A stretch of DNA of 64,000 nt. Source: Streptomyces sp. R44. GTDB lineage: Bacteria > Actinomycetota > Actinomycetes > Streptomycetales > Streptomycetaceae. A program made the translations under genes and the position numbers. The stretch covers positions 1,550,001 through 1,614,000 of the forward strand of contig NZ_CP163444.1 of assembly GCF_041053105.1 (NCBI RefSeq). Direction: 5' to 3'. This document shows, piece after piece, positions 1 through 64,000 of the stretch (positions within the stretch are counted from its first letter, which is position 1; each line of letters starts with the position of its first letter). Below the pieces are notes generated by a model that had not been told where the DNA came from, did no database searches, and worked only from the letters and a program-made list of their open reading frames with translations.

Positions 1-450
1 AAGCTCAGGCGGCGTGAGCGCGAGGTCTTCACGCTCGTCGTGTGGGCGGGCCTGGACTACGCGGCGGCCGGGGAGGCGCTCGGCATCCCGGTCGGCACCG
101 TCCGCTCCCGGCTGTCCCGGGCCCGTGAACGCCTCCGCAAGCTCGCCGAGGCCGAACTGCGCGCGGCGCGGCGCCGGGAGCGCTCCGCCGCCGCGTTCCG
201 CTCGAACGGGCGGCCGGGGGCCGGCGGCGCCGCGCCGGCGGCGGGTGAGCCGCTCGCCGGCGAGGGGGGTGGCGCGTCCGGACCCCTCGCGGTGACCGAA
301 GGGGCGGGCCCCTTCGGAGCTCCCGAAGACGCACCCGAACCCCTCGTGATGCCTGATGCCACGAGCCCGGCCCGTGCCGTGCCCGTCGCCGTTCGCTCGT
401 CCGTCCGCCCGGCCCTCGCGCCCCGACCCACCCCGGAGAACCAGGCATGA
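1..450 (+). CDS. ECF-type RNA polymerase sigma factor, C-terminal part
   Basis: This is the 3' end of a sigma-70 family gene; its start lies left of the window. The first ~45 visible residues form region 4: an REREVF helix, then a helix-turn-helix with IPVGTVRSRLSRAR that reads the -35 element. After that comes a ~90-residue low-complexity Gly/Ala/Pro tail, longer than usual for ECF factors, whose role cannot be seen. The stop overlaps the next start (ATGA at 447-450), so the two genes are translationally coupled. Such coupling to a membrane protein is typical of sigma/anti-sigma-like pairs. Sigma factor identity is secure; the subgroup cannot be set from the fragment. Confidence 0.85.
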   Translation, partial: KLRRREREVFTLVVWAGLDYAAAGEALGIPVGTVRSRLSRARERLRKLAEAELRAARRRERSAAAFRSNGRPGAGGAAPAAGEPLAGEGGGASGPLAVTEGAGPFGAPEDAPEPLVMPDATSPARAVPVAVRSSVRPALAPRPTPENQA

Positions 451-1514
451 ACACCTTCGCCCCCCGCCCGCCCGCCGACGCGGACGAGCTTCTGCGTGCC
501 GAGCTCGCCGAGCTGCTGCCCCCGCCTCCGGTGCCCGATCTGACGGCGGAGCGGAACCAGCACCTCAGGCACACCGTCCTGCGGACCGCTCTGGCCGCCG
601 AGAGCGACACGACCGCCCGGCCGGTGCGTGCGCGTCGGCCTCGGCAGGGGCTCCGGCTCGGCTGGATCGCCGCTCCGATGGCCGCCTGCGCGATCGTCGC
701 CGGTGTCGCCGTTCTCGCGCCCCGGGAGGGCGGCACCTCGGTGGCACAGCCCGCCTCGCCCGAGGCCGTGCGGATCCTGTCCGGTGCCGCGCTCGCCGCG
801 GCCGCCGCTCCCGCGCCGGACGCCCGGCCCGGTGGGTACGTCTACGTGAAGAGCCTCGTCGCCCACGCGGGGCGCCGCGCCGACGGCGGTACCGCCACGC
901 TGCCGCCCGCGCATCAGCGCGAGGTGTGGCTCTCCGTCGACGGCAGCCGTCCGGGCCTGCTGCGCGAGCCCGGCGCCGCCGACACGGAACTCGGCTCCGA
1001 GGCCCCCGTGTACGAGCTGGACGGCCCCGGGGCCACGCCCCGGAAGACCACCCTGGAGACGGCGGCGCCCTCCGTCACGAACCCGACCCACGCGTACGTG
1101 GCGGCCCTCCCCACGGATCCGGAGGCGCTGCTGCGCCTGATCCGGGAGCAGACGCGCGCGGGCGGGGGCGACGGCGATCAGCGGGCGTTCACCGCGATCG
1201 GGACGCTGCTCGCCGAGACGTGGGCTCCGCCGGAGGTGACCGCCGCGCTGTACGAGGCGGCGGCGCGGATCCCCGGGGTGACCGTCCTGCCGTCCGCGAA
1301 GGACGCGGCGGGCCGCGAGGGCGTCGCCGTGGCCCGTACCGCGCACGGCGAGCAGACCCAGTGGATCTTCGACCGTACGACGTCGGCGTTCCTCGGTGAG
1401 CGCACCGTCCTCACCGAGACCACCTCGGCCGGCCGGGCCGGGACGGTCCTCGGGGTCTCGGCGGTGCTCGCCAAGGCGGCGGCCCCGGCGGCCGGCGAGC
1501 TGCCGAAGGGCTGA
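447..1514 (+). CDS. CU044_5270 family membrane protein, sigma-factor partner
   Basis: 355 aa. The N-terminal ~65 residues are cytoplasmic, rich in Pro and Arg. A single membrane segment (about residues 72-90, WIAAPMAACAIVAGVAVL) follows, then a ~260-residue external domain. This is the architecture of the CU044_5270 family commonly encoded right after ECF sigma genes in actinomycetes. It is coupled by ATGA to the sigma gene. By position it may sense or restrain that sigma factor, but no zinc-binding anti-sigma motif (HxxxCxxC) is present, so an anti-sigma role is inference. A strong hairpin follows the stop. Confidence 0.7.
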   Translation: MNTFAPRPPADADELLRAELAELLPPPPVPDLTAERNQHLRHTVLRTALAAESDTTARPVRARRPRQGLRLGWIAAPMAACAIVAGVAVLAPREGGTSVAQPASPEAVRILSGAALAAAAAPAPDARPGGYVYVKSLVAHAGRRADGGTATLPPAHQREVWLSVDGSRPGLLREPGAADTELGSEAPVYELDGPGATPRKTTLETAAPSVTNPTHAYVAALPTDPEALLRLIREQTRAGGGDGDQRAFTAIGTLLAETWAPPEVTAALYEAAARIPGVTVLPSAKDAAGREGVAVARTAHGEQTQWIFDRTTSAFLGERTVLTETTSAGRAGTVLGVSAVLAKAAAPAAGELPKG

Positions 1515-1536
1515 GCAAAGGGCTGACCCGAAGCGA

Positions 1537-1576
1537 CAGGGGCCCCGTCGATCCGGTCGGATCGGCGGGGCCCCTG
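1537..1576. terminator. Bidirectional intrinsic-type terminator hairpin
   Basis: A stem of ~18 bp: outer arms CAGGGGCCCCG and CGGGGCCCCTG, continued by CGATCC/GGATCG through one T-G wobble pair, closing on the loop GGTC. It lies between the convergent CU044_5270 gene and acetoacetyl-CoA synthetase gene, so it can end both transcripts. There is no U-tract, as is common in Streptomyces. Confidence 0.8.
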
Positions 1577-1588
1577 CCCTGACGAGGT

Positions 1589-3562
1589 CTAGCCGCGGCG
1601 GTTGGCCGCCAGGGTCTCGTAGAAGTGGAGCAGCCCGAGGTCGTCGACCGAGCCGGCGTTGACGGCCTTGGCCAGGGGGGTGCCCTGGAGGAGACGCTTG
1701 ACCGGGACCTCGATGCGCTTGCCCGTGAGGGTGTGCGGGACGCCCGGGACCTCGATGATCTCGTCGGGGACGTGGCGCGGGGAGAGCTCGCTGCGGATCG
1801 TCCGCTTGATGCGGTCGATCAGCTCGTCGTCCAGGGTGACGCCCTCCACGAGGTGCACGAAGAGCGGCATCCAGTAGCCGCCGTCCGGCTCCTCAAGGCC
1901 GATGACCAGGGACTCGCGGATCTCGGGGAGCCGCTCGACGGCCTCATAGATATCGGCGCTCCCCATCCGGACGCCCTGACGGTTCAGGGTGGAGTCGGAG
2001 CGGCCGTGGATCACGACCGAGCCGTGGTCCGTGATCGTGATCCAGTCGCCGTGGCGCCAGACGCCCGGGAACATCTCGAAGTAGCTGTCGCGGTAGCGGC
2101 TGCCGTCGGGGTCGTTCCAGAAGTGGATCGGCATGGACGGCATGGGGTTGGTGACGACGAGCTCGCCGACCTCGCCGATCAGGGGCTTCCCGGAGGGGTC
2201 CCAGGACTGGAGGTCGGTGCCGAGGCCCGCCGCCTGGAGCTCGCCGATGTGGACGGGGAGCGTGGGGACGGCGCCCGCGAAGCAGGAGCAGACGTCCGTG
2301 CCGCCGCTGACGGAGGCGATCCACAGGTTCTCGCGGACCTCGTCGTGGAGCCAGCGGAAGCCGTCGGGAGGCAGCGGGGAGCCGGTGGTGGCGACGCACT
2401 TCACGGCGGAGAGGTCGAAGTCCCGGCCGGGGTGGACGTCCGCCTTGGCGCAGGCCATCACGTACGCGGCGGAGGTGCCGTACAGGGTGGCGCCGGTGCG
2501 TTCGGCGACCCGCCACTGGGCGGCGGTGTCCGGGTAGCCGGGGCTGCCGTCGTACAGGACGACGGTCGTGCCGGTGAGGAGGCCGGAGACGAGGAAGTTC
2601 CACATCATCCAGCCGGTGGAGGTGTACCAGAAGAACACGTCCTCGGGGCCGAGGTCGCAGTGCAGGCCCAGCTGCTTGACGTGCTCGACGAGGATGCCGC
2701 CCTGGGACTGGACGATCGCCTTCGGCAGGCCGGTCGTGCCGGAGGAGTACAGGACCCACAGCGGGTGCGCGAACGGCACCTGCTCGTAGACCGGCTCGAC
2801 GTCGCCGGCGACCAGGTCGGACCAGGCGAGGGTGCCTTCGGGCGCCGGGGTGCCGAGGAGCGGGATGTGGACGACGGCGCGGAGGGTGGGGAGCTCGGCG
2901 CGCAGTTCGGCGACGGTGTCGCGGCGGTCGTGCTCCTTGCCGCCGTAGCGGTAGCCGTCGACGGTGAAGAGGACGACCGGCTCGACCTGCTGGAAGCGAT
3001 CGAGGACGCTGCGGGCGCCGAAGTCCGGGGCGCAGGAGGTCCACACAGCGCCGACCGCGGCGGTGGCGAGGAGCGCGACGACGGACTGCGGGACATTGGG
3101 CAGGTAGCCGCTGACGCGGTCGCCCGGGTTCACGCCGAGGGCTCGCAGCTCGGCGGCGAGGGAGCCGACCTGGCGGCGGAGCTCGCCCCAGGTGATCGGC
3201 GTGGGCTCATGTGTCTCGTCCACATGGAGCAGGGCCGTGTCGTGGGGGCGCTCGTCGGCGGCGCGCAGGGCGTGCTCGGCGTAGTTGAGGGTGGCGCCGG
3301 GGAACCAGTCGGCGCCGGGCATGGAGCGGTCGCCGAGGACCCGCTCGTACGGGGTCGAGAAGCGGAGGTCGAACCATTCGACGACGGCCTGCCAGAAGGC
3401 TTCGAGTTCCTCGACCGACCAGCGGTGGAGCGCCGGGTACCCGCCCTCGGCGGGGGCGCCGTGGTGCTCGGCGGCCCAGGCCTGGAAGCGGGTGACGGCG
3501 GCCGTGGCGATGCGTTCCTCGTCCGGCTGCCAGAGGGGCTCGATCGGCGCTGGAGATGTCAT
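1589..3562 (-). CDS. Acetoacetyl-CoA synthetase (acetoacetate-CoA ligase)
   Basis: 657 aa, the normal family length (~650). It activates acetoacetate with ATP and CoA to acetoacetyl-CoA, linking ketone-body or branched-chain degradation to the acetyl-CoA pool. It has the adenylate-forming P-loop YSSGTTGLPKAIVQSQGG, the core GDWITITDHGSVVIHGRSDS with the Asp that binds AMP ribose, and a C-terminal GVPHTLTGKRIEVPVK segment carrying the catalytic Lys. The start is the ATG giving MTSPAPIEPLW; the open frame continues ~50 codons upstream but with no family similarity. GGGAG lies about 10 bases before the chosen ATG. It is a single gene, convergent with the sigma pair and divergent from the GH31 gene. 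Confidence 0.92.
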   Translation of the reverse strand: MTSPAPIEPLWQPDEERIATAAVTRFQAWAAEHHGAPAEGGYPALHRWSVEELEAFWQAVVEWFDLRFSTPYERVLGDRSMPGADWFPGATLNYAEHALRAADERPHDTALLHVDETHEPTPITWGELRRQVGSLAAELRALGVNPGDRVSGYLPNVPQSVVALLATAAVGAVWTSCAPDFGARSVLDRFQQVEPVVLFTVDGYRYGGKEHDRRDTVAELRAELPTLRAVVHIPLLGTPAPEGTLAWSDLVAGDVEPVYEQVPFAHPLWVLYSSGTTGLPKAIVQSQGGILVEHVKQLGLHCDLGPEDVFFWYTSTGWMMWNFLVSGLLTGTTVVLYDGSPGYPDTAAQWRVAERTGATLYGTSAAYVMACAKADVHPGRDFDLSAVKCVATTGSPLPPDGFRWLHDEVRENLWIASVSGGTDVCSCFAGAVPTLPVHIGELQAAGLGTDLQSWDPSGKPLIGEVGELVVTNPMPSMPIHFWNDPDGSRYRDSYFEMFPGVWRHGDWITITDHGSVVIHGRSDSTLNRQGVRMGSADIYEAVERLPEIRESLVIGLEEPDGGYWMPLFVHLVEGVTLDDELIDRIKRTIRSELSPRHVPDEIIEVPGVPHTLTGKRIEVPVKRLLQGTPLAKAVNAGSVDDLGLLHFYETLAANRRG

Positions 3563-3777
3563 TTGGGGCTGCTCCCTGGCTGTACGCGGGTCTGCGTGTG
3601 TCGCGCGCACGTGCTGGGGTGTGCGCGTGACGCGGCTGACAGGACGATGCCATGTGATCGTCATTCGCACCAGGTCTGCCCGCCCATGGTCGGGCAGTTG
3701 AACATGTGCTCCCACCACGGGTGAACGGCAGCTGAACGGAGCTGGTTCGGCCTCCGGCGGGTGGCAGGGTGAGCTGC

Positions 3778-6162
3778 ATGGACGGTCGGGAACTGCTGCG
3801 TTCGATGAAGGTGTTCGGTTCGGTGCAGGGCTTGCGGGTGGTGCGGTCGGCGTGGCGGCAGCGTCGTACGGACGCGTGGGGGCTGCCGCCCCGGGGTGCG
3901 GAGCGGGCCAGGGTGCCCGGACTCGCGGTGGAGGCGGAGGCGGCGCCGGGCGGGGGGACCGTCCGGTTCGCCCGGTCCTCGCTCCGGATCCGGGTGTCGT
4001 CGGGCGGCACGGTGTTCTGGGGGTGGGACGGGGCGGAGCCGCTCCCCTCGTACGCGCTGGCGGGCGAGGCGCCCGACGCGGACCCCCGGGCCTCCCTCGA
4101 ACCGGACACCGGCGGCGGCTGGCGGATCGTGTCGGAGCGGGTGACGGTGACGGTCTCCCGGCACGGGGCGGTGGAGCTGCGGACGCCGGGCGGGGTGCTG
4201 CTGCGCCGGGACCTGCCGCCGCGCTGGTGGGAGCCGGTGACGGACCTGCGCGCGGTCAATGGTTCCGGCCGTCCGGCGGCGGGTTCCGCGCGCTGGGTGC
4301 AGCGCAGTGAGGTGCCGGCCGACGCGCGGTTCTTCGGGCTCGGCGGGCGGTCGGCGGGGCCGCGCCTGCGGGACGGCGCGTACCGGCTGTGGAACACCGA
4401 CGCCAAGGGCGGTTTCGTCCCGGGGGACGATCCGCTCTACATCACCATGCCCGTGCAGTTCGTGGTCTCGGACGCGGGTACGCACCTGGCGTTCCACGAC
4501 AACTCCTGGGACGGCCGGGTCGTCCTCGCCGAGGGCGAGGAGGGGGCCGGGTCCGGGCACGACCGTCCCGGCACCAGCGAGCTGCGGATGTCGGGCGGGC
4601 CGCTGCGCTGCTGGGTGGTGGTCGGCACCCCCGCGCGCGTACTGCACGGCTGGGCGGCGCTGACGGGCGCGCCCGCGCTGCCGCCGGCCTGGGCGCTCGG
4701 TCCGCAGCACGCGCGCTGGGGCTTCGGCAGCGCGCGGGAGGTGCGGCGGGTGGTGGCCGGGTACCGGGAGCGGGGGCTGCCGCTGTCCGCCGTGCACCTG
4801 GACATCGACCACTACGACGGGCACCGGGTGTTCACGGTCGACCGGGAGCGGTTCCCCGATCTGCCGGGGCTCGCGGAGGAACTGCGGGAGCAGGGCGTGC
4901 GCCTGGTGTCGATCGTGGACCCGGCGGTGAAGGCGGAGCCGGGCGACCCGGTGTACGACGGCGGGTCGGCGGCGGACGTCTTCGTGAAGGACGCGCGGGG
5001 GGAGGAGGTGCGCGGGGTGGTGTGGCCCGGTGAGTGCGCCTACCCGGACTTCACCGATCCGGCGGTACGGGAGTGGTGGGGCGGGCTGTACGAGGAGCGG
5101 CTGCGGCAGGGCTTCGCCGGGGTGTGGCACGACATGAACGAGCCGGTGTCCTTCGTCCCCTTCGGCGACCCGACGCTGCCCCGGTCGGCGCGGCACGCGT
5201 TGGAGGGGCGGGGCGGCGACCACCGGGAGGCGCACAACGTGTACGCGCTCGCGATGGCCCGCGCCGGGTACGAGGGGCTGCGCCGGCTGCGCCCCGACGA
5301 GCGGCCGTTCCTGTTCTCCCGCTCGGGCTGGGCGGGCATGCAGCGGTACGGGGGCACCTGGTCCGGCGACGTGTCGACGGGGTGGCCGGGGCTGCGGGCC
5401 TCGCTCGCCCTCGTGCTGGGCCTGGGGCTGTGCGGCGTGCCCTACTCGGGTCCTGACGTGGGCGGTTTCGACGGGAGTCCGTCGCCTGAGCTGTTCCTGC
5501 GCTGGTACCAGCTGGGCGCGTGGCTGCCCCTCTTCCGTACGCACGCGGCGATCGACGCGGGGCGGCGCGAGCCGTGGGAGTTCGGGCCCGAGGTCCTGGA
5601 GCACGCGCGCGTGGCGCTGGCCGAGCGGGAGCGGCTGCGGCCGTACTTCACGACCCTGGCCCGTCTCGCCCGGATGACGGGAGCGCCGTACGTCCGCCCG
5701 GTGTGGTGGGGGACGCCCGAGGACCGGGTGCTGCGGGACTGCGAGGACGCCTTCCTCCTGGGTGACGCGCTGCTCGTGGCGCCGGTCCTGACGCGGGGCG
5801 CGGACCGGCGGGCGGTGCGGCTGCCGCGCGGCCGGTGGTACGACACGGCGACGGGGCGGGCGTACGAGGGCCCCGGGCAGGTCCTGCTCGACGCGCCGCT
5901 CTCCCGGGTGCCGGTCCTGGCGCGGGCGGGGGCGGTGCTCCCCGTGCGGGGCGAGGGGGACGAGCTCGTCCTGGAGGTGTGGGCGCCGGCCGCGGGGCGG
6001 ACCGGTGGCGGGCTGGTCGTGCGGGACACCGGGGACGGCTGGGAGCCGGCCGCGATCGAGCGGTACCAGTCGCGGCTCGTGGACGGCCGGGTGGTGGTGG
6101 AGCGCGTCACGGACGACGGGGTGGCGGAGGCGGGGCTGCCGGTGGTGGTGCGGGGCCTGTGA
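3778..6162 (+). CDS. Glycoside hydrolase family 31 (alpha-glucosidase-like)
   Basis: 794 aa, no signal peptide seen, so probably cytoplasmic. GH31 enzymes release alpha-linked glucose or xylose from the non-reducing end with retention. The family signature WHDMNEP is present, with the nucleophile at about Asp452; the acid/base is about Asp531 in GTWSGD. Downstream GPDVGGF and RTHAAIDAGRREPW match the conserved active-site wall. The DIDHYDGHRVFT segment is also typical. The ATG at 3778 was preferred to a GTG nine bases earlier because AGGGTGAG ends about five bases before it. Exact substrate (maltose, isomaltose, xyloside) cannot be told. It is divergent from the acetoacetyl-CoA synthetase gene across ~215 bp. 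Confidence 0.9.
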   Translation: MDGRELLRSMKVFGSVQGLRVVRSAWRQRRTDAWGLPPRGAERARVPGLAVEAEAAPGGGTVRFARSSLRIRVSSGGTVFWGWDGAEPLPSYALAGEAPDADPRASLEPDTGGGWRIVSERVTVTVSRHGAVELRTPGGVLLRRDLPPRWWEPVTDLRAVNGSGRPAAGSARWVQRSEVPADARFFGLGGRSAGPRLRDGAYRLWNTDAKGGFVPGDDPLYITMPVQFVVSDAGTHLAFHDNSWDGRVVLAEGEEGAGSGHDRPGTSELRMSGGPLRCWVVVGTPARVLHGWAALTGAPALPPAWALGPQHARWGFGSAREVRRVVAGYRERGLPLSAVHLDIDHYDGHRVFTVDRERFPDLPGLAEELREQGVRLVSIVDPAVKAEPGDPVYDGGSAADVFVKDARGEEVRGVVWPGECAYPDFTDPAVREWWGGLYEERLRQGFAGVWHDMNEPVSFVPFGDPTLPRSARHALEGRGGDHREAHNVYALAMARAGYEGLRRLRPDERPFLFSRSGWAGMQRYGGTWSGDVSTGWPGLRASLALVLGLGLCGVPYSGPDVGGFDGSPSPELFLRWYQLGAWLPLFRTHAAIDAGRREPWEFGPEVLEHARVALAERERLRPYFTTLARLARMTGAPYVRPVWWGTPEDRVLRDCEDAFLLGDALLVAPVLTRGADRRAVRLPRGRWYDTATGRAYEGPGQVLLDAPLSRVPVLARAGAVLPVRGEGDELVLEVWAPAAGRTGGGLVVRDTGDGWEPAAIERYQSRLVDGRVVVERVTDDGVAEAGLPVVVRGL

Positions 6163-6180
6163 CCGTGCCACCCCGCGCTC

Positions 6181-6702
6181 TCAGCCGTACTCCCCCGCGA
6201 ACCACTTCCGTACCGCCTCCGTGTGGAGCGGGAACGCCAGTTCCGCCGGTGCCCGGAGGACGTGGTGGCCGCTGGTCTCGTCCGTCGGGGTGGACGGCGG
6301 GAGTTCCGCGGCCGGGCGGGGCGGGAGGAGGCCGAAGAGGAGGAGGTGGCCGGCCGGGGAGCTGAGGGCGTCGGCGAGGCGGACCTCCTCGGCCGAGGCC
6401 GGGATGCCGGTCTCCTCGCGGAGTTCGCGGGCGACGGCGGCGCGCCAGTCCTCGCCGTGGTCGATGAAGCCGCCGGGCAGCGCGATCCCGCCCCGCGCGG
6501 GTTCGATGGTGCGGGTGATGACGACGAGGCCCGTCCCCGTCGCGTCGGTGACGGGCAGGAGGGCGACCGCGACGGGCAGCGGGTTGCGGTAGGCGGTGTG
6601 ACCGCAGGCCGGGCAGGTGCGGGGCCAGCCGGCGTCGGGCAGGTGGGCGGCGCCGCACGCAGAGCAGTGGGAGTCCTTCACGGCCCGACCGTATGCGATC
6701 AC
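6181..6702 (-). CDS. Nudix hydrolase with N-terminal zinc ribbon
   Basis: 173 aa. An N-terminal zinc ribbon (CSACG ... CPACG) precedes the Nudix domain. The Nudix box reads GGFIDHGEDWRAAVAREL followed by REETGI, matching GX5EX7REUXEEXGU. Family members split nucleoside diphosphates linked to another moiety; zinc-ribbon forms resemble NudC/NADH-pyrophosphatase-like enzymes, but the substrate is not predictable. The start is uncertain: GTG at 6702 has a purine-rich GGGAAAGG directly against it, and a second GTG at 6681 would give 166 aa and still keep both zinc Cys pairs. The gene is convergent with GH31 (18 bp between stops). Confidence 0.85.
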   Translation of the reverse strand: MIAYGRAVKDSHCSACGAAHLPDAGWPRTCPACGHTAYRNPLPVAVALLPVTDATGTGLVVITRTIEPARGGIALPGGFIDHGEDWRAAVARELREETGIPASAEEVRLADALSSPAGHLLLFGLLPPRPAAELPPSTPTDETSGHHVLRAPAELAFPLHTEAVRKWFAGEYG

Positions 6703-6739
6703 CCTTTCCCGGCGCTGCCGTTACTGATAGACGGTGCGC

Positions 6740-7561
6740 ATGACAGGACTCGCAACCGCTCTCCGTACCCTCGCCGTCACGGCCGCGGCCGGGCTGCTCG
6801 CCGTCGCCGGCACCGTCGCCGCGCCCGCTCCCCCTGCCTCGGCCGCCCCGGAGCCCAAGGCCCCGCGGGAGTTCGTGGCGCTGAGCTCCGTGGACCCGAC
6901 GATCCTCCAGGAGATGCGCTACACGACCGAGCACGACTTCGTCGGCGAGCCGGTGGACGGCTACCGGCAGCCGCTGTGCATCCTGACCCGCCCGGCGGCC
7001 GAGGCGCTGCACCGGGCGCAGCTCCGGCTGCTCGCGCGGGGGTACACGCTGAAGGTGTACGACTGCTACCGGCCGCAGCGGGCCGTGGACCACTTCGTGC
7101 GCTGGGCGAAGGACCTGGAGGACGAGCGGATGAAGAAGGAGTTCTATCCGCTCGTCGACAAGTCGAGGCTGTTCGCGGACGGTTACATCGCGGAGAAGTC
7201 CGGGCACAGCCGGGGTTCGACGGTGGATCTGACGATCGTGCGGCTGCCGGCGGCGCCCACGCGCGCGTACGTGCCGGGCGAGGAGCTCTTGGAGTGCTCC
7301 GCGCCGCAGGAGGAGCGTTTTCCGGACAACTCCGTGGACATGGGCACCGGCTTCGACTGCTTCGACACCCTCTCGCACACCGATGATCCGCGGATCGGGG
7401 GCGAGCAGCGGGCCAACCGGGATCTGCTGAGGGGGGCGCTGGCCGAGCAGGGCTTCGTGAACCTGCCGGAGGAGTGGTGGCACTTCACGTTCAAGCCGGA
7501 GCCGTTCCCGTCGACCTTCTTCGACTTCCCGGTGGCGCGGAGGTCGGTGGCGGGCCACTGA
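6740..7561 (+). CDS. Secreted M15-family D-Ala-D-Ala dipeptidase (VanX-like)
   Basis: 273 aa. An N-terminal signal peptide (~35 residues; hydrophobic core LAVTAAAGLLAVAGTVAA, cleavage near ASAAPE) directs export. The catalytic domain has the M15D zinc motif SGHSRGSTVDLTI (His and Asp ligands) and EWWHF (Glu base, His ligand). VanX-type enzymes cut D-Ala-D-Ala; secreted chromosomal relatives more likely act in wall turnover than in vancomycin resistance, and no vanH, vanA or vanRS genes are nearby. GTG at 6734 is an alternative start two codons upstream. No clear Shine-Dalgarno sequence is visible. Confidence 0.88.
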   Translation: MTGLATALRTLAVTAAAGLLAVAGTVAAPAPPASAAPEPKAPREFVALSSVDPTILQEMRYTTEHDFVGEPVDGYRQPLCILTRPAAEALHRAQLRLLARGYTLKVYDCYRPQRAVDHFVRWAKDLEDERMKKEFYPLVDKSRLFADGYIAEKSGHSRGSTVDLTIVRLPAAPTRAYVPGEELLECSAPQEERFPDNSVDMGTGFDCFDTLSHTDDPRIGGEQRANRDLLRGALAEQGFVNLPEEWWHFTFKPEPFPSTFFDFPVARRSVAGH

Positions 7562-7594
7562 GCCCTTCTCAGCTCCGGCCGGCCGTGGCACACT

Positions 7595-7611
7595 TCTGAC
7601 GCTTCGTCAGA
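7595..7611. promoter_or_regulatory. TetR-type operator candidate TCTGACG-CTT-CGTCAGA
   Basis: A perfect 7-bp inverted repeat with a 3-bp spacer, ending 18 bases before the DUF35 start. The same core, CTGACG-N3-CGTCAG, recurs at 51326-51340 before another minus-strand operon. Its size and symmetry are typical of TetR-family sites. No TetR gene lies in the window. Confidence 0.5.
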
Positions 7612-7629
7612 TCACGGGAGGCCGGAGAG

Positions 7630-8106
7630 ATGACACGGACGCGCAGACCAGTGGTGCCGGGGTGGTTCACCGACGACACCGTGCCGGAGTTCCGGCTGCT
7701 CGGCACCCGCTGCACGGCCTGCGCGTCGGTCTTCTTCCCGCGCGAGGACGACTGGTGCCGCAACCCTGGCTGTCCGGGCGGCGGCGCGCTGGCCGAGGTC
7801 CCGCTCTCGCCGCGCGGCCGGGTCTGGTCGTACACCGACGGCCGGTACCGTCCGCCCGCCCCGTACGTCTCCGACCCGGACGCGCCCTGGGAGCCGTACA
7901 CCCTGGTCGCGGTGGAACTCGCGGCCGAGGCGATGGTGGTGCTCGGGCAGGCGGCGCCCGGCGTGACGACCGCCGACCTCGCCGTCGGAACGGAGGTCGA
8001 GGTGGTGCCCGGCGTCCTGAACGAGGACGACGAGCACCTCTGGACCACCTGGAACTGGCGCCCGGTCGCACAGGAGCGGCGCACGGAGCGGGAGGAGCGG
8101 TCGTGA
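7630..8106 (+). CDS. Zn-ribbon/OB-fold protein (DUF35 family), thiolase partner
   Basis: 158 aa. A rubredoxin-like zinc ribbon (CTACASVFFP ... CRNPGCPG) at residues ~30-55 is followed by an OB fold (PRGRVWSYTD ... YTLVAVEL). DUF35 proteins accompany SCP2-type thiolases in lipid and steroid side-chain degradation and may present acyl-CoA substrates. AGGCCGGAGAG precedes the ATG. The stop overlaps the thiolase start (GTGA at 8103-8106), so the two products are probably made in equal amounts and work together. Confidence 0.88.
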   Translation: MTRTRRPVVPGWFTDDTVPEFRLLGTRCTACASVFFPREDDWCRNPGCPGGGALAEVPLSPRGRVWSYTDGRYRPPAPYVSDPDAPWEPYTLVAVELAAEAMVVLGQAAPGVTTADLAVGTEVEVVPGVLNEDDEHLWTTWNWRPVAQERRTEREERS

Positions 8107-9290
8107 ACGACATCGCCGTGCTCGGGGCCGGGATGCACCCCTGGGGCAAATGGGGGCGCAGCTTCGTCTCGTACGGGACGGCCGCGGCCCGCGCCGCGCT
8201 CGCCGACGCCGGTCTGGACTGGTCCGACATCGGCTCGGTCGTCGGCGCGGACACCATGCGGTGCGGATACCCGGGGTACGTGGCGGGGGCGACCTTCGCG
8301 CAGGCCCTCGGCTGGCAGGGGGCGCGGGTCACCAGCGTGTACGCCGCCTGTGCCTCGGGCGCCCAGGCCATCGGCACCGCCCGGGCCCAGATCCTCGCGG
8401 GTCTCGCCGACGTGGTCCTGGTCGTCGGCGCGGACTCGACGCCGAAGGGCTTCCTCGCCCCCGCCGGCGGCGAGCGGCCCGGCGACCCGGACTGGCTCCG
8501 GTTCCGGGTGCTGGGGGCGACCAACCCGGCGTACTTCGCGCTCTACGCCCGCCGCAGGATGGCGCTGTACGGCGACACGGCCGAGGACTTCGCCCAGGTG
8601 AAGGTGAAGAACGCGGCCGCCGGCGCCCTCAATCCGCTGGCCCGCTACCGCGCGCGCGTGACGGCCGAGGAGGTCGCGGCCTCCGCGGTCGTCGCCGATC
8701 CGCTGCGCCTCCTCGACATCTGCGCCACCTCGGACGGCGGCGCCGCGCTGGTGCTGTCCAGCATGGAGTTCGCGCGCCGGCACGGGCGCCCCGACCCGGT
8801 CCGGGTCCGGGCCGTCTCCACCGTCTCCCCCACGTATCCCAAGGCGGTGCTCGACCTCCCCGACATCGCGACCGACTCGGCGGCGGCCGTCTCCCCCGCC
8901 CCGCACACCTTCCGCGCCTCGATCGCCCGCGCCGCCTACGAGGAGGCGGGGCTCGGGCCCGAGGACCTGTCCCTGGCGGAGGTGTACGACCTGTCCACCG
9001 CCCTGGAGCTGGAGTGGTACGAGGACATCGGGCTCTGCGCGCCGGGCGAGGGCGCCAAGCTGCTGCGGGACGGCGCCACGGCCCTCGGCGGGCGCCTGCC
9101 CGTCAACACCAGCGGAGGCCTGGGCTCCTTCGGGGAGGCGGTGCCCGCCCAGGCGATCGCCCAGGTCTGCGAGCTGACCTGGCAGCTGCGCGGCACGGCG
9201 GGCGACCGGCAGGTGCCGGGGGCACGGGTGGGGATCACCGCGAACCAGGGCCTGTTCGGGCACGGTTCGGCGGTGGTGGCGGTGCGCTGA
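8103..9290 (+). CDS. Thiolase-fold lipid-transfer protein / acetyl-CoA acetyltransferase
   Basis: 395 aa, usual for SCP2-type thiolases. The thiolase nucleophile is probably Cys83 in VYAACASG. Other family marks are NTSGGLGSFGEAVPAQ and, near the C terminus, the GITANQGLFGHGSA segment with the catalytic His. The enzyme would cleave or exchange acetyl-CoA from a beta-ketoacyl-CoA, likely together with the DUF35 protein to which it is translationally coupled. The shared TetR-like operator upstream suggests induction by an acyl-CoA or steroid-like ligand; this is inference. It ends 12 bp from the convergent conservon. Confidence 0.85.
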   Translation: MNDIAVLGAGMHPWGKWGRSFVSYGTAAARAALADAGLDWSDIGSVVGADTMRCGYPGYVAGATFAQALGWQGARVTSVYAACASGAQAIGTARAQILAGLADVVLVVGADSTPKGFLAPAGGERPGDPDWLRFRVLGATNPAYFALYARRRMALYGDTAEDFAQVKVKNAAAGALNPLARYRARVTAEEVAASAVVADPLRLLDICATSDGGAALVLSSMEFARRHGRPDPVRVRAVSTVSPTYPKAVLDLPDIATDSAAAVSPAPHTFRASIARAAYEEAGLGPEDLSLAEVYDLSTALELEWYEDIGLCAPGEGAKLLRDGATALGGRLPVNTSGGLGSFGEAVPAQAIAQVCELTWQLRGTAGDRQVPGARVGITANQGLFGHGSAVVAVR

Positions 9291-9302
9291 CCGCCCGTAC
9301 CG

Positions 9303-9902
9303 TCACGTGGTGACCGGACTCCTGTCCGCGAGCACGAGGGCGTGCTGGACGACCGCCACGAGGACGTTCTTCACGGACTCGCGGTCCCGGGCGTCGCACA
9401 TCAGCAGCTCCACCTCGGGGTCCAGGTCGAGCGCGCCGCGCACGCTCTCCGCCGGGAACCGCGTTGCGCCCTCGAAGCAGTTGACCGCCACCGTGAACGG
9501 GATGCCGCGCCGCTCGAAGTAGTCGATGGCGGCGAAGCTGTCCTCCAGGCGGCGGGTGTCCGCGAGGACGATCGCGCCCAGGGCGCCCTGGGCCAGCTCG
9601 TCCCACAGGAACCAGAAGCGGTCCTGTCCCGGGGTGCCGAAGAGGTAGAGGACGAGGTCCTCGCGGAGCGTGATCCGGCCGAAGTCCATCGCGACCGTGG
9701 TGGTCGTCTTGGTCTCCACGCCGTGCAGGTCGTCGACGGGCCGCCCCGCCTCGCTGAGGATCTCCTCGGTCCGCAGCGGCCTGATCTCGCTGACCGCGCC
9801 CACCAGCGTCGTCTTGCCGACCCCGAACCCGCCCGCGACGAGGATCTTCAGGGTCACCGGCTCGACGAAGGGCTTCTTGCGGCTAGAGCGCCCGAAGGCC
9901 AT
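9303..9902 (-). CDS. cvnD: Conservon GTPase, CvnD family
   Basis: 199 aa small GTPase. P-loop GGFGVGKTT (G1), FGTPGQDR (G3) and VAVNCFEG at the G4 position; the canonical NKxD is replaced by NCFE, as is common in this family. CvnD is the fourth protein of the actinomycete conservon, a membrane-associated signalling complex reminiscent of eukaryotic G-protein coupling. It starts inside the end of cvnC (20-bp overlap), the last gene of a cvnA-B-C-D operon. Confidence 0.92.
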   Translation of the reverse strand: MAFGRSSRKKPFVEPVTLKILVAGGFGVGKTTLVGAVSEIRPLRTEEILSEAGRPVDDLHGVETKTTTTVAMDFGRITLREDLVLYLFGTPGQDRFWFLWDELAQGALGAIVLADTRRLEDSFAAIDYFERRGIPFTVAVNCFEGATRFPAESVRGALDLDPEVELLMCDARDRESVKNVLVAVVQHALVLADRSPVTT

Positions 9903-10308
9903 TGATCACCTCGCGAAGGATGCTCACGTCCGGCAGCTCGGCCGGCGGAACGGGGCGGGTCACATGGACGAGTTCGTCCTCGACGAGGTCGCCGACGAGG
10001 ACCCGGACCACCCCGACGGGGAGGTCGAGTCCGGCGGCGAGCTCGGCGATCGACTGGGGCTGCTCGGAGCAGCGTTCGACGATCTCCACGTGTTCCGGGG
10101 AGAGCGTCTGGTCCCGGCCGGGGTCGTCGGCGGCGGGCTCGGGTACGACCACCGCGATCAGGTCGAGCCGGTGGCGGGTGGCGGCGCTCGTCCGGCCGCG
10201 GGTCATCGCGTACGGACGGACCACCGGCCCGGCCTCGTCGTCGAACCAGTGGTGGTGACCGGGGGTCAGGTCGCGCTTCCGCTGGATCCGCTCGGGTTCG
10301 TCACTCAT
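9883..10308 (-). CDS. cvnC: DUF742 protein, CvnC family
   Basis: 141 aa DUF742 protein. Visible marks are the VVRPYAMTRGRT segment near residue 30 and a C-terminal winged-helix-like LDLPVGVVRVLVGDLVEDELV. CvnC is the third conservon component and is thought to help the complex assemble at the membrane with CvnB and CvnD. Ten bases separate it from the cvnB stop, and it overlaps cvnD by 20 bp. Confidence 0.92.
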   Translation of the reverse strand: MSDEPERIQRKRDLTPGHHHWFDDEAGPVVRPYAMTRGRTSAATRHRLDLIAVVVPEPAADDPGRDQTLSPEHVEIVERCSEQPQSIAELAAGLDLPVGVVRVLVGDLVEDELVHVTRPVPPAELPDVSILREVINGLRAL

Positions 10309-10318
10309 GCCGTCCCAC

Positions 10319-10765
10319 TCACCCTCCCGAGGGCAGGCCGGTCCGGGGGGCCGTCGTGAGGTGGGCCCCGACCCGCTTCACCATCAGCGTCATCTCGTAG
10401 GCGACCTGGCCGACGTCCGAGTCGGCGTCCGCGAGCACCGCGAGGCAGCTTCCGTCGCCGGCGGCCGTGACGAACAGGAAGGCGTCCTCCAGCTCGACGA
10501 CCGTCTGGCGGACCTTGCCCGCCTCGAAGTGGCGGCCGACGCCCTTGGCGAGGCTGTGGAAGCCGGAGGCCACGGCGGCGAGGTGCTCGCCGTCCTCCCG
10601 GGTCAGCTCCTGGGAGGCGCCGGTGGGGAGTCCGTCGCTGGAGAGCACCAGGGCCTTCCGGATGGACGCGACGCGCTGGACGAGCTCGTCGAGGAGCCAG
10701 TTCAGCTCGCCGTTTCCGTGTCCGTGTCCGGACGTGCTGGGTGCTGCGGCGTTCGGTGCGGTCAT
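10319..10765 (-). CDS. cvnB: Roadblock/LC7 protein, CvnB family
   Basis: 148 aa. A roadblock/LC7 domain occupies residues ~20-125, opening LNWLLDELVQRVASIRKALV and containing LSSDGLPTGAS. These domains commonly regulate small GTPases, fitting a partner role with CvnD. The start is the ATG at 10765, overlapping the cvnA stop by ATGA. A short Gly/His-rich N-terminal tail precedes the domain. Confidence 0.92.
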   Translation of the reverse strand: MTAPNAAAPSTSGHGHGNGELNWLLDELVQRVASIRKALVLSSDGLPTGASQELTREDGEHLAAVASGFHSLAKGVGRHFEAGKVRQTVVELEDAFLFVTAAGDGSCLAVLADADSDVGQVAYEMTLMVKRVGAHLTTAPRTGLPSGG

Positions 10766-13557
10766 CGACCGTCCCCCTCGGGTGTCGTTCCTGGTGCTGT
10801 CGTGTCGTCCGGCTCTGTGCTGTCCCGCCGGCCGCGCTGCCAGCCACGCTGCATGGCGGCCATGCGCGCGCGTACCTCCTCGGCGTCGCGCTCGAAGGAG
10901 TCGGGTCCGTCGGCCGGCGTCCCGGTGCCCGTACGAGCGTCGGAGCGTGCTCCCGCACGGCCGGCCCGGCCCTCGGTCTCGCGCAGCTGGGGCGCGAGGC
11001 TGGCCTGGCGGACGCGGCGGGGCAGACCGCCGAACGGGTCCGGCATCTCCGGCGACGGCGCCTCGGGACCCTGATCCTCCGGCCGCAAGGAGCCGCCGGG
11101 GCGTCCGGGACTCTCCGGGCGTACGGGGACCAGCGTCGGGCCCATGGCCGGCGAGAGGTCCCGGCGGTCTCCCCACGGGTCGTCCTGCGGGTGCGCGCGG
11201 TCCGGCTGCGCGTGGGCGCCGTCCGGCTCGTCGAGGCGGCGGCCGTGGTCCACGACGAGCGTCGGGGTGCGGCGGCGCGGCAGCGGCACGGGACCGGGGC
11301 GCGTCCCGTCGGCGGGGGCGTCCTGGCCGGCGGTGCGGTCCTGGGCCTGCTCGTGCTGCTCGCCGGCCGGCGCGAGGCCGGTGCGGCGCCGGTCGCGGGG
11401 CCGGAAGAGGCCACCGCGCTCGCTGTCGCTGTCGAGGAGGTCCGCCGAGCGGTCGAGGAGGACGTCGAAGTCCTCGGTGCCGAGCGGCGCCTCCAGCTCC
11501 ACGGGGCCGTCCAGCGGTCCCGGAACCTCGGTCACGTCGGGGACCTTCGTGAGGGCCGGCCTGCGGGTGGGCAGGGCGCCGGCGTCGGCGGAGGGGTCGT
11601 CGGGCCGCCCGGGGCGCTCCAGGGTCGTGCGGTCGAGCCGGAATCCGGCGCCCTGGGTCTCGGGCGCGTCGGTGAGCAGCGCGGCCGGGATGAAGACGAC
11701 CGCGGTGGTCCCTCCGTACGGGGAGGTCTGGAGCGAGACGCGGACGTTCTGGCGCTGGGCGAGCCGGCTGACCACGAAGAGGCCGAGGCGGTCGGTGTCC
11801 GAGAGCTCGAACTCGGGGGTCTCGGCGAGCCGGAGGTTGGCGTCGAGCAGGGCGTCGGGGTTCATGCCGAGGCCGCGGTCGTGGATCTCCAGGGTGAAGC
11901 CGTTGGCCACCCGCTCGCCGAGCACCTGGACGGCGGTGTGCGGGGGCGAGTACACCGTGGCGTTCTCGAGGAGTTCGGCGATGAGGTGGGTGAGGTCCGC
12001 GACGGCGGGGCCGCCCACGCCGAGGCGGGGCAGTCGGCGCACCTCGATCCGCTCGTAGTCCTCGACCTCGGCGACGGCGGCGCGGACCACGTCCATGAGC
12101 TGGACGGGCTTGCGCCACTGGCGGGAGGGGGCGGCGCCGGACAGGATGACGAGGCCCTCGGCGTGCCGGCGCATACGGGTGGTGAGGTGGTCGAGGCGGA
12201 AGAGGTCGGCCAGCTCGTCGGTGTCCTCCGTGCGCCGCTCCATGGTGTCGAGGAGGGTCAGCTGACGGTGGAGCAGGACCTGGTTGCGGCGGGCGAGGTT
12301 GACGAACACCTCGGAGACGCCTCGGCGCAGTTCCGCCTGCTTGACGGCGGCCTCGACGGCGGCGCGCTGCAGGGTGTTGAGGGCCTGGCCGACCTGGCCG
12401 ACCTCGTCCTCGCCGTACTTCAGGTGGGGCACCTCGGTGCCGACGTCGACCTGCTCGCCGGCGGCGAGGCGGCGCATGACGCTGGGCAGCCGGACGCCGG
12501 AGACCTCCTGGGCCTCCTTCTGCAGGCGGCGCAGGTCGCGGATGAGCGCGCGGCCGATGCGGAGGGAGATGACGATCGAGGCGATGAGGGCGAGGAAGCC
12601 CAGGACACCGGCGATGCCGACCTTGAGGAGGACGCTGTACGCGGCGGGCTTGACGCGTTCCTGGTAGCGGTCGCCGGCGGCGGTGTTCTCGCGGGCCAGG
12701 TCGTCGAGGACGGGGCTCGCCTGGTCCTGCCAGCGCTCGGCGGTGATGGCGCGCGGGCTGCCGGTGGCGCCCGCTTCGATGATCGCGTTCTCGGCGGTGC
12801 GCAGCGGCAGGGTCTTGGGGCTGCGCCAGTACTTCTCGAAGTGCTCGCGCTCGGCGGCGGGCAGGAGTTCGAGGTTGACCTCGTAGAACGCCACGCGGTT
12901 GGCGACGAGGTCGGATATCGCGCGGATCTCCTCGGCGGTGACGCGGTCCGCGACGAGCGCGGAGAGGACGAGGGCGTCCTCGCGGGAGAGCAGCTCACGC
13001 GCGCGGGTGATGCCGACGAGGGCGCGGCCCTGCTTGTCCATCTCCACGTTCTCGAGGGCGTGGAGGGTGATGAGGAAGCTGTAGCAGGGGTCGACGAGCC
13101 GGTTGTAGAACTCGAGGGCCTGCATGCGGCCGATGCCGCGGTTCTCGACGGAGCGGCGCAGCGAGGCGAGGCCGTCGAGCGCGTCGAGGAGGGAGTTGAG
13201 CCGCTGGGCGGTGACGGGCCGCATCTCGTCGCGCACGCCGGGGTCGGCGGCGTTGGCGCGGATGCGGGCGATCTGCCGGTCGGTGGCGCGGCGCGTCTCG
13301 CGCAGGGAGGCGAGGGCGTCGGATCCCCGGGGGTCGGCGAGGTAGATGAGCGACTGGCGGCGTTCGATCTGGATGACCCGGGCGGTGTCCTCCAGGGGGT
13401 AGCCGACCTTCTCGACGATGTAGCCGACGTCGAGGAGCTGATCGGCCTCCCGGCCCGTCAGGACCGTGGCGAAACCCCACAGTCCGGTGAGGGAGACGAG
13501 CGGTACGAGCAGCAACGCCACGATCTTCCTGCGGATGGACTTCCCGCGAAAGCGCAT
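10762..13557 (-). CDS. cvnA: Conservon sensor histidine kinase-like protein, CvnA
   Basis: 931 aa membrane protein. The first membrane segment is near residues 10-32 (IVALLLVPLVSLTGLWGFA). A ~270-residue extracytoplasmic nitrate/nitrite-sensing-type helical domain follows, then a second membrane segment (VGIAGVLGFLALIASIVIS), a HAMP-like linker, and a HATPase_c domain (ELLENATVYSPP as N box, HDRGLGMNPDAL as G1). The last ~280 residues are disordered, rich in Pro, Arg and Asp. A phospho-acceptor His is not obvious, as in other conservon sensors. The ATG at 13557 was chosen because MRFRGKSIRRKIV is the conserved family start; a GTG at 13587 has AAGGA five bases before it and is a real alternative. 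Confidence 0.9.
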   Translation of the reverse strand: MRFRGKSIRRKIVALLLVPLVSLTGLWGFATVLTGREADQLLDVGYIVEKVGYPLEDTARVIQIERRQSLIYLADPRGSDALASLRETRRATDRQIARIRANAADPGVRDEMRPVTAQRLNSLLDALDGLASLRRSVENRGIGRMQALEFYNRLVDPCYSFLITLHALENVEMDKQGRALVGITRARELLSREDALVLSALVADRVTAEEIRAISDLVANRVAFYEVNLELLPAAEREHFEKYWRSPKTLPLRTAENAIIEAGATGSPRAITAERWQDQASPVLDDLARENTAAGDRYQERVKPAAYSVLLKVGIAGVLGFLALIASIVISLRIGRALIRDLRRLQKEAQEVSGVRLPSVMRRLAAGEQVDVGTEVPHLKYGEDEVGQVGQALNTLQRAAVEAAVKQAELRRGVSEVFVNLARRNQVLLHRQLTLLDTMERRTEDTDELADLFRLDHLTTRMRRHAEGLVILSGAAPSRQWRKPVQLMDVVRAAVAEVEDYERIEVRRLPRLGVGGPAVADLTHLIAELLENATVYSPPHTAVQVLGERVANGFTLEIHDRGLGMNPDALLDANLRLAETPEFELSDTDRLGLFVVSRLAQRQNVRVSLQTSPYGGTTAVVFIPAALLTDAPETQGAGFRLDRTTLERPGRPDDPSADAGALPTRRPALTKVPDVTEVPGPLDGPVELEAPLGTEDFDVLLDRSADLLDSDSERGGLFRPRDRRRTGLAPAGEQHEQAQDRTAGQDAPADGTRPGPVPLPRRRTPTLVVDHGRRLDEPDGAHAQPDRAHPQDDPWGDRRDLSPAMGPTLVPVRPESPGRPGGSLRPEDQGPEAPSPEMPDPFGGLPRRVRQASLAPQLRETEGRAGRAGARSDARTGTGTPADGPDSFERDAEEVRARMAAMQRGWQRGRRDSTEPDDTTAPGTTPEGDGR

Positions 13558-13992
13558 GGCCTCCCCCAGCTCGGCCCCCGTGCGCACGGGGGTCCTTCAC
13601 GTTCGTGACGTCCCGCGTCAACACGCGGCGTCAACCTCGAATTTCAACAAACGGCGGCGCGAGCCTACTACTGCATCACGGCCATCCCGAAGGCGTGTCC
13701 GAGCTATTTTCAGCCTGTCGAGTGAGTGTTGATCATGAGATGTCCTGGTATTACGGGAGTTGGGATCGGCCACTGTGGCGTAGGACACCTGATGGTGTGC
13801 CATTTCTCCGGCTCACACAGATGGCTGGAACTGTTCGTTCCGCAAGGACATGGAGCACCTTCGTCCCCACCCGGACGAAACCTTTTCCCTCTCTCGTGCG
13901 TCAATACGTACGGGGAGGGTTCTGTCCGCGTAAAGGGGCTCAAGACGGGCAGCCACTCCTGAAGTCGTTCAGTGGTGGGGAGTGACAGGACA
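13558..13992. other. Divergent intergenic region between cvnA and a small membrane protein
   Basis: About 435 bp, clearly less GC-rich than its surroundings, as expected for divergent promoters. I found no convincing -35/-10 pair. The one structure noted is a short inverted repeat GGAAC-TGTTC-GTTCC at 13827-13841, possibly an operator. Short open frames here have no supporting ribosome binding site or codon bias. Confidence 0.5.
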
Positions 13993-14361
13993 ATGGAACA
14001 CGAGGCGCGGTCGGCGCGGCAGTTGTGGGTGGACGAGGAGCGGGGCCGACGACGGATGCCCGATCCGGTGCGCAACGCCGCCGTGCGAGCCGTGATGATC
14101 ACGTCGGTGACACTCATCCAGGCCGTGGTGGCCTTCTTCTGTTCGGTCGCGGGCGCGTGGCTGGCGTTTCCGATGACCGTCACCGCGGTGGCCTCGACCG
14201 TCGTGGCCACCTGGAGTGTCCTCGACGTGTGGATCACCCGTCAGGTGTGGCGTCAGCGCAACGGCGTGGTGTCGGAGCCGAGCAGCACGGCGCGTCCGTC
14301 GATCCGGACGCGGCGCGAGGAGGGCCGGGCGGAGGCGACACCGCTCTCCGAGGCGGCCTGA
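13993..14361 (+). CDS. Small membrane protein of unknown function
   Basis: 122 aa. Two predicted membrane helices (residues ~32-57, VMITSVTLIQAVVAFFCSVAG, and ~58-80, FPMTVTAVASTVVATWSVL) are flanked by strongly charged N- and C-terminal cytoplasmic tails. I do not recognise a named family. The ATG at 13993 has GGGGAG about ten bases upstream. It is transcribed away from the conservon, so any functional tie is only positional. A strong hairpin follows the stop by six bases. Confidence 0.7.
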   Translation: MEHEARSARQLWVDEERGRRRMPDPVRNAAVRAVMITSVTLIQAVVAFFCSVAGAWLAFPMTVTAVASTVVATWSVLDVWITRQVWRQRNGVVSEPSSTARPSIRTRREEGRAEATPLSEAA

Positions 14362-14367
14362 GCGAAG

Positions 14368-14412
14368 ACGGCGAGCGGCCCGGTCCCCGAAAGGGGCCGG
14401 GCCGCTCGCCGT
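14368..14412. terminator. Bidirectional terminator hairpin
   Basis: A 20-bp GC-rich stem with a single T bulge and a GAAA loop; arms begin ACGGCGAGCGGCCCGG and end CCGGGCCGCTCGCCGT. It lies between the convergent small membrane protein gene and the SMC-like gene and can serve both. Confidence 0.85.
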
Positions 14413-14446
14413 TGTACGACCGGGAGGCCGCGTCCGTACCGCCGGA

Positions 14447-17400
14447 CTACGCGTCGCCCGCCGGGGCCGGGTCGTCCGACTGGTGGCGGCGGAACATCCG
14501 CGTCGCCGTGATCTCGCCGTGGATCGTCTCCCCCTCCGCGCCGGGCTGCGGCAGCCCGGGGCGCAGGTGCTCCTCCACGCTGATGTACTTCAGCCCCGCC
14601 CGCAGGTCCGCGTCGTTGCGCAGCCGGATCACCAGCGGGAACTCGGCGAGCGCGGTCGTGTCGAACAGGCCCGTCGTGTAGAGGAGCTGGACGCCCAGCG
14701 CGTCCGACACGGCCCGCTGGAGCTCCAGGAGGTACGTGGCGTTGGCGCGGCCGATCGGGTTGTCGAGGAACAGCGTGCCCGCGTGCCGGTGCTTGTCGCG
14801 GCCCCGGTCGTTGGAGCGGAGCGCCGCCATCGTGCAGTACAGGGCGATGGCCGCGGTGAGCAGCTGACCGCCGGAGAAGACGTCGCCCATCTGCCCGACG
14901 GGGACCCGCTCGGCGCGCAGCACGGCGTCCGGCTTGAGGATCTCGACCGAGACGCCCTTGGGTTCGAGCGCGGCCTGGACGCCGCGCAGGAGCAGGGACA
15001 TGCCGTCGCGCCGCAGGTCGGAGTTCTTCTTGACGGCGGCCCGGGTCGCCTCGTCGACGACCTCGCCGAGCCGCTCGGCGAGCGTGGCCTGGTCGGGCTC
15101 CTCGAAGCGGATGCGCAGGAACTCCTGGCCCGACCACTCGCCGAGGCCCTCGGGGAGCCGGGAGAGGCGCTGGGCGGAGCGGAGCGTCGCGAGCGAGGAC
15201 TCCACGAGGCCGCGCAGCCGGTCGACGATCGAGTCCCGGTTGCGCTCCAGCTGCTCCAGCTCGTCGGTGAGGACGCGCAGCCGGGGCGCGAAGGCCTCGG
15301 CCCACTTGGCGGCGTGCTCGGGCAGGGCGGACGCCGGCAGTTCGCGGATCTGCTGGCGGGCGGGGGTGCGGACCTGCTCGTAGCGGGTGGAGTTGGCGTG
15401 GCGGACGAGGATGTCGCTCGCCTCGCGCACGGACGCGTCGGCGGCGGACAGCTCGGCGGTGCAGCCGCGCAGCGCCCGCCGCGCCTCGGCGGCCGTCGTG
15501 CGGGCCTCCTCCAGGGTGCCGGGGTACGGCTCGGTCTCCTCCCGCTCCTCGTCCGCGTGGTCGCGGAGCAGGTCCCGCAGCAGCGCCGCCGTCTCGTCGA
15601 AGCCGCCGGCCGCGTCCTCGGCGGCCCGGTGGTCCCGGAGGAGTCCGGCATGGGCGGCGCGGGCCGCGTCCAGGGCGTCGGTGCGGGTGGCCAGTTCGGT
15701 GGTGGCGGTACGGAGCAGGGCCTGGGCCCGCTCGGCGTCGGCGGGCACCAGCTCCTCGGGGAGCTCGGTGTGCGCCTCGCCGTCCTCGGGGGCGAGGCGC
15801 TCGGCCTCGCCGCGGAGCCGGCCGAGCTTCTCGCTCGCCTCGGAGGCGCGGGTCTCCAGCATCTGGACGAGGGCCTCGGCGCGGGCGGCGGCGGCCTGCC
15901 GGGACGGGCCGTCGGCGCCGTCGGTGGACTCCAGGAGCTGTTCGGCGCGGGTGCGGACCTTGTTGGTGAGGCGGTCGAGCTCGGCGAGGGCGGCGGACTC
16001 GTCGCTCTCGGCGCGGGCCTGCTCGGCGCGCAGGTCGGCGCCGACGCCGACCTTCTCGTACACCTGGGAGGCGGCCCGGTAGGCCTCGCGGAGGGTGGGG
16101 AGCGCGGCGCGGGGCGCGTCCGGGTCCTCCTCCGGGAGGGTGTCGGGGGCGCCGGCGATCTCGGCGCGCTCGGCGCGCAGGGCGCGGGCGGTGCGGTGGG
16201 CGTCGTCGGCGGCGCGCTGGGCCGCGCGGCGGTCCTCGTCGGCGGCGCGGGCGCGCTCCAGGCAGGTCTGGGCGCGGGCCTCGGACTCGGTGGCGTCGTC
16301 GGCGAGTTCGCGGAGCTTGGACTGCCAGGCGGACCGCTCGCGCAGCCGGAACGCCAGGCCCGCGAGGGCGTCGGCGACCCGGCGGGCGCGCTGGGCGGCC
16401 TCCTGGCGCTCGTCCCGGAGCCGGGCGGCCTCGGTCGCGGCCTCGTCGGCCTCCGTACGGGCCGTGCGGGCCACCTCCAGGGTGGCGGCGGCGGCTTCGG
16501 CGGTCTCGCGGGCGGTGGTGGCGACGGACGCGAGCTCGGCGAGCATCCCGAACGGACAGTCGGCGCGCCAGGCGCCGATCCGGGACGCGAGGGCGCGGTC
16601 GCCGGCGAGGCGGGCGGCGAGGGTGCGGATCTCCTCGTCGCGGGCGGTCGCGCGGGCGCGCAGCGCGTGCCGCTCCTCGTCGGCGGCGTGCTCGTCGTGC
16701 ATGGCCGGGTTCGGCGGGACGAGGAAGACCCCCGTGTCCTCGGCCGTCTCCTGGGCGGGTACGGGGGCGAGCAGGGCGGCGGCGGTGCCCACGGCGACGG
16801 CGGAGCGCGGCAGCAGGGCGGCGCTGCCGAGGACCTCGCGGGCGCGTCCGTACGAGATGGGGTCGGTGATCACCACGCCGTCGACGAGCTCGGGGCGGGC
16901 GGCGAGGACCCGGGCGTGGTCGGCGGGGTCCACGGCCTGGGCGAGGTAGCGCCAGCCGGGGAGCGCGGGGATGCCGTGCTCGCCGAGGTACTCGACGGTG
17001 GCGAGGACGTCGGGGCCGGGCGGCAGCAGGCCGCCGTCGCCGAGGGCGCCGAGGATGCGGGAGTCGTCGGCGGCGGCGGTGCGCAGTTCGAAGAGCTGGC
17101 GTTCGGCGGAGCCGACGGCCTGGTCGAGCAGGCCGCGCAGCTCGTCGGCGTACCGGTCGAACTCGGTGACGGTGAGCGGGCCCTGGGGCTCCGAGCCGGG
17201 TCCCGTCCCCTCCTCGGGCTCGGCGTCGGAGGCGGTGGCGGCGCGCTGGCCCGGGAGCGGGGAGCCGGAGGACGGCAGGCTCAGGAGTTCCGCGAGGCGC
17301 TCCTCCGAGGCGAGGGACTCGGCGGCGCGGCGCTCCGCGTCGTAGGCGTTCCCCGCGGCCTCGGCGGCGTCGGCGGCGCGGGCGGCCGCGAGTTCGGCGC

Positions 17401-19114
17401 GGGACTCGGCGCCGGCGGCCTCACGCGCGCGTTCGGCCGCGGTGCGGGCGGCCTCGCGGGCCGTGTCCCAGGCGGCGACCGTGGTCTTCTCGGCGTCGCT
17501 CGCGGCGAGCGCGGCGCGGGCCGGGTCGGCGTCGGGGGCGGTGTCGTCGAGCCAGCCGGCCCGTACGGCCTCGGCGGTCTCCTGCTCGACCTCGGCGAGC
17601 CGCTGGCGCAGGTGACCGGCCTCGCTGCGGGCCCGCTGGGCCTCGGTGGCGGCGGCGGTGGCGTCGCGGTGCGCGGTCTCGCTCGCGTCCTGGAGGGCGG
17701 TCGAGCGTTCCTCCTCCTCCGCGGCGTGGCGCTCGCCCTCCTCGGCGGCGGCGGCGAGGGCCCGTACGAGATCGGCGGCGGCCTTGGCGCGGGCGGCGAG
17801 GGCGGGGGCGGCGTCGCGCTCGGCCTCGCGGATGGCGGCGGCCACGCGCGCGGAGCGGTCACCGGCGGCCCGGTGGCGCAGCACCGCCTCGGCGGCCTGC
17901 CAGGCGGAGTGCAGGGTGCGGGCGTCGGTGAGTTCGCGGCGCTGGGCGGCGGCGCCCTTCTCGGCGGCGGTCAGTGCCAGGGAGGCGTGCCGGTAGGCGA
18001 GTTCCGCGGCGATGAGGGAGCTGCGGCTGCGGGCGGTCTCGGCCTCGGCGACGGCGTGTCCGGCCGAGGTGACCTGCTGGGCGAGTTCGGCCGCGCGACC
18101 GCGCTCCTCGGCGGCGCGGGCGGAGAGCCGGCGGGCGAGCGTACGGGTGCGGCGCTCGGCGCCCGAGTGGATCTCGCGCGCGTGGGCACGGGTTCCGGCG
18201 GCTTCGACGATCCGGCCGAGGAGGTCCACGGAGCCGGCGGTGAAGTCGCGTTCGGCGGTCAGTTCGGCGCGGCGGCCGAGCTTGTTGCCGAAGCCGCCGA
18301 CGAGGTCGGCGAGGCCGTCGGTGTCGCGGGTGTCGGTGACGGCGCGCAGCAGCAGGTCGGTGAAGTCGGAGTCCTTCTTGACCGCGAAGAGGCCGGCGGC
18401 CTCGCCCTCGTCGGCGTTCATCTCGCGCTGGTAGCGGAAGAGTTCGGGGTCGAGGCCGAGGTCGCCGAGGTGCTCGTTCCAGCGGTCGTGGATCTCCTCC
18501 CAGACCACCTCCAGGTGCGGATAGGCCTTCCCGGCCTCGGTGAGCGCGTCGCGGAAGCCCTTCATGGTGCGGCGGCGGCCGGTCGCGCCGGAGGCGCCCT
18601 CGACGGGCGGGCGGACGGACGTCGCCTCGGCGACGGGCAGGTTGTCCAGGCTGAGTCCGGGGCCGGGGCGGAAGGAGTACCAGGCCTCGGCGAACTTCCG
18701 CGGGTCGTTGGAGACCTGGCGGCCGCGCCACTCGCTGGCCTTGCCGACGACGACGAGTTCACCGGTGAGGGTGTGCTGCCACTCCAGGGCCACGTGGCCG
18801 CAGTCGTCGGCGAGGAGGAACTTGCGGAGCACGCCGGAGCTGGCGCCGCCGAGGGTGTTGCGGTGGCCGGGGAGCATGACCGAGAAGATCAGCTTGAGGA
18901 GGACGGACTTGCCGCCGCCGTTCTCCAGGAAGAGCACGCCCGCGGGGGCCGGGCGGCGCGGCGGGCCGACCGGGTCCTCCTCGAAGAACTCCGCCTGGGT
19001 GGGGGCGGGGTGGGGCACGGGCGCGCCGACTCCGCGCAGGTCCAGGACGGTGTCGGCGTAGCGCGCACCGGCGGGACCGATGGAGTAGAGGCGGACCCGG
19101 GACAGCTCGTACAT
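14447..19114 (-). CDS. Giant SMC/MukB-like ATPase
   Basis: 1555 aa. ATPase head halves sit at the two ends: Walker A LENGGGKS at residues 63-70, signature FSGGQ at 1413-1417, and Walker B LFLDNP at ~1448-1453. Between them are two long Ala/Glu/Arg-rich coiled-coil arms (about 300-600 and 820-1330) around a globular, hinge-like part (~640-780, containing GIPALPGWRYL). This is the layout of MukB, MksB and JetC, which extrude or trap DNA loops. The residue after the Walker B Asp is Asn (codon 14761-14759) where ABC/SMC ATPases normally have the catalytic Glu. The gene is last in an operon with kleisin-like and MukE-like genes; 39 bp separate it from the preceding stop. It could act in chromosome organisation or plasmid defence; no JetD/MksG nuclease gene is adjacent. 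Confidence 0.8.
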   Translation of the reverse strand: MYELSRVRLYSIGPAGARYADTVLDLRGVGAPVPHPAPTQAEFFEEDPVGPPRRPAPAGVLFLENGGGKSVLLKLIFSVMLPGHRNTLGGASSGVLRKFLLADDCGHVALEWQHTLTGELVVVGKASEWRGRQVSNDPRKFAEAWYSFRPGPGLSLDNLPVAEATSVRPPVEGASGATGRRRTMKGFRDALTEAGKAYPHLEVVWEEIHDRWNEHLGDLGLDPELFRYQREMNADEGEAAGLFAVKKDSDFTDLLLRAVTDTRDTDGLADLVGGFGNKLGRRAELTAERDFTAGSVDLLGRIVEAAGTRAHAREIHSGAERRTRTLARRLSARAAEERGRAAELAQQVTSAGHAVAEAETARSRSSLIAAELAYRHASLALTAAEKGAAAQRRELTDARTLHSAWQAAEAVLRHRAAGDRSARVAAAIREAERDAAPALAARAKAAADLVRALAAAAEEGERHAAEEEERSTALQDASETAHRDATAAATEAQRARSEAGHLRQRLAEVEQETAEAVRAGWLDDTAPDADPARAALAASDAEKTTVAAWDTAREAARTAAERAREAAGAESRAELAAARAADAAEAAGNAYDAERRAAESLASEERLAELLSLPSSGSPLPGQRAATASDAEPEEGTGPGSEPQGPLTVTEFDRYADELRGLLDQAVGSAERQLFELRTAAADDSRILGALGDGGLLPPGPDVLATVEYLGEHGIPALPGWRYLAQAVDPADHARVLAARPELVDGVVITDPISYGRAREVLGSAALLPRSAVAVGTAAALLAPVPAQETAEDTGVFLVPPNPAMHDEHAADEERHALRARATARDEEIRTLAARLAGDRALASRIGAWRADCPFGMLAELASVATTARETAEAAAATLEVARTARTEADEAATEAARLRDERQEAAQRARRVADALAGLAFRLRERSAWQSKLRELADDATESEARAQTCLERARAADEDRRAAQRAADDAHRTARALRAERAEIAGAPDTLPEEDPDAPRAALPTLREAYRAASQVYEKVGVGADLRAEQARAESDESAALAELDRLTNKVRTRAEQLLESTDGADGPSRQAAAARAEALVQMLETRASEASEKLGRLRGEAERLAPEDGEAHTELPEELVPADAERAQALLRTATTELATRTDALDAARAAHAGLLRDHRAAEDAAGGFDETAALLRDLLRDHADEEREETEPYPGTLEEARTTAAEARRALRGCTAELSAADASVREASDILVRHANSTRYEQVRTPARQQIRELPASALPEHAAKWAEAFAPRLRVLTDELEQLERNRDSIVDRLRGLVESSLATLRSAQRLSRLPEGLGEWSGQEFLRIRFEEPDQATLAERLGEVVDEATRAAVKKNSDLRRDGMSLLLRGVQAALEPKGVSVEILKPDAVLRAERVPVGQMGDVFSGGQLLTAAIALYCTMAALRSNDRGRDKHRHAGTLFLDNPIGRANATYLLELQRAVSDALGVQLLYTTGLFDTTALAEFPLVIRLRNDADLRAGLKYISVEEHLRPGLPQPGAEGETIHGEITATRMFRRHQSDDPAPAGDA

Positions 19115-19153
19115 GGGGCGGACTCTCGTCGTCTCGTTCGTGATCAGGCGTGA

Positions 19154-20056
19154 TCAGGCGTGGAAGGGCAGGCCCGCGTCGGCGGCGAGTTCCAGGTCGT
19201 CGCCCTCGGGCGGCGGGAGGAGGGTCGCGGAGCCGTCGCTGACGGGGACGACGCCGAGTTCGAGGAGCTCGGCCATGGCGGCGGAGCCGGCCATGTCGCG
19301 GACCTGGAGCTGGTAGCGGGCGGTGGTGCGGTAGGAGCCGCCGCCCTCGTCGCCGGTGCGCTGGAGGAAACCGGAGTCGGTGAGGAACGCGGCCGCCTTG
19401 CCGACGATGCCGGTGGTGGAACCGGCGAGGCGGCGGGCGTCCTTGGTGGCTCCGGTGGCGCTGCGGCGCGCGTAGATCCGCCAGGCGGCCTCCAGGCCGG
19501 GGGCGTCGGAGGCCGGGTCGGTGTTCTCGCCCTGCTCCTCGGCGCGCTGTTCGAGGCGCAGACAGGCCTGGCGTACGAAGGCGTCGACGCCGTTGACCGT
19601 GAGGCGGCCGATGTACGCGTCGTCGGCGAGGTCCTCGGGGCGGGGGAAGGCCATGGCGGCGACCGCGAGGTGGGCCAGGCCGTGCAGGAACCGGTCGGCG
19701 GAGTCCGTGTTGGCGCGGCGGGCGTAGTCGCCCATGCGGACCGCGAAGACGGAGTCCTCGCCCGCGGTGACGGCCATCCCCGCGCGCGGGGACACCTCCA
19801 GGACGACGAGTCCGAGGCCGGTGGCGACGGCGTCGGCGAGGCGCGCGAAGGCGGAGTCCTCGCGGTAGCGGCGCAGCAGCTCGGTGTACTCGGCGTCGCG
19901 GGCCGGGAGCAGCTTGGGCTGGAGCCCGAACGAGACGAGCCGGGCCGCGTCGGCGGCGTCCGCGGGGGTGACGGCGGAGGAGGTGGTGGCGGCCGGGGGC
20001 TGCGGGGGCTCCTGCTCGCTCCACGCGTCGGCGTACTCGGCGTGGGTTTCGCTCAC
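19154..20056 (-). CDS. MukE/JetB-like accessory protein of the SMC complex
   Basis: 300 aa, starting at a GTG that overlaps the preceding stop (GTGA). After a ~35-residue disordered N terminus it is mainly helical. The segments FVRQACLRLEQRAEEQ and IVGKAAAFLTDSGFLQRTGD, followed by YRTTARYQLQVRDM, look like winged-helix units with a closing beta wing. Size, fold type and position between the kleisin-like and SMC genes fit MukE/MksE/JetB proteins, which bind the kleisin and gate DNA entry. Sequence alone gives only moderate support; I would not assign a function without the neighbours. Confidence 0.6.
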   Translation of the reverse strand: MSETHAEYADAWSEQEPPQPPAATTSSAVTPADAADAARLVSFGLQPKLLPARDAEYTELLRRYREDSAFARLADAVATGLGLVVLEVSPRAGMAVTAGEDSVFAVRMGDYARRANTDSADRFLHGLAHLAVAAMAFPRPEDLADDAYIGRLTVNGVDAFVRQACLRLEQRAEEQGENTDPASDAPGLEAAWRIYARRSATGATKDARRLAGSTTGIVGKAAAFLTDSGFLQRTGDEGGGSYRTTARYQLQVRDMAGSAAMAELLELGVVPVSDGSATLLPPPEGDDLELAADAGLPFHA

Positions 20057-20787
20057 GGCTGGGGCTCCTCGGTACGGCTCTCGGTCGGTACGGCGCGGGG
20101 TAGGGGCAGCGGGACGGGGGTGACGGCGGCGGATCCGGCCGTGCCGGGCCGGGCCACGGGCGTGGGCGGCTCGTCGGTGAGCCGCACGGCCCGCACGGCC
20201 GGGAGGTCGCGTCGCCGCGCGGGCGGGGTACGGACCGGCTCGGGCACGGACACGGTCCCGAACCGCGGCCGGCCGGCGGTCGGAGCGTCCCCCTCGGGCC
20301 GGGGCAGGCTCTCGTCGCCGGCCCGGGCCCCGGTGGGCGGTTCCACGGGCACGGCCCGCTGCGGCGGGAGGTCGGCCGGGGCGCCCTGGACGGCCCCGGG
20401 TGCGACGTCCTGCTCGGGAAGAAGCGCGGCGTCGGCCTCCCGTACGGTCTCGGCCCGCGACTCCGGGACGGACTCGGCGGCCTGCTCCGGTACGGGGACG
20501 GTGGCCTGCTCCGGTACGGGGGCAGTGGCCTGCTCCGGTACGGGGGCAGTGGCCTGCGGCTCCGGGACGGACTCGGTGGTCCGCGGCTCCGGGACGGACT
20601 CGGTGGTCCGCTCCGGTACGGGCACCGGTTCCGTCACGGGCTCGCGCTCCGGTACGGCGGTGTCCGCCGGCTCGGCGGGGGACGGGACGGGCGCGACGGC
20701 AGGCGCCTGCTCGGCGGTGGCCGGCACGGGTGCGGCGGGGAGGGCGGCGTCGGAGGCGCCCGCCCGGGCCTCGGGGACGAGGGTCAC
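20053..20787 (-). CDS. Pro/Glu-rich disordered protein embedded in the SMC operon
   Basis: 244 aa with no recognisable domain. It is dominated by Pro, Glu, Val, Ala and Thr and includes octapeptide repeats VPEQATAP encoded by 24-bp tandem DNA repeats (20479-20550) and further VPEPRTTES copies. The C-terminal third is Arg-rich (RRRDLPAVRAVRLTDE). It starts with a GTG overlapping the kleisin-like stop and ends overlapping the MukE-like start (both GTGA), so it is translated as part of the operon. It may be a flexible linker or DNA-contacting tail subunit; classical MukBEF and Wadjet loci have no such gene. That it is a protein rests on the frame being fixed by both overlaps and on codon usage. 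Confidence 0.6.
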   Translation of the reverse strand: MTLVPEARAGASDAALPAAPVPATAEQAPAVAPVPSPAEPADTAVPEREPVTEPVPVPERTTESVPEPRTTESVPEPQATAPVPEQATAPVPEQATVPVPEQAAESVPESRAETVREADAALLPEQDVAPGAVQGAPADLPPQRAVPVEPPTGARAGDESLPRPEGDAPTAGRPRFGTVSVPEPVRTPPARRRDLPAVRAVRLTDEPPTPVARPGTAGSAAVTPVPLPLPRAVPTESRTEEPQP

Positions 20788-22328
20788 GTGGCCTCCGTGC
20801 GGTCCGCGGCCATGCCCGCCGCGTCGAGCAGGGCCGTACCGACGATCAGGTCGGCGCCGCCGAACTCGGGGTCGTCGAGCGGGGTGCCGTCGTCGACGGC
20901 GAAGAGGAGCCGCTCCTCGCCCTGGCGGTAGGCGGTGCCGACCGGCGGGCTCGCCGCGTGGACGGCGAGGAGGGCGACGAGGTACGGAAGGTCGGCATCG
21001 AGGCGCCGGGCCTCTGCGAGCAGCCCGGAGAGGCGGCGCGGGGCGTCGTGCTCCAGGTCCAGCAGGCGCATGGCGCTCGCGAGCTGCTCCTCGCTGAAGC
21101 GGGAGTCGTCGGGGGTGGCGATGAGGTCGGGCTCGGGCATCTCCGCGCCGAGGTGCTCGCGCTCGACGGGCGGGGTGAGGAGCAGGTCGACGAGGTCGCC
21201 GAGGCGGACGGAGGCGGGGGTGCGCAGTCCGGTGCCGTGGGCGAAGAAGGCGTCGGTGACGCGGGTGGCCTGCTCGACGGGGAGCGGCAGGACGGGGGCG
21301 ACCAGCTGCCCGTACAGGTCGAGTCCGGTGTACGTCGTGGGGGCAGCGAAGGCCTGCCGGTCCTGCTCGGCGCGGAAGAGCGGCCCGGCCTCCAGGAGGC
21401 GGGACTGGAGCTGGGTGTGGCGCCGGATGCAGTCCTTGACTATGTCGACGAGCTCGGCGGCGCGCCGCTTGTGCTCCGCGGTCTTGGCGTCGGACGTGGC
21501 CTCGGCCTCGTCGCGGGCCTTGCGGATGTTGGTGAGGATCGCGTTCTCGTGGCGGTAGCGGTCGGCCACGTGGTCGAGCGCCTCGGCGATCATGTCGGGG
21601 ACCGTGTGGAGCCAGTCGACGGCGCGGACGTTGCGCCGGGTGGCCTCCAGGGTCTTGCGGAGGGTCTCGGCGTACTGCACGGTCCGGTAGCGCGCCTGCT
21701 CGGCGGCGAGCTGGGCGTCGGCGAGGCGGCCCCGGTTGATGAGGACCTCCAGCTTCACCTCGGCGGCGATCTGGGCGCTGGTGACGTCGGTGTCGAGGGC
21801 TCCGACGAGCACGTTGACCGCTTCGTCGGTGGTGCGGAGGTAGACGCCGCCGCCGTATCCGGGGACCTCTTCGATGAGCTTGAAGTCGTAGTCGCGGCGG
21901 ACGTAGACCCCGTCGGTGCCGAAGGTGCCGTAGACGGCGCGGAAGCCGCGGTCGACGCTGCCGACGTTGATCAGGTTCTCCAGGACCCAGCGGGCCACGC
22001 GCTCGTGCTCGGCGGCGGGGCGGCCGGGGGCCTGGGCGGCGACGCGGGGCAGGAGGCGGGCGACGATCTGCTCGTGGTCGGCGCCGGTGTCGAAGTCCAT
22101 GTTCAGCGTGATGAGGTCGATCGCGGCGAGGGCCACCTCGGCCATCGCGTAGACCGTGTACTCGCCGGCCAGGTTCGCCTTGCGCGCGTCGAGGTCGTGC
22201 AGCGGGGCGGTGCACGCGAGCGCGCGGAGGCGCCGCGCGAGCCCTTCGTCGGCGGCCGGGCCCTGCGCGGGGCGCGGCCCCGCGCTGAGCTGGGGCGGAG
22301 CGAGGTCCGTCGAGGCAGGCGAAGTCAC
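20784..22328 (-). CDS. Kleisin-like (MukF/JetA-like) protein of the SMC complex
   Basis: 514 aa, first gene of the four-gene operon. The N-terminal ~190 residues are helical with winged-helix-like elements (YVRRDYDFKLIEEVPGYGGG). A long charged helical stretch (~195-310, e.g. RDEAEATSDAKTAEHKRRAAEL) is typical of the kleisin helical arm that touches SMC coiled coils. The C-terminal part (~320-510) is another small globular domain with EEQLASAMRLLD. The order kleisin, MukE-like, SMC matches jetA-jetB-jetC. The start is a GTG with no clear Shine-Dalgarno; a TAATCT hexamer lies seven bases upstream, suggesting a leaderless transcript. Assignment is from architecture and context. Confidence 0.6.
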   Translation of the reverse strand: MTSPASTDLAPPQLSAGPRPAQGPAADEGLARRLRALACTAPLHDLDARKANLAGEYTVYAMAEVALAAIDLITLNMDFDTGADHEQIVARLLPRVAAQAPGRPAAEHERVARWVLENLINVGSVDRGFRAVYGTFGTDGVYVRRDYDFKLIEEVPGYGGGVYLRTTDEAVNVLVGALDTDVTSAQIAAEVKLEVLINRGRLADAQLAAEQARYRTVQYAETLRKTLEATRRNVRAVDWLHTVPDMIAEALDHVADRYRHENAILTNIRKARDEAEATSDAKTAEHKRRAAELVDIVKDCIRRHTQLQSRLLEAGPLFRAEQDRQAFAAPTTYTGLDLYGQLVAPVLPLPVEQATRVTDAFFAHGTGLRTPASVRLGDLVDLLLTPPVEREHLGAEMPEPDLIATPDDSRFSEEQLASAMRLLDLEHDAPRRLSGLLAEARRLDADLPYLVALLAVHAASPPVGTAYRQGEERLLFAVDDGTPLDDPEFGGADLIVGTALLDAAGMAADRTEAT

Positions 22329-22335
22329 GGTGCAC

Positions 22336-22341
22336 AGATTA
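22336..22341 (-). promoter_or_regulatory. -10 candidate for the SMC-complex operon (leaderless start)
   Basis: On the minus strand TAATCT stands seven bases before the GTG at 22328, the spacing expected when transcription begins at the start codon. The sequence between lacks a ribosome binding site. A -35 element is weak: TTGTCA lies too close, at 11 bases. Confidence 0.35.
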
Positions 22342-22416
22342 GGTCCTCACCCTGACAACGGTCGAAACGGCGCAGATGCGACCGCCCCTCTCGGTAGCCT
22401 CGTACGGGCTGTGCCG

Positions 22417-23127
22417 TCAGCCGGCGGGGGCCGTCGGATCGTCGACGGCCTGGGCGTAGGCGGCGGCCACGCGGGTCCGGGAGTCGTCGAGGTAGCGGGC
22501 GAGGAGCCGCTCCGCCGAGGCCCGCTCGCCGGCGCGCAGGGCGTCCAGAATCTCCCGGTTTCGCCGGAGGTAGGGCTCGTGGAGCGCGCGCGGGTCGTCG
22601 ACGACGTGGAAGGCGAGGCGGAGTTCGGCGAGGACACCGCGCATCAGTTCGTCGGTGCGGGCGCTGCCGGCGAGGGCGACGAGTTCGCGGTGGAAGTGGA
22701 TGTTGGCCGTGGAGACGCCCGTCCAGTCGTCGGCGCGGGCGGCGGCCTCGCCCTCGGCGACGGCGGCGGCGAGGCCGTCGACGGCGAACGGCGGCTGCCC
22801 CAGGCCCCGTACGACGGCGCATTCGACGAGTCGGCGGGTGCGGTAGATGTCGTCCACGTCACCGACGGCGAGGACGCGGACGAAGACGCCCCGGTTGAGC
22901 TCGTGGACGAGCAGGCGCTCGTGGGTGAGGAGCCGGAAGGCCTCGCGGAGTGTGTTGCGGGACACACCGAGGGCGCCGCCGATGCTCTCCTCGGAGAGCC
23001 GCGAGCCGGGCGGGAAGTAGCCCTCGGCGATCCGGGTGCGCAGGATGTCCGCGACCCGCTCCGCCGTGCTCGTGCGCCCCAGGAGCACGCGGTCGTCCGT
23101 CAGCCCTCCGGCCCCACTCAGGTCCAC
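22417..23127 (-). CDS. GntR-family regulator, FadR/FCD type
   Basis: 236 aa. An N-terminal winged helix-turn-helix (AERVADILRTRIAEGYFPPG then LGVSRNTLREAFRLLTHERL) is followed by an all-helical FCD ligand domain with metal-type residues (FHRELVALAGS). It is divergent from the MFS-pxpABC operon, so it probably represses that operon, with 5-oxoproline or a related acid as inducer (inference). The palindrome at 23201-23217 inside the facing promoter is its likely operator. The start is a GTG with GAGG four bases upstream. Confidence 0.9.
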   Translation of the reverse strand: MDLSGAGGLTDDRVLLGRTSTAERVADILRTRIAEGYFPPGSRLSEESIGGALGVSRNTLREAFRLLTHERLLVHELNRGVFVRVLAVGDVDDIYRTRRLVECAVVRGLGQPPFAVDGLAAAVAEGEAAARADDWTGVSTANIHFHRELVALAGSARTDELMRGVLAELRLAFHVVDDPRALHEPYLRRNREILDALRAGERASAERLLARYLDDSRTRVAAAYAQAVDDPTAPAG

Positions 23128-23195
23128 AGCACCTCGCCCCTTCCGTCGTCAGCGGCCGAGTCAACCGCAGAAACGGGCGACCGACAACACGCCTC

Positions 23196-23225
23196 TTGTC
23201 GGATCGTTGAACAATCCTCTACCTT
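23196..23225 (+). promoter_or_regulatory. Promoter of the MFS-pxpABC operon
   Basis: -35 TTGTCG (23196-23201) and -10 TACCTT (23220-23225) are separated by 18 bases, close to the housekeeping pattern TTGACR-N18-TAgrrT. The spacer is filled by the palindrome at 23201-23217, as expected for repression by exclusion. Confidence 0.5.
23201..23217. promoter_or_regulatory. Operator candidate for the GntR/FCD regulator
   Basis: GGATCGTTGAACAATCC is a 17-bp palindrome (GGATyGTTsAACrATCC, mismatching only at the central base and one symmetric pair). It lies between the -35 and -10 of the transporter operon and 74 bp from the regulator's own start, so one site could control both directions. Confidence 0.55.
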
Positions 23226-23288
23226 GACGGCACCGCACGGTTCCTCAGTACGTCTCTCAGGCACGCCTCCCACTCCTGCGAGGTGCAG

Positions 23289-24569
23289 ATGAGCACGACA
23301 CAGATCCGGCAGCACTCCCAGGGCGAACGGCCCGACGACACGGGCGCGTTCGCCTGGCTGCGCGGCCTCGGGCCGCGCGGTCGGCGCGCCTTCGGCGGCG
23401 CTTTCGGCGGATACGCCCTGGATTCCTACGACTTCTTCACCCTGCCCCTGTCGATGGTGGCGATCGCCGCCCACTTCGGCCTCGACAAGGGCCAGACCGG
23501 CCTCCTGACCACCGTCACCCTCGTCGTCTCGGCGATCGGCGGCGCGCTCGCCGGAGTCCTCGCCGACCGCGTCGGCCGGGTGAAGGCCCTGATGATCACG
23601 GTCGTCACGTACGCGCTCTTCACCGTCCTCTGCGGCTTCGCGCCGAACTACGAGACGCTGCTGGTCTTCCGGGCGCTCCAGGGCCTCGGCTTCGGCGGCG
23701 AGTGGGCCGTCGGTGCGATCCTGGTCGCCGAGTACGCCTCCGCGAAGCACCGGGGCCGTACCCTCGGCGCCGTCCAGAGCGCCTGGGCGGCCGGATGGGC
23801 GCTCGCGGTGCTCGTGTACACCCTGGTGTTCCAGTGGGCCGACGCGGACCTGGCCTGGCGGATCCTCTTCTGGACGGGCGCCCTGCCCGCCCTCCTGATC
23901 GTCTACGTACGGCGGAACGTCGAGGACGCCCCGCAGGCCACCGAGGCCCGCCGGTCCGGTGCCGGGCGCGGCTCGTTCCGGGCCGTGTTCCGCCCCGGCC
24001 TGCTGCGCACCACGCTCTTCGCGACCCTGCTCTCGACCGGCGTCCAGGGCGGCTACTACACGCTCGCCACCTGGGTCCCGACCTTCCTGAAGACCGAGCG
24101 CGGCCTGACCGTGGTCGGCACCGGCGGGTATCTGACCCTGCTGATCTCCGGGGCCTTCACCGGCTACCTGACCGGCGGATACCTCACCGACCGGCTCGGC
24201 AGGAAGAAGAACATCGCCCTCTTCGCCGTGCTCTCCGCGGTGTCCGTCCTCGCCTACACCCACATCCCCGCCGGGGCGAACACCCTCCTCCTGCTGCTCG
24301 GTTTCCCGCTCGGCTTCTGCATGTCGGCCATCTTCAGCGGCTTCGGCTCCTTCCTCGCGGAGCTGTACCCGACGGCGGTACGCGGCACCGGGCAGGGGCT
24401 CACCTACAACACGGGGCGCGCGGTGGGCGCCGTCTTCCCGACCCTGGTCGGCTTCCTCGCCGAGAGCTGGGGCGTGGGCGGAGCCCTCGTCTTCGGCGCC
24501 GTCGGCTACGGCCTGGCCGTCCTGGCCCTGTTCGGGCTGCCCGAGACGCGCGGGAGGGAACTCGTATGA
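23289..24569 (+). CDS. MFS transporter, probable 5-oxoproline or carboxylate importer
   Basis: 426 aa with 12 predicted membrane helices. The MFS motif A appears twice, GVLADRVGRVKAL after helix 2 and GGYLTDRLGRKKN in the second half. The pattern resembles the metabolite:H+ symporter (sialate/carboxylate) group. GAGG sits five bases before the ATG, which was preferred to a GTG six bases earlier. Its stop overlaps the next gene (ATGA), placing it in the 5-oxoprolinase operon; import of 5-oxoproline or a similar acid is inferred from this. It is probably repressed by the divergent GntR protein. Confidence 0.85.
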   Translation: MSTTQIRQHSQGERPDDTGAFAWLRGLGPRGRRAFGGAFGGYALDSYDFFTLPLSMVAIAAHFGLDKGQTGLLTTVTLVVSAIGGALAGVLADRVGRVKALMITVVTYALFTVLCGFAPNYETLLVFRALQGLGFGGEWAVGAILVAEYASAKHRGRTLGAVQSAWAAGWALAVLVYTLVFQWADADLAWRILFWTGALPALLIVYVRRNVEDAPQATEARRSGAGRGSFRAVFRPGLLRTTLFATLLSTGVQGGYYTLATWVPTFLKTERGLTVVGTGGYLTLLISGAFTGYLTGGYLTDRLGRKKNIALFAVLSAVSVLAYTHIPAGANTLLLLLGFPLGFCMSAIFSGFGSFLAELYPTAVRGTGQGLTYNTGRAVGAVFPTLVGFLAESWGVGGALVFGAVGYGLAVLALFGLPETRGRELV

Positions 24570-24980
24570 GCGGGACGGCGGTTCTCGATCCGCGTGAGGC
24601 ACGCGCGCGTGCCGGGGCCGGGACGGTGGGGCCGACGGCCGGCTGGGCGCCGGGCCACGCGCAGGCCGATCTGATCGCGGTGCCCGCGGACTGGGCGTAC
24701 GACGTGCTGCTCTTCTGCACCCGCAACCCACGGCCGTGTCCCGTGCTCGACGTCACCGACGCGGGCGCGTGGACGACCTCGCTCGCCCCGGACGCCGACC
24801 TGCGCACGGACGTCCCGCGCCACCGGGTGTGGGACGGCCTCGCGCCCGTCGTTCGCGATCACCCACGCCCCCGGCCGGATGTTCGTCGCCGACGTCCGGG
24901 ACGAGCGCTACCGCATCTCCGTCCGAACGACGCCGACACGTACCACCGCACCACCAGGTGAGAGAGGAAGCACCACATGA
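24566..24980 (+). pseudogene. Internally deleted putative hydro-lyase (DUF1445/YcsI family) remnant
   Basis: The first ~92 codons match the family N terminus (VGPTAGWAPGHAQADL, FCTRNPRPCPVLDVTDAG, LRTDVPRHRVWDG). At about 24835-24845 the match jumps to the family C terminus in the next frame (PSFAITHAPGRMFVADVRDE, 24846 onward), which ends at a TGA overlapping pxpA. The normal protein is ~260 aa, so some 130-140 internal residues are missing and the halves are out of frame. Read straight through, the original frame gives a 131-aa product with a nonsense tail ending at 24961. DUF1445 proteins often sit in pxpABC operons and may act in glutamate/oxoproline metabolism. Confidence 0.75.
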
Positions 24981-25741
24981 CCTGGGTCCCGATCGATCTC
25001 AACGCCGACCTCGGCGAGGGCTTCGGCCGCTGGACGCTGACCGACGACGAACAGCTCCTGTCCGTCGTCACCAGCGCCAACGTGGCCTGCGGCTTCCATG
25101 CCGGGGACGCGGCCACCATGCGGCGGGTCTGCGAGCTCGCGGCGGTGCGCGGGGTACGGATCGGGGCCCAGGTGTCCTACCGCGACCTGGCCGGCTTCGG
25201 ACGGCGCGCGATGGACGTCCCGGCGGCCGAGCTGGCCGCCGAGGTGGCGTACCAGATCGGCGCCCTGGAGGTCTTCGCCCGGGCCGCGGGCTCCCGGGTC
25301 TCGTACGTGAAGCCGCACGGGGCGCTCTACAACCGGGTGGTCCGGGACGCGGAGCAGGCGGCGGCGGTCGTCGACGGCGTGCTGCTCGCGGACCGCACCC
25401 TGCCGGTCCTCGGGCTGCCCGGGTCCCGGCTGCACGAGGCCGCCGCGGCGGCCGGACTCCCGGTCGTCGCCGAGGCCTTCGGCGACCGGGCCTACCGGGC
25501 GGACGGCTCCCTGCTGCCACGGGGGCAGGAGGGGGCCGTCGTCACGGACCCGGACGAGGTCGTCGAACGGTCCGTTTCCATGGCCCGCTTCGGGGTCGTC
25601 ACGGCGCACTGCGGGAGCTCCGTCGCCGTCCGGGCCCGGTCCCTCTGCCTGCACGGGGACACCCCGGGCGCGGTGGGCCTCGCGCGGAAGGTGCGGGAGC
25701 AGCTGGAGGCCTCGGGCGTGCGCGTGGAGGCCTTCGCGTGA
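24977..25741 (+). CDS. pxpA: 5-oxoprolinase subunit PxpA (LamB/YcsF family)
   Basis: 254 aa. The family signature DLNADLGEGFGRW opens the protein, followed by VTSANVACGFHAGD and YVKPHGALYN. PxpA with PxpB and PxpC forms the prokaryotic ATP-dependent 5-oxoprolinase that opens 5-oxoproline to L-glutamate, clearing a damage product of glutamine and glutamate. GAGAGAGGAAG lies before the ATG. The stop overlaps pxpB (GTGA). Confidence 0.93.
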   Translation: MTWVPIDLNADLGEGFGRWTLTDDEQLLSVVTSANVACGFHAGDAATMRRVCELAAVRGVRIGAQVSYRDLAGFGRRAMDVPAAELAAEVAYQIGALEVFARAAGSRVSYVKPHGALYNRVVRDAEQAAAVVDGVLLADRTLPVLGLPGSRLHEAAAAAGLPVVAEAFGDRAYRADGSLLPRGQEGAVVTDPDEVVERSVSMARFGVVTAHCGSSVAVRARSLCLHGDTPGAVGLARKVREQLEASGVRVEAFA

Positions 25742-26358
25742 GGGTGCTGAGGGTGGGCGACCGGGCCCTCCTGGTGGAACTGGACGACGGCGGGGCGACC
25801 GAGGCCCTCCACGCCGAGCTGCTGCGGCGGCGGGCGGCCGGTGCGCTGCCCGCCGTACGGGAGATCGTGCCGGCGGCGCGGACCGTGCTCCTCGACGGGG
25901 TGGCCGACCCGGAGCGCCTCGCGGCCGAGCTGGCCGGCTGGGAGCCGGCGCCGCTCCACGCGCGCGTGGGCGAGGCCGTCGAGGTGCCGGTCCGCTACGA
26001 CGGACCCGACCTGGCGGAGGTCGCCGCCCTCTGGGGGGTGTCCGTGGAGGCGGCCGTACGGATCCACACGGCGGCCGAGTTCCGGGTGGCGTTCTGCGGG
26101 TTCGCGCCCGGCTTCGGCTATCTGACGGGCCTCGGCGAGCGGTACGAGGTGCCGCGCCGGGCCACGCCGCGCACCGCCGTCCCGGCCGGCTCGGTCGCCC
26201 TGGCGGGGCCGTACACGGGCGTCTACCCGCGCTCCTCGCCCGGCGGCTGGCAGCTGATCGGCACCACGGACGCGGTGCTGTGGGACGCCGAGCGGGAACC
26301 GGCCGCGCTGCTCACGCCCGGCACCCGGGTCCGGTTCACGGCGGGGGGCGGGCGATGA
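25738..26358 (+). CDS. pxpB: 5-oxoprolinase subunit PxpB (KipI family)
   Basis: 206 aa, allophanate hydrolase subunit 1 fold. Conserved marks are FCGFAPGFGYLTGL, VPRRATPRTAVPAGSVALAG and YPRSSPGGWQLIG. It works as a complex with PxpC and PxpA. The GTG at 25738 overlaps the pxpA stop and its own stop overlaps pxpC (ATGA), giving strict coupling of all three subunits. Confidence 0.93.
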   Translation: MRVLRVGDRALLVELDDGGATEALHAELLRRRAAGALPAVREIVPAARTVLLDGVADPERLAAELAGWEPAPLHARVGEAVEVPVRYDGPDLAEVAALWGVSVEAAVRIHTAAEFRVAFCGFAPGFGYLTGLGERYEVPRRATPRTAVPAGSVALAGPYTGVYPRSSPGGWQLIGTTDAVLWDAEREPAALLTPGTRVRFTAGGGR

Positions 26359-27218
26359 GCGACCGGGCCTTCGCCGTCGTCCGGGCCGGGGCGCTGACCA
26401 CCGTGCAGGACCTGGGGCGCACGGGGTACGCGCACCTCGGCGTGCCCCGCTCGGGCGCCCTCGACCCGGCCGCCGGGCGTCTCGTCAACCGGCTCGTCGG
26501 CAACGCGGAGGGCGCGGCGGTCCTGGAGACCACCGTCGACGGGTGCGCCCTGCGGCCCCGGTGCGCGGTGACCGTGGCGGTGGGCGGCGCGCCGTGCCCG
26601 GTCCGGGTGGACGGCCGCCCGGCCGCCTGGGGGACGGCGCTCCGGGTCGGGGCCGGATCCGTCCTGGAGGTCGGCGCGGCCGTGCGCGGGCTGCGTTCGT
26701 ACGTGGCGTTCGGCGGCGGTGTCGCCGTCCCGCCGGTGCTCGGCAGCCGCTCCACCGACCTGCTGTCGGGCCTCGGCCCGGCGCCGCTGACGGAGGGGGC
26801 GGTGCTGCCGCTGGGAGCGGCCACGGCCGTACGGGGGTCGGTCGACGCTCCCCCCTGGCCGGGCCCGCCGGACGAACTCGTCCTGCGGGTCCGGCCGGGG
26901 CCCCGGGACGACTGGTTCACCGCCGAGGCCCTGCGCGCCTTCACCACGCGGGCGTACCGGGTGTCGCCGGCGAGCAACCGGATCGGGCTGCGCCTGGACG
27001 GCCCGGCTCTGGAGCGGGCCGTGCCGGGCGAGCTGGCGAGCGAGGGCATGGTCCTGGGCGCGGTGCAGGTGCCGCCTGACGGGCGCCCGGTGGTGTTCCT
27101 GGCGGACCATCCGACGACCGGGGGCTACCCGGTGGTCGCGGTGGTGCGGGAGGTCGACCTGGGGGCGGCGGCGCAGGCGGTCCCGGGGACGCCGGTGCGG
27201 TTCGTGCCGGTGCGCTGA
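26355..27218 (+). CDS. pxpC: 5-oxoprolinase subunit PxpC (KipA / biotin-dependent carboxyltransferase family)
   Basis: 287 aa, allophanate hydrolase subunit 2 fold. Marks are TTVQDLGRTGYAHLGVPRSGALD near the N terminus (read here as two adjoining motifs), YVAFGGGVAVPPVLGSRSTD and PASNRIGLRLDG. It completes the PxpABC 5-oxoprolinase. The gene ends 28 bp from the convergent, unrelated 5-oxoprolinase gene; no clear terminator separates them. Confidence 0.92.
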   Translation: MSDRAFAVVRAGALTTVQDLGRTGYAHLGVPRSGALDPAAGRLVNRLVGNAEGAAVLETTVDGCALRPRCAVTVAVGGAPCPVRVDGRPAAWGTALRVGAGSVLEVGAAVRGLRSYVAFGGGVAVPPVLGSRSTDLLSGLGPAPLTEGAVLPLGAATAVRGSVDAPPWPGPPDELVLRVRPGPRDDWFTAEALRAFTTRAYRVSPASNRIGLRLDGPALERAVPGELASEGMVLGAVQVPPDGRPVVFLADHPTTGGYPVVAVVREVDLGAAAQAVPGTPVRFVPVR

Positions 27219-27246
27219 CGGCTCGGAGGGGCGGCGGGCGGACGGC

Positions 27247-30836
<3,590 letters not shown>

Positions 30837-30840
<4 letters not shown>

Positions 30841-32003
30841 CTCCCCATTGTGGCCGCGAGCGCCGCCGCGAGGGCGTCGTCCGCGCGCGCGTCGAGCGGC
30901 GCCGTGCCGGTGCCGTCGGCCCAGTGGCGCAGTTCGGCGCCGGCGAGCAGGAGGAGCTGCGGGAGCAGGTCGCGGCTGCGGCGCAGCACCCAGCCGGTGC
31001 CGGCGGTGGCGAGCCAGAGGAGGGCCTCGGTACGGCTCGGCGGCGGCTGGGCGGGCTCCGTCGAGGGCGGTGCGCCGTGGACGAGTCCCCGGGCGGCGAG
31101 GAGCCCGTGGAAGCCGGCGGCGACGGCCCGGTGGCCGCGCTCGCCGGGGTGCAGCCGGTCGGCGCTCCACAGAGTGCGGTCCTCGGTCCAGGCGGGGTCG
31201 GCCAGGTGCAGATGGACGGCCCCGTACCGGGCGGAGAGCGCGTGCACGACCGCGTTGACGGAGCGCTGGCGGCGGGCGAGCGGGCGTGCCAGGGGCGGCG
31301 GCAGGCCGAGCATCCGGCCCGGATCGGGAAGACAGGCCGTCAGGAGTACGGCTCCGAGGGCGTCGAGGTCGGCGCAGACCCGGTCCAGGCGGCGGGCGAG
31401 GAGTGCGATGTCGAAGGTCCGGCGGAGGGTGTCGTTCACGCCGACGACGACGGAGGCGAGGTGGGGGCGGAACGCGAGGGCGCGGGGAGCCTGTTGTTCG
31501 GCGACGTCCGCGCTGAGCGCCCCGCTGACGGCGAGGTTGAGCAAGGCGGTCCCCCGCGGCGGCGTCCCCGGCCTGTCCGACCTCGGCGGCTCCGACCTCG
31601 GCGGCTCAGTCACGCGCTTCTGGGCCCCGTGCTCTGCGGCCCCTCGCTCCCCGGCCCCGAGCCCTTCGGTCACGAGCCCTTCGGTCACGAGCCCCCCGGC
31701 CGCGAGGCCCTCCGCGAGCAGCGCCGCCCATCCGCGCCAGGCCCCGCCGACCCGGTCCCCGACGCCCTCGCTGAACGAGTCCCCGAGGACGGCGAACCGC
31801 AGGGGCCCGGTGCCGGCGGCCCCCGCGGGGTCGCCGAGGCGGGCGGCCGGGAGCCCCGGCACGGCGCCCGAGGCCCCGGGCCCGGCGAGCGCCGCCTCGG
31901 GCGGGGCGGGCAGCCTGACCCCCGGGACGGGAGCCGGTGCCGCCGGCGCGGCGGACGAGGCTCCCGGCGCTGCCGTACCCACCCCCGCCGCCTCCCGTCT
32001 CAT
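30837..32003 (-). CDS. SGNH/GDSL-type hydrolase with repeat-rich insertion
   Basis: 388 aa. The catalytic blocks of SGNH esterases are visible: block [15 protein letters not shown] (Ser), the GALSADV region (Gly), block [13 protein letters not shown] (Asn) and block [13 protein letters not shown] (Asp, His). A ~60-residue insertion after block I is encoded partly by 15-bp tandem duplications (31658-31687 giving TEGLV repeats; 31576-31605 giving SEPPR repeats). A ~45-residue Ala/Pro leader precedes the domain. No secretion signal is evident. It overlaps both neighbours by ATGA and may deacylate a glycolipid made by the upstream glycosyltransferases. Confidence 0.82.
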
Positions 32004-33229
32004 CGGCGGGCCTCCTCGGGGACGCGCGGCCGGGGCGACGGGAGGGCGTCGTGGGCCTGGAGGAAGGCGGTGACGGCACGGTCCCAGGTGAAGACCTCCG
32101 CACGCGCGCGTGCGGCCCGGCGACGGGCGCTCTCCGGGGCCGCGAGGAGACCCCGTACCCCGTCGGCGAAGGCGCCGGGTGTGTCGGCGGCGGACGCCCC
32201 CGCCGTGCCCACGACCTCCGGCAGGGCCGAGGAGGCGCTGACCACGACGGGGGTCCCGCAGGCGAGGGCCTCCAGGGCGGAGAGGCCGAAGGTCTCCGCG
32301 GGCCCCGGGGCCAGGCACACGTCGGCCGCCGCCTGGAGGTCCGCCAGGGTCTCCCGGTCGGCCACGTGGCCGAGGAACCGCACCGGGAGGCGCCGCTCGC
32401 GCGCCCGCCGCTCCAGGGAGCCCCTCAGCGGCCCGTCCCCCGCGACGACGAGCGCCGCCGCGATCCCCAGGCCCCGCAGCTCCTCCAGGGCGTCCAGGGC
32501 CGTGCCGGGCCGCTTCTCGACCGAGAGCCGGGAGCACAGCAGGAGCAGCACCCGCTCCCCGCCCGCGTGGCGAGCCCGCAGCGCGGTGCTGCGGCGGCCG
32601 GGCCGGCAGCGCTCCAGGTCCACGCCGAGCGGGGCCCGTACGACGTTGCGCGCCCCGATCCGTACGAACTCGCGCTCCGCCCACTCCGTCGTGCACACGA
32701 TCCTTGCGAAGGCCCACGCCGTGCGCCGGTTGAGCCGGTCCGCCGCGCGTGCGGCGAGCGCGGCAGGCACGCCCCAGGTGCGCAGCACGCCGTCGGCGGT
32801 CTCGTGGGAGACCATGACCGACGGTACGCGGGCGCGTCGCGACCATTCCCCCGTCCACCGCAGGGTGGTGCGGTCGGAGACCTCGATCCGGTCGGGGGCG
32901 AGTTCGTCGAGGAGGCGGCGGACCCGGCCCTTGTCGGCCAGGACCCGGTAGCCGCCGGTGCCGGGCAGGACGGGGCCGGGGAGGGTGACGACCCGGCCCT
33001 GCGCGGTGTGGTGGTCGCTCGCGACGTCGCCGGGGACGATGAGGACGGGTTCGTGTCCGGCGGCCAGGTAGCCGCGGCCGAGCTGGTCGAGGGCGGTGCG
33101 GAGGCCGCCCGAGGTGGGGGTCACGAAGTTCGCGAGCCGCACGATCCGGAGCCCGGATCCGCTCCCCGTGCGGGCCTCGGTACGGATCTCGCCCGTGCCG
33201 GATCCGCTCCCCGTTCTGGCGCCGCTCAT
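32000..33229 (-). CDS. Glycosyltransferase, GT4-like
   Basis: 409 aa with two Rossmann halves of the GT-B fold. The N-terminal half has LANFVTPTSGGLRTALDQLG; the C-terminal half has LCSRLSVEKRPG and the donor-binding motif PGPAETFGLSALEALACGTP (Glu-x7-Glu). The first ~25 residues contain GSGSG/RTEAR duplicates. It follows another GT4 gene with an ATGA overlap, so both probably add successive sugars, likely mannose, to a phosphatidylinositol-type or similar acceptor (inference). Confidence 0.85.
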   Translation of the reverse strand: MSGARTGSGSGTGEIRTEARTGSGSGLRIVRLANFVTPTSGGLRTALDQLGRGYLAAGHEPVLIVPGDVASDHHTAQGRVVTLPGPVLPGTGGYRVLADKGRVRRLLDELAPDRIEVSDRTTLRWTGEWSRRARVPSVMVSHETADGVLRTWGVPAALAARAADRLNRRTAWAFARIVCTTEWAEREFVRIGARNVVRAPLGVDLERCRPGRRSTALRARHAGGERVLLLLCSRLSVEKRPGTALDALEELRGLGIAAALVVAGDGPLRGSLERRARERRLPVRFLGHVADRETLADLQAAADVCLAPGPAETFGLSALEALACGTPVVVSASSALPEVVGTAGASAADTPGAFADGVRGLLAAPESARRRAARARAEVFTWDRAVTAFLQAHDALPSPRPRVPEEARR

Positions 33230-34347
33230 GCCGCCACCGCCGTCCGCTCGCGCAGCACCTCCAGGTAGTGGCCGATCAGCTCGTCGCCGAGCGCCTCCCA
33301 GGTGCGCCCCTCGACGGCGGCGCGCCCGGCCAGGCCGTACTCGGCGCGCGTCCCGGGCGCGGCGGCGAGCGCGGCGACGGCCTCGCGCAGCGCGTCCGCG
33401 TCCCCCGGGGGTACGAGGAGCCCGGTGCGGCCGTGGTCGACGAGGTCGAGGGGTCCGCCGGCGGCCGGGGCGACGACCGGGACCCCGCTCGCCATGGCCT
33501 CCTGGACGGTCTGGCAGAAGGTCTCGTACGGGCCGGTGTGGGCGAAGACGTCGAGCGAGGCGAAGATCCGGGCGAGGTCGGCGCCGGTGCGGCGGCCCAG
33601 GAACCGGGCGTCCGGCAGGGCGGCCCGGAGGGCGGGCCCGCTCGGCCCGTCCCCGACGATCACGACCCGGACGCCGGGGAGCGCACAGACCTCGGTGAGC
33701 AGGTCCACCCGCTTCTCGGGGGCGAGCCGGCCCACGTAGCCGACGAGGAGCTCCCCGTCGGGGGCGAGCTCCCGGCGCAGGGCGGTGTCGCGCAGTTCGG
33801 GGCGGAAGCGGGCGGTGTCGACGCCGCGCCCCCAGAGCCGGATGCGGCCGATGCCGTGGGCCTCCAGGTCGCGGGCGGCGGCGGAGGACGGGGCGAGGGT
33901 GCGGTCGGCGGCGCCGTGCACGGCGCGGAGGCGGCGCCAGGCGGCGCCCTCGCCGGTCCCGACGTACGTGCGCGCGTAGCCGGCGAGGTCGGTCTGGTAG
34001 ACGGCGACGGCGGGTATCCCGAGCCGGGCGGCGACGGTCATGCCGCGGACGCCGAGGACGAACGGTCCGGCGAGGTGGACGAGGTCGGCGTGGTGGGCGG
34101 CGATGGCGGCGGCGACCCGACGGCTGGGCAGGGCGACCCGTACCTGCGGATAGCCGGGCAGGGGGAGGGAGGGCACCCGGACGACGGCGCAGGGGGCGTC
34201 GGCGTCCGCGGCCGGGTCGGCGACGGCGGGGGCGATGACGAGCGGGGTGTGGCCCCGCCGGACGAGGTGGCGCGCGGTCTGCAGGGCGCAGTGCGCCACA
34301 CCGTTGACGTCGGGAGGGAAGGATTCGGTGACGATGACGACACGCAT
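33226..34347 (-). CDS. Glycosyltransferase GT4, alpha-mannosyltransferase-like
   Basis: 373 aa GT-B enzyme. The N terminus RVVIVTESFPPDVNGVAHC is typical of GDP-mannose-dependent MgtA/PimB-like enzymes; the C-terminal part has YVGRLAPEKRVD and the Glu-x7-Glu donor site in PYETFCQTVQEAMASGVP. It is the first gene of a four-gene overlapping operon (two glycosyltransferases, SGNH hydrolase, 5-oxoprolinase). The ATG at 34347 was chosen over an in-frame codon 35 residues upstream because family members begin here. Confidence 0.86.
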   Translation of the reverse strand: MRVVIVTESFPPDVNGVAHCALQTARHLVRRGHTPLVIAPAVADPAADADAPCAVVRVPSLPLPGYPQVRVALPSRRVAAAIAAHHADLVHLAGPFVLGVRGMTVAARLGIPAVAVYQTDLAGYARTYVGTGEGAAWRRLRAVHGAADRTLAPSSAAARDLEAHGIGRIRLWGRGVDTARFRPELRDTALRRELAPDGELLVGYVGRLAPEKRVDLLTEVCALPGVRVVIVGDGPSGPALRAALPDARFLGRRTGADLARIFASLDVFAHTGPYETFCQTVQEAMASGVPVVAPAAGGPLDLVDHGRTGLLVPPGDADALREAVAALAAAPGTRAEYGLAGRAAVEGRTWEALGDELIGHYLEVLRERTAVAA

Positions 34348-34530
34348 ACGGGTGTTGTCGTCGGGCCCGGCGTGTCCCTGCCAACGTGGATCTTGACGGG
34401 GAGGGAACGTCCCATGAGCGTTTCCCCCGGAGGGCCGGAGGCGCGAGAACACCTCGGCCCCCGGGGCGGGGCCACGGTCGGCGGGTGGTCCGCCGCAGGC
34501 CGCGCCGCCCCGGGGGCCGGGTGGCGGGTG

Positions 34531-34588
34531 GCTCGGGGCGGCAGGTCGGGCCGGGAGGGGGTGGTCGGACCTGTCGCTGCCCCGGAGC
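34531..34588. terminator. Imperfect hairpin after the HEAT-repeat gene
   Basis: Arms GCTCGGGGC (34531-34539) and GCCCCGGAGC (34579-34588) pair with one bulge, and AGGTC/GACCT pair inside. It follows the minus-strand HEAT gene stop and precedes the glycosyltransferase operon on the same strand. Confidence 0.35.
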
Positions 34589-34593
34589 CGGGG

Positions 34594-36009
34594 TCAGACC
34601 TGGAGGTCCGGCCCTATCCGGTTGCGTACCGCCGTCTGGACCTCGACCTCTTCGGCGGGATCCGCGGCGAGCCGGCGCAATCGTTCGGCGACGCGCACGT
34701 CACCGGTCTCGGCGTGCTGGGCCGCGACCTCGCGGGTGGTCTCCTCGCAGTCCCACAGGCATTCGACGGCGAAGCCGGTCGCGAAGGTGGTGTCGGTGGC
34801 GGCGAGGGCGCGGGCCACACGGCCGCGCAGCTGGGAGGAGGTCGTCTCGCGGTAGACGTGGCGCAGCACGGGCGCCGCGCAGGCGATGCCGAGGCGTCCT
34901 GCGCCGTCGACGAGGCAGCCGAGCTCGGGGGCGTCGGGGCCCGCGGAGCGCACGGTGCCGCGCAGGGCGCCGAGGACGAGGGGGGTGTCCTGGGCGATGC
35001 CGCGGCAGGCGAGGACCTCGGCGGCGGCGGTCCCGAGGGCGTCGGTGCGCCGGACCCACGCGCGGGCGCGGGCGACGGCGTCGTCGCCGCACATCCGCCG
35101 GTAGGCGGCGACGGCGGCGTCGGCGATCTCGCGGGAGTCGCCGTCGGCCGCGGCCTCGACGAGGTCGAGGACGGCGGGGTCCCGTGACTCGGCGAGGTGG
35201 TGGAGGGCGGCGCCGCGGGCTCCGGGCGCCCCGTGGCGGGCGGCGGCGAGCAGCTCGGGCCGGTCCTCGGGTCCGGCGACGGCGGTCAGGCAGCGGGCGG
35301 CGGGGCCGTGCAGCACGGCACCGCGCTCGTACCCCTCCTGCGCCCAGTCGAGGACGGCCTTGACGCTCCAGCCGGGGCGGGGCCCGGCGGGGCGCATCTG
35401 GCGCTGCCAGCGGTCGAAGGAGCCCTGGTCCCGGGCGGCCCTGATACGGGCGCCGACGGACTCGCGCGGGTCCTCGGCCCACAGCCGCCAGGGCCGGGGC
35501 TCGAAGGCGTCGCGGACGACGGCGGCCAGCTCGGCCTCGCCTTCCGCGTCGGCCGGGAAGCGGGCGAGGACGGGCAGGGCGAGCGCGCGGAGTCCGGCGT
35601 CGTCGTCGCGGAGCGCGAGCTCGTCGAGGGCCCAGGCCCAGTTGGCGCCGGTCGCCGCGTACCGCCGGAGCAGCAGCAGGGCGTCCTGGCGTCCGTAGGA
35701 CGCGAGGTGCCCGAGGACGGCGAGCGCGAGCCCGGTCCGGGACTCCTCGGTGTCGAGGTGGTCCTCGGCATCGAAGAGGTGCGCCTCGATCTCGTCCAGG
35801 CCTCCGTGGAGGTCCAGGTAGAGACGGGCGTAGTACAGGGAGCGGTTCTCGACCTGCCAGTCGTGGCGGGGGTCGTCGAGAACGCAGTGGTTGAGGGCCG
35901 CGAGGGCCTCGGCGCGTGGCGCGGCGAGCGCGTGCAGGGTGCCGTCGCCGCGGCCCCGCTGCAGCAGGCCGAGCAGGGTGCCGCTCGGCGCTATGACTGG
36001 ATCGAACAT
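34594..36009 (-). CDS. HEAT-repeat protein of unknown function
   Basis: 471 aa composed of alpha-helical HEAT-like repeats, recognisable as RxxAARHGAPGARGAALHHLAES, DGDSREIADAAVAAYRRM and RGRVARALAATDT units. It has no catalytic motif, signal peptide or membrane segment, so it is probably a cytoplasmic scaffold for protein contacts. The ATG at 36009 (MFDPVIAPSGT) has GAGG nine bases upstream; an in-frame GTG five codons earlier lacks a ribosome site. It stands alone on the minus strand. Confidence 0.75.
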   Translation of the reverse strand: MFDPVIAPSGTLLGLLQRGRGDGTLHALAAPRAEALAALNHCVLDDPRHDWQVENRSLYYARLYLDLHGGLDEIEAHLFDAEDHLDTEESRTGLALAVLGHLASYGRQDALLLLRRYAATGANWAWALDELALRDDDAGLRALALPVLARFPADAEGEAELAAVVRDAFEPRPWRLWAEDPRESVGARIRAARDQGSFDRWQRQMRPAGPRPGWSVKAVLDWAQEGYERGAVLHGPAARCLTAVAGPEDRPELLAAARHGAPGARGAALHHLAESRDPAVLDLVEAAADGDSREIADAAVAAYRRMCGDDAVARARAWVRRTDALGTAAAEVLACRGIAQDTPLVLGALRGTVRSAGPDAPELGCLVDGAGRLGIACAAPVLRHVYRETTSSQLRGRVARALAATDTTFATGFAVECLWDCEETTREVAAQHAETGDVRVAERLRRLAADPAEEVEVQTAVRNRIGPDLQV

Positions 36010-36268
36010 GGGAAGACGCCTCACATCAAGCTGTCGACACGACCGGGGGATACCGGGGGCAACCCGGTCGGGCGGTACATCGCCCGTACGCCTAGGCCGT
36101 GCGGCAACATTCGGGGCCGCCCGTCGTCGTCATTCGCCTGCCAGTGACCATCTTCCTCAGCCTCTCGTCGGTGGCCCGTTTTGCCGGGCCCGACGTCATG
36201 ATGACCCACCCATTTCGCCACCGCGACCACATTTACGACGCCGCTCCCACCTGGGGTTCAGCCGCCGT

Positions 36269-36661
36269 TCACCTGGCTCCGAAGAGCTCCAGGAGTTCGG
36301 TCTTGCCGAACATGCGGGCGGTGTCGAGCGCGGACGGAGTCCCGGCCTCCGGATCTGCGCCGCCGGCGAGGAGGGCGCGGACGACGGCGTCCTCGCCCTT
36401 GAAGACGGCGCCGGCGAGCGGGGTCTGGCCGCGGTCGTTGGCGCGGTCGGCCTCGGCGCCGCGCTCCAGGAGGGCGGTGACCGCGGCGGCGTGGCCGTGG
36501 TAGGCGGCGAGCATGACGAGGGTGTCGCCCCTGTCGTTGGTGAGGTTCGCGGGGACGCCCGCGTCGAGGTAGCCGGCGAGGGCGTCGGTGTCACCCGTGC
36601 GTGCGAGGTCGAAGACCTTGGACGCCAGCTCGATGACCTCGGGGTCCGGAGTCTCGCTCAT
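36269..36661 (-). CDS. Ankyrin-repeat protein
   Basis: 130 aa with three ankyrin repeats, e.g. NDRGDTLVMLAAYHGHAAAV and NDRGQTPLAGAVFKGEDAVV. Small ankyrin proteins of this kind bind other proteins; in streptomycetes they often lie near catalases, but none is here. The start is the ATG giving MSETPDPEVIELA. The ~260 bp between it and the HEAT gene holds nothing I can identify. Confidence 0.85.
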   Translation of the reverse strand: MSETPDPEVIELASKVFDLARTGDTDALAGYLDAGVPANLTNDRGDTLVMLAAYHGHAAAVTALLERGAEADRANDRGQTPLAGAVFKGEDAVVRALLAGGADPEAGTPSALDTARMFGKTELLELFGAR

Positions 36662-36968
36662 CGGGTGGACCGCCTCTCTCCTGCGTTGTTGGCCTGTGCA
36701 CGGCAAGCGCGGCCGTACGAGTGAATCGACAGGGTACTGCCCGTCCGGCGACATGACCGCGCCCGACCGAGGCAAAGATCACGTCATCCCGCCCCGGGAC
36801 CCGCCTCTAGCGCACGCCGGGCATTTCGCCACCCGGCGAGGCGTCCGGCGTCCGCCGGTCAAGTGAAATCGACGATTTTTCACCCTAATGCACCTTTAGT
36901 CACATAGATACTTGCTGTGAACCTGGAAGGACTCATGGTGACTGTCCCCTCAACCAGGAGAACAACCA
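36662..36968 (+). promoter_or_regulatory. AT-rich promoter region before the membrane peptide gene
   Basis: About 307 bp between divergent genes. The stretch 36863-36920 is markedly AT-rich for this genome and carries an inverted repeat GTGAAA-N9-TTTCAC (36863-36883) followed by a possible -10, TAGATA, near 36905. A matching -35 at normal spacing is not evident. An open frame starting at 36917 in another frame runs across the peptide gene and is not supported. Confidence 0.35.
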
Positions 36969-37163
36969 ATGATCCTGTCCATTTCAGGCGTGGTCCTGCT
37001 CGGCATCATCTGCTTCCTGTTCTTCAAGAAGGACGGGATGAAGGCCTCGCACGCCCTCGTCAGCTCGCTGTTCGGCTTCTACCTCGCGGGCACCGCCATC
37101 GCCCCGAGCATCACGGCGGGCGGCCAGAGCCTCGCCGGCCTCCTGGGCGGGATCAAGTTCTGA
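36969..37163 (+). CDS. Small membrane protein upstream of FtsK/TraB-like gene
   Basis: 64 aa. Helix one, LSISGVVLLGIICFLFF, is followed by KKDGMKASHALVSS and a second hydrophobic stretch (LFGFYLAGTAIAPS) ending in a Gly/Leu-rich tail. Short proteins like this precede tra/spd genes on actinomycete conjugative elements and also occur as chromosomal paralogues. AGGAG stands eight bases before the ATG. It lies 37 bp before the FtsK-like gene and is probably cotranscribed. Confidence 0.75.
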   Translation: MILSISGVVLLGIICFLFFKKDGMKASHALVSSLFGFYLAGTAIAPSITAGGQSLAGLLGGIKF

Positions 37164-37200
37164 CGCCCTCCAGTCCCTTCCAGCGATTCAGGAGTACTTA

Positions 37201-38934
37201 GTGGCCCGGCGACCACTCCCCCGCATTCTGAGCAGCGGCAGCGCACAGATCGCTCGTAGTCGAGAGATCGCGCGCTCGGCCGCCGACAGCGCCACCGACG
37301 TGCTCCATCCGCTGATCACGGTCTCCCGTGGTCTGCGGAAGCTGGCCGCGACCGCGCGCGCCAAGTGGGCCGCGACGCCGAAGGAGCGGCGTGGTCCCAC
37401 GCTGCTCCTGGTCGCGGCCTGCGTCCTGGTCGTCGCCCTCATGCCGTACGGGCCGCTCCTCGCGCTCGTCCTGCTCATGGGCGCGGCCGCCTGGAAGGGC
37501 CGTGAACGCCCGGTCGTGAAGACCGGGCCCGACGACACGGAGATCGCCCGCCTCAAGGGCCTGTACGAGGCCCTCGTGCCGTACTTCTCCGTCCCCGAGG
37601 ACCCCTCGCCGCTCTTCGCCCACGGCGGGGAGTGGAGCGGAGCCTTCGGCGAGTACGCCTTCGACGAGGACGGGCGGCTCACCCGGCTGCGCATCGCCTA
37701 CCCCCCGTACTTCACGGACGGCGAGCCGGCCGCCCGCGCCCGCATCGAGCAGCTGCTGCACGCCAAGTCGGGGCGCGGCCGCGAGTACCTCTTCGACTGG
37801 GACGAGGAGGGCAACCGGCTCGTCATGAGCGTGCTGCCCGCCCTGCCCACCACCATCGCCGCCCAGCGCTTCGTCACGGTGCCGGGCGAGACGGTCCTCG
37901 GCTTCACCGACGCCGACGCCGTGCAGCGGACCGTGCCCGTCGTCGCGGCGGACGGCACGGAGGACGCGCCCGCGGTCGTCTGGCGCACCGGCCCCCGCTC
38001 CACCGAGCCGCACCTGCTCGCCGTCGGCCAGCCCGGCAGCGGCACCACCTCCCTGCTGCGCTCGATCGCCCTCCAGGCCCTCCCCCACGGCGACGTGCTG
38101 ATCGTCGAGGGCGGCGGCACCGGCGAGTACGCGTGCCTGACCGGCCGCGACGGCGTCCTCGCGGTCGAGTGCGGGCTCTCCGGGGCGCTCGCCACCCTGG
38201 AGTGGGCGGCACACGAGACGGAGCGGCGGCTCATCGCCGCGAACCGCGCCCGGCAGGCCGGGCAGCCGGCGCCCGAGGACACCCGCCGGCCGCTGTGGAT
38301 CCTGCTCGACCGGCCGAGCATCCTCGGCCACCTGGCCGCCGCCGACGGCCGCCCCGACCCGCAGGAGCTGCTCCAGGTGCCGCTGCGGCACGGGCGGGCG
38401 GCGCAGGTCACGGTCGTGGTCGCCGAGCAGTTCGACTCCGTCGACACGCTGAGCGATTCGGTACGGACCCACACCAGGGCCCGGGTCGTCCTCGGGCCCG
38501 CCACGCCGGAGCAGATCGCCGCCGTGCTCGGCGCCCGGCCGCACACCACGCCGACGCCGGAGGTCCCGGCGGGCCGTGGCTACGCGCGCCTGGGCACCGG
38601 CCCGGTCCTGCGGCTCCAGGTGCCGGCGACGCCCGACCCGTACGACGACGCGACGAGCGAGACGCACCGCCAGGCGGTCCTGGAGCTCCTCCCGGAGCGC
38701 CGCGCGATCGCGGCCCCGGCCGCCCCGGCCGTCCTGGTCAAGGCTCCGCCCGCACCCACCGCCCCGCCCGCGCCCGTCTCCCCGCCGGCCGTCACCGCCT
38801 CGGACACGGTCTCGATCGCGGCCGCCGCGGTCGAGACGGTCCCCGGCTCGGCTCCCGAACCGGCCCCGGCGCCCCGCGCCGAACAGGACTCGGGCCCCGC
38901 CCCGTTCCACACCCCCGTCCCCGCGGAGGGCTGA
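37201..38934 (+). CDS. FtsK/TraB-like membrane protein with degenerate P-loop
   Basis: 577 aa. A basic N terminus precedes two adjacent membrane segments (residues ~67-98, TLLLVAACVLVVALMPYG and LLALVLLMGAAAW), then an FtsK-like cytoplasmic domain. The P-loop reads GQPGSGTTSLL: Thr282 replaces the invariant Lys. The Walker B position is LWILLDRP, with Arg after Asp. The last ~90 residues are a disordered Ala/Pro-rich tail. FtsK/TraB proteins pump double-stranded DNA; these substitutions suggest it binds nucleotide poorly or not at all. GTG start with AGGAG six bases upstream. A 25-bp hairpin follows. Confidence 0.72.
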   Translation: MARRPLPRILSSGSAQIARSREIARSAADSATDVLHPLITVSRGLRKLAATARAKWAATPKERRGPTLLLVAACVLVVALMPYGPLLALVLLMGAAAWKGRERPVVKTGPDDTEIARLKGLYEALVPYFSVPEDPSPLFAHGGEWSGAFGEYAFDEDGRLTRLRIAYPPYFTDGEPAARARIEQLLHAKSGRGREYLFDWDEEGNRLVMSVLPALPTTIAAQRFVTVPGETVLGFTDADAVQRTVPVVAADGTEDAPAVVWRTGPRSTEPHLLAVGQPGSGTTSLLRSIALQALPHGDVLIVEGGGTGEYACLTGRDGVLAVECGLSGALATLEWAAHETERRLIAANRARQAGQPAPEDTRRPLWILLDRPSILGHLAAADGRPDPQELLQVPLRHGRAAQVTVVVAEQFDSVDTLSDSVRTHTRARVVLGPATPEQIAAVLGARPHTTPTPEVPAGRGYARLGTGPVLRLQVPATPDPYDDATSETHRQAVLELLPERRAIAAPAAPAVLVKAPPAPTAPPAPVSPPAVTASDTVSIAAAAVETVPGSAPEPAPAPRAEQDSGPAPFHTPVPAEG

Positions 38935-38942
38935 GACCGGCT

Positions 38943-38996
38943 GGACACGCAGGAAGGGTCCCCACGCACGCGCGTGGGGACCCTTCCTGCGTGTCC
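38943..38996. terminator. Perfect 25-bp bidirectional terminator hairpin
   Basis: Arms 38943-38967 and 38972-38996 are perfectly complementary with the loop ACGC; the left arm begins GGACACGCAGGAAGGG. It separates the convergent FtsK-like and MocR genes (stops at 38934 and 39007). Confidence 0.9.
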
Positions 38997-39006
38997 GCGT
39001 GACCGG

Positions 39007-40506
39007 TCAGGCCACGAACGACCGCGGCGGTTCCGCTCCCCCGCCCGCGCCCGACTCGACCAGGCGGGCCGCGGCGGCGAGCCGGACGGCCGCCTCGTCG
39101 GCGACCGGGCCGCCGACCGTGAACGGCAGCCGGACGAAGCCCTCGAAGGCGCCGTCGACACCGAAGCGGGGACCGGAGGGCACGCGGACGCCCACCCGCT
39201 CGCCCACCTCCGCGAGCCGGGAGCCGGAGAGGCCGCCGGTGCGGACCCAGAGGGTCAGACCGCCGCGCGGGACCGAGAACTCCCACTCCGGGAGCTCCCG
39301 GCGGACGGCGGCGACCAGCGCGTCCCGGTTCTCCCTGGCCTGGTCGCGGCGGAGGCTCACGGCCTCCTCCCAGCCGCCCGTCCGCATCAGCCAGTTCACA
39401 CCGAGCTGCTCCAGGACGGGGGTGCCCAGGTCGGCGTACGCGCGCGCGGCCACCAGGGAACGGATGACGTCGGGAGCGGCCCGGACCCAGCCGATCCGCA
39501 TGCCCGCCCAGAAGGCCTTGCTGGCCGAGCCGACCGTGAGGACGGTGGCGCCCGCCGGGTCGAAGGCGCAGACCGGCCGGGGCATCTCCAGGTCCTCGTC
39601 CAGGTGCAGCTCGGCCATGGTCTCGTCGACGACGAGGACCGTGCCGGCCGAGCGGGCCGCCTCGACCAGCTGGCGCCGCTGGTCCTCGTCGGCGAGCGCG
39701 CCGGTCGGGTTGTGGAAGTCGGCGACGACGTACGCGAGGCGGGGCGCCGCGTCCCGCAGCACCTGCCGCCAGCGGGGCAGGTCCCAGCTGCCGAGGCCCT
39801 CGGCCATGGCGACGGGCACGAGGCGGGCGCCGGCCGAGCGCATCAGCTGGAGGATGTTGGCGTACGAGGGCGACTCGACGGCGATCCGCTCGCCGCGCCC
39901 CGCGAAGAGGTGGCAGATCGCGTCGATGGCGCCCATGGCGCCGGTCGTGACCATGATCTGCTCGGGCATCGTGGGGATCCCGCGCGCGGTGTACCGGTCG
40001 GCGAGCATCTGCCGCAGCGCGGGCAGCCCGGCCGGGTAGTCCCCGTGCGTGTGGGCGTAGGGCGGCAGCTCCTCCAGGGCGCCCTGGACGCCCCGGGTGA
40101 GCCAGGGCTCGGGGGCGGGCAGCGCCGCGCAGCCGAGGTCGATCATCGAGCCGAGGGACTCGGGCGGCAGCGGTTCGAGGCCGCGCGCGGGCAGCGGGTT
40201 CCCCGCGGGCACGGCGGTCCAGCTGCCGGCGCCGCGCCGCGACTCCAGGAAGCCCTCGGTGCGCAGCGCCTCGTAGGCCGCGGCGACGGTGGTGCGGCTG
40301 ACGGTGAGCGCGAGGGCGAGCTCCCGCTCGGCGGGCAGGCGGGCGGCGACCGGGACGCGGCCCTCCAGGACGAGCAGCCGGATGCCGTCGGCCAGGGCGC
40401 GGTAGGCGGGCGGCTTGCGGGCGCCGGGTCCGGCGGGCCGGGGCTGCTGCGCCTGGAGCTGCCGGGCGAGCTGAGCCGGTCCCACCGCCGAAGTCCACTG
40501 AGCCAT
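39007..40506 (-). CDS. MocR-type regulator (GntR HTH fused to aminotransferase), YczR-like
   Basis: 499 aa. The N-terminal GntR winged helix (ADGIRLLVLEGRVPVAARLP, then LALTVSRTTVAAAYEAL) is fused to a fold-type I aminotransferase domain. The PLP Lys is in VGSASKAFWAGMRIG, and YPAGLPALRQM and ADFHNPTG are conserved PLP-site segments. MocR proteins sense PLP-linked ligands. It is divergent from a yczE gene over 64 bp, the arrangement described for YczR, so it probably controls yczE. The ATG at 40506 lies against a TCAGTCCAC repeat that may be its operator. Confidence 0.9.
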   Translation of the reverse strand: MAQWTSAVGPAQLARQLQAQQPRPAGPGARKPPAYRALADGIRLLVLEGRVPVAARLPAERELALALTVSRTTVAAAYEALRTEGFLESRRGAGSWTAVPAGNPLPARGLEPLPPESLGSMIDLGCAALPAPEPWLTRGVQGALEELPPYAHTHGDYPAGLPALRQMLADRYTARGIPTMPEQIMVTTGAMGAIDAICHLFAGRGERIAVESPSYANILQLMRSAGARLVPVAMAEGLGSWDLPRWRQVLRDAAPRLAYVVADFHNPTGALADEDQRRQLVEAARSAGTVLVVDETMAELHLDEDLEMPRPVCAFDPAGATVLTVGSASKAFWAGMRIGWVRAAPDVIRSLVAARAYADLGTPVLEQLGVNWLMRTGGWEEAVSLRRDQARENRDALVAAVRRELPEWEFSVPRGGLTLWVRTGGLSGSRLAEVGERVGVRVPSGPRFGVDGAFEGFVRLPFTVGGPVADEAAVRLAAAARLVESGAGGGAEPPRSFVA

Positions 40507-40511
40507 GGAAA

Positions 40512-40584
40512 TCAGTCCACCTTCCTCGAATTGGCCATGGGCGACACCCGATCCCCCGCCACAGAGTGTCATGAGTCAGTCCAC
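40512..40584. promoter_or_regulatory. Paired TCAGTCCAC direct repeats, MocR operator candidate
   Basis: TCAGTCCAC occurs at 40512-40520, beside the regulator's start codon, and at 40576-40584, inside the first codons of yczE. The complementary GTGGACTGA resembles half-sites of MocR/PdxR regulators, which bind direct repeats. The whole divergent control region is only 64 bp. Confidence 0.45.
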
Positions 40585-41311
40585 TACCACCACCTTGGGG
40601 GGCAGTTCCTTGTCCATCGCCTCCGGTCTCCACGGCCGGCACCTCACCCGCCGGCTCGTCCAGCTGTACGTCGGACTGGCGCTGTACGGGGTCAGCTCGG
40701 CGCTGCTCGTGCGCAGCGGGCTCGGTCTGGAGCCCTGGGGCGTCCTCCACCAGGGTCTCGCCGAGAAGACGGGGCTGACCATCGGCGTGGTGTCGATCGT
40801 CGTCGGTGCGGCGGTGCTGCTCCTGTGGGTCCCGATCCGGCAGCGGCCCGGGCTGGGCACGGTCTCCAACGTGTTCGTGATCGGTCTGGCGATGGACGGC
40901 ACCCTGGCGCTCGTCCCGGACGTCGACGGTCTGGTCGAGCAGGTGCCGCTGCTTCTGCTCGGCATCGTCCTCAACGGGGTGGCCACCGGTCTGTACATCG
41001 CGGCGCGGTTCGGGCCCGGCCCGCGCGACGGCCTGATGACCGGTCTGCACCGGCTCACCGGCCGGTCCATCCGGCTGGTGCGGACGGCGATCGAGGTGGT
41101 GGTGGTCGCCACCGGCTTCCTGCTCGGCGGCTCGGTCGGCGTCGGCACGGTCCTCTACGCGCTCGCGATCGGCCCGCTCGCCCAGTTCTTCCTGCGCTGG
41201 TTCGCGGTCCCGGAGCAGGGCTCCGGCAGCCCCGTGGTCGCCCAGGGGCCCGACTCCGGAAGCACCGCGGTCGCCACCGGGACACCGGAAGGCGCCATAC
41301 TGCGGCCGTGA
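40571..41311 (+). CDS. YczE/YitT-family membrane protein
   Basis: 246 aa with about five or six membrane helices. The segment YGVSSALLVRSGLGLEPWGVLHQGLAE is the conserved YczE N-terminal block, and FGPGPRDGLMTGLHRLTG a second one. The family function is not established; in Bacillus a relative influences antibiotic production. The ATG has only a weak ribosome site, so its translation may depend on the regulator-bound leader. It overlaps the next gene (GTGA). Confidence 0.85.
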   Translation: MSQSTTTTLGGSSLSIASGLHGRHLTRRLVQLYVGLALYGVSSALLVRSGLGLEPWGVLHQGLAEKTGLTIGVVSIVVGAAVLLLWVPIRQRPGLGTVSNVFVIGLAMDGTLALVPDVDGLVEQVPLLLLGIVLNGVATGLYIAARFGPGPRDGLMTGLHRLTGRSIRLVRTAIEVVVVATGFLLGGSVGVGTVLYALAIGPLAQFFLRWFAVPEQGSGSPVVAQGPDSGSTAVATGTPEGAILRP

Positions 41312-42072
41312 CTCGCGTACGCCACCCCTACCTCGACCACCCCTCCCCGATCGCGTTCGCCCATCGCGGCGGCACGGCGAACGGCCTGGAGAACACCGCG
41401 GCCGCCTTCCGCCGGGCCGCCGCGGCGGGCTACCGCTACTTCGAGACCGATGTGCACACGACGTCCGACGGGGTGCTCGTCGCGTTCCACGACGCGACCC
41501 TCGACCGGGTGACGGACACCTCGGGCCGGATCCGCGACCTGCCGTGGGCGGCGGTCCGGGAGGCCCGGGTGGCCGGCGAGGAGCCCCTGCCGCTCTTCGA
41601 GGACCTCCTGGAGGAGTTCCCCGAGGCCCGCTGGAACGTGGACCTCAAGACCGAGTCGGCCCTCGCCCCGCTGGTCGACCTGATCCGCAGGACCGGCGCC
41701 TGGGACCGGGTCTGCGTGGGCTCCTTCACCGAGTCCCGGGTGGCGCGGGCACAACGCCTTGCCGGTCCGCGACTCGCCACCTCGTACGGGGTGCGCGGCG
41801 TGGCCGGGCTGCGGTTGCGCTCCTGGGGGATCCCGGCGGCGCTGCGGGCCGGAGCCGTGGCGGCGCAGGTCCCGGAGCGCCAGGCGGGGATCCCGGTGGT
41901 CGACCGCCGGTTCGTGCGGGAGGCGCACGCGCGCGGGCTCCAGGTCCACGTGTGGACCGTGAACGATCCGGCCCGGATGAACTCTCTCCTCGACCTGGGG
42001 GTCGATGGCATCATGACCGATCATCTGGAGACGCTGCGCGGCGTGCTCACCGACCGGGGAGCGTGGGTCTGA
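41308..42072 (+). CDS. Glycerophosphodiester phosphodiesterase (GDPD family)
   Basis: 254 aa TIM-barrel enzyme. The active-site segments AFAHRGGTANGLENTAAAF (His, Arg, Glu) and YFETDVHTTSDGVLVAFHD (Glu, Asp, His) are complete. It hydrolyses glycerophosphodiesters from phospholipid turnover to glycerol-3-phosphate and an alcohol. No signal peptide, so cytoplasmic. The GTG start overlaps the yczE stop. Confidence 0.92.
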   Translation: MTRVRHPYLDHPSPIAFAHRGGTANGLENTAAAFRRAAAAGYRYFETDVHTTSDGVLVAFHDATLDRVTDTSGRIRDLPWAAVREARVAGEEPLPLFEDLLEEFPEARWNVDLKTESALAPLVDLIRRTGAWDRVCVGSFTESRVARAQRLAGPRLATSYGVRGVAGLRLRSWGIPAALRAGAVAAQVPERQAGIPVVDRRFVREAHARGLQVHVWTVNDPARMNSLLDLGVDGIMTDHLETLRGVLTDRGAWV

Positions 42073-42112
42073 GCCGCGTCCCGGCCACGGGGACGAACGA
42101 GGGGGCGCGGCC

Positions 42113-43483
42113 TTGACCACAGACACCACCGAGCCGGAGGAGTACACCGCCGGTCCCGCCGAGCGGCGGCGCGAGCAGCGCGGCTGGTACTTCTACGACT
42201 TCGCGTGCTCCGTGTACTCGACGAGCGTGATCACCGTGTTCCTGGGGCCGTACCTGACCTCGGTGGCGCGGGCCGCGGCCGACGCCGACGGGTTCGTGCA
42301 CCCGCTGGGGATCCCGGTGAAGGCGGGCTCGCTGTTCGCGTACGCCGTGTCCGCCTCGCTGGTCGTGGCGATCCTGGCCATGCCCCTGGTGGGCGCGGCG
42401 GCCGACCGCACGGGCCGGAAGAAGCCGCTGCTCGCGGCGGCGGCGTACGTGGGGGCGGCGGCCACGACGGGGATGTTCTTCCTCGCGGGCGACCGCTATC
42501 TCCTCGGCACCTTCCTGCTGATCGTGGCGAACGCCTCGCTGTCGGTCTCGATGGTGCTCTACAACGCCTATCTGCCGCAGATCGCGGAGCCCGACGAGCG
42601 GGACGCGGTGTCCTCGCGCGGCTGGGCCTTCGGCTACACCTCCGGCGCGCTGGTCCTCGTCCTGAACCTGGTCCTGTACTCGGGCCACGACTCCTTCGGC
42701 CTCACGGAGGGCGAGGCGGTCCGGATCTGTCTGGCCTCGGCCGGTGTGTGGTGGGGCGCCTTCACGCTCGTGCCGCTGCGCCGGCTGCGCGACCGGCAGG
42801 TCCGCACGGAAGGCGGCGGGCGGGCCGGCGAGGGGGCGGTCGGCAGCGGCTGGCGCCAGCTGCGGGCGACGCTGAAGAACATGCGCCGGCACCCGCTGAC
42901 GCTCTCCTTCCTCCTCGCGTACCTGGTCTACAACGACGGCGTGCAGACGGTGATCTCGCAGGCCTCCGTGTACGGCTCCGAGGAGCTGGACCTCGATCAG
43001 ACGACGCTCATCACGGCCGTCCTGCTCGTCCAGGTGCTCGCGGTGGCGGGGGCCCTCGGGATGGGGCGACTCGCCCGGGTGTACGGCGCCAAGCGGACGA
43101 TTCTGGGCTCGCTGGCGGTCTGGACGCTGATCCTGGTGGCGGGCTACTTCCTGCCGGCCGGCTCGCCGGTGTTCTTCTACTGCCTGGCGGCCGCGATCGG
43201 TCTGGTCCTGGGCGGCAGCCAGGCCCTGTCGCGCTCGCTGTTCTCGCATCTGGTGCCGCGCGGCAAGGAGGCGGAGTACTTCTCGGCGTACGAGATGAGC
43301 GACCGGGGGCTCAGCTGGCTGGGTCCGCTGGTGTTCGGTCTCGCGTATCAGCTGACCGGAAGCTACCGGGATGCCATCATCTCCCTGGTGATCTTCTTCG
43401 CCGTCGGTTTCACGCTGCTCGCCCGGGTCCCGGTCCGGCGTGCGGTGGAGGCCGCGGGGAACCCGATACCCGACCGTATTTAG
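42113..43483 (+). CDS. MFS transporter, UMF1 (Atg22-like) family
   Basis: 456 aa with about 12 membrane helices. The N-terminal GWYFYDFACSVYSTSVITV is the UMF1/Atg22 signature, and GAAADRTGRKKPLL is the MFS loop motif. Yeast Atg22 exports amino acids from vacuoles; bacterial substrates are unknown. The start is a TTG with GAGGGGG seven bases upstream; no ATG or GTG fits as well. The last ~25 residues are short and basic. Confidence 0.85.
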   Translation: MTTDTTEPEEYTAGPAERRREQRGWYFYDFACSVYSTSVITVFLGPYLTSVARAAADADGFVHPLGIPVKAGSLFAYAVSASLVVAILAMPLVGAAADRTGRKKPLLAAAAYVGAAATTGMFFLAGDRYLLGTFLLIVANASLSVSMVLYNAYLPQIAEPDERDAVSSRGWAFGYTSGALVLVLNLVLYSGHDSFGLTEGEAVRICLASAGVWWGAFTLVPLRRLRDRQVRTEGGGRAGEGAVGSGWRQLRATLKNMRRHPLTLSFLLAYLVYNDGVQTVISQASVYGSEELDLDQTTLITAVLLVQVLAVAGALGMGRLARVYGAKRTILGSLAVWTLILVAGYFLPAGSPVFFYCLAAAIGLVLGGSQALSRSLFSHLVPRGKEAEYFSAYEMSDRGLSWLGPLVFGLAYQLTGSYRDAIISLVIFFAVGFTLLARVPVRRAVEAAGNPIPDRI

Positions 43484-43566
43484 ACGTGGCGGTGAAAGGG
43501 CGGTAGTGTACGCGTTTGGCCTGCCAGGCGGACCGTTACTGCGTGCTGCTTTGGTGAAGACACCGG

Positions 43567-43590
43567 GTCACATCTGCCGTCAGATGTGAC
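43567..43590. other. Perfect 10-bp palindrome upstream of rbpA
   Basis: GTCACATCTG-CCGT-CAGATGTGAC, 83 bp after the UMF1 gene stop and about 62 bp before the sigma-R -35 of rbpA. It could be the terminator of the transporter gene or an operator; lower GC than the other terminators here and followed by AAAA rather than T residues. Confidence 0.5.
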
Positions 43591-43651
43591 AAAACGGGCA
43601 CTGGTGGGTACAACAAGGGGCGGCACGACGGGCGACGCATGACCCGGCACG

Positions 43652-43677
43652 GGAATCTTTACCGCCGACCGGACGTT
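43652..43677 (+). promoter_or_regulatory. Sigma-R promoter of rbpA
   Basis: GGAAT (43652-43656), exactly 18 bases, then GTT (43675-43677): the full sigma-R consensus GGAAT-N18-GTT. rbpA is a known sigma-R (disulfide stress) regulon member in S. coelicolor. Transcription should begin near 43684, leaving a ~55-base leader. Confidence 0.8.
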
Positions 43678-43738
43678 GACCGGATAACGACGACAGCGAC
43701 ACCTGTCCTGTGGGCGACAAGCCCGGGAGGCACGATTC

Positions 43739-44113
43739 ATGAGTGAGCGAGCTCTTCGCGGCACGCGCCTCGTGGTGACGAGCTACGAGACCGACCGCGG
43801 CATCGATCTGGCCCCGCGCCAGGCGGTGGAGTACGCATGCGAGAAGGGACATCGTTTTGAGATGCCCTTCTCGGTCGAGGCGGAGATTCCGCCGGAGTGG
43901 GAGTGCAAGGTCTGCGGAATCCAGGCACTCCTGGTGGACGGGGACGGACCTGAGGAGAAGAAGGGCAAGCCTGCGCGTACGCACTGGGACATGCTCATGG
44001 AGCGGCGCACCCGCGAGGAGCTGGAGGAGGTCCTCGCCGAGAGGCTGGCCGTCCTGCGCTCCGGTGCCATGAACATCGCCGTGCATCCGCGCGACAGCCG
44101 CAAGTCCGCCTAG
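43739..44113 (+). CDS. rbpA: RNA polymerase-binding protein RbpA
   Basis: 124 aa, full length. RbpA binds the principal sigma factor and RNA polymerase, stabilises open complexes and modulates rifampicin sensitivity. Visible parts are the N-terminal tail, the core domain with Cys residues in YACEKGHRFE and WECKVCG, a basic linker (EEKKGKPARTHWDM) and the helical sigma-interaction domain RRTREELEEVLAERL. GGGAGG stands eight bases before the ATG. A sigma-R promoter lies upstream and two strong hairpins follow. Corresponds to SCO1421. Confidence 0.97.
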   Translation: MSERALRGTRLVVTSYETDRGIDLAPRQAVEYACEKGHRFEMPFSVEAEIPPEWECKVCGIQALLVDGDGPEEKKGKPARTHWDMLMERRTREELEEVLAERLAVLRSGAMNIAVHPRDSRKSA

Positions 44114-44132
44114 CGGATCGCCGCACAAGCAC

Positions 44133-44181
44133 AACGCCGCGGGGCCCGGTACACACATCGTGTACCGGGCCCCGCGGCGTT
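44133..44181. terminator. 22-bp perfect terminator hairpin after rbpA
   Basis: Arms 44133-44154 and 44160-44181 pair perfectly around the loop ACATC; the left arm begins AACGCCGCGGGGCCC. First of two consecutive hairpins between convergent rbpA and fxsA. Confidence 0.9.
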
Positions 44182-44182
44182 C

Positions 44183-44239
44183 CCGTGCCCCGCTCCCCCG
44201 AAGCTGCTCCGGGAGCCTCTCCGGGGGAGCGGGGCACGG
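44183..44239. terminator. 18-bp terminator hairpin before the fxsA stop
   Basis: Arms CCGTGCCCCGCTCCCCCG (44183-44200) and the exact complement at 44222-44239, with a smaller GCTCC/GGAGC stem inside the loop. Probably terminates fxsA on the minus strand, while the adjacent hairpin serves rbpA. Confidence 0.85.
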
Positions 44240-44245
44240 CTCGGG

Positions 44246-44839
44246 TCAGGGCATCAGGGGCGGGCGGGGCTCGTCGGCCCGGCGCGGGCCCTGGGGCGCG
44301 TCCTCGCGGATGACCTCGCCCTGGACCACCTTCCCGTCCGGCCGGTGGATACGGGCCTGCTGGAAGGCGTCCTGGAGGCTGCCGGGAGGTGCGGCGCTCA
44401 TCCGACGCTCGACGGCCTTCTCCGCGTACCGGCCGAGGAACGAACGGACCTGCGGGATCAGCAGGAGCAGACCGGCCGCGTCCGAGAGGAGGCCGGGGAT
44501 CATCAGGAGCAGGCCGCCGAGCATCAGGAAGCCGTTGCGGTCGTCCGCGCCGGCCCGGTCGGCGGGCGAGGGCGCCACGCCGCTCTGCGCGGCCGCCTGG
44601 GCCTGCTGGAACGTCGAGGTGAGGTTGCGGAAGGCACGGCGGCCCGCCCGCTTCATGACGGCGGCGCCGAGCACGGCCCCCCCGACGAGCAGGGCGAGGA
44701 CGGTCAGTCCGCCCGCCGCGTTCGCCACCACCGTGAGCAGCCAGATCTCCAGGACCAGCCAGGCGGCGACGCCGAGCGGAAGGAACGTACGCGCGCGTGA
44801 GCGCTTCGGGGCGAGGGGAGGCGGTGCGCCGGTCGTCAT
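44246..44839 (-). CDS. fxsA: FxsA family membrane protein
   Basis: 197 aa. The FxsA core has membrane helices near residues 20-62 (FLPLGVAAWLVLEIWLLTVV, then LTVLALLVGGAVLGAAVM) and ~103-130 (FLMLGGLLLMIPGLLSDAAG), with charged ends. E. coli FxsA relieves phage T7 exclusion by F; the streptomycete role is unknown. It is convergent with rbpA and lies 73 bp downstream of ppm1 on the same strand. Confidence 0.9.
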   Translation of the reverse strand: MTTGAPPPLAPKRSRARTFLPLGVAAWLVLEIWLLTVVANAAGGLTVLALLVGGAVLGAAVMKRAGRRAFRNLTSTFQQAQAAAQSGVAPSPADRAGADDRNGFLMLGGLLLMIPGLLSDAAGLLLLIPQVRSFLGRYAEKAVERRMSAAPPGSLQDAFQQARIHRPDGKVVQGEVIREDAPQGPRRADEPRPPLMP

Positions 44840-44912
44840 GGCCCCCAGTGTGCCTGGCGCCCCGCCGGAACGTCGTAAAGGAGGGATCAGTACGGAGCCC
44901 GCGCGACGCGGG

Positions 44913-45689
44913 TCAGGAGGACTTGCGGCCGAGCAGCTTGCCGACCTTCTCCGCGCGCGCAGACAGGCCCCAGCCGGTGACCCGCCACAGCGCCTCGACG
45001 ACGATGTTGCGGCTCATCTTCGAGTCGCCGATCTCGCGCTCGACGAAGGTGATCGGGACCTCGACGACGTGGAAGCCGGCGGCGACCGCCCGGCGCGCCA
45101 GGTCGACCTGGAAGCAGTAGCCGGCCGAGGCCACGTCCTCCAGGCCCAGGCCCTCCAGGGTCTCCTTGCGGAAGGCCCGGTAGCCGCCGGTGACGTCGCG
45201 GATCGGCACGTCGAGCATCACGCGCGAGTAGAGGCTGCCGCCACGGGAGATGAACTCGCGGGACTTCGGCCAGTTCACGATCCGGCCGCCGGGCACCCAG
45301 CGGGAGCCGAGGACCAGGTCCGCGCCCTTGAGGGCGGTGAGCAGCCGCGGGAGCTCCTCGGGCTGGTGGGAGCCGTCGGCGTCCATCTCGACGAGGACGC
45401 CGTAGCCCTGCTCGATGCCCCACCGGAAGCCGGCGAGGTAGGCGGCGCCGAGCCCCTCCTTGCCCTTGCGGTGCAGGACGTGCACATGGTCGTCCTCGGA
45501 CGCGATCTCGTCCGCGAACTTGCCCGTGTCGTCGGGGCTGTTGTCGTCGGCGACGAGAACGTGCGCCTCGGGTACGGCTTCCCGCACCCGCGCGACGATC
45601 GGCTTGATGTTCTCCGCCTCGTTGTAGGTCGGAATGATCACCAAGGCCTTGCCGAGCGGGCCGTAACGCCTCTGGCCACCGTCGTTCAC
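44913..45689 (-). CDS. ppm1: Polyprenol monophosphomannose synthase
   Basis: 258 aa GT2 enzyme that moves mannose from GDP-mannose to polyprenyl phosphate, the donor for protein O-mannosylation and lipoglycans. Marks: IIPTYNEAENI, the metal-binding ADDNSPDDT and EMDADGSHQPEEL, and the loop GSRWVPGGRIVNWP. It lacks the membrane domain fused in some homologues. The start is a GTG with GAAGGGGC upstream. Corresponds to SCO1423, which in S. coelicolor affects phage phiC31 receptor glycosylation and antibiotic sensitivity. Confidence 0.94.
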   Translation of the reverse strand: MNDGGQRRYGPLGKALVIIPTYNEAENIKPIVARVREAVPEAHVLVADDNSPDDTGKFADEIASEDDHVHVLHRKGKEGLGAAYLAGFRWGIEQGYGVLVEMDADGSHQPEELPRLLTALKGADLVLGSRWVPGGRIVNWPKSREFISRGGSLYSRVMLDVPIRDVTGGYRAFRKETLEGLGLEDVASAGYCFQVDLARRAVAAGFHVVEVPITFVEREIGDSKMSRNIVVEALWRVTGWGLSARAEKVGKLLGRKSS

Positions 45690-46157
45690 TACTGCCCCTT
45701 CGGATACATACGCAGGCCCCCACCATAGCGAGGTCCCCGGAGTGGTCCGGCGCGGCGGGTCGGGTGGGACGGGTGACGTGGGGGTCTCACGGAGCGTGTT
45801 CCAGGGGTGACGTGCGGTGCGGGGCCCGGCGTCCTTCGGTCCGACCTGGGAACCGCTGGCTGCGGGTCGACCGAGAGCCGTTGTCTACTGAACGTCCGGG
45901 CCCCACCCGGGTCGCACCTTCCGCCGGAGAAACCTTCCCGCGCGGCCGAGGCGCGGGCGGCGTTCGGCTACGGCGTGGGGGTGCGGTCCGGTCGGACGTC
46001 CTGTGGTGGACGCCGTGAACCTACCCGTCCCCGACCGGCGACTGTCAACACCCGCTTGACCTGCGGAGACTTCCCGAAAGCGCAGGCCGGAGGGGAAGAT
46101 CCGCAGGTCGGGGACAAGCGTCCGAGATCATGGTCCGGGGTGCGAAATGTCCCCACA
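45690..46157. other. Intergenic region between ppm1 and the amidohydrolase gene
   Basis: 468 bp with both flanking genes on the minus strand. The ppm1 promoter must lie here, but I find no clear -35/-10 pair. An imperfect hairpin sits at 46058-46109. No supported gene was found on either strand. Confidence 0.5.
46058..46109 (-). terminator. Bulged hairpin downstream of the amidohydrolase
   Basis: GACCTGCGGA (46058-46067) pairs with TCCGCAGGTC (46100-46109), continued by CTTCCC/GGGAAG (46070-46075, 46093-46098) after a small internal loop; outer GCTT/AAGC extends it. It lies 49 bases beyond the amidohydrolase stop and may end that transcript. Confidence 0.4.
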
Positions 46158-47795
46158 TCACTCGTTCGGCCGTACGAACACCGTCTGCCCGTACACCACC
46201 GTGCGCAGACAGACCGGGAGTTCGAGCCCGGGCGACAGATCGGGCAGACCGGGCGTTCCGGACCGGGGGTCGGTCGACCAGCGGGCGACCCGGTCGTCGG
46301 GCGCCTGGACGACGAGCTCCTCGGTGCGCCAGACCGCGTAGTCGGCGGGGGCGCCGGGGACCAGCGTCCCCGCGTCGTCCCGGCCCACGGCCCGCCAGCC
46401 GCCCCGGGTGTGGGCGGTGAAGGCGGCGCGGGCGGAGATCCGGTGCTCGGGGGTCCGGTGGAAGGCCGCGGCCCGGACGGTGCCCCACGGGTCGAGCGGG
46501 GTGACCGGGCTGTCGGAGCCGAAGGCCAGCGGCACACCGGCGCGCAGGAGGGCCGCGTACGGGTTGAGGGTGCGGGCCCGCTCGGCGCCGAGCCGGTCGG
46601 CGTACATGCCCTCCTCGCCGCCCCAGAGGGCGTCGAAGGCGGGCTGGACGGAGGCGGTGAGGCCGAGTTCGGCGAAGGCGGCGATGGTCTCGGGGGTGAG
46701 CATCTCGACGTGCTCGACGCGGTGCCGCGCGGCGCGGATGCGGGCCAGGCCGAGCTTGTCGGCGGCGGCCCTGACGCCCTCGACGACGGCGGACACGGCG
46801 GCGTCCCCGATGGCGTGGAAACCGGCCTGGAGGCCCGCCTCGGTGCAGGCGACGACGTGCAGGGCGATGGTGGCCGCGTCCAGGTGGGCCGAGCCGCGGT
46901 GCCCGCTGTGGTCGGTGTACGGCTCGTGGAGGCAGGCCGTGTGGGAGCCGAGGGAGCCGTCGGCGAAGAGGTCGCCGGCCGCGCCGAGGGCGCCCAGGGC
47001 CCGCGCCCGCTCGACGTCGAGGTCGGCCCAGTAGCCGACGACCCGGGGCCCGGCCTCCTCGCGCGCGAGGTCCAGGAGGCCGGTGAAGTCCTCCTCGGAG
47101 GAGATCTGCGGTCCGCCGCACTCGTGGAGGGTGCCGATGCCGAGGGAGGCGGCCTTGAGCCGGGCGGCGCGCTGGGCCTCGGTGCGCTGCTGCGGCGACA
47201 CGGCGCCGAAGGCGGCCGCGCGCACGGCGTGGTGGGCGTCACCGGTGAGCGGCCGCTGCCCGTCGTGGAAGCCGTCCAGGTCGCGGATGCCGGGCACGAG
47301 GTCGAGGAGGGCGGTGGTGACGACGGCCGAGTGCACGTCGATCCGGGTCAGGTAGAGCGGGCGGCCGCCGGTGAGCCCGTCGAGCTCGGCGCGGGTGAGC
47401 GGGCGGCGCTCGGGCCAGCGGGAGGCGTCCCAGCCGTGGCCGATGAGGATGCGGTCCTCCGGGCGGGCGGCCGCATGGGCCCTGATCAGCTCGGCGGCCT
47501 CGGCGAGCGAGGCGGCGGCGGACAGGTCGAGCCCGGTGAGGGCGAAGCCGGTGGCCGTGGTGTGCACGTGCGCGTCGACGAACGCCGGGGTGACGAGCGC
47601 GCCCTCCAGGTCGACGACCTCGTCCACACCGGACGCGAAGGCGTCGGCCGCGCCCTCCGAGCCCACCCAGGCGACGTGACCGCGCTCCACCACCATGGCG
47701 GTGGCGAAGGGATCGGTGGGGCTGTGGACTTCTCCACCGCGCAGCAGCACGGTGCGGTGTTCGCCGGAAGACGCAAGCGGCATGGACTCACTCAT
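46158..47795 (-). CDS. Amidohydrolase family 3 protein
   Basis: 545 aa TIM-barrel metal-dependent hydrolase of the YtcJ-like amidohydrolase_3 group. Marks are AFVDAHVHTTATGF (HxH), GSLGSHTACL, FHAIGDAAV, HRVEHVEML and the Asp in FGSDSPVTPLDPW. Substrates are typically exocyclic amides or N-acyl compounds; none can be named. The ATG at 47795 (MSESMPLASS) was chosen; an in-frame codon 24 residues upstream falls inside the palindromic element at 47806-47974. The element thus occupies its promoter or leader region. Confidence 0.85.
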   Translation of the reverse strand: MSESMPLASSGEHRTVLLRGGEVHSPTDPFATAMVVERGHVAWVGSEGAADAFASGVDEVVDLEGALVTPAFVDAHVHTTATGFALTGLDLSAAASLAEAAELIRAHAAARPEDRILIGHGWDASRWPERRPLTRAELDGLTGGRPLYLTRIDVHSAVVTTALLDLVPGIRDLDGFHDGQRPLTGDAHHAVRAAAFGAVSPQQRTEAQRAARLKAASLGIGTLHECGGPQISSEEDFTGLLDLAREEAGPRVVGYWADLDVERARALGALGAAGDLFADGSLGSHTACLHEPYTDHSGHRGSAHLDAATIALHVVACTEAGLQAGFHAIGDAAVSAVVEGVRAAADKLGLARIRAARHRVEHVEMLTPETIAAFAELGLTASVQPAFDALWGGEEGMYADRLGAERARTLNPYAALLRAGVPLAFGSDSPVTPLDPWGTVRAAAFHRTPEHRISARAAFTAHTRGGWRAVGRDDAGTLVPGAPADYAVWRTEELVVQAPDDRVARWSTDPRSGTPGLPDLSPGLELPVCLRTVVYGQTVFVRPNE

Positions 47796-47805
47796 GCCCA
47801 CCAGG

Positions 47806-47974
47806 CTAGGGCCTGGCCGGCGGGTCAGGGTCGGGTGGGTCGCGGCGTCTGGTGCGGTGCATCGCAAGGCGCCGGGGCGTCCTCGTAGCGGAGCTACCAG
47901 GACGTTTCGGCAACGCGGCGAGGCGCCGTGCCAGGCGCCGCGACCCCGGCCCTGACCCGCCGGCCAGGCCCTAG
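47806..47974. repeat. 169-bp palindromic intergenic element with 25-bp terminal inverted repeats
   Basis: The ends 47806-47830 and 47950-47974 are perfect 25-bp inverted repeats (outer ends CTAGGGCCTGGC and GCCAGGCCCTAG). Inside, GGTCGCGGCGTCTGG and CCAGGCGCCGCGACC pair with one wobble, and GTCCTCGTAGC-GGA-GCTACCAGGAC forms a central hairpin with one mismatch. It carries no transposase and looks like a MITE- or REP-like family of streptomycete intergenic DNA. It lies between the AsnC/Lrp gene and the amidohydrolase, ten bases from the latter's start codon, and could also act as a terminator. Confidence 0.7.
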
Positions 47975-48029
47975 GACCTGCCCGGAGCCGGTTTGTCCGG
48001 CAGGTCCCCCCTGTGGCGGGCGGGTCGCG

Positions 48030-48470
48030 TCAGATGCGCGGCGGTCTGGCCTCGTACGGCGTGGACAGGACGACGGTCGTGCGGCTGGAGACGCCGGCCT
48101 GGGAGCGGATGCGGCTCAGCAGGTGCTCCAGCTCCAGCGGGGTGGCGACGCGGACCTTGAGGATGTAGTTCTCGTCACCCGCGACGCTGTGGCAGGCCTC
48201 GATCTCCGGGATGTCGGAGAGCCGGTCGGGGGTGTCGTCCGGGGCGCTGGGGTCGAAGGGTTTGACCGAGATGAACGCGGTGAGCGGCAGCCCCACGGCC
48301 TCCGGGTCGACGACGGCGGCATAGCCGCGGATGACACCGCGCTGCTCCAGGCGGCGGACGCGCTGATGCACCGCCGACGTGGACAGGCCGGTGGCCTTGC
48401 CCAGGTCGGTGTAGCTCATGCGCCCGTCCTTGACGAGCAACTCCACGATCTGACGATCCAGCTCCTCCAT
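48030..48470 (-). CDS. Lrp/AsnC family transcriptional regulator
   Basis: 146 aa. The N-terminal helix-turn-helix (SYTDLGKATGLSTSAVHQRV) is followed by a RAM ligand-binding domain (GDENYILKVRVATPLELEHL). Family members sense amino acids and often regulate amino acid metabolism or transport. The target is unknown; the divergent small protein gene across ~225 bp is a candidate. ATG at 48470. Confidence 0.93.
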   Translation of the reverse strand: MEELDRQIVELLVKDGRMSYTDLGKATGLSTSAVHQRVRRLEQRGVIRGYAAVVDPEAVGLPLTAFISVKPFDPSAPDDTPDRLSDIPEIEACHSVAGDENYILKVRVATPLELEHLLSRIRSQAGVSSRTTVVLSTPYEARPPRI

Positions 48471-48613
48471 GCGGTGACCCTATGACCCCGGAGGGAATCG
48501 GGCACAGCCGGGGGCGGCCCGTATAGGGCGCTATGGGCTGTCACGGGGCACCTGCGACAGGCATGTGACGAACGCCACAGGTTTGCACCTGCTCCGAAGT
48601 CTCGCCTCACGGT

Positions 48614-48629
48614 TATGCGGAGTTCCGCA
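48614..48629. promoter_or_regulatory. Palindrome ATGCGGA-GT-TCCGCAT upstream of the small Cys protein
   Basis: Perfect 7-bp arms around two bases, 66 bp before the ATG at 48696 and 143 bp from the divergent Lrp start. An operator is plausible. No -10/-35 pair could be placed with confidence. Confidence 0.4.
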
Positions 48630-48695
48630 TGGGAAGTGCTTGCTGTGGTCGAGGCCGCACAGATCCGGCCGACCCACCCGAGGGGGAGAATCCCA

Positions 48696-49064
48696 ATGCA
48701 GGAGCCTGTTGAATCGGTCGACACGTCCGACGAGCTCGACGCGTACGACACCTTTGAGATGTTCCGGGTCGTCTGCCCGGAGTGCGTGCAGCCCATCGCG
48801 CTGCTCGCGGACGAGGACGCGCTGCCGGAGCACGCCCTCTGCCCGACGCCGTGGAACCCCTTCGTGCTGACGGTCTGCGCGGGCACGGGCCTCGCGGCCT
48901 CCGAGGCCCGCCCCGCCGACGACGTTCTGGGCGTCCAGGAGCAGGACACCGCGCTCCTCCTGACGCTCCCCCAGGGCCTCGACTGGCGCACGCAGCCCTT
49001 CTCGCACGTCGGCGGTCCGGGCTCGCGTCCGATCCGGGTGCCGCAGATGCGGCGCGCGGCCTGA
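48696..49064 (+). CDS. Small conserved-looking protein with CPEC motif
   Basis: 122 aa, acidic N terminus. It contains CPECVQPIALLADEDALPEHALC and later VCAGTG, giving Cys residues that could bind zinc or respond to redox state. I do not recognise a named family. The ATG has GGGGGAGAA about seven bases upstream; in-frame codons further upstream lie beyond the palindrome and lack such a site. It is convergent with the phosphotransferase, with nine bases between stops. Confidence 0.72.
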   Translation: MQEPVESVDTSDELDAYDTFEMFRVVCPECVQPIALLADEDALPEHALCPTPWNPFVLTVCAGTGLAASEARPADDVLGVQEQDTALLLTLPQGLDWRTQPFSHVGGPGSRPIRVPQMRRAA

Positions 49065-49073
49065 GCCGTCCGG

Positions 49074-50165
49074 CTACCAGTAGCTTCCCCGCACCATCGC
49101 CGCGAGCGTGGCGTGGTGCAGGATCAGGCCGTCCGGGTCACCGGGCACCTCTACCTCGCCGAAGTGAGCCTGGCGGTACGCGATCCTGAGCATCACGATC
49201 GCGTGCCGCAGCGCCGCGTAGAGCGTGTGGAACTCCATGTCGCGCGGGGTGTGCCCGGTCAGTTCCGCGTACCGCCCCTCGACCGCGTCGCGCCGCAGGA
49301 AGTCCGGGAGGCCGGGCTGGCCGAAGCCGACGGTCAGGTCCTGGAAGAAGCGGTGCAGATACACCGCCCAGCCGAGGTCGACCTCGCGGGGGACGTACGA
49401 CGCCATCTCCCAGTCGAGGACGGCGGCGGGAGTGAACCCGTCGTAGACGATGTTCCCGATGCGGGCGTCGCCCCAGCCGAGGACGGCCGGGCCCTCGTCG
49501 GCGGGCCAGTGCTCCTCCAGCCAGCCGAAGGCCGACTCGATGAGCGGCGAGGGCGCGAGTCCCTCCACCACCCAGGCGTAGTAGGCGCGTTGGGCGTCGA
49601 CATGACGGCGCAGCGGGCTTCCGGTGCCTTCGGGCAGCAGGAACTCGGCCTCCTTCGCCGGGAACTGGTCGTGCAGCCGGGCCAGTACGGAGACGGACTC
49701 GGCCTCCAGCCGGGCGCGTTCGGCGTCGGTGGCGGCGTGCAGCCAGTTCCCCTCGTACGTGTAGGGCATGACGTCCGGCGGGACGCGGCCCTCGGCGCGG
49801 GCCATCACGAAGAAGGGCGCGCCGAGCGGTTCCGGGTCCTCCTCCAGCCAGAGCACGCGCGGCACGGGCACGTCGGTGTGCTCGCCGACGAGGCGCATCA
49901 CCCGGTGCTGGCGGGCCATGTCGTAGACGGGGAAGACGGTGTACGCGGCGGGGTCGGCGGCCAGCCGCAGGGCGCAGCCGCGTACGGGGGCGTCCGGGTG
50001 GTCGAGGTCGAAGAGCAGGGTCTCGCTGGACATGCCGTTGGAGCCGGGGACGGCGAGGCCGTCGACCCTCGCGCCGGGCAGGTGCCGGTCCAGCCAGGCG
50101 GTGAGCCGCCGGCCGAGCTCCTCGGGGTCACGGGTGGTGGTGCGGGGGCGGGGGGCGGTGGCCAA
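49074..50165 (-). CDS. Phosphotransferase family protein (APH/ACAD10-like kinase fold)
   Basis: 363 aa aminoglycoside-phosphotransferase-fold kinase. The catalytic loop is LGWGDARIGNIVYD (the usual HGD is WGD, frequent in actinobacterial members) and the metal site is AVLDWEMA. Relatives fused or adjacent to acyl-CoA dehydrogenases phosphorylate hydroxy-acyl-CoAs; an acyl-CoA dehydrogenase gene lies 1.7 kb away. The start is TTG with GAGGAG six bases upstream, ten bases after the preceding stop, so the two genes form an operon. Confidence 0.85.
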   Translation of the reverse strand: MATAPRPRTTTRDPEELGRRLTAWLDRHLPGARVDGLAVPGSNGMSSETLLFDLDHPDAPVRGCALRLAADPAAYTVFPVYDMARQHRVMRLVGEHTDVPVPRVLWLEEDPEPLGAPFFVMARAEGRVPPDVMPYTYEGNWLHAATDAERARLEAESVSVLARLHDQFPAKEAEFLLPEGTGSPLRRHVDAQRAYYAWVVEGLAPSPLIESAFGWLEEHWPADEGPAVLGWGDARIGNIVYDGFTPAAVLDWEMASYVPREVDLGWAVYLHRFFQDLTVGFGQPGLPDFLRRDAVEGRYAELTGHTPRDMEFHTLYAALRHAIVMLRIAYRQAHFGEVEVPGDPDGLILHHATLAAMVRGSYW

Positions 50166-50175
50166 GGGACGCTCC

Positions 50176-51297
50176 TCAGGGGGCTGTTGACGTGTGGTCG
50201 GCGAAGCCGCTGGGGTCGTGGCGGCCGAAGGAGCCGTGCTCGAAGATGCCGTGGCCGGTGCGGCCGTCGAGGGTGAAGCGGGCGGCGTGGTCGGTGACGC
50301 CGTAGGCGGCCATGGGGTGGGCGGCCGGGTCGGAGAGGTCGTAGACGCGGCGGTCGGTCCAGCCGCGGCCCTGCCAGGTGCCGTGCTGCCAGTCGGTGGC
50401 GGGCGGGTAGCCGGCACCGACGGCGAGCGGGGAGGAGGCGAGGATCTCGACGCCGATCTCCAGGGGCTTTCCGGCCGGGTCGGCGAGATGGACCGTGGCC
50501 CGTTCGGGGTCGCGGGTGCCGGGCCGGTACGTGATCTCGGTGCGGGGCCAGCCGAGTTGGGTGTCGCGGCGGCCGTTCCGTACGAGCAGCGCCTCGTTGA
50601 GGGTGCGGTAGCCGTCGGCGTCCTCCTGGGCGATGACCATGAGGAAGCGGTCCTCGAAGCGCATCGGGATCCAGAGCCAGTGGAAGCCCTCGGGGCGGAA
50701 CTCCGCGGCGCGGCCGGGTTCCTCGCCGGGGATCGGGCGGACGCCCCAGCTGCGGTCGCGGGTGCCGGTCCACTCCCCCGCCGTGACGGCGAACTCCTCG
50801 CCGCCGGCCCTGATGGTGCCCGTGCAGTGCCCGGCCTGGACGAAGCGGCGGCCCTCCAGGGTGAGCCTGCCCCCGTGGCGCTGGGTGTGGTGGGGCTCCC
50901 AGACGGCGGGGAAGTCGCCGCTCCAGGCGAGGTCGAAGGAGAGCCCCTCGGAGTCGTCGGGATCGGCCGCGCAGTGCAGGGAGAGGCGCTTGAGCGGTTC
51001 GTCGACGGTGATGGTCAGCGGGCCGACGGAGAGCCGCATCCGGTCGTCGCCGAGGGCGTCGGAGGCACGGACGGCGTGCAGCCGGTCGCCGATGCGCAGG
51101 GTGGCGTAGGCGTCGACGACCCCGGTGTTGGGATAGACCCCGAGACCGGCGATGAGCAGGGCCCGTCCGGTGTGGTCGAAGACGTGGAAGATGCAGCGGT
51201 CGTAGGCGTTGCGGTCGCCGCTGACGTGGTGCTTCATCGAGAGCGGTGCCTGGTGCACGGGGTATTCGTCGAGCGCGACGGGCCGGTCGTCGTCCAC
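50176..51297 (-). CDS. Hypothetical beta-rich protein (AttH/CrtC-like), coupled to phosphotransferase
   Basis: 373 aa, soluble, rich in beta-strand-type segments and Trp/Arg motifs such as WTGTRDRSWGVRPI and FHWLWIPMRFEDRF. The layout resembles the two-lipocalin-like-domain AttH/CrtC group often found beside phosphotransferases and lipid enzymes, but I cannot fix a family. The GTG has AGGAGG seven bases upstream. A CTGACG-N3-CGTCAG operator stands just before it, shared with the DUF35-thiolase operon, pointing to lipid or terpenoid-like metabolism. Confidence 0.65.
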   Translation of the reverse strand: MDDDRPVALDEYPVHQAPLSMKHHVSGDRNAYDRCIFHVFDHTGRALLIAGLGVYPNTGVVDAYATLRIGDRLHAVRASDALGDDRMRLSVGPLTITVDEPLKRLSLHCAADPDDSEGLSFDLAWSGDFPAVWEPHHTQRHGGRLTLEGRRFVQAGHCTGTIRAGGEEFAVTAGEWTGTRDRSWGVRPIPGEEPGRAAEFRPEGFHWLWIPMRFEDRFLMVIAQEDADGYRTLNEALLVRNGRRDTQLGWPRTEITYRPGTRDPERATVHLADPAGKPLEIGVEILASSPLAVGAGYPPATDWQHGTWQGRGWTDRRVYDLSDPAAHPMAAYGVTDHAARFTLDGRTGHGIFEHGSFGRHDPSGFADHTSTAP

Positions 51298-51325
51298 GGC
51301 TGACCTCCTGAGCGGCGAATGGGAT

Positions 51326-51340
51326 CTGACGGTACGTCAG
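51326..51340. promoter_or_regulatory. TetR-type operator candidate CTGACG-GTA-CGTCAG
   Basis: Perfect 6-bp arms with a 3-bp spacer, 28 bp before the GTG at 51297 on the minus strand. It has the same arms and spacing as the site at 7595-7611, suggesting that one regulator controls both operons. Confidence 0.5.
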
Positions 51341-51886
51341 CTCTCGGTCGGGGGGCCAGAGTCGTGCACCGGGTACCGGGCGAACTGCCGCTCGAATCCG
51401 CTCGGCGGTGACCCCGGCAGCCGGGGCGCGTTGGTCCGGGCATGACCACGCTGTACACCACTCCCAGCGGTTACGGTCGGCACCGGCAGGCCGAACCGCG
51501 CGGTGAAGAATCGGTTCATCAGCCGATGGCGCCGTCGACCGCGCCATCGACGGCGACGTCGACGGCGCAGGAGCAGGCACCGGTGCCGATGCCGGTGCCA
51601 TTGCCGATGCCGTCGCCCGCACAGGGACAGGCACAAGTGCAGGGACAGGCACCCGCGCCGGCCCCGGCCCCGGTCCCCGTGTCCGTGCCCGTGCCCGTCC
51701 CGGTCCCCGTACCGGCGCAGGGGCACGCGCAGGCGCAGGTGAAGCCCCCCGTCCCCGCCGACCCGCCCATCTACCGCGACGTGCTCTCCCTCTGGGCGAG
51801 CCAGGGCCGCACCCTGCCCGGCCACCGCGACCAGGAGTGGGCGCGGCTCGCCGCCGGACCCGTCTGGGCGGACCGCACGGTGCGCG

Positions 51887-53059
<1,173 letters not shown>

Positions 53060-53182
53060 GGCCGGACGCTCCTCCCTGCCGGGCGCGCGGGGCGCGACGA
53101 TCGGGGGGAGTATGCCCGTTCCGTGCCGACGGATCACGTGGCCGCCGGGGATCCACACGGTTGCCGGTCGACCGGCGTCGGG

Positions 53183-53329
53183 TCACATGAGCCCGGCCCG
53201 GGTGACGAGGACGGCGAGCAGGACGACCAGGGTCCAGCCGAGGACGTGCTCCAGGATCTTGGGGCCGTCGTCACGGGGGCCGCCCGTCCGTGCGCGGGTG
53301 AGGAGACGGGAGTGGGTGGTGGAGGTCAT
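53183..53329 (-). CDS. 48-residue single-span membrane peptide
   Basis: A short protein with a basic N terminus (MTSTTHSRLLTRARTGGPRD) and one membrane helix (ILEHVLGWTLVVLLAVLVTRAG). AAGGTGG lies five bases before the ATG. It precedes the acyl-CoA dehydrogenase on the same strand by ~120 bp. Function unknown; the composition and ribosome site argue that it is real. Confidence 0.6.
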   Translation of the reverse strand: MTSTTHSRLLTRARTGGPRDDGPKILEHVLGWTLVVLLAVLVTRAGLM

Positions 53330-53394
53330 GCCGACCACCTTGCGCCACGGGGGCGGGCCTGGGGTAGGACGCGGGTCACGTCCCCCTGGGGCCG

Positions 53395-53538
53395 GCGCGG
53401 CGCGGTCCGGGGCCTCCGCGGCGCGGTCCGGGGCCGCCGCGGTCCTGGGCCGCCGCGGCGCGGTCCGGGACCGCCACGCCGCGGTCCGGCGCCGGCGCGC
53501 CGTGGTCCCAGGCCGCCCCGGCACGGTCCGCGGTCGTC
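53395..53538. repeat. Degenerate 21-bp GC-rich tandem repeat
   Basis: About seven imperfect copies of a unit like GCGGCGCGGTCCGGGGCCGC with 21-bp period, one copy shortened to 16 bp. It occupies most of the space between the helicase stop and the membrane peptide start. I see no gene in it; the open frames across it only reflect the 21-bp periodicity. Confidence 0.6.
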
Positions 53539-53554
53539 GGCAGGTGTCGTGGCA

Positions 53555-53574
53555 GAGGGGGCCGGGGCCCCCTC
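53555..53574 (-). terminator. Short terminator hairpin after the helicase gene
   Basis: GAGGGGGCC-GG-GGCCCCCTC, 17 bases past the helicase stop on the minus strand. A compact, very GC-rich stem; probable transcription end. Confidence 0.45.
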
Positions 53575-53590
53575 CCCCACGTCCACCGGA

Positions 53591-56500
53591 TCAGTCACGC
53601 ACCGCCGCGTACGCTTCGAGCCAGCCGGTCGCCAGTCGGTCGCCGCGGGTGAAGACGGCCGCGCCGCGGCGCCCCGCCGAGGGGTCGGCCGGGGCGGCGG
53701 GGGGCAGGAGCAGCGTGGTCTCCTCGGCGTCGGCGGGGTGCAGGGTGGTGGTCGCACCGTTCCAGAGCCGGATCACGGCTCCCGGCGGGGCCCACACGCG
53801 GACCGCGTCGTCCTGGAGGGTGAGGCGCGCGCCGGTGGCGCGTTCCGCGAGGAGGGCGCGGTAGCGGTCCGGGGGCAGGGCGCAGTCGCCCGGGGGCGTC
53901 GTGCCGTTCCAGTCGGGCGCCTCCACACCGCGGGCCCGGGCCGCGCTCCACATGCGCGGGACGAGGCCGGGCGCGAGTGGGGCGGTGGCCATGCGCTCGC
54001 ACATCCACAGCAGGCGTCCGGCTCCCCGGTGGGGCCCGAGGGCGCGCCAGCGGATGCGCAGCGCGAGGTCGGCGGCGACGACGGCCACCCAGGGGTGGAC
54101 GGTGCCGAGGGGGCCCTGCGCGCCGAGCCAGGCCAGATAGCGCTGGGCCTCCTCCAGGATGCCGGTCATGGAGTCCACGGGGATGCCGAGGACGTAGGTG
54201 GGGCGGCCGCGGAAGAGCTGCGGCCGGGTCGCCGCGAGGAGCAGGACCGCGCGGGCCAGGTCTCCGGCCTGGGGCCGCTGCTCGTCGTCGCCCTGGGCCG
54301 GTTCCCGCGCCGGGCCCAGCCCCCAGGGGTCTTCCGGGTCCGCGTCCGTGGGCTCGAACTCGCGCAGGACCCTGCGCAGCGCCGCGCGCGCCCGGTCGGT
54401 GAACGGTGCCTGTTCGAGTACGGGGAGCCGGGTGCTGAGCAGGGAGGCGAGCAACTGCTCGGCGGCGAGCGGGTCTTCGGGTGCCGGAGCCTGCCGCAGC
54501 GCCGTCGTCAGGTCGTCGGCGAGCGTGGCGTCGACCATGAAGCGGCTGGTCAGCCGGCCCAGCGGGCTGGGTTCCAGGCGGTCCTCGTCGTCGGTGGGAC
54601 GCAGGCAGCCCACCGTGGCGAGGAACTGCGCCGCCTCGTGCAGGGGTTCGACGCTGTCGTGTCCCTGGTAGGCGGCGAACGTGCCGGCCCACCAGCGCTC
54701 CGCCTCCTCCAGGGTCGAGAGCCGCTCCTGCACGGCCTCGGCGAGGAGATGGTCGGCGAGGCGGTCGTCGAGGCGCGACCGCACGGTGTATCCGGCGGCC
54801 AACCGGGCCTGCCAGTGCGCCCGTTCCGCCGGGTCGGTGAGCAGGAAGGCCCAGCCCTCGCGCTCTCCGGCGCCGATGCGCCCGGCGCGTCCGAACATCT
54901 GCTGGACCATCGACACCTCGACGCGGTCCATGCCGAGGGTGGTGTCGCAGACGATCACCGCCCGGGCGGGGAGGTTGACGCCGGCCGCCACCGTGGAGGT
55001 GGCGACCAGGATCTCCGCCTCGCGGTCGCGGAAGGCCTGCTCGGCCTCCCGTTTGTACGGCCAGTCCCGGTAGTGGAGCCGTACCCCCGCCTTGGTGCAC
55101 AGCCGCTCCACGGCCTCGGCGTCGTCGGCGTCCACGCCGGCGGTGGGCACGCCCCGGTCGGCGGCCAGCGCGAGCGCCGTGGTCCTGACGCGGCGCTTGC
55201 TGCCGCAGAAGGCGAGGACGCTGCCGCCGTCCCCGGTGACCTGGCGGGCGATGCGCACGGCGGCCTCGGTGCGGACGGCGGCCCGCGCCGCCCAGTCCGT
55301 CTCGTCGACCGGGGGCAGCAGGGGGAGCTGCCAGGTGAGTCGGGTGGGCCGCCAGGTGGTGCGGACCAGGCGGGCGCCCAGCCATCGGGCGACCTCGTCC
55401 GCGTTGGCGACCGTCGCGGAGAGACCGACGATCCTGGTGGCCGCGCTGTCGTCCCGTACCCGGGCGAGCAGGGCCTCCAATACGGCTCCACGCGTCGGGT
55501 CGCCGAGCAGATGGATCTCGTCGACGACGAGGCAGCCGACCTCCGTGAGCGCGTCCCGCAGCGAGCCCGCGCGGCAGATGGCCTCGAACTTCTCGGTGGT
55601 GGCCACCCATACGTCGGCCGACCGGATCAGCTCCGTGTCCACCGCGGCCTCACCGGTCAGGCGCACCACGCGCAGCCCGTGGCGGCGCCACAGCTGGAGC
55701 TCCCGGTCGAGTTCGTCGGTGAGCGAGCGCTGCGGCACCAGCCAGGCCGCCTTGCGCCCGCGGGCGTGCGCCTCAAGGGCGGCGACCATCCCGATCGGGG
55801 TCTTTCCCGCACCCGTGGGGGCCACCACGACGAGGTGCCCGGTCTCTTCGAGGACCACCGGGACGGCGGCGGCCTGCACCGGGTTGAACGTCGGGTGCGG
55901 TAGGAGCTCCGCCCATTCGGCCGGGACCAGTTCGCCGACGGGCACGTACGCGTCGCCGTCCCCCTCCGGCAGCTCCTCCAGGGAGTCCCACTGGGCGGCG
56001 AACGCGTCCCGGGCCGCCACCGCCCAGGGCCCGGCGGCGGGCGCCGCGCCGTCCGGACCGACCGCGACCAGATCCGTACGGCCACCGGTGTCGGAGACCG
56101 TGCCGACCTGCCCGGCCTCCTCCCAGTAGCGGCTGACGCGGTACGGGACCTCCCGCTCCGTCAGCCACGCCTTCAGCTCCTCGTACTCCGGGCCCTCGGG
56201 GAGGATCACCCGCACGTCCTCGGCCGCCGCGAGCGCCGCGCCGGCCGGGCGCCACGCGGGATCGGCGGCCTTGCACCACAACAGGGCGCGCGGTTCGGTC
56301 CCGTCGGGCACGGCGAGGTCGTCCGGCCACGCCGGGCCCCGGCCGGCTCGTGCCCCCGGACGCGGCTGCGCCGGGATCCTGACGATCGCGGTCACCTTGG
56401 GCGCCGGCGCGTCCGCGTGCTTCGGAGGGGTCCGGGTCGCGCGCCCGGCCTGGCGGGGCACGGCGTCGGTCAGCTCGTCGTACCGCTTCACGCCGAGATC

Positions 56501-56755
56501 GGCGAGGGTGAAGGCGGTGGGACAGGCGGGGCAGACGAGGGCCGTGTACTGGTAGGTGCGGCCCTGGGACTCGTACGGTCTGCGCAGGGCGTGCAGTTCA
56601 CCGCCGCACGCCGGGCAGCGGCGGTCGACGGTCTCCTCGTAGCTCCATCCGGGCTCCGCGAACCGCGCCGGATGCTCTCCGCCCGGCGTCACTCCCCACC
56701 GCTGCCGCGCCAGGTCGGTGACGGATCCCTGCGCATCGGCCTCGTCACTGCTCAT
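53591..56755 (-). CDS. Ski2-like superfamily II DExH helicase with N-terminal zinc motif
   Basis: 1054 aa. Residues ~30-75 contain two Cys pairs (CPACGGE ... CPACP), a likely zinc ribbon. The helicase core follows: PTGAGKTPIGM (motif I), VVDEIHLLGDP (motif II), VGLSATVANADE (III), ATSTVAAGVNLPARAV (V) and QMFGRAGRIG (VI), typical of Ski2/Hel308-like enzymes. The C-terminal ~400 residues are helical, ending in a small beta region. The ATG at 56755 (MSSDEADAQG) is preferred to an in-frame codon 35 residues upstream. It stands alone, which does not reveal whether it acts in repair, RNA metabolism or defence. Confidence 0.85.
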   Translation of the reverse strand: MSSDEADAQGSVTDLARQRWGVTPGGEHPARFAEPGWSYEETVDRRCPACGGELHALRRPYESQGRTYQYTALVCPACPTAFTLADLGVKRYDELTDAVPRQAGRATRTPPKHADAPAPKVTAIVRIPAQPRPGARAGRGPAWPDDLAVPDGTEPRALLWCKAADPAWRPAGAALAAAEDVRVILPEGPEYEELKAWLTEREVPYRVSRYWEEAGQVGTVSDTGGRTDLVAVGPDGAAPAAGPWAVAARDAFAAQWDSLEELPEGDGDAYVPVGELVPAEWAELLPHPTFNPVQAAAVPVVLEETGHLVVVAPTGAGKTPIGMVAALEAHARGRKAAWLVPQRSLTDELDRELQLWRRHGLRVVRLTGEAAVDTELIRSADVWVATTEKFEAICRAGSLRDALTEVGCLVVDEIHLLGDPTRGAVLEALLARVRDDSAATRIVGLSATVANADEVARWLGARLVRTTWRPTRLTWQLPLLPPVDETDWAARAAVRTEAAVRIARQVTGDGGSVLAFCGSKRRVRTTALALAADRGVPTAGVDADDAEAVERLCTKAGVRLHYRDWPYKREAEQAFRDREAEILVATSTVAAGVNLPARAVIVCDTTLGMDRVEVSMVQQMFGRAGRIGAGEREGWAFLLTDPAERAHWQARLAAGYTVRSRLDDRLADHLLAEAVQERLSTLEEAERWWAGTFAAYQGHDSVEPLHEAAQFLATVGCLRPTDDEDRLEPSPLGRLTSRFMVDATLADDLTTALRQAPAPEDPLAAEQLLASLLSTRLPVLEQAPFTDRARAALRRVLREFEPTDADPEDPWGLGPAREPAQGDDEQRPQAGDLARAVLLLAATRPQLFRGRPTYVLGIPVDSMTGILEEAQRYLAWLGAQGPLGTVHPWVAVVAADLALRIRWRALGPHRGAGRLLWMCERMATAPLAPGLVPRMWSAARARGVEAPDWNGTTPPGDCALPPDRYRALLAERATGARLTLQDDAVRVWAPPGAVIRLWNGATTTLHPADAEETTLLLPPAAPADPSAGRRGAAVFTRGDRLATGWLEAYAAVRD

Positions 56756-56864
56756 GACCCGACTGTGGCACTCATGATCATCACGCGCAGGCGGTTCGCA
56801 CGGTTTCCCCCGTGCCGACCCGATGTCGGGTTCACCGGGCAGGCGCTGTCCGGCCGTCACGGCG

Positions 56865-57527
56865 TCACTGCCGCAGTGTCCTGCGCGCCAGCCAGTTGCC
56901 CAGGAACTGCGCCGCCTGGACGAGGAGCACGATGACGAGCACGGCGATCCAGGTGACCGTCCAGTTGAAACGCTGGTAGCCGTAGGCGATGGCGAAGTTG
57001 CCGAGTCCGCCGCCGCCGACCGCGCCGGCGATGGCCGTCGCGTCGACCACGGAGATGAAGACGAAGGTGTAGCCGAGGATGAGCGGGCCCAGCGCCTCGG
57101 GGATGAGGAGGGTGGTGATGATGCGTACGGGACCGGCGCCCATGGACCGGGCCGCCTCGATCACACCGTTGTCGATCGTGACCAGGTTCTGCTCGACGAT
57201 GCGGGAGATGCCGAAGGTGGAGGCGACGATCAGGGGGAACGTCGCGGCGGCGGTGCCAATGGTGGTACCCACGACCCGCAGGGTCAGCGGGCCTATGGCG
57301 GTGATGAAGACGATGAACGGGATGGGCCTGACGAAGTTGACCAGAAGGTTCAGGGCCGTGTGGACGAGTCTGTTCTCCAGCAGCCCGCCGCGGCGGGTCG
57401 TGTAGAGCAGAATGCCCAGCAGCAGACCGAGGAAGCCTCCGGCGAGCATCGTGACGGCCACCATCCACAGGGTCTGTCCGATGGACTCCGTGAACACCGG
57501 CCAGAGGATGTTCCAGTCCGTGTTCAT
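56865..57527 (-). CDS. metI: Methionine ABC transporter permease MetI
   Basis: 220 aa with five membrane helices. The ABC permease (EAA) loop is EAARSMGAGPVRIITTLLIPEALG, read here as two adjoining motifs, and FVRPIPFIVFITAIGPL is typical of MetI. It forms the membrane channel with MetN and receives substrate from MetQ. The ATG overlaps the metN stop (ATGA). Confidence 0.94.
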   Translation of the reverse strand: MNTDWNILWPVFTESIGQTLWMVAVTMLAGGFLGLLLGILLYTTRRGGLLENRLVHTALNLLVNFVRPIPFIVFITAIGPLTLRVVGTTIGTAAATFPLIVASTFGISRIVEQNLVTIDNGVIEAARSMGAGPVRIITTLLIPEALGPLILGYTFVFISVVDATAIAGAVGGGGLGNFAIAYGYQRFNWTVTWIAVLVIVLLVQAAQFLGNWLARRTLRQ

Positions 57528-58546
57528 GCGAGTACCTCCACCTCGGCCACCGCGCGAAGGCGGGCGACTGCCTTTTCGATGTCCTCCGGATCTCCGGAGA
57601 GCGCGAGGGTGACGGTTCCGAAGGAGCGGCCCTGAAGGGCGTCGATCCCCCCGTGCACGAGCTCGAACCGGAGATCGTGCCGGCGCACGGCATCCGTCAG
57701 GACCTGGCCCATCGGGGCGTCGCCGTCGATCGTCACGGACACCAGGACACCTTCGTGCCGCGCCCGGAGCCGTGCGACATCACCGGCGCCGGGGCGGTTC
57801 CTCAGTACCGTCCCCACGAAACGGCGGGTGGTGTCGGTCCGGGGCGCGGAGAAGACGTCGAAGACGCTGCCGACCTCGATGAGCCTCCCCGAGTCCAGCA
57901 CGGCGACCCGGTCGGCGATGCTCCGTACCACGTCCATCTCGTGGGTGACGACGACAACGGTCACGCCCAGTTCGGAGTTGACGCGCTGGAGCAGGCGCAG
58001 GACGTCCTGGGTGGTCTCGGGGTCCAGCGCGCTGGTCGACTCGTCCGCCAGCAGGATCGTGGGGTTGTCGGCCAGCGCCCGCGCGATGCCGACCCGCTGC
58101 TTCTGTCCCCCGCTGAGCTGGTCGGGATACGCCCAGGCCTTGTCGGTCAGGCCGACGAACGCCAGCAGTTCGGCCACCCGTGCCCGTTGTCTCTCCTTGG
58201 ACCAGCCCGCGAGCTTCAGGGGGTAGGCCACGTTGCCGAACACCGTCCGGGAACGGAACAGGTTGAACTGCTGGAAGATCATGCCGATCCGCGAGCGGAT
58301 CCTCCGGATCTCCTTCTCGCTCTGCTCGCTGATCACGACACCGTCGACGGTGACCGTGCCCGAGGTGACGCCCTCGAGCGCGTTGATCATCCGCACCAGG
58401 GTGCTCTTCCCCGCACCGGAGTACCCGATGATCGCGAAGATCTCTCCCGCGTTGATCTCCAGGTCGATCGAGTCGAGAGCGGAGACAGTGGTCGAGCCGG
58501 AGGTGAAGGTCTTGCTGACGTCGCGGAATTCTATGAGGGGTGCCAT
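57524..58546 (-). CDS. metN: Methionine ABC transporter ATP-binding protein MetN
   Basis: 340 aa. Walker A GYSGAGKST, Q-loop FQQFNL, signature LSGGQKQR and Walker B ILLADESTSALD are intact (here DES rather than DEP, common in MetN). The C-terminal ~75 residues are the NIL domain (GVLVSVTIDGDAPMG ... LRFELVHGGID), which binds methionine and inhibits transport when the cell is replete. Confidence 0.95.
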   Translation of the reverse strand: MAPLIEFRDVSKTFTSGSTTVSALDSIDLEINAGEIFAIIGYSGAGKSTLVRMINALEGVTSGTVTVDGVVISEQSEKEIRRIRSRIGMIFQQFNLFRSRTVFGNVAYPLKLAGWSKERQRARVAELLAFVGLTDKAWAYPDQLSGGQKQRVGIARALADNPTILLADESTSALDPETTQDVLRLLQRVNSELGVTVVVVTHEMDVVRSIADRVAVLDSGRLIEVGSVFDVFSAPRTDTTRRFVGTVLRNRPGAGDVARLRARHEGVLVSVTIDGDAPMGQVLTDAVRRHDLRFELVHGGIDALQGRSFGTVTLALSGDPEDIEKAVARLRAVAEVEVLA

Positions 58547-58621
58547 GGGTCCTTGCTTCGAGTCGAGCGTGGTGGCGCGGGAGAGGGGCGTCCGCGAGGG
58601 GACGCCCCCGGGGCGCTGATG

Positions 58622-59590
58622 TCACTGCGCCGCGCGTACCGCCTTCTCCAGGGAGGCGGTGATGCGCTCCAGGTCGGCCTTCGGACGGTCCACGATCACC
58701 GCGGTTCCCTTGGACTCGGCACGCTCCGCCTTGATCACCGACGCGTCGTGGTAGAGCTTGGCGATCTTCAGGTAGGTGGGGTTGTTCCTGTCGGCCGCGC
58801 GGGAGACGAAGACGTTGATGTACGGCTCGGCCGCGGGCTTCGACGGGTCGTCGCCGTAGAGGGCCTTCGACGGGTCCAGCTTGGCGTCGAGGGCGAAGTT
58901 GTTGTTGATCACTGCGCCGTCGACGGAGGGCAGAGAGGCCACGGTCTGGGAGGCGTCGACGGGGGTCACCTCGACCTTCGACGCCGCGGTGTCCACCTCG
59001 GCCGGCGTCGACAGCGCCGTCCCGCCGCCCTTCAGCTTCAGCAGGCCGGCCTGCTGAAGCACCAGCAGCGCCCGGGCCTGGTTGACCGCGTCGTTGGGGA
59101 TCGCGATCCGCCCGCCCTCCGGGATCTCCCCGAGCGACGTGTGCTTCTTGGAGTAGAGGCTCAGCGGCACGACCACCGTCGACCCGATGGGAGTCAGGGT
59201 GTCGTGGTTCGCCACGTTGTAGTTCGCCAGGTAGAACAGGTGCTGGAACAGGTTCAGATCGGTCTGCTTCTGCGACAGTGCCGGGTTGGGCTGTGTGTAG
59301 TCGGTGAAGTTGACCGGCTGGATGTCGATGCCCTCCTTGGCGGCGAGCTCCTTCAGGACGGGCCACGTGTCCGAACTCGCGTCGGTCGTACCGATCTTCA
59401 CGGTGACCCGCCCGGACGCACCCGCGTCCGGTGTACCGCCCGCGACGTGGGAGATCAGCACGGCCGCCGCCGCGACCACGGCCACGGCGCCGAGGGCGAT
59501 TCCGGTGATGAGCCCGGTTCTCCTGCCCGTCGGCTTGTCGGGGAGTTCGGGGGCGGGGGCGGAACCGGGCTCGGTCGGTGCGTTCGTCAT
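58622..59590 (-). CDS. metQ: MetQ/NlpA-family methionine-binding protein with membrane anchor
   Basis: 322 aa. After a ~25-residue cytoplasmic tail there is a membrane segment (GLITGIALGAVAVVAAAAVL), then the binding domain (IGTTDASSDTWPVLKELAA, DLNLFQHLFYL, IPNDAVNQARALLVLQ). No lipobox Cys is present, so it is probably tethered by its uncleaved N-terminal helix rather than by lipid. It supplies MetNI, 75 bp downstream. An in-frame GTG at 59716 overlaps the stop of the preceding ABC ATPase gene and would add 42 repeat-like residues; the ATG at 59590 fits the family better. Confidence 0.88.
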   Translation of the reverse strand: MTNAPTEPGSAPAPELPDKPTGRRTGLITGIALGAVAVVAAAAVLISHVAGGTPDAGASGRVTVKIGTTDASSDTWPVLKELAAKEGIDIQPVNFTDYTQPNPALSQKQTDLNLFQHLFYLANYNVANHDTLTPIGSTVVVPLSLYSKKHTSLGEIPEGGRIAIPNDAVNQARALLVLQQAGLLKLKGGGTALSTPAEVDTAASKVEVTPVDASQTVASLPSVDGAVINNNFALDAKLDPSKALYGDDPSKPAAEPYINVFVSRAADRNNPTYLKIAKLYHDASVIKAERAESKGTAVIVDRPKADLERITASLEKAVRAAQ

Positions 59591-59673
59591 GAGAGTCGCT
59601 CTTCTTCTCGGGATCGGATTCTTCGTGGGCTGGGGTGCTGCTTGGGAGGGTTCTGCTTGGGATCGGGCTCGGG

Positions 59674-59707
59674 CTCTGCGTGGGATCGGGCTCTGCGTGG
59701 GATCGGG
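59674..59707. repeat. Two perfect 17-bp tandem repeats
   Basis: CTCTGCGTGGGATCGGG occurs twice without a gap (59674-59690, 59691-59707), with a degenerate third copy near 59650. It lies in the metQ leader, between the upstream ATPase stop and the metQ ATG. Confidence 0.7.
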
Positions 59708-59712
59708 TTCGG

Positions 59713-61554
59713 TCACGGGTGGGACGGGACGCGCTGTGCGGCCCTGCCGCCGGTGAGCAGGCGGTTCTGCGGGAACGCGGCCAGCAGTTCCTTGGTGTAG
59801 GGGGCGGTCGGCGCCTCGAAGACGGCGTCTCTCGGACCCACCTCCACCAGTTCGCCCTTCTTCAGGACCGCGATCCGGTCGCAGAAGTGCCGTACCACCG
59901 CGAGGTCGTGGGAGATGAAGAGCAGCGAGAGGCCGAGTTCCTCGCGCAGGTCCATGAGCAGGTTCAGGACCTGCGCCTGGATGGAGACGTCCAGCGCGGA
60001 GACCGGTTCGTCGGCGACGATCAGGCGCGGCCGGACGGCCAGAGCGCGGGCGATTCCGATGCGCTGGCGCTGGCCGCCGGAGAACTCGTGCGGGTGGCGG
60101 GAGAGGTGGGACGCCGACAGGCCCACCTGTTCCAGCAGTTCCGCCGCCCGTTCCTTCCGCCGGGCTCGGTCCAGGTCGGTGTGGATGCGCAGCGGCGTCG
60201 CGAGGATCTGTTCCACCGTGCGGCGCGGGTTCAGCGACGCGTACGGATCCTGGAAGACCAGCTGGACGTCCCGGCTCAGCTCGCGGCGCAGTCGCGCGTC
60301 GGTCGCGGCCTTCGAGATGTCCCTTCCCTCGAAGCGGACCTCTCCGCCGGTGGGGCGGCGCAGTCCGGCCAGGACTCTGGCGATCGTGGACTTGCCGGAG
60401 CCGGACTCGCCGACGAGACCGAGGGTCTCGCCGTGCGCCACGTGCAGGCTCACGCCCTTCACCGCGGGATGGGTGTGGCCTCGGCGGCGGCCCGGGTAGT
60501 CCACGCGCAGCTCGTGCAGTTCGGCCAGGACTCCGGAGCCGGTAGCGGTACGGAGTCCGGCCTTCACCGGCGGCTCCGGATCCGACTTCGAGTCGCGGTC
60601 CGGGTTCGTCGGCGGTTTCGGTTCCGGGTTCGACCGTGGTTTCGGTTCCGGGTTCGACCGTGGTTCCGGTTCCGGGTTCGACCGTGGTTTCGGTTCCGGG
60701 TTCGACCGTGGTTTCGGTTCCGGGTCGTCGACCGTGGCAAGGCGTGTGCCGGGAGTGGTGTGCAGGGTGGGGGCCGCGCCGATCAGGGCCCGCGTGTAGG
60801 GGTGGGCGGGTGCGGTCAGGAGGTGTTCCGTGGTGCCCTCCTCCACGGTCTCCCCGCCGCGCAGGACGAGCATGCGGTGGCAGGTCTCCGCGACCACGCC
60901 CACGTCGTGGGTGATGAGGACCATGGCCGTTCCGGTCTCCGCCTGGAGTCGGCGGATCAGGTCGAGGACCTGGCGCTGGACCCTGGCGTCCAGTGCCGTG
61001 GTCGGTTCGTCGGCGATCAGGACGGCCGGGTCGTTGATCAGCGCCATGGCGATGACGACCCGTTGACGCATGCCGCCCGACAGGTGGTGGGGGTGGTCCG
61101 ATGCCCTGGCGGCGGGGATGCCGACCCGTTCCAGTACGGCCGCCGCCCGTTCCCGGGCTTCCTTGCGGCCGGCCTTCGGGTGGTGGACGCGGTAGGCCTC
61201 GGCGATCTGCGCGCCGATCGTGTGGTACGGCGACAACGCGTCCAAGGCGTCCTGGAAGACCATCGCGACCTGGTCGCCCCGGATCCGGGTGAGGACGGAC
61301 TCGGGTGCGCCGACCAGTTCGGCCGGGTGGCCGGCGAGGCGGATGCTCCCTTCGACGCGGGTGCGGGCCGGGTCGTGCAGGCCGAGGGCGGCGAGGCCGA
61401 CGGTGGACTTTCCGGAGCCCGACTCCCCGACCAGGCCGAGGACTTCGCCCGGGTCCAGGTCGAAGGAGATGTTCCGGACGGCCGGCACGGGGCCGCGCGG
61501 GGTGGTGAAGGTGACGGCCAGGTCCTGGACGCGCAGGGCGGGCTGGTCGCTCAT
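59713..61554 (-). CDS. Oligopeptide/nickel-type ABC transporter, fused double ATPase
   Basis: 613 aa with two complete ABC domains in one chain (DppD-DppF-like). The first has GESGSGKST, LSGGMRQR and VLIADEPTTALD; the second GESGSGKST, FSGGQRQR and LIVADEPVSALD. Each ends in a peptide-type C-terminal segment. The linker (~residues 275-325) is a Pro/Lys/Arg repeat, SNPEPKPR, encoded by 24-bp tandem DNA repeats. It overlaps the permease gene by ATGA and would power import of peptides or a similar solute. Confidence 0.92.
   Translation of the reverse strand: MSDQPALRVQDLAVTFTTPRGPVPAVRNISFDLDPGEVLGLVGESGSGKSTVGLAALGLHDPARTRVEGSIRLAGHPAELVGAPESVLTRIRGDQVAMVFQDALDALSPYHTIGAQIAEAYRVHHPKAGRKEARERAAAVLERVGIPAARASDHPHHLSGGMRQRVVIAMALINDPAVLIADEPTTALDARVQRQVLDLIRRLQAETGTAMVLITHDVGVVAETCHRMLVLRGGETVEEGTTEHLLTAPAHPYTRALIGAAPTLHTTPGTRLATVDDPEPKPRSNPEPKPRSNPEPEPRSNPEPKPRSNPEPKPPTNPDRDSKSDPEPPVKAGLRTATGSGVLAELHELRVDYPGRRRGHTHPAVKGVSLHVAHGETLGLVGESGSGKSTIARVLAGLRRPTGGEVRFEGRDISKAATDARLRRELSRDVQLVFQDPYASLNPRRTVEQILATPLRIHTDLDRARRKERAAELLEQVGLSASHLSRHPHEFSGGQRQRIGIARALAVRPRLIVADEPVSALDVSIQAQVLNLLMDLREELGLSLLFISHDLAVVRHFCDRIAVLKKGELVEVGPRDAVFEAPTAPYTKELLAAFPQNRLLTGGRAAQRVPSHP
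60614..60709. repeat. 24-bp tandem repeat coding the inter-ATPase linker
   Basis: Four adjoining 24-bp units (60614, 60638, 60662, 60686), three identical and one with a single change, and a partial fifth to about 60735. They encode SNPEPKPR octapeptides in frame, so copy number can change without breaking the protein. Confidence 0.85.
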
Positions 61555-62543
61555 GCGAGCCTCACTCGGGGATCCAGCCAGGCGACGACGAGGTCGGCCA
61601 GGGCGACGAACACGACGACGAAGAATGCGGCGAGGAGCACCGTGCCGACGACGGTGGGCAGGTCGTTGTCGTTGACCGCGTCGACGGCCAGCTTGCCGAT
61701 GCCGCCGAGTCCGAACACGGTCTCGGTGATGAACGCGCCGCCGAACAGGGCCCCGACCTCCAGGCCGAGCAGTTGCACCAGCGGGCCGGCCGCTCCGCGC
61801 GCGGTGTACTTCAGGTGGACGCGCACGGTGCCCAGGCCCTTCGCGCGGGCCGTGCGGACGTACCCGTGGTGCATCGTCTCCAGCATCTGCGAGCGGGTCA
61901 GGCGGGCGAAGACGGCCGCGTTGACGAAGCCCAGGACCAGCCACGGCAGGATCAGGCCCAGGGCCCACCGGGCGGGCCGGTCGGTGAAGGGGACGTAGGC
62001 CGGGGGTTCGAACAGGCCCGTGGAGTAGACGAGCAGGAGCAGCAGCATGTAGCCGAGGAAGTAGATCTGGACGCTGGCGCCCAGCAGGTTGAAGCCGGAC
62101 AGGAGTCGGTCGGTCGCCGTGCCCCGGCGCAGCGCCGCCACCAGGCCCGAGCCGACGCCGAGGACGAGGATGACCGCGAGGGCGCCGACCGCGAGGGAGA
62201 CGGTCACCGGGAGGTGGTCCTGGAGGGCGGCCAGGACCGGCTGGTGCAGGGTGTAGGAGTAGCCGAGGCAGGGGGCGGGGCAGGGGATCGGGGTGCCGTC
62301 GACGTCCGCGATGGTGCGGCCGGTGACGATGCCGCCGACGTAGTCGGTGAACTGGGAGACGACCGGCTGGTCGAGTCCCATGCTCGTACGGACGGCCGCG
62401 AGCTGTGCGCTGTCGCACTGGGGACCGCAGGCGATCCGGGCCGGGTCGGAGGGGGCGGCGTAGAAGAGCCCGAAGGTCGTGGCGGTGATCGCGAGGAGCA
62501 CCGCCACGGCCTGCGCGACCCTCTTGAGGAGGTATCGGGTCAT
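61551..62543 (-). CDS. Peptide-type ABC transporter permease (DppB-like)
   Basis: 330 aa with six membrane helices; N terminus MTRYLLKRVAQAVAVLLAIT is typical of DppB/OppB. The external loop has four Cys (ACGPQCDS, PCPAPCLG) that could form disulfides. The coupling loop ETMHHGYVRTARAKGLG is intact. ATGA overlap with the ATPase gene. The expected second permease (DppC-like) is not between it and its neighbours. Confidence 0.92.
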   Translation of the reverse strand: MTRYLLKRVAQAVAVLLAITATTFGLFYAAPSDPARIACGPQCDSAQLAAVRTSMGLDQPVVSQFTDYVGGIVTGRTIADVDGTPIPCPAPCLGYSYTLHQPVLAALQDHLPVTVSLAVGALAVILVLGVGSGLVAALRRGTATDRLLSGFNLLGASVQIYFLGYMLLLLLVYSTGLFEPPAYVPFTDRPARWALGLILPWLVLGFVNAAVFARLTRSQMLETMHHGYVRTARAKGLGTVRVHLKYTARGAAGPLVQLLGLEVGALFGGAFITETVFGLGGIGKLAVDAVNDNDLPTVVGTVLLAAFFVVVFVALADLVVAWLDPRVRLA

Positions 62544-62578
62544 GATCGCGGGAGGTCGGGGGTTCGTGTCGCCGGAGG

Positions 62579-64000
62579 TCAGGACTTGTCGACGTACACG
62601 TCGGCCAGGGCCGTGACGCCGTAGATCGGGTGGGTGGCGGCGCCGCCGATGTCCTTGCCGCGGAACTGGGAGGTGCTCTTGTAGAGGAAGGGCACCAGGG
62701 GGACGTCCTTCATGACCGTCTCCTCCAGGCTGATCAGCTCCTCGGCCTTCTGCTGCGCGTCACCGATCTTCGCGATGCGGGCCAGTTCCTTGTCCACCTG
62801 CGGGTTGCCGTAGCGGATGGGGTTGGACACCGCGTCCAGGTGGCTCTCGTAGCCGAGGGGAAGCAGGGTCGACGGGGTGGGCCAGTCCACGGAGTTGGTG
62901 GACAGGAACAGGTCGTACGGGCTGTCGTCGCCGCCGAAGACCTGGTCGTTGAACGCGCCGGGCTGAAGGCCCTTCAGGACGAGTTCGATGCCGGCCTTGG
63001 CGAAGGCGTCGGCGAGGACCTGGGCGACCTGGTCGTCCGCCGGGCTCTCGGTGGGGTACGCGTACGTCAGCTTGGTGACCTTCGTCTCCGCCTTGGCCAG
63101 GTGTTCCTTGGCCTTGGCGATGTCACCGGCGGGGGCGACGGGGTAGAGGTCGTACTTCTTCCAGCCGACGACGGCCGGCGAGGAGAGGGTGGTCGCGAAG
63201 TCGCCGGCGTAGCGGCCGCCGAGGACCTGGCGGGCCTGCTCGCGCGGGAAGAGGTAGTGGATGGCCTTGCGGACCTCGGGATCGGTGACCCGGTCGTTCC
63301 TGATGTACAGGTCCTGGGTGTAGGCGCCCTTGCTGCCGGAGACGACGAGCTTGCGCTTGGCGGGGTCGCGTTCGACCGTCGAGATCAGCTCCGGGGGCAG
63401 TTGGTCCTTGGTGGTGAGCGTGGTCGCGCCGGTGCCCTGGCCGTTGAACACCTCCTGCGCGGTGTTGAGGGCGGCCTTGCCGAAGGTGAACTCGAAGCGG
63501 TCCGGGTAGGCGTGCCGGATCGAGTCCGTCTCCGGCTTCCAGTACGGGTTGCGCTCCAGGGTGAGGCTCTGGTTCTGCTTGTGCTCGACGATCCTGTACG
63601 GCCCGGTGGCGAAGGGCTTCACGTCGTAGCCGGTGCCCGTGTCCTTGTCCTCGCGGACCGGCGAGGAGGAGGACTGGGCGGCCATGTACGGCACGTCGGA
63701 CTGCGGCTGGGGGAAGTGGAAGACGATGGTCTTGTCGTCGGGCGTCTCGATGGCCTTGAGATCGCCGTCCTTCTTGGGGCCGCCGTACTTCTTCACCGCC
63801 GCGGTGAGGTCCTTGGTGCCGGTGAGCCACGGCTGCCAGTAGGTGGGGCCGACCTCGAAGCCGGGGGCGAAGGTGCGCTCGATGCCGTACTTGACCTGCT
63901 GCGCGGTGACGGGCTTGCCGTCCTCCCAGGCGATGCCGTCCTTCAGGTGGTACGTCCAGGTGCGGCCGCCGTCGGAGGAGGTCCCGGTGTCGGTGGCGAG
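62579..64000 (-). CDS. Peptide-type ABC transporter substrate-binding protein (SBP family 5), partial
   Basis: 474 codons visible; the N terminus, including any lipoprotein signal, lies beyond the right edge. The visible start, GGRTWTYHLKDGIAWEDGKPVTA, is the family 5 signature region, followed by FATGPYRIVEHKQNQSLTLERNPYW and the C-terminal segment VPLVPFLYKSTSQFRGKDIGG. It captures peptides or related solutes outside the membrane for the permease and ATPase encoded next. 35 bp separate it from the permease. Confidence 0.92.
   Translation of the reverse strand, partial: LATDTGTSSDGGRTWTYHLKDGIAWEDGKPVTAQQVKYGIERTFAPGFEVGPTYWQPWLTGTKDLTAAVKKYGGPKKDGDLKAIETPDDKTIVFHFPQPQSDVPYMAAQSSSSPVREDKDTGTGYDVKPFATGPYRIVEHKQNQSLTLERNPYWKPETDSIRHAYPDRFEFTFGKAALNTAQEVFNGQGTGATTLTTKDQLPPELISTVERDPAKRKLVVSGSKGAYTQDLYIRNDRVTDPEVRKAIHYLFPREQARQVLGGRYAGDFATTLSSPAVVGWKKYDLYPVAPAGDIAKAKEHLAKAETKVTKLTYAYPTESPADDQVAQVLADAFAKAGIELVLKGLQPGAFNDQVFGGDDSPYDLFLSTNSVDWPTPSTLLPLGYESHLDAVSNPIRYGNPQVDKELARIAKIGDAQQKAEELISLEETVMKDVPLVPFLYKSTSQFRGKDIGGAATHPIYGVTALADVYVDKS

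Follow-up and report, generated by a model that had tools for sequence, protein, structure and literature searches.

A conserved JetABC locus of the Wadjet type III family without JetD in Streptomycetaceae, and its possible role in chromosome organisation

The 64,000-nt stretch of Streptomyces sp. R44 DNA analysed here (the window; NZ_CP163444.1, positions 1,550,001 to 1,614,000) carries on its minus strand, at 14447-22328, a jetA-jetB-jetC locus of Wadjet type III that lacks the nuclease gene jetD. This core is nearly universal and syntenic in the Streptomycetaceae. We consider it somewhat probable that it is a type III Wadjet-derived JetABC which has lost JetD and acts as a chromosome organiser of the MukBEF/MksBEF kind beside Smc. 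An earlier sequence-only reading had described a four-gene SMC operon in the order kleisin-like, Pro/Glu-rich, MukE-like and SMC, of a Wadjet/MukBEF-like family and without a nuclease. The order and the family were borne out, the latter now being specified as Wadjet type III by PADLOC, and the coordinates confirm the GTGA overlaps that connect jetA, a Pro/Glu-rich ORF and jetB. The count of four was correct only in part: jetABC are three conserved genes, to which the Pro/Glu-rich ORF does not belong.

The kleisin gene jetA (20784-22328, minus strand) encodes 514 amino acids, of which residues 23-512 match positions 6-495 of the 504 in the PADLOC model PDLC00567 (JetA3; E 1.5e-183, 609 bits), with no Pfam or NCBIfam family above the cut-off. 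Fifteen core copies of the genus show JetA identities of 85.5-91%. The SMC ATPase gene jetC (14447-19114, minus strand; 1555 aa) matches the PADLOC model PDLC00588 (JetC3) with 1409.6 bits (E 0), and its product contains the Walker A motif ENGGGKS, the signature FSGGQ and the Walker B motif LFLDNPIG. SMC proteins normally have a catalytic glutamate after Walker B. In JetC3 proteins this position is occupied by asparagine, in JetD-bearing and JetD-less copies alike; given this replacement of the usual glutamate, ATP hydrolysis by JetC is a prediction, and the protein may have this activity.

The product of jetB (19154-20056, minus strand; 300 aa), the putative KITE (tandem winged-helix) subunit, has a variable N-terminal extension of ~30 residues preceding a conserved core, and matches no PADLOC, Pfam or NCBIfam family above the cut-off. 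It shares 48.5% identity with its counterpart from a jetABCD locus (L035), and that protein matches PADLOC JetB3 at E 8.5e-4. The AlphaFold2 model of moderate confidence (pLDDT 67.5, pTM 0.44) shows two helix-helix-helix-hairpin-like units. In a Foldseek search, chains of Wadjet JetABC entries took ranks 1, 4 and 6, none of them significant (top hit 8dk1_E, E 0.13). The model lends moderate support to a KITE fold for JetB.

The locus proved to be conserved across Streptomyces, a check that the sequence-only reading had proposed. JetA3 was matched in 147 of 150 genomes of the genus and in 120 of 121 Streptomycetaceae genomes, the core type having been checked for part of these matches, and comparison of locus neighbourhoods against the window genes revealed neighbours common to core loci. 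Among 15 such loci, the fetched stretch contained a gene for a NIT histidine kinase in 12 and the 129-aa ORF that lies next to jetC in 13. Across the same family, JetD3 was found in 11 of 121 genomes. Non-core jetABC copies are rarer, and jetD directly follows jetC in all 17 fetched loci that run past jetC, two of which (L090 and L093) were fetched with a JetD match already known there. The 11 genomes with strong JetD3 matches all fall within the 13 genomes of the genus having more than one JetA match. A JetD3 match was also found in a genome (G323) with no second JetA match, which shows that the link between JetD and second copies is not a strict one.

According to the reading that we prefer, a type III Wadjet complex would have shed its effector nuclease JetD, and the remaining JetABC would have become fixed as a family-wide genome component. 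We infer that this complex would extrude DNA loops in an ATP-driven, MukBEF/MksBEF-like manner without cutting DNA, and would organise the chromosome alongside canonical Smc, which is also encoded in this genome (G000:6090739). The sequence-only reading had offered two options, a second condensin or a plasmid-sensing system with a distant effector, and the first is favoured because the pattern is conserved, syntenic and mostly JetD-free. It is rather unlikely, though the best of the alternatives, that JetABC still recognises small DNA circles (plasmids and excised integrative elements) and keeps them in check through compaction or silencing without cleavage, as proposed for Smc5/6. A review (PMC10586767) assigns sensing within Wadjet to JetABC and presents, as a model, that Smc5/6 compacts circular viral DNA; however, a near-universal, conserved core in the same neighbourhood is unlike the patchy JetD-bearing copies of the genus.

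The absence of a detectable JetD, the Toprim nuclease of Wadjet, was confirmed using two profiles, JetD_C (PF09983) and an 8-sequence JetD3 profile. PF09983 had no match in the 8.9-Mb genome, window included, and the JetD3 profile had none there at E≤10; the latter does match other genomes of the genus. Within the genus, the JetD3 profile matched 12 and PF09983 18 of 150 genomes, and at least one of the two finds a JetD-like protein in 22 of 150. In 100 nuclease-free loci, the window among them, up to 4 kb past the jetC end were searched, with at least 1.15 kb available in each; no match to JetD had an E below 0.5. The second option of the sequence-only reading is weakened as far as JetD itself is the distant effector, because in 125 of the 147 JetA3-bearing genomes of the genus neither profile found JetD. 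Some unrelated nuclease, its gene lying elsewhere in the genome, might stand in for JetD, since only these two profiles were used and JetD-like proteins do occur in the genus; with the own genome and most JetA-bearing relatives lacking JetD by these profiles, we regard such a trans effector as improbable.

Nuclease-free copies are also present in family f18, where JetA3 was found in only 19 of 35 genomes, and in Pseudonocardiaceae. A quick tree of 55 rows groups 23 family-core rows and 15 rows of f18 in a single nuclease-free clade (SH-aLRT 97), with one change of JetD state, whereas an 84-row tree has at least four such changes and leaves the order of losses and gains unresolved. In Amycolatopsis rifamycinica (L129), a jetD segment of ~1.08 kb is embedded in the 3' end of jetC; directly past the jetD stop, the sequence resumes with the last jetC codons of relatives. 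Close relatives lack the cassette, and the L129 JetABC shares up to 98% identity with that of JetD-free sisters. We tentatively suggest, with rather less than even confidence, that the type III Wadjet core is a two-state module in actinomycetes: JetD would have been dropped before the Streptomycetaceae radiated, the JetD-less state would mark Pseudonocardiaceae too and provide these antibiotic producers with a conserved second condensin, and a single jetD cassette could re-arm the module, as in A. rifamycinica. The same insertion could indicate that the JetD-less core is an interchangeable host platform which mobile jetD cassettes can re-arm, but with a single clean case among the loci seen, in a draft assembly from outside Streptomyces, this is quite doubtful.

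An intact Walker B motif is present in all 102 jetC ends from nuclease-free loci; of the 111 N-terminal matches from such loci, 109 have an intact Walker A. The dN/dS values of 0.05-0.24 against six of eight relatives show that the core jetABC, judged from these comparisons, is under purifying selection. A decaying or inactive defence remnant, as might be supposed from the loss of one of four Wadjet genes, from the 'probably inactive' verdict passed on a jetD-less Wadjet I of S. maltophilia by its authors (PMC11680222), and from copies that appear frame-broken in core-type jetA (G498 and G505, with split matches) or in jetC (L094), is highly improbable and was set aside because of the near-universal JetA3, the low dN/dS and the intact ATPase motifs.

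The locus shares with Wadjet type III its A-B-C gene order and strong matches (609 bits for JetA, 1410 for JetC), and paralogous jetABCD loci are found in the same genus; it differs in the absence of JetD, in its near-universal and syntenic occurrence in the family and in the variable N-terminal extension of JetB. The MksBEF of Pseudomonas aeruginosa is likewise a Wadjet-like SMC complex without a nuclease, although from another phylum and likened here by description. According to the review, it probably arose by JetD loss and contributes to chromosome organisation (PMC10586767); its function has been reported, whereas that of JetABC is our proposal. The Wadjet I of S. maltophilia is also a jetABC that is conserved at a single site on the chromosome and has no jetD (PMC11680222), but it is of type I and termed 'probably inactive' by its authors, whereas the type III core here appears to be under purifying selection. 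The enterobacterial MukBEF has the same kleisin-KITE-SMC order (mukF-E-B) and no nuclease, but no JetA-MukF or JetB-MukE sequence relation was detectable by hhalign (probability about 0.2% each, with shallow profiles and single-sequence targets). In addition, MukBEF replaces Smc-ScpAB, according to the review (PMC10586767), whereas canonical SMC is retained here. The MksBEFG/EptABCD systems of Corynebacterium and Mycobacterium are also actinobacterial SMC-like kleisin-KITE-SMC complexes; they include the MksG/JetD nuclease, absent here, and act in plasmid defence according to two sources (PMC10123090, PMC10586767).

If the preferred reading of JetABC as a chromosome organiser is correct, a second SMC complex is present in nearly all streptomycetes, and we found no published study of its function. 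A recent paper on Streptomyces SMC does not mention Wadjet, and MksB appears in it a single time, in the title of a reference (PMC13121528). The family would then offer a natural experiment on the conversion of a nuclease-armed defence machine to housekeeping, and on its possible reversal. An actinobacterial survey counts Wadjet systems, with JetD not mentioned in its main text (PMC10482375), and armed and unarmed Wadjet loci are worth separating in defence surveys.

The low-complexity Pro/Glu-rich ORF between jetA and jetB (20053-20787, minus strand; 244 aa) matches no family in Pfam, PADLOC or NCBIfam. Counterparts were found in Streptomyces sp. Root431 (L153) and, in a search that matched 2 of 41 genomes, own genome included, in genome G004. 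Compared with L153, it has 47% identity (dN 0.50, dS 0.56, dN/dS about 0.9); for the same pair, identity is 97-98% for jetA, jetB and the heads of jetC, with dN/dS of 0.05-0.15. By these measures the ORF is restricted to its lineage, with nothing to indicate constraint at the protein level. The aligned jetA and jetB ends lie about 10-250 bp apart in the 15 core loci compared and about 730 bp apart in the window. Because the ORF is rare and diverged and these ends are closer elsewhere, the locus is best described as a three-gene jetABC plus a lineage-specific low-complexity ORF.

As flanking genes, the sequence-only reading had named a GntR regulator and a small membrane protein. The former, upstream of jetA (22417-23127, minus strand), was verified by its Pfam GntR and FCD domains. 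It is conserved at 8 of 15 core loci, six of which also retain the MFS gene, and probably belongs to the divergent MFS/LamB-YcsF genes, not to the jet operon. The latter, the 129-aa ORF, has no family above the cut-off in Pfam or NCBIfam, and, from its hydrophobic stretches only, may be a membrane protein. At the jetC end, a strong GC-rich hairpin (14365-14450, minus strand) that does not appear in the consensus scan listing has a 20-pair stem, and its 86 nt have a folding energy of -65.6 kcal/mol (z -7.0 relative to 200 shuffles). From this predicted fold, it is a probable terminator between the convergent jetC and 129-aa ORF.

The jet locus of the window, on the minus strand, comprises jetA (22328-20784), a Pro/Glu-rich ORF (20787-20053), jetB (20056-19154) and jetC (19114-14447), whose products have no above-cut-off match in Pfam or NCBIfam. 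JetA matches the PADLOC Wadjet type III model JetA3 with 609 bits over nearly the full protein length, and JetC matches the type III model JetC3 with 1410 bits; the putative kleisin fold of JetA rests on the JetA3 match. JetB has no direct PADLOC match; it is 48.5% identical to JetB of the jetABCD locus L035, a protein which weakly matches a PADLOC JetB3 model (E 8.5e-4). The AlphaFold2 model of JetB (44-row alignment, mean pLDDT 67.5, pTM 0.44) contains two winged-helix-like units. In a Foldseek comparison with 350,542 PDB chains, chains from Wadjet JetABC entries, tabulated without subunit identity, ranked first (8dk1_E), fourth (8as8_C) and sixth (8dk1_F), with a best E of 0.13 and none significant. 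Sequence comparison of the window proteins with MukF, MukE and the PDB gave no relevant match. The end of jetC carries a 20-pair GC hairpin of very high stability (14365-14450; stretch z -7.0), a probable terminator.

The sequence-only reading had noted that no nuclease gene accompanies this operon, and a genome-wide search for JetD upheld this: in the window genome (8.9 Mb in one contig, 100% complete), neither PF09983 nor a profile from eight JetD3 proteins (E≤10) has any match. The JetD3 profile works, since it finds matches in 12 of 150 Streptomyces genomes and 11 of 121 genomes of the family Streptomycetaceae. PF09983 matches 18 of the same 150 genomes, and the JetD proteins of the four loci scanned (L031, L035, L077 and L129) score 367-409 bits against PADLOC JetD3 PDLC00594. 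An effector nuclease provided in trans is a less likely explanation of the operon.

Motor and sensor functions in Wadjet are ascribed to JetABC, and DNA cutting to JetD (PMC10586767); JetABC without JetD would be expected to carry out ATP-driven DNA compaction. The window genome also encodes canonical SMC, and JetABC would therefore be a second complex. Pseudomonas aeruginosa MksBEF is described as having probably arisen by a JetD loss of this kind and as contributing to chromosome organisation (PMC10586767), and the window operon resembles it in being JetD-free. Silencing by JetABC without JetD is a less likely reading. JetC retains its Walker A and signature motifs. The Walker B Asp is usually followed by the catalytic Glu; in window JetC (Walker B LFLDNPIG) the next residue is Asn, a form shared by JetD-bearing and JetD-free JetC3 rows (102 of 102 JetD-free rows and all 20 of the 22 JetD-bearing rows found by pattern).

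Conservation across Streptomyces, which the sequence-only reading had left to be established, proved extensive. Within the genus, 147 of 150 genomes match JetA3, as do 120 of 121 in the family sample; these counts include any JetA3 match, with the core type (the near-universal syntenic jetABC) confirmed in part only. The three genus genomes lacking JetA3 (G050, G073 and G079) show no match to the window JetA either; two are less than 90% complete and the third assembly is split into about 1140 contigs. JetD was found by neither PF09983 nor the JetD3 profile in 125 of the 147 JetA3-bearing genus genomes, and 109 of the 120 JetA3-bearing family genomes have no JetD3 match. The sole jet type of G445 is a distant JetD-bearing one (L092), not the core. 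The core jetC of G447 (L094 6120-11881) and the jetA genes of G498 (C4:1149582-1151051) and G505 (C1:1536005-1537494) are matched in several pieces or frames, and may therefore be frameshifted or mis-sequenced; the split matches suggest that both jetA genes are broken.

For jetA, jetB and two jetC heads, NG86 dN/dS was 0.05-0.24 for six of the eight relatives compared and 0.18-0.37 for the remaining, most distant two; it was 0.07-0.23 between JetD-bearing copies and about 0.9 for the Pro/Glu-rich ORF. Among the matches listed, the closest named locus is that of Streptomyces sp. Root431 (L153), whose jet proteins are 97-98% identical to those of the window. On this basis the genus and family sampled here are taken to be Streptomyces and Streptomycetaceae, and some other genera of the family may go by the name Streptomyces as well. 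The fetched stretches of 15 core loci include a NIT-domain histidine kinase in 12, a 129-aa ORF in 13 and the GntR gene in eight. Beyond the window jet operon, a NIT-domain histidine kinase is followed by a Roadblock/LC7 protein (10319-13587), a pair which we take to be conservon-like.

A tally of 124 loci in which the jetC end is present, possibly with repeat organisms, gave 22 with jetD and 102 with none. In 100 of these 102, the sequence runs on for 1.15 kb or more past jetC, and a search of up to 4 kb there gave no match to JetD better than E 0.5. Among the best 80 of 527 loci, JetD-free copies occur in Amycolatopsis, Prauserella, other Pseudonocardiaceae, one Pseudonocardia and one Cellulomonas. 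A quick 55-row tree from JetA, JetB and JetC heads, with five incomplete rows of another family (f18; JetA3 in 19 of 35 genomes) coded JetD-free, unites 23 family-core and 15 f18 rows in one nuclease-free clade (SH-aLRT 97) with a single change of JetD state. An 84-row tree has at least four such changes and does not settle the deep order.

The jetABC genes of Amycolatopsis rifamycinica (L129) are up to 98% identical to those of JetD-free sisters, but here jetC is followed by jetD. In alignment with five relatives, the match stops near the jetC end and restarts immediately behind the stop codon of jetD, where it meets the last jetC codons of the relatives. The jetD cassette lies at 16672-17753 of this locus, within the jetC 3' end, with the old jetC tail behind it. 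This is most simply explained by insertion of a jetD cassette into an operon that had no nuclease gene.

Nuclease-free Wadjet as such is already in print outside Streptomyces: a conserved Wadjet I without jetD in Stenotrophomonas maltophilia is called probably inactive (PMC11680222), and a Paenarthrobacter genome table includes one Wadjet with JetA, JetB and JetC only (PMC11719660). In open-licence PMC papers, searched mostly at title level, we recognised no report of the window locus, nor any of Streptomyces Wadjet systems that lack the nuclease. An actinobacterial survey reports that 42% of Actinobacteria have Wadjet and that it is enriched towards the ends of the chromosome in Streptomyces (PMC10482375).

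Additional jet copies served as an internal control. More than one JetA3 match is present in 13 of the 150 genus genomes, and all 11 strong JetD3 matches of the genus fall within 11 of these; in the other two, the extra match is a fragment (G128) or only one place is found by window JetA (G141). The twelfth JetD3 match of the genus, in G003, is weak (E 4e-4). jetD directly follows jetC in 17 of 17 fetched non-core loci extending beyond jetC (eight in Streptomyces, seven in other family genera and two in f18), including two (L090 and L093) fetched with a JetD match there already known. Another locus, L082, ends early, and its genome (G384) has a JetD3 match on a different contig. In G323, a strong JetD3 match (C1:1241398-1242396) lies some 5.8 Mb from the single JetA match on the same contig, which argues against a strict link of JetD to second copies; the match may be an orphan jetD or belong to a jet locus whose jetA has diverged. 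JetD-like proteins found by PF09983 in 11 further genomes may also count against a strict link. In G090, the second JetA copy is found near both contig start and end (C1:8870-10297 and C1:9228837-9230264), perhaps in terminal inverted repeats, and JetD3 matches adjoin both. In the JetD-bearing copy L091, jetA (3869-6778) is split into two frames that lie far apart, and an insertion may have separated them.
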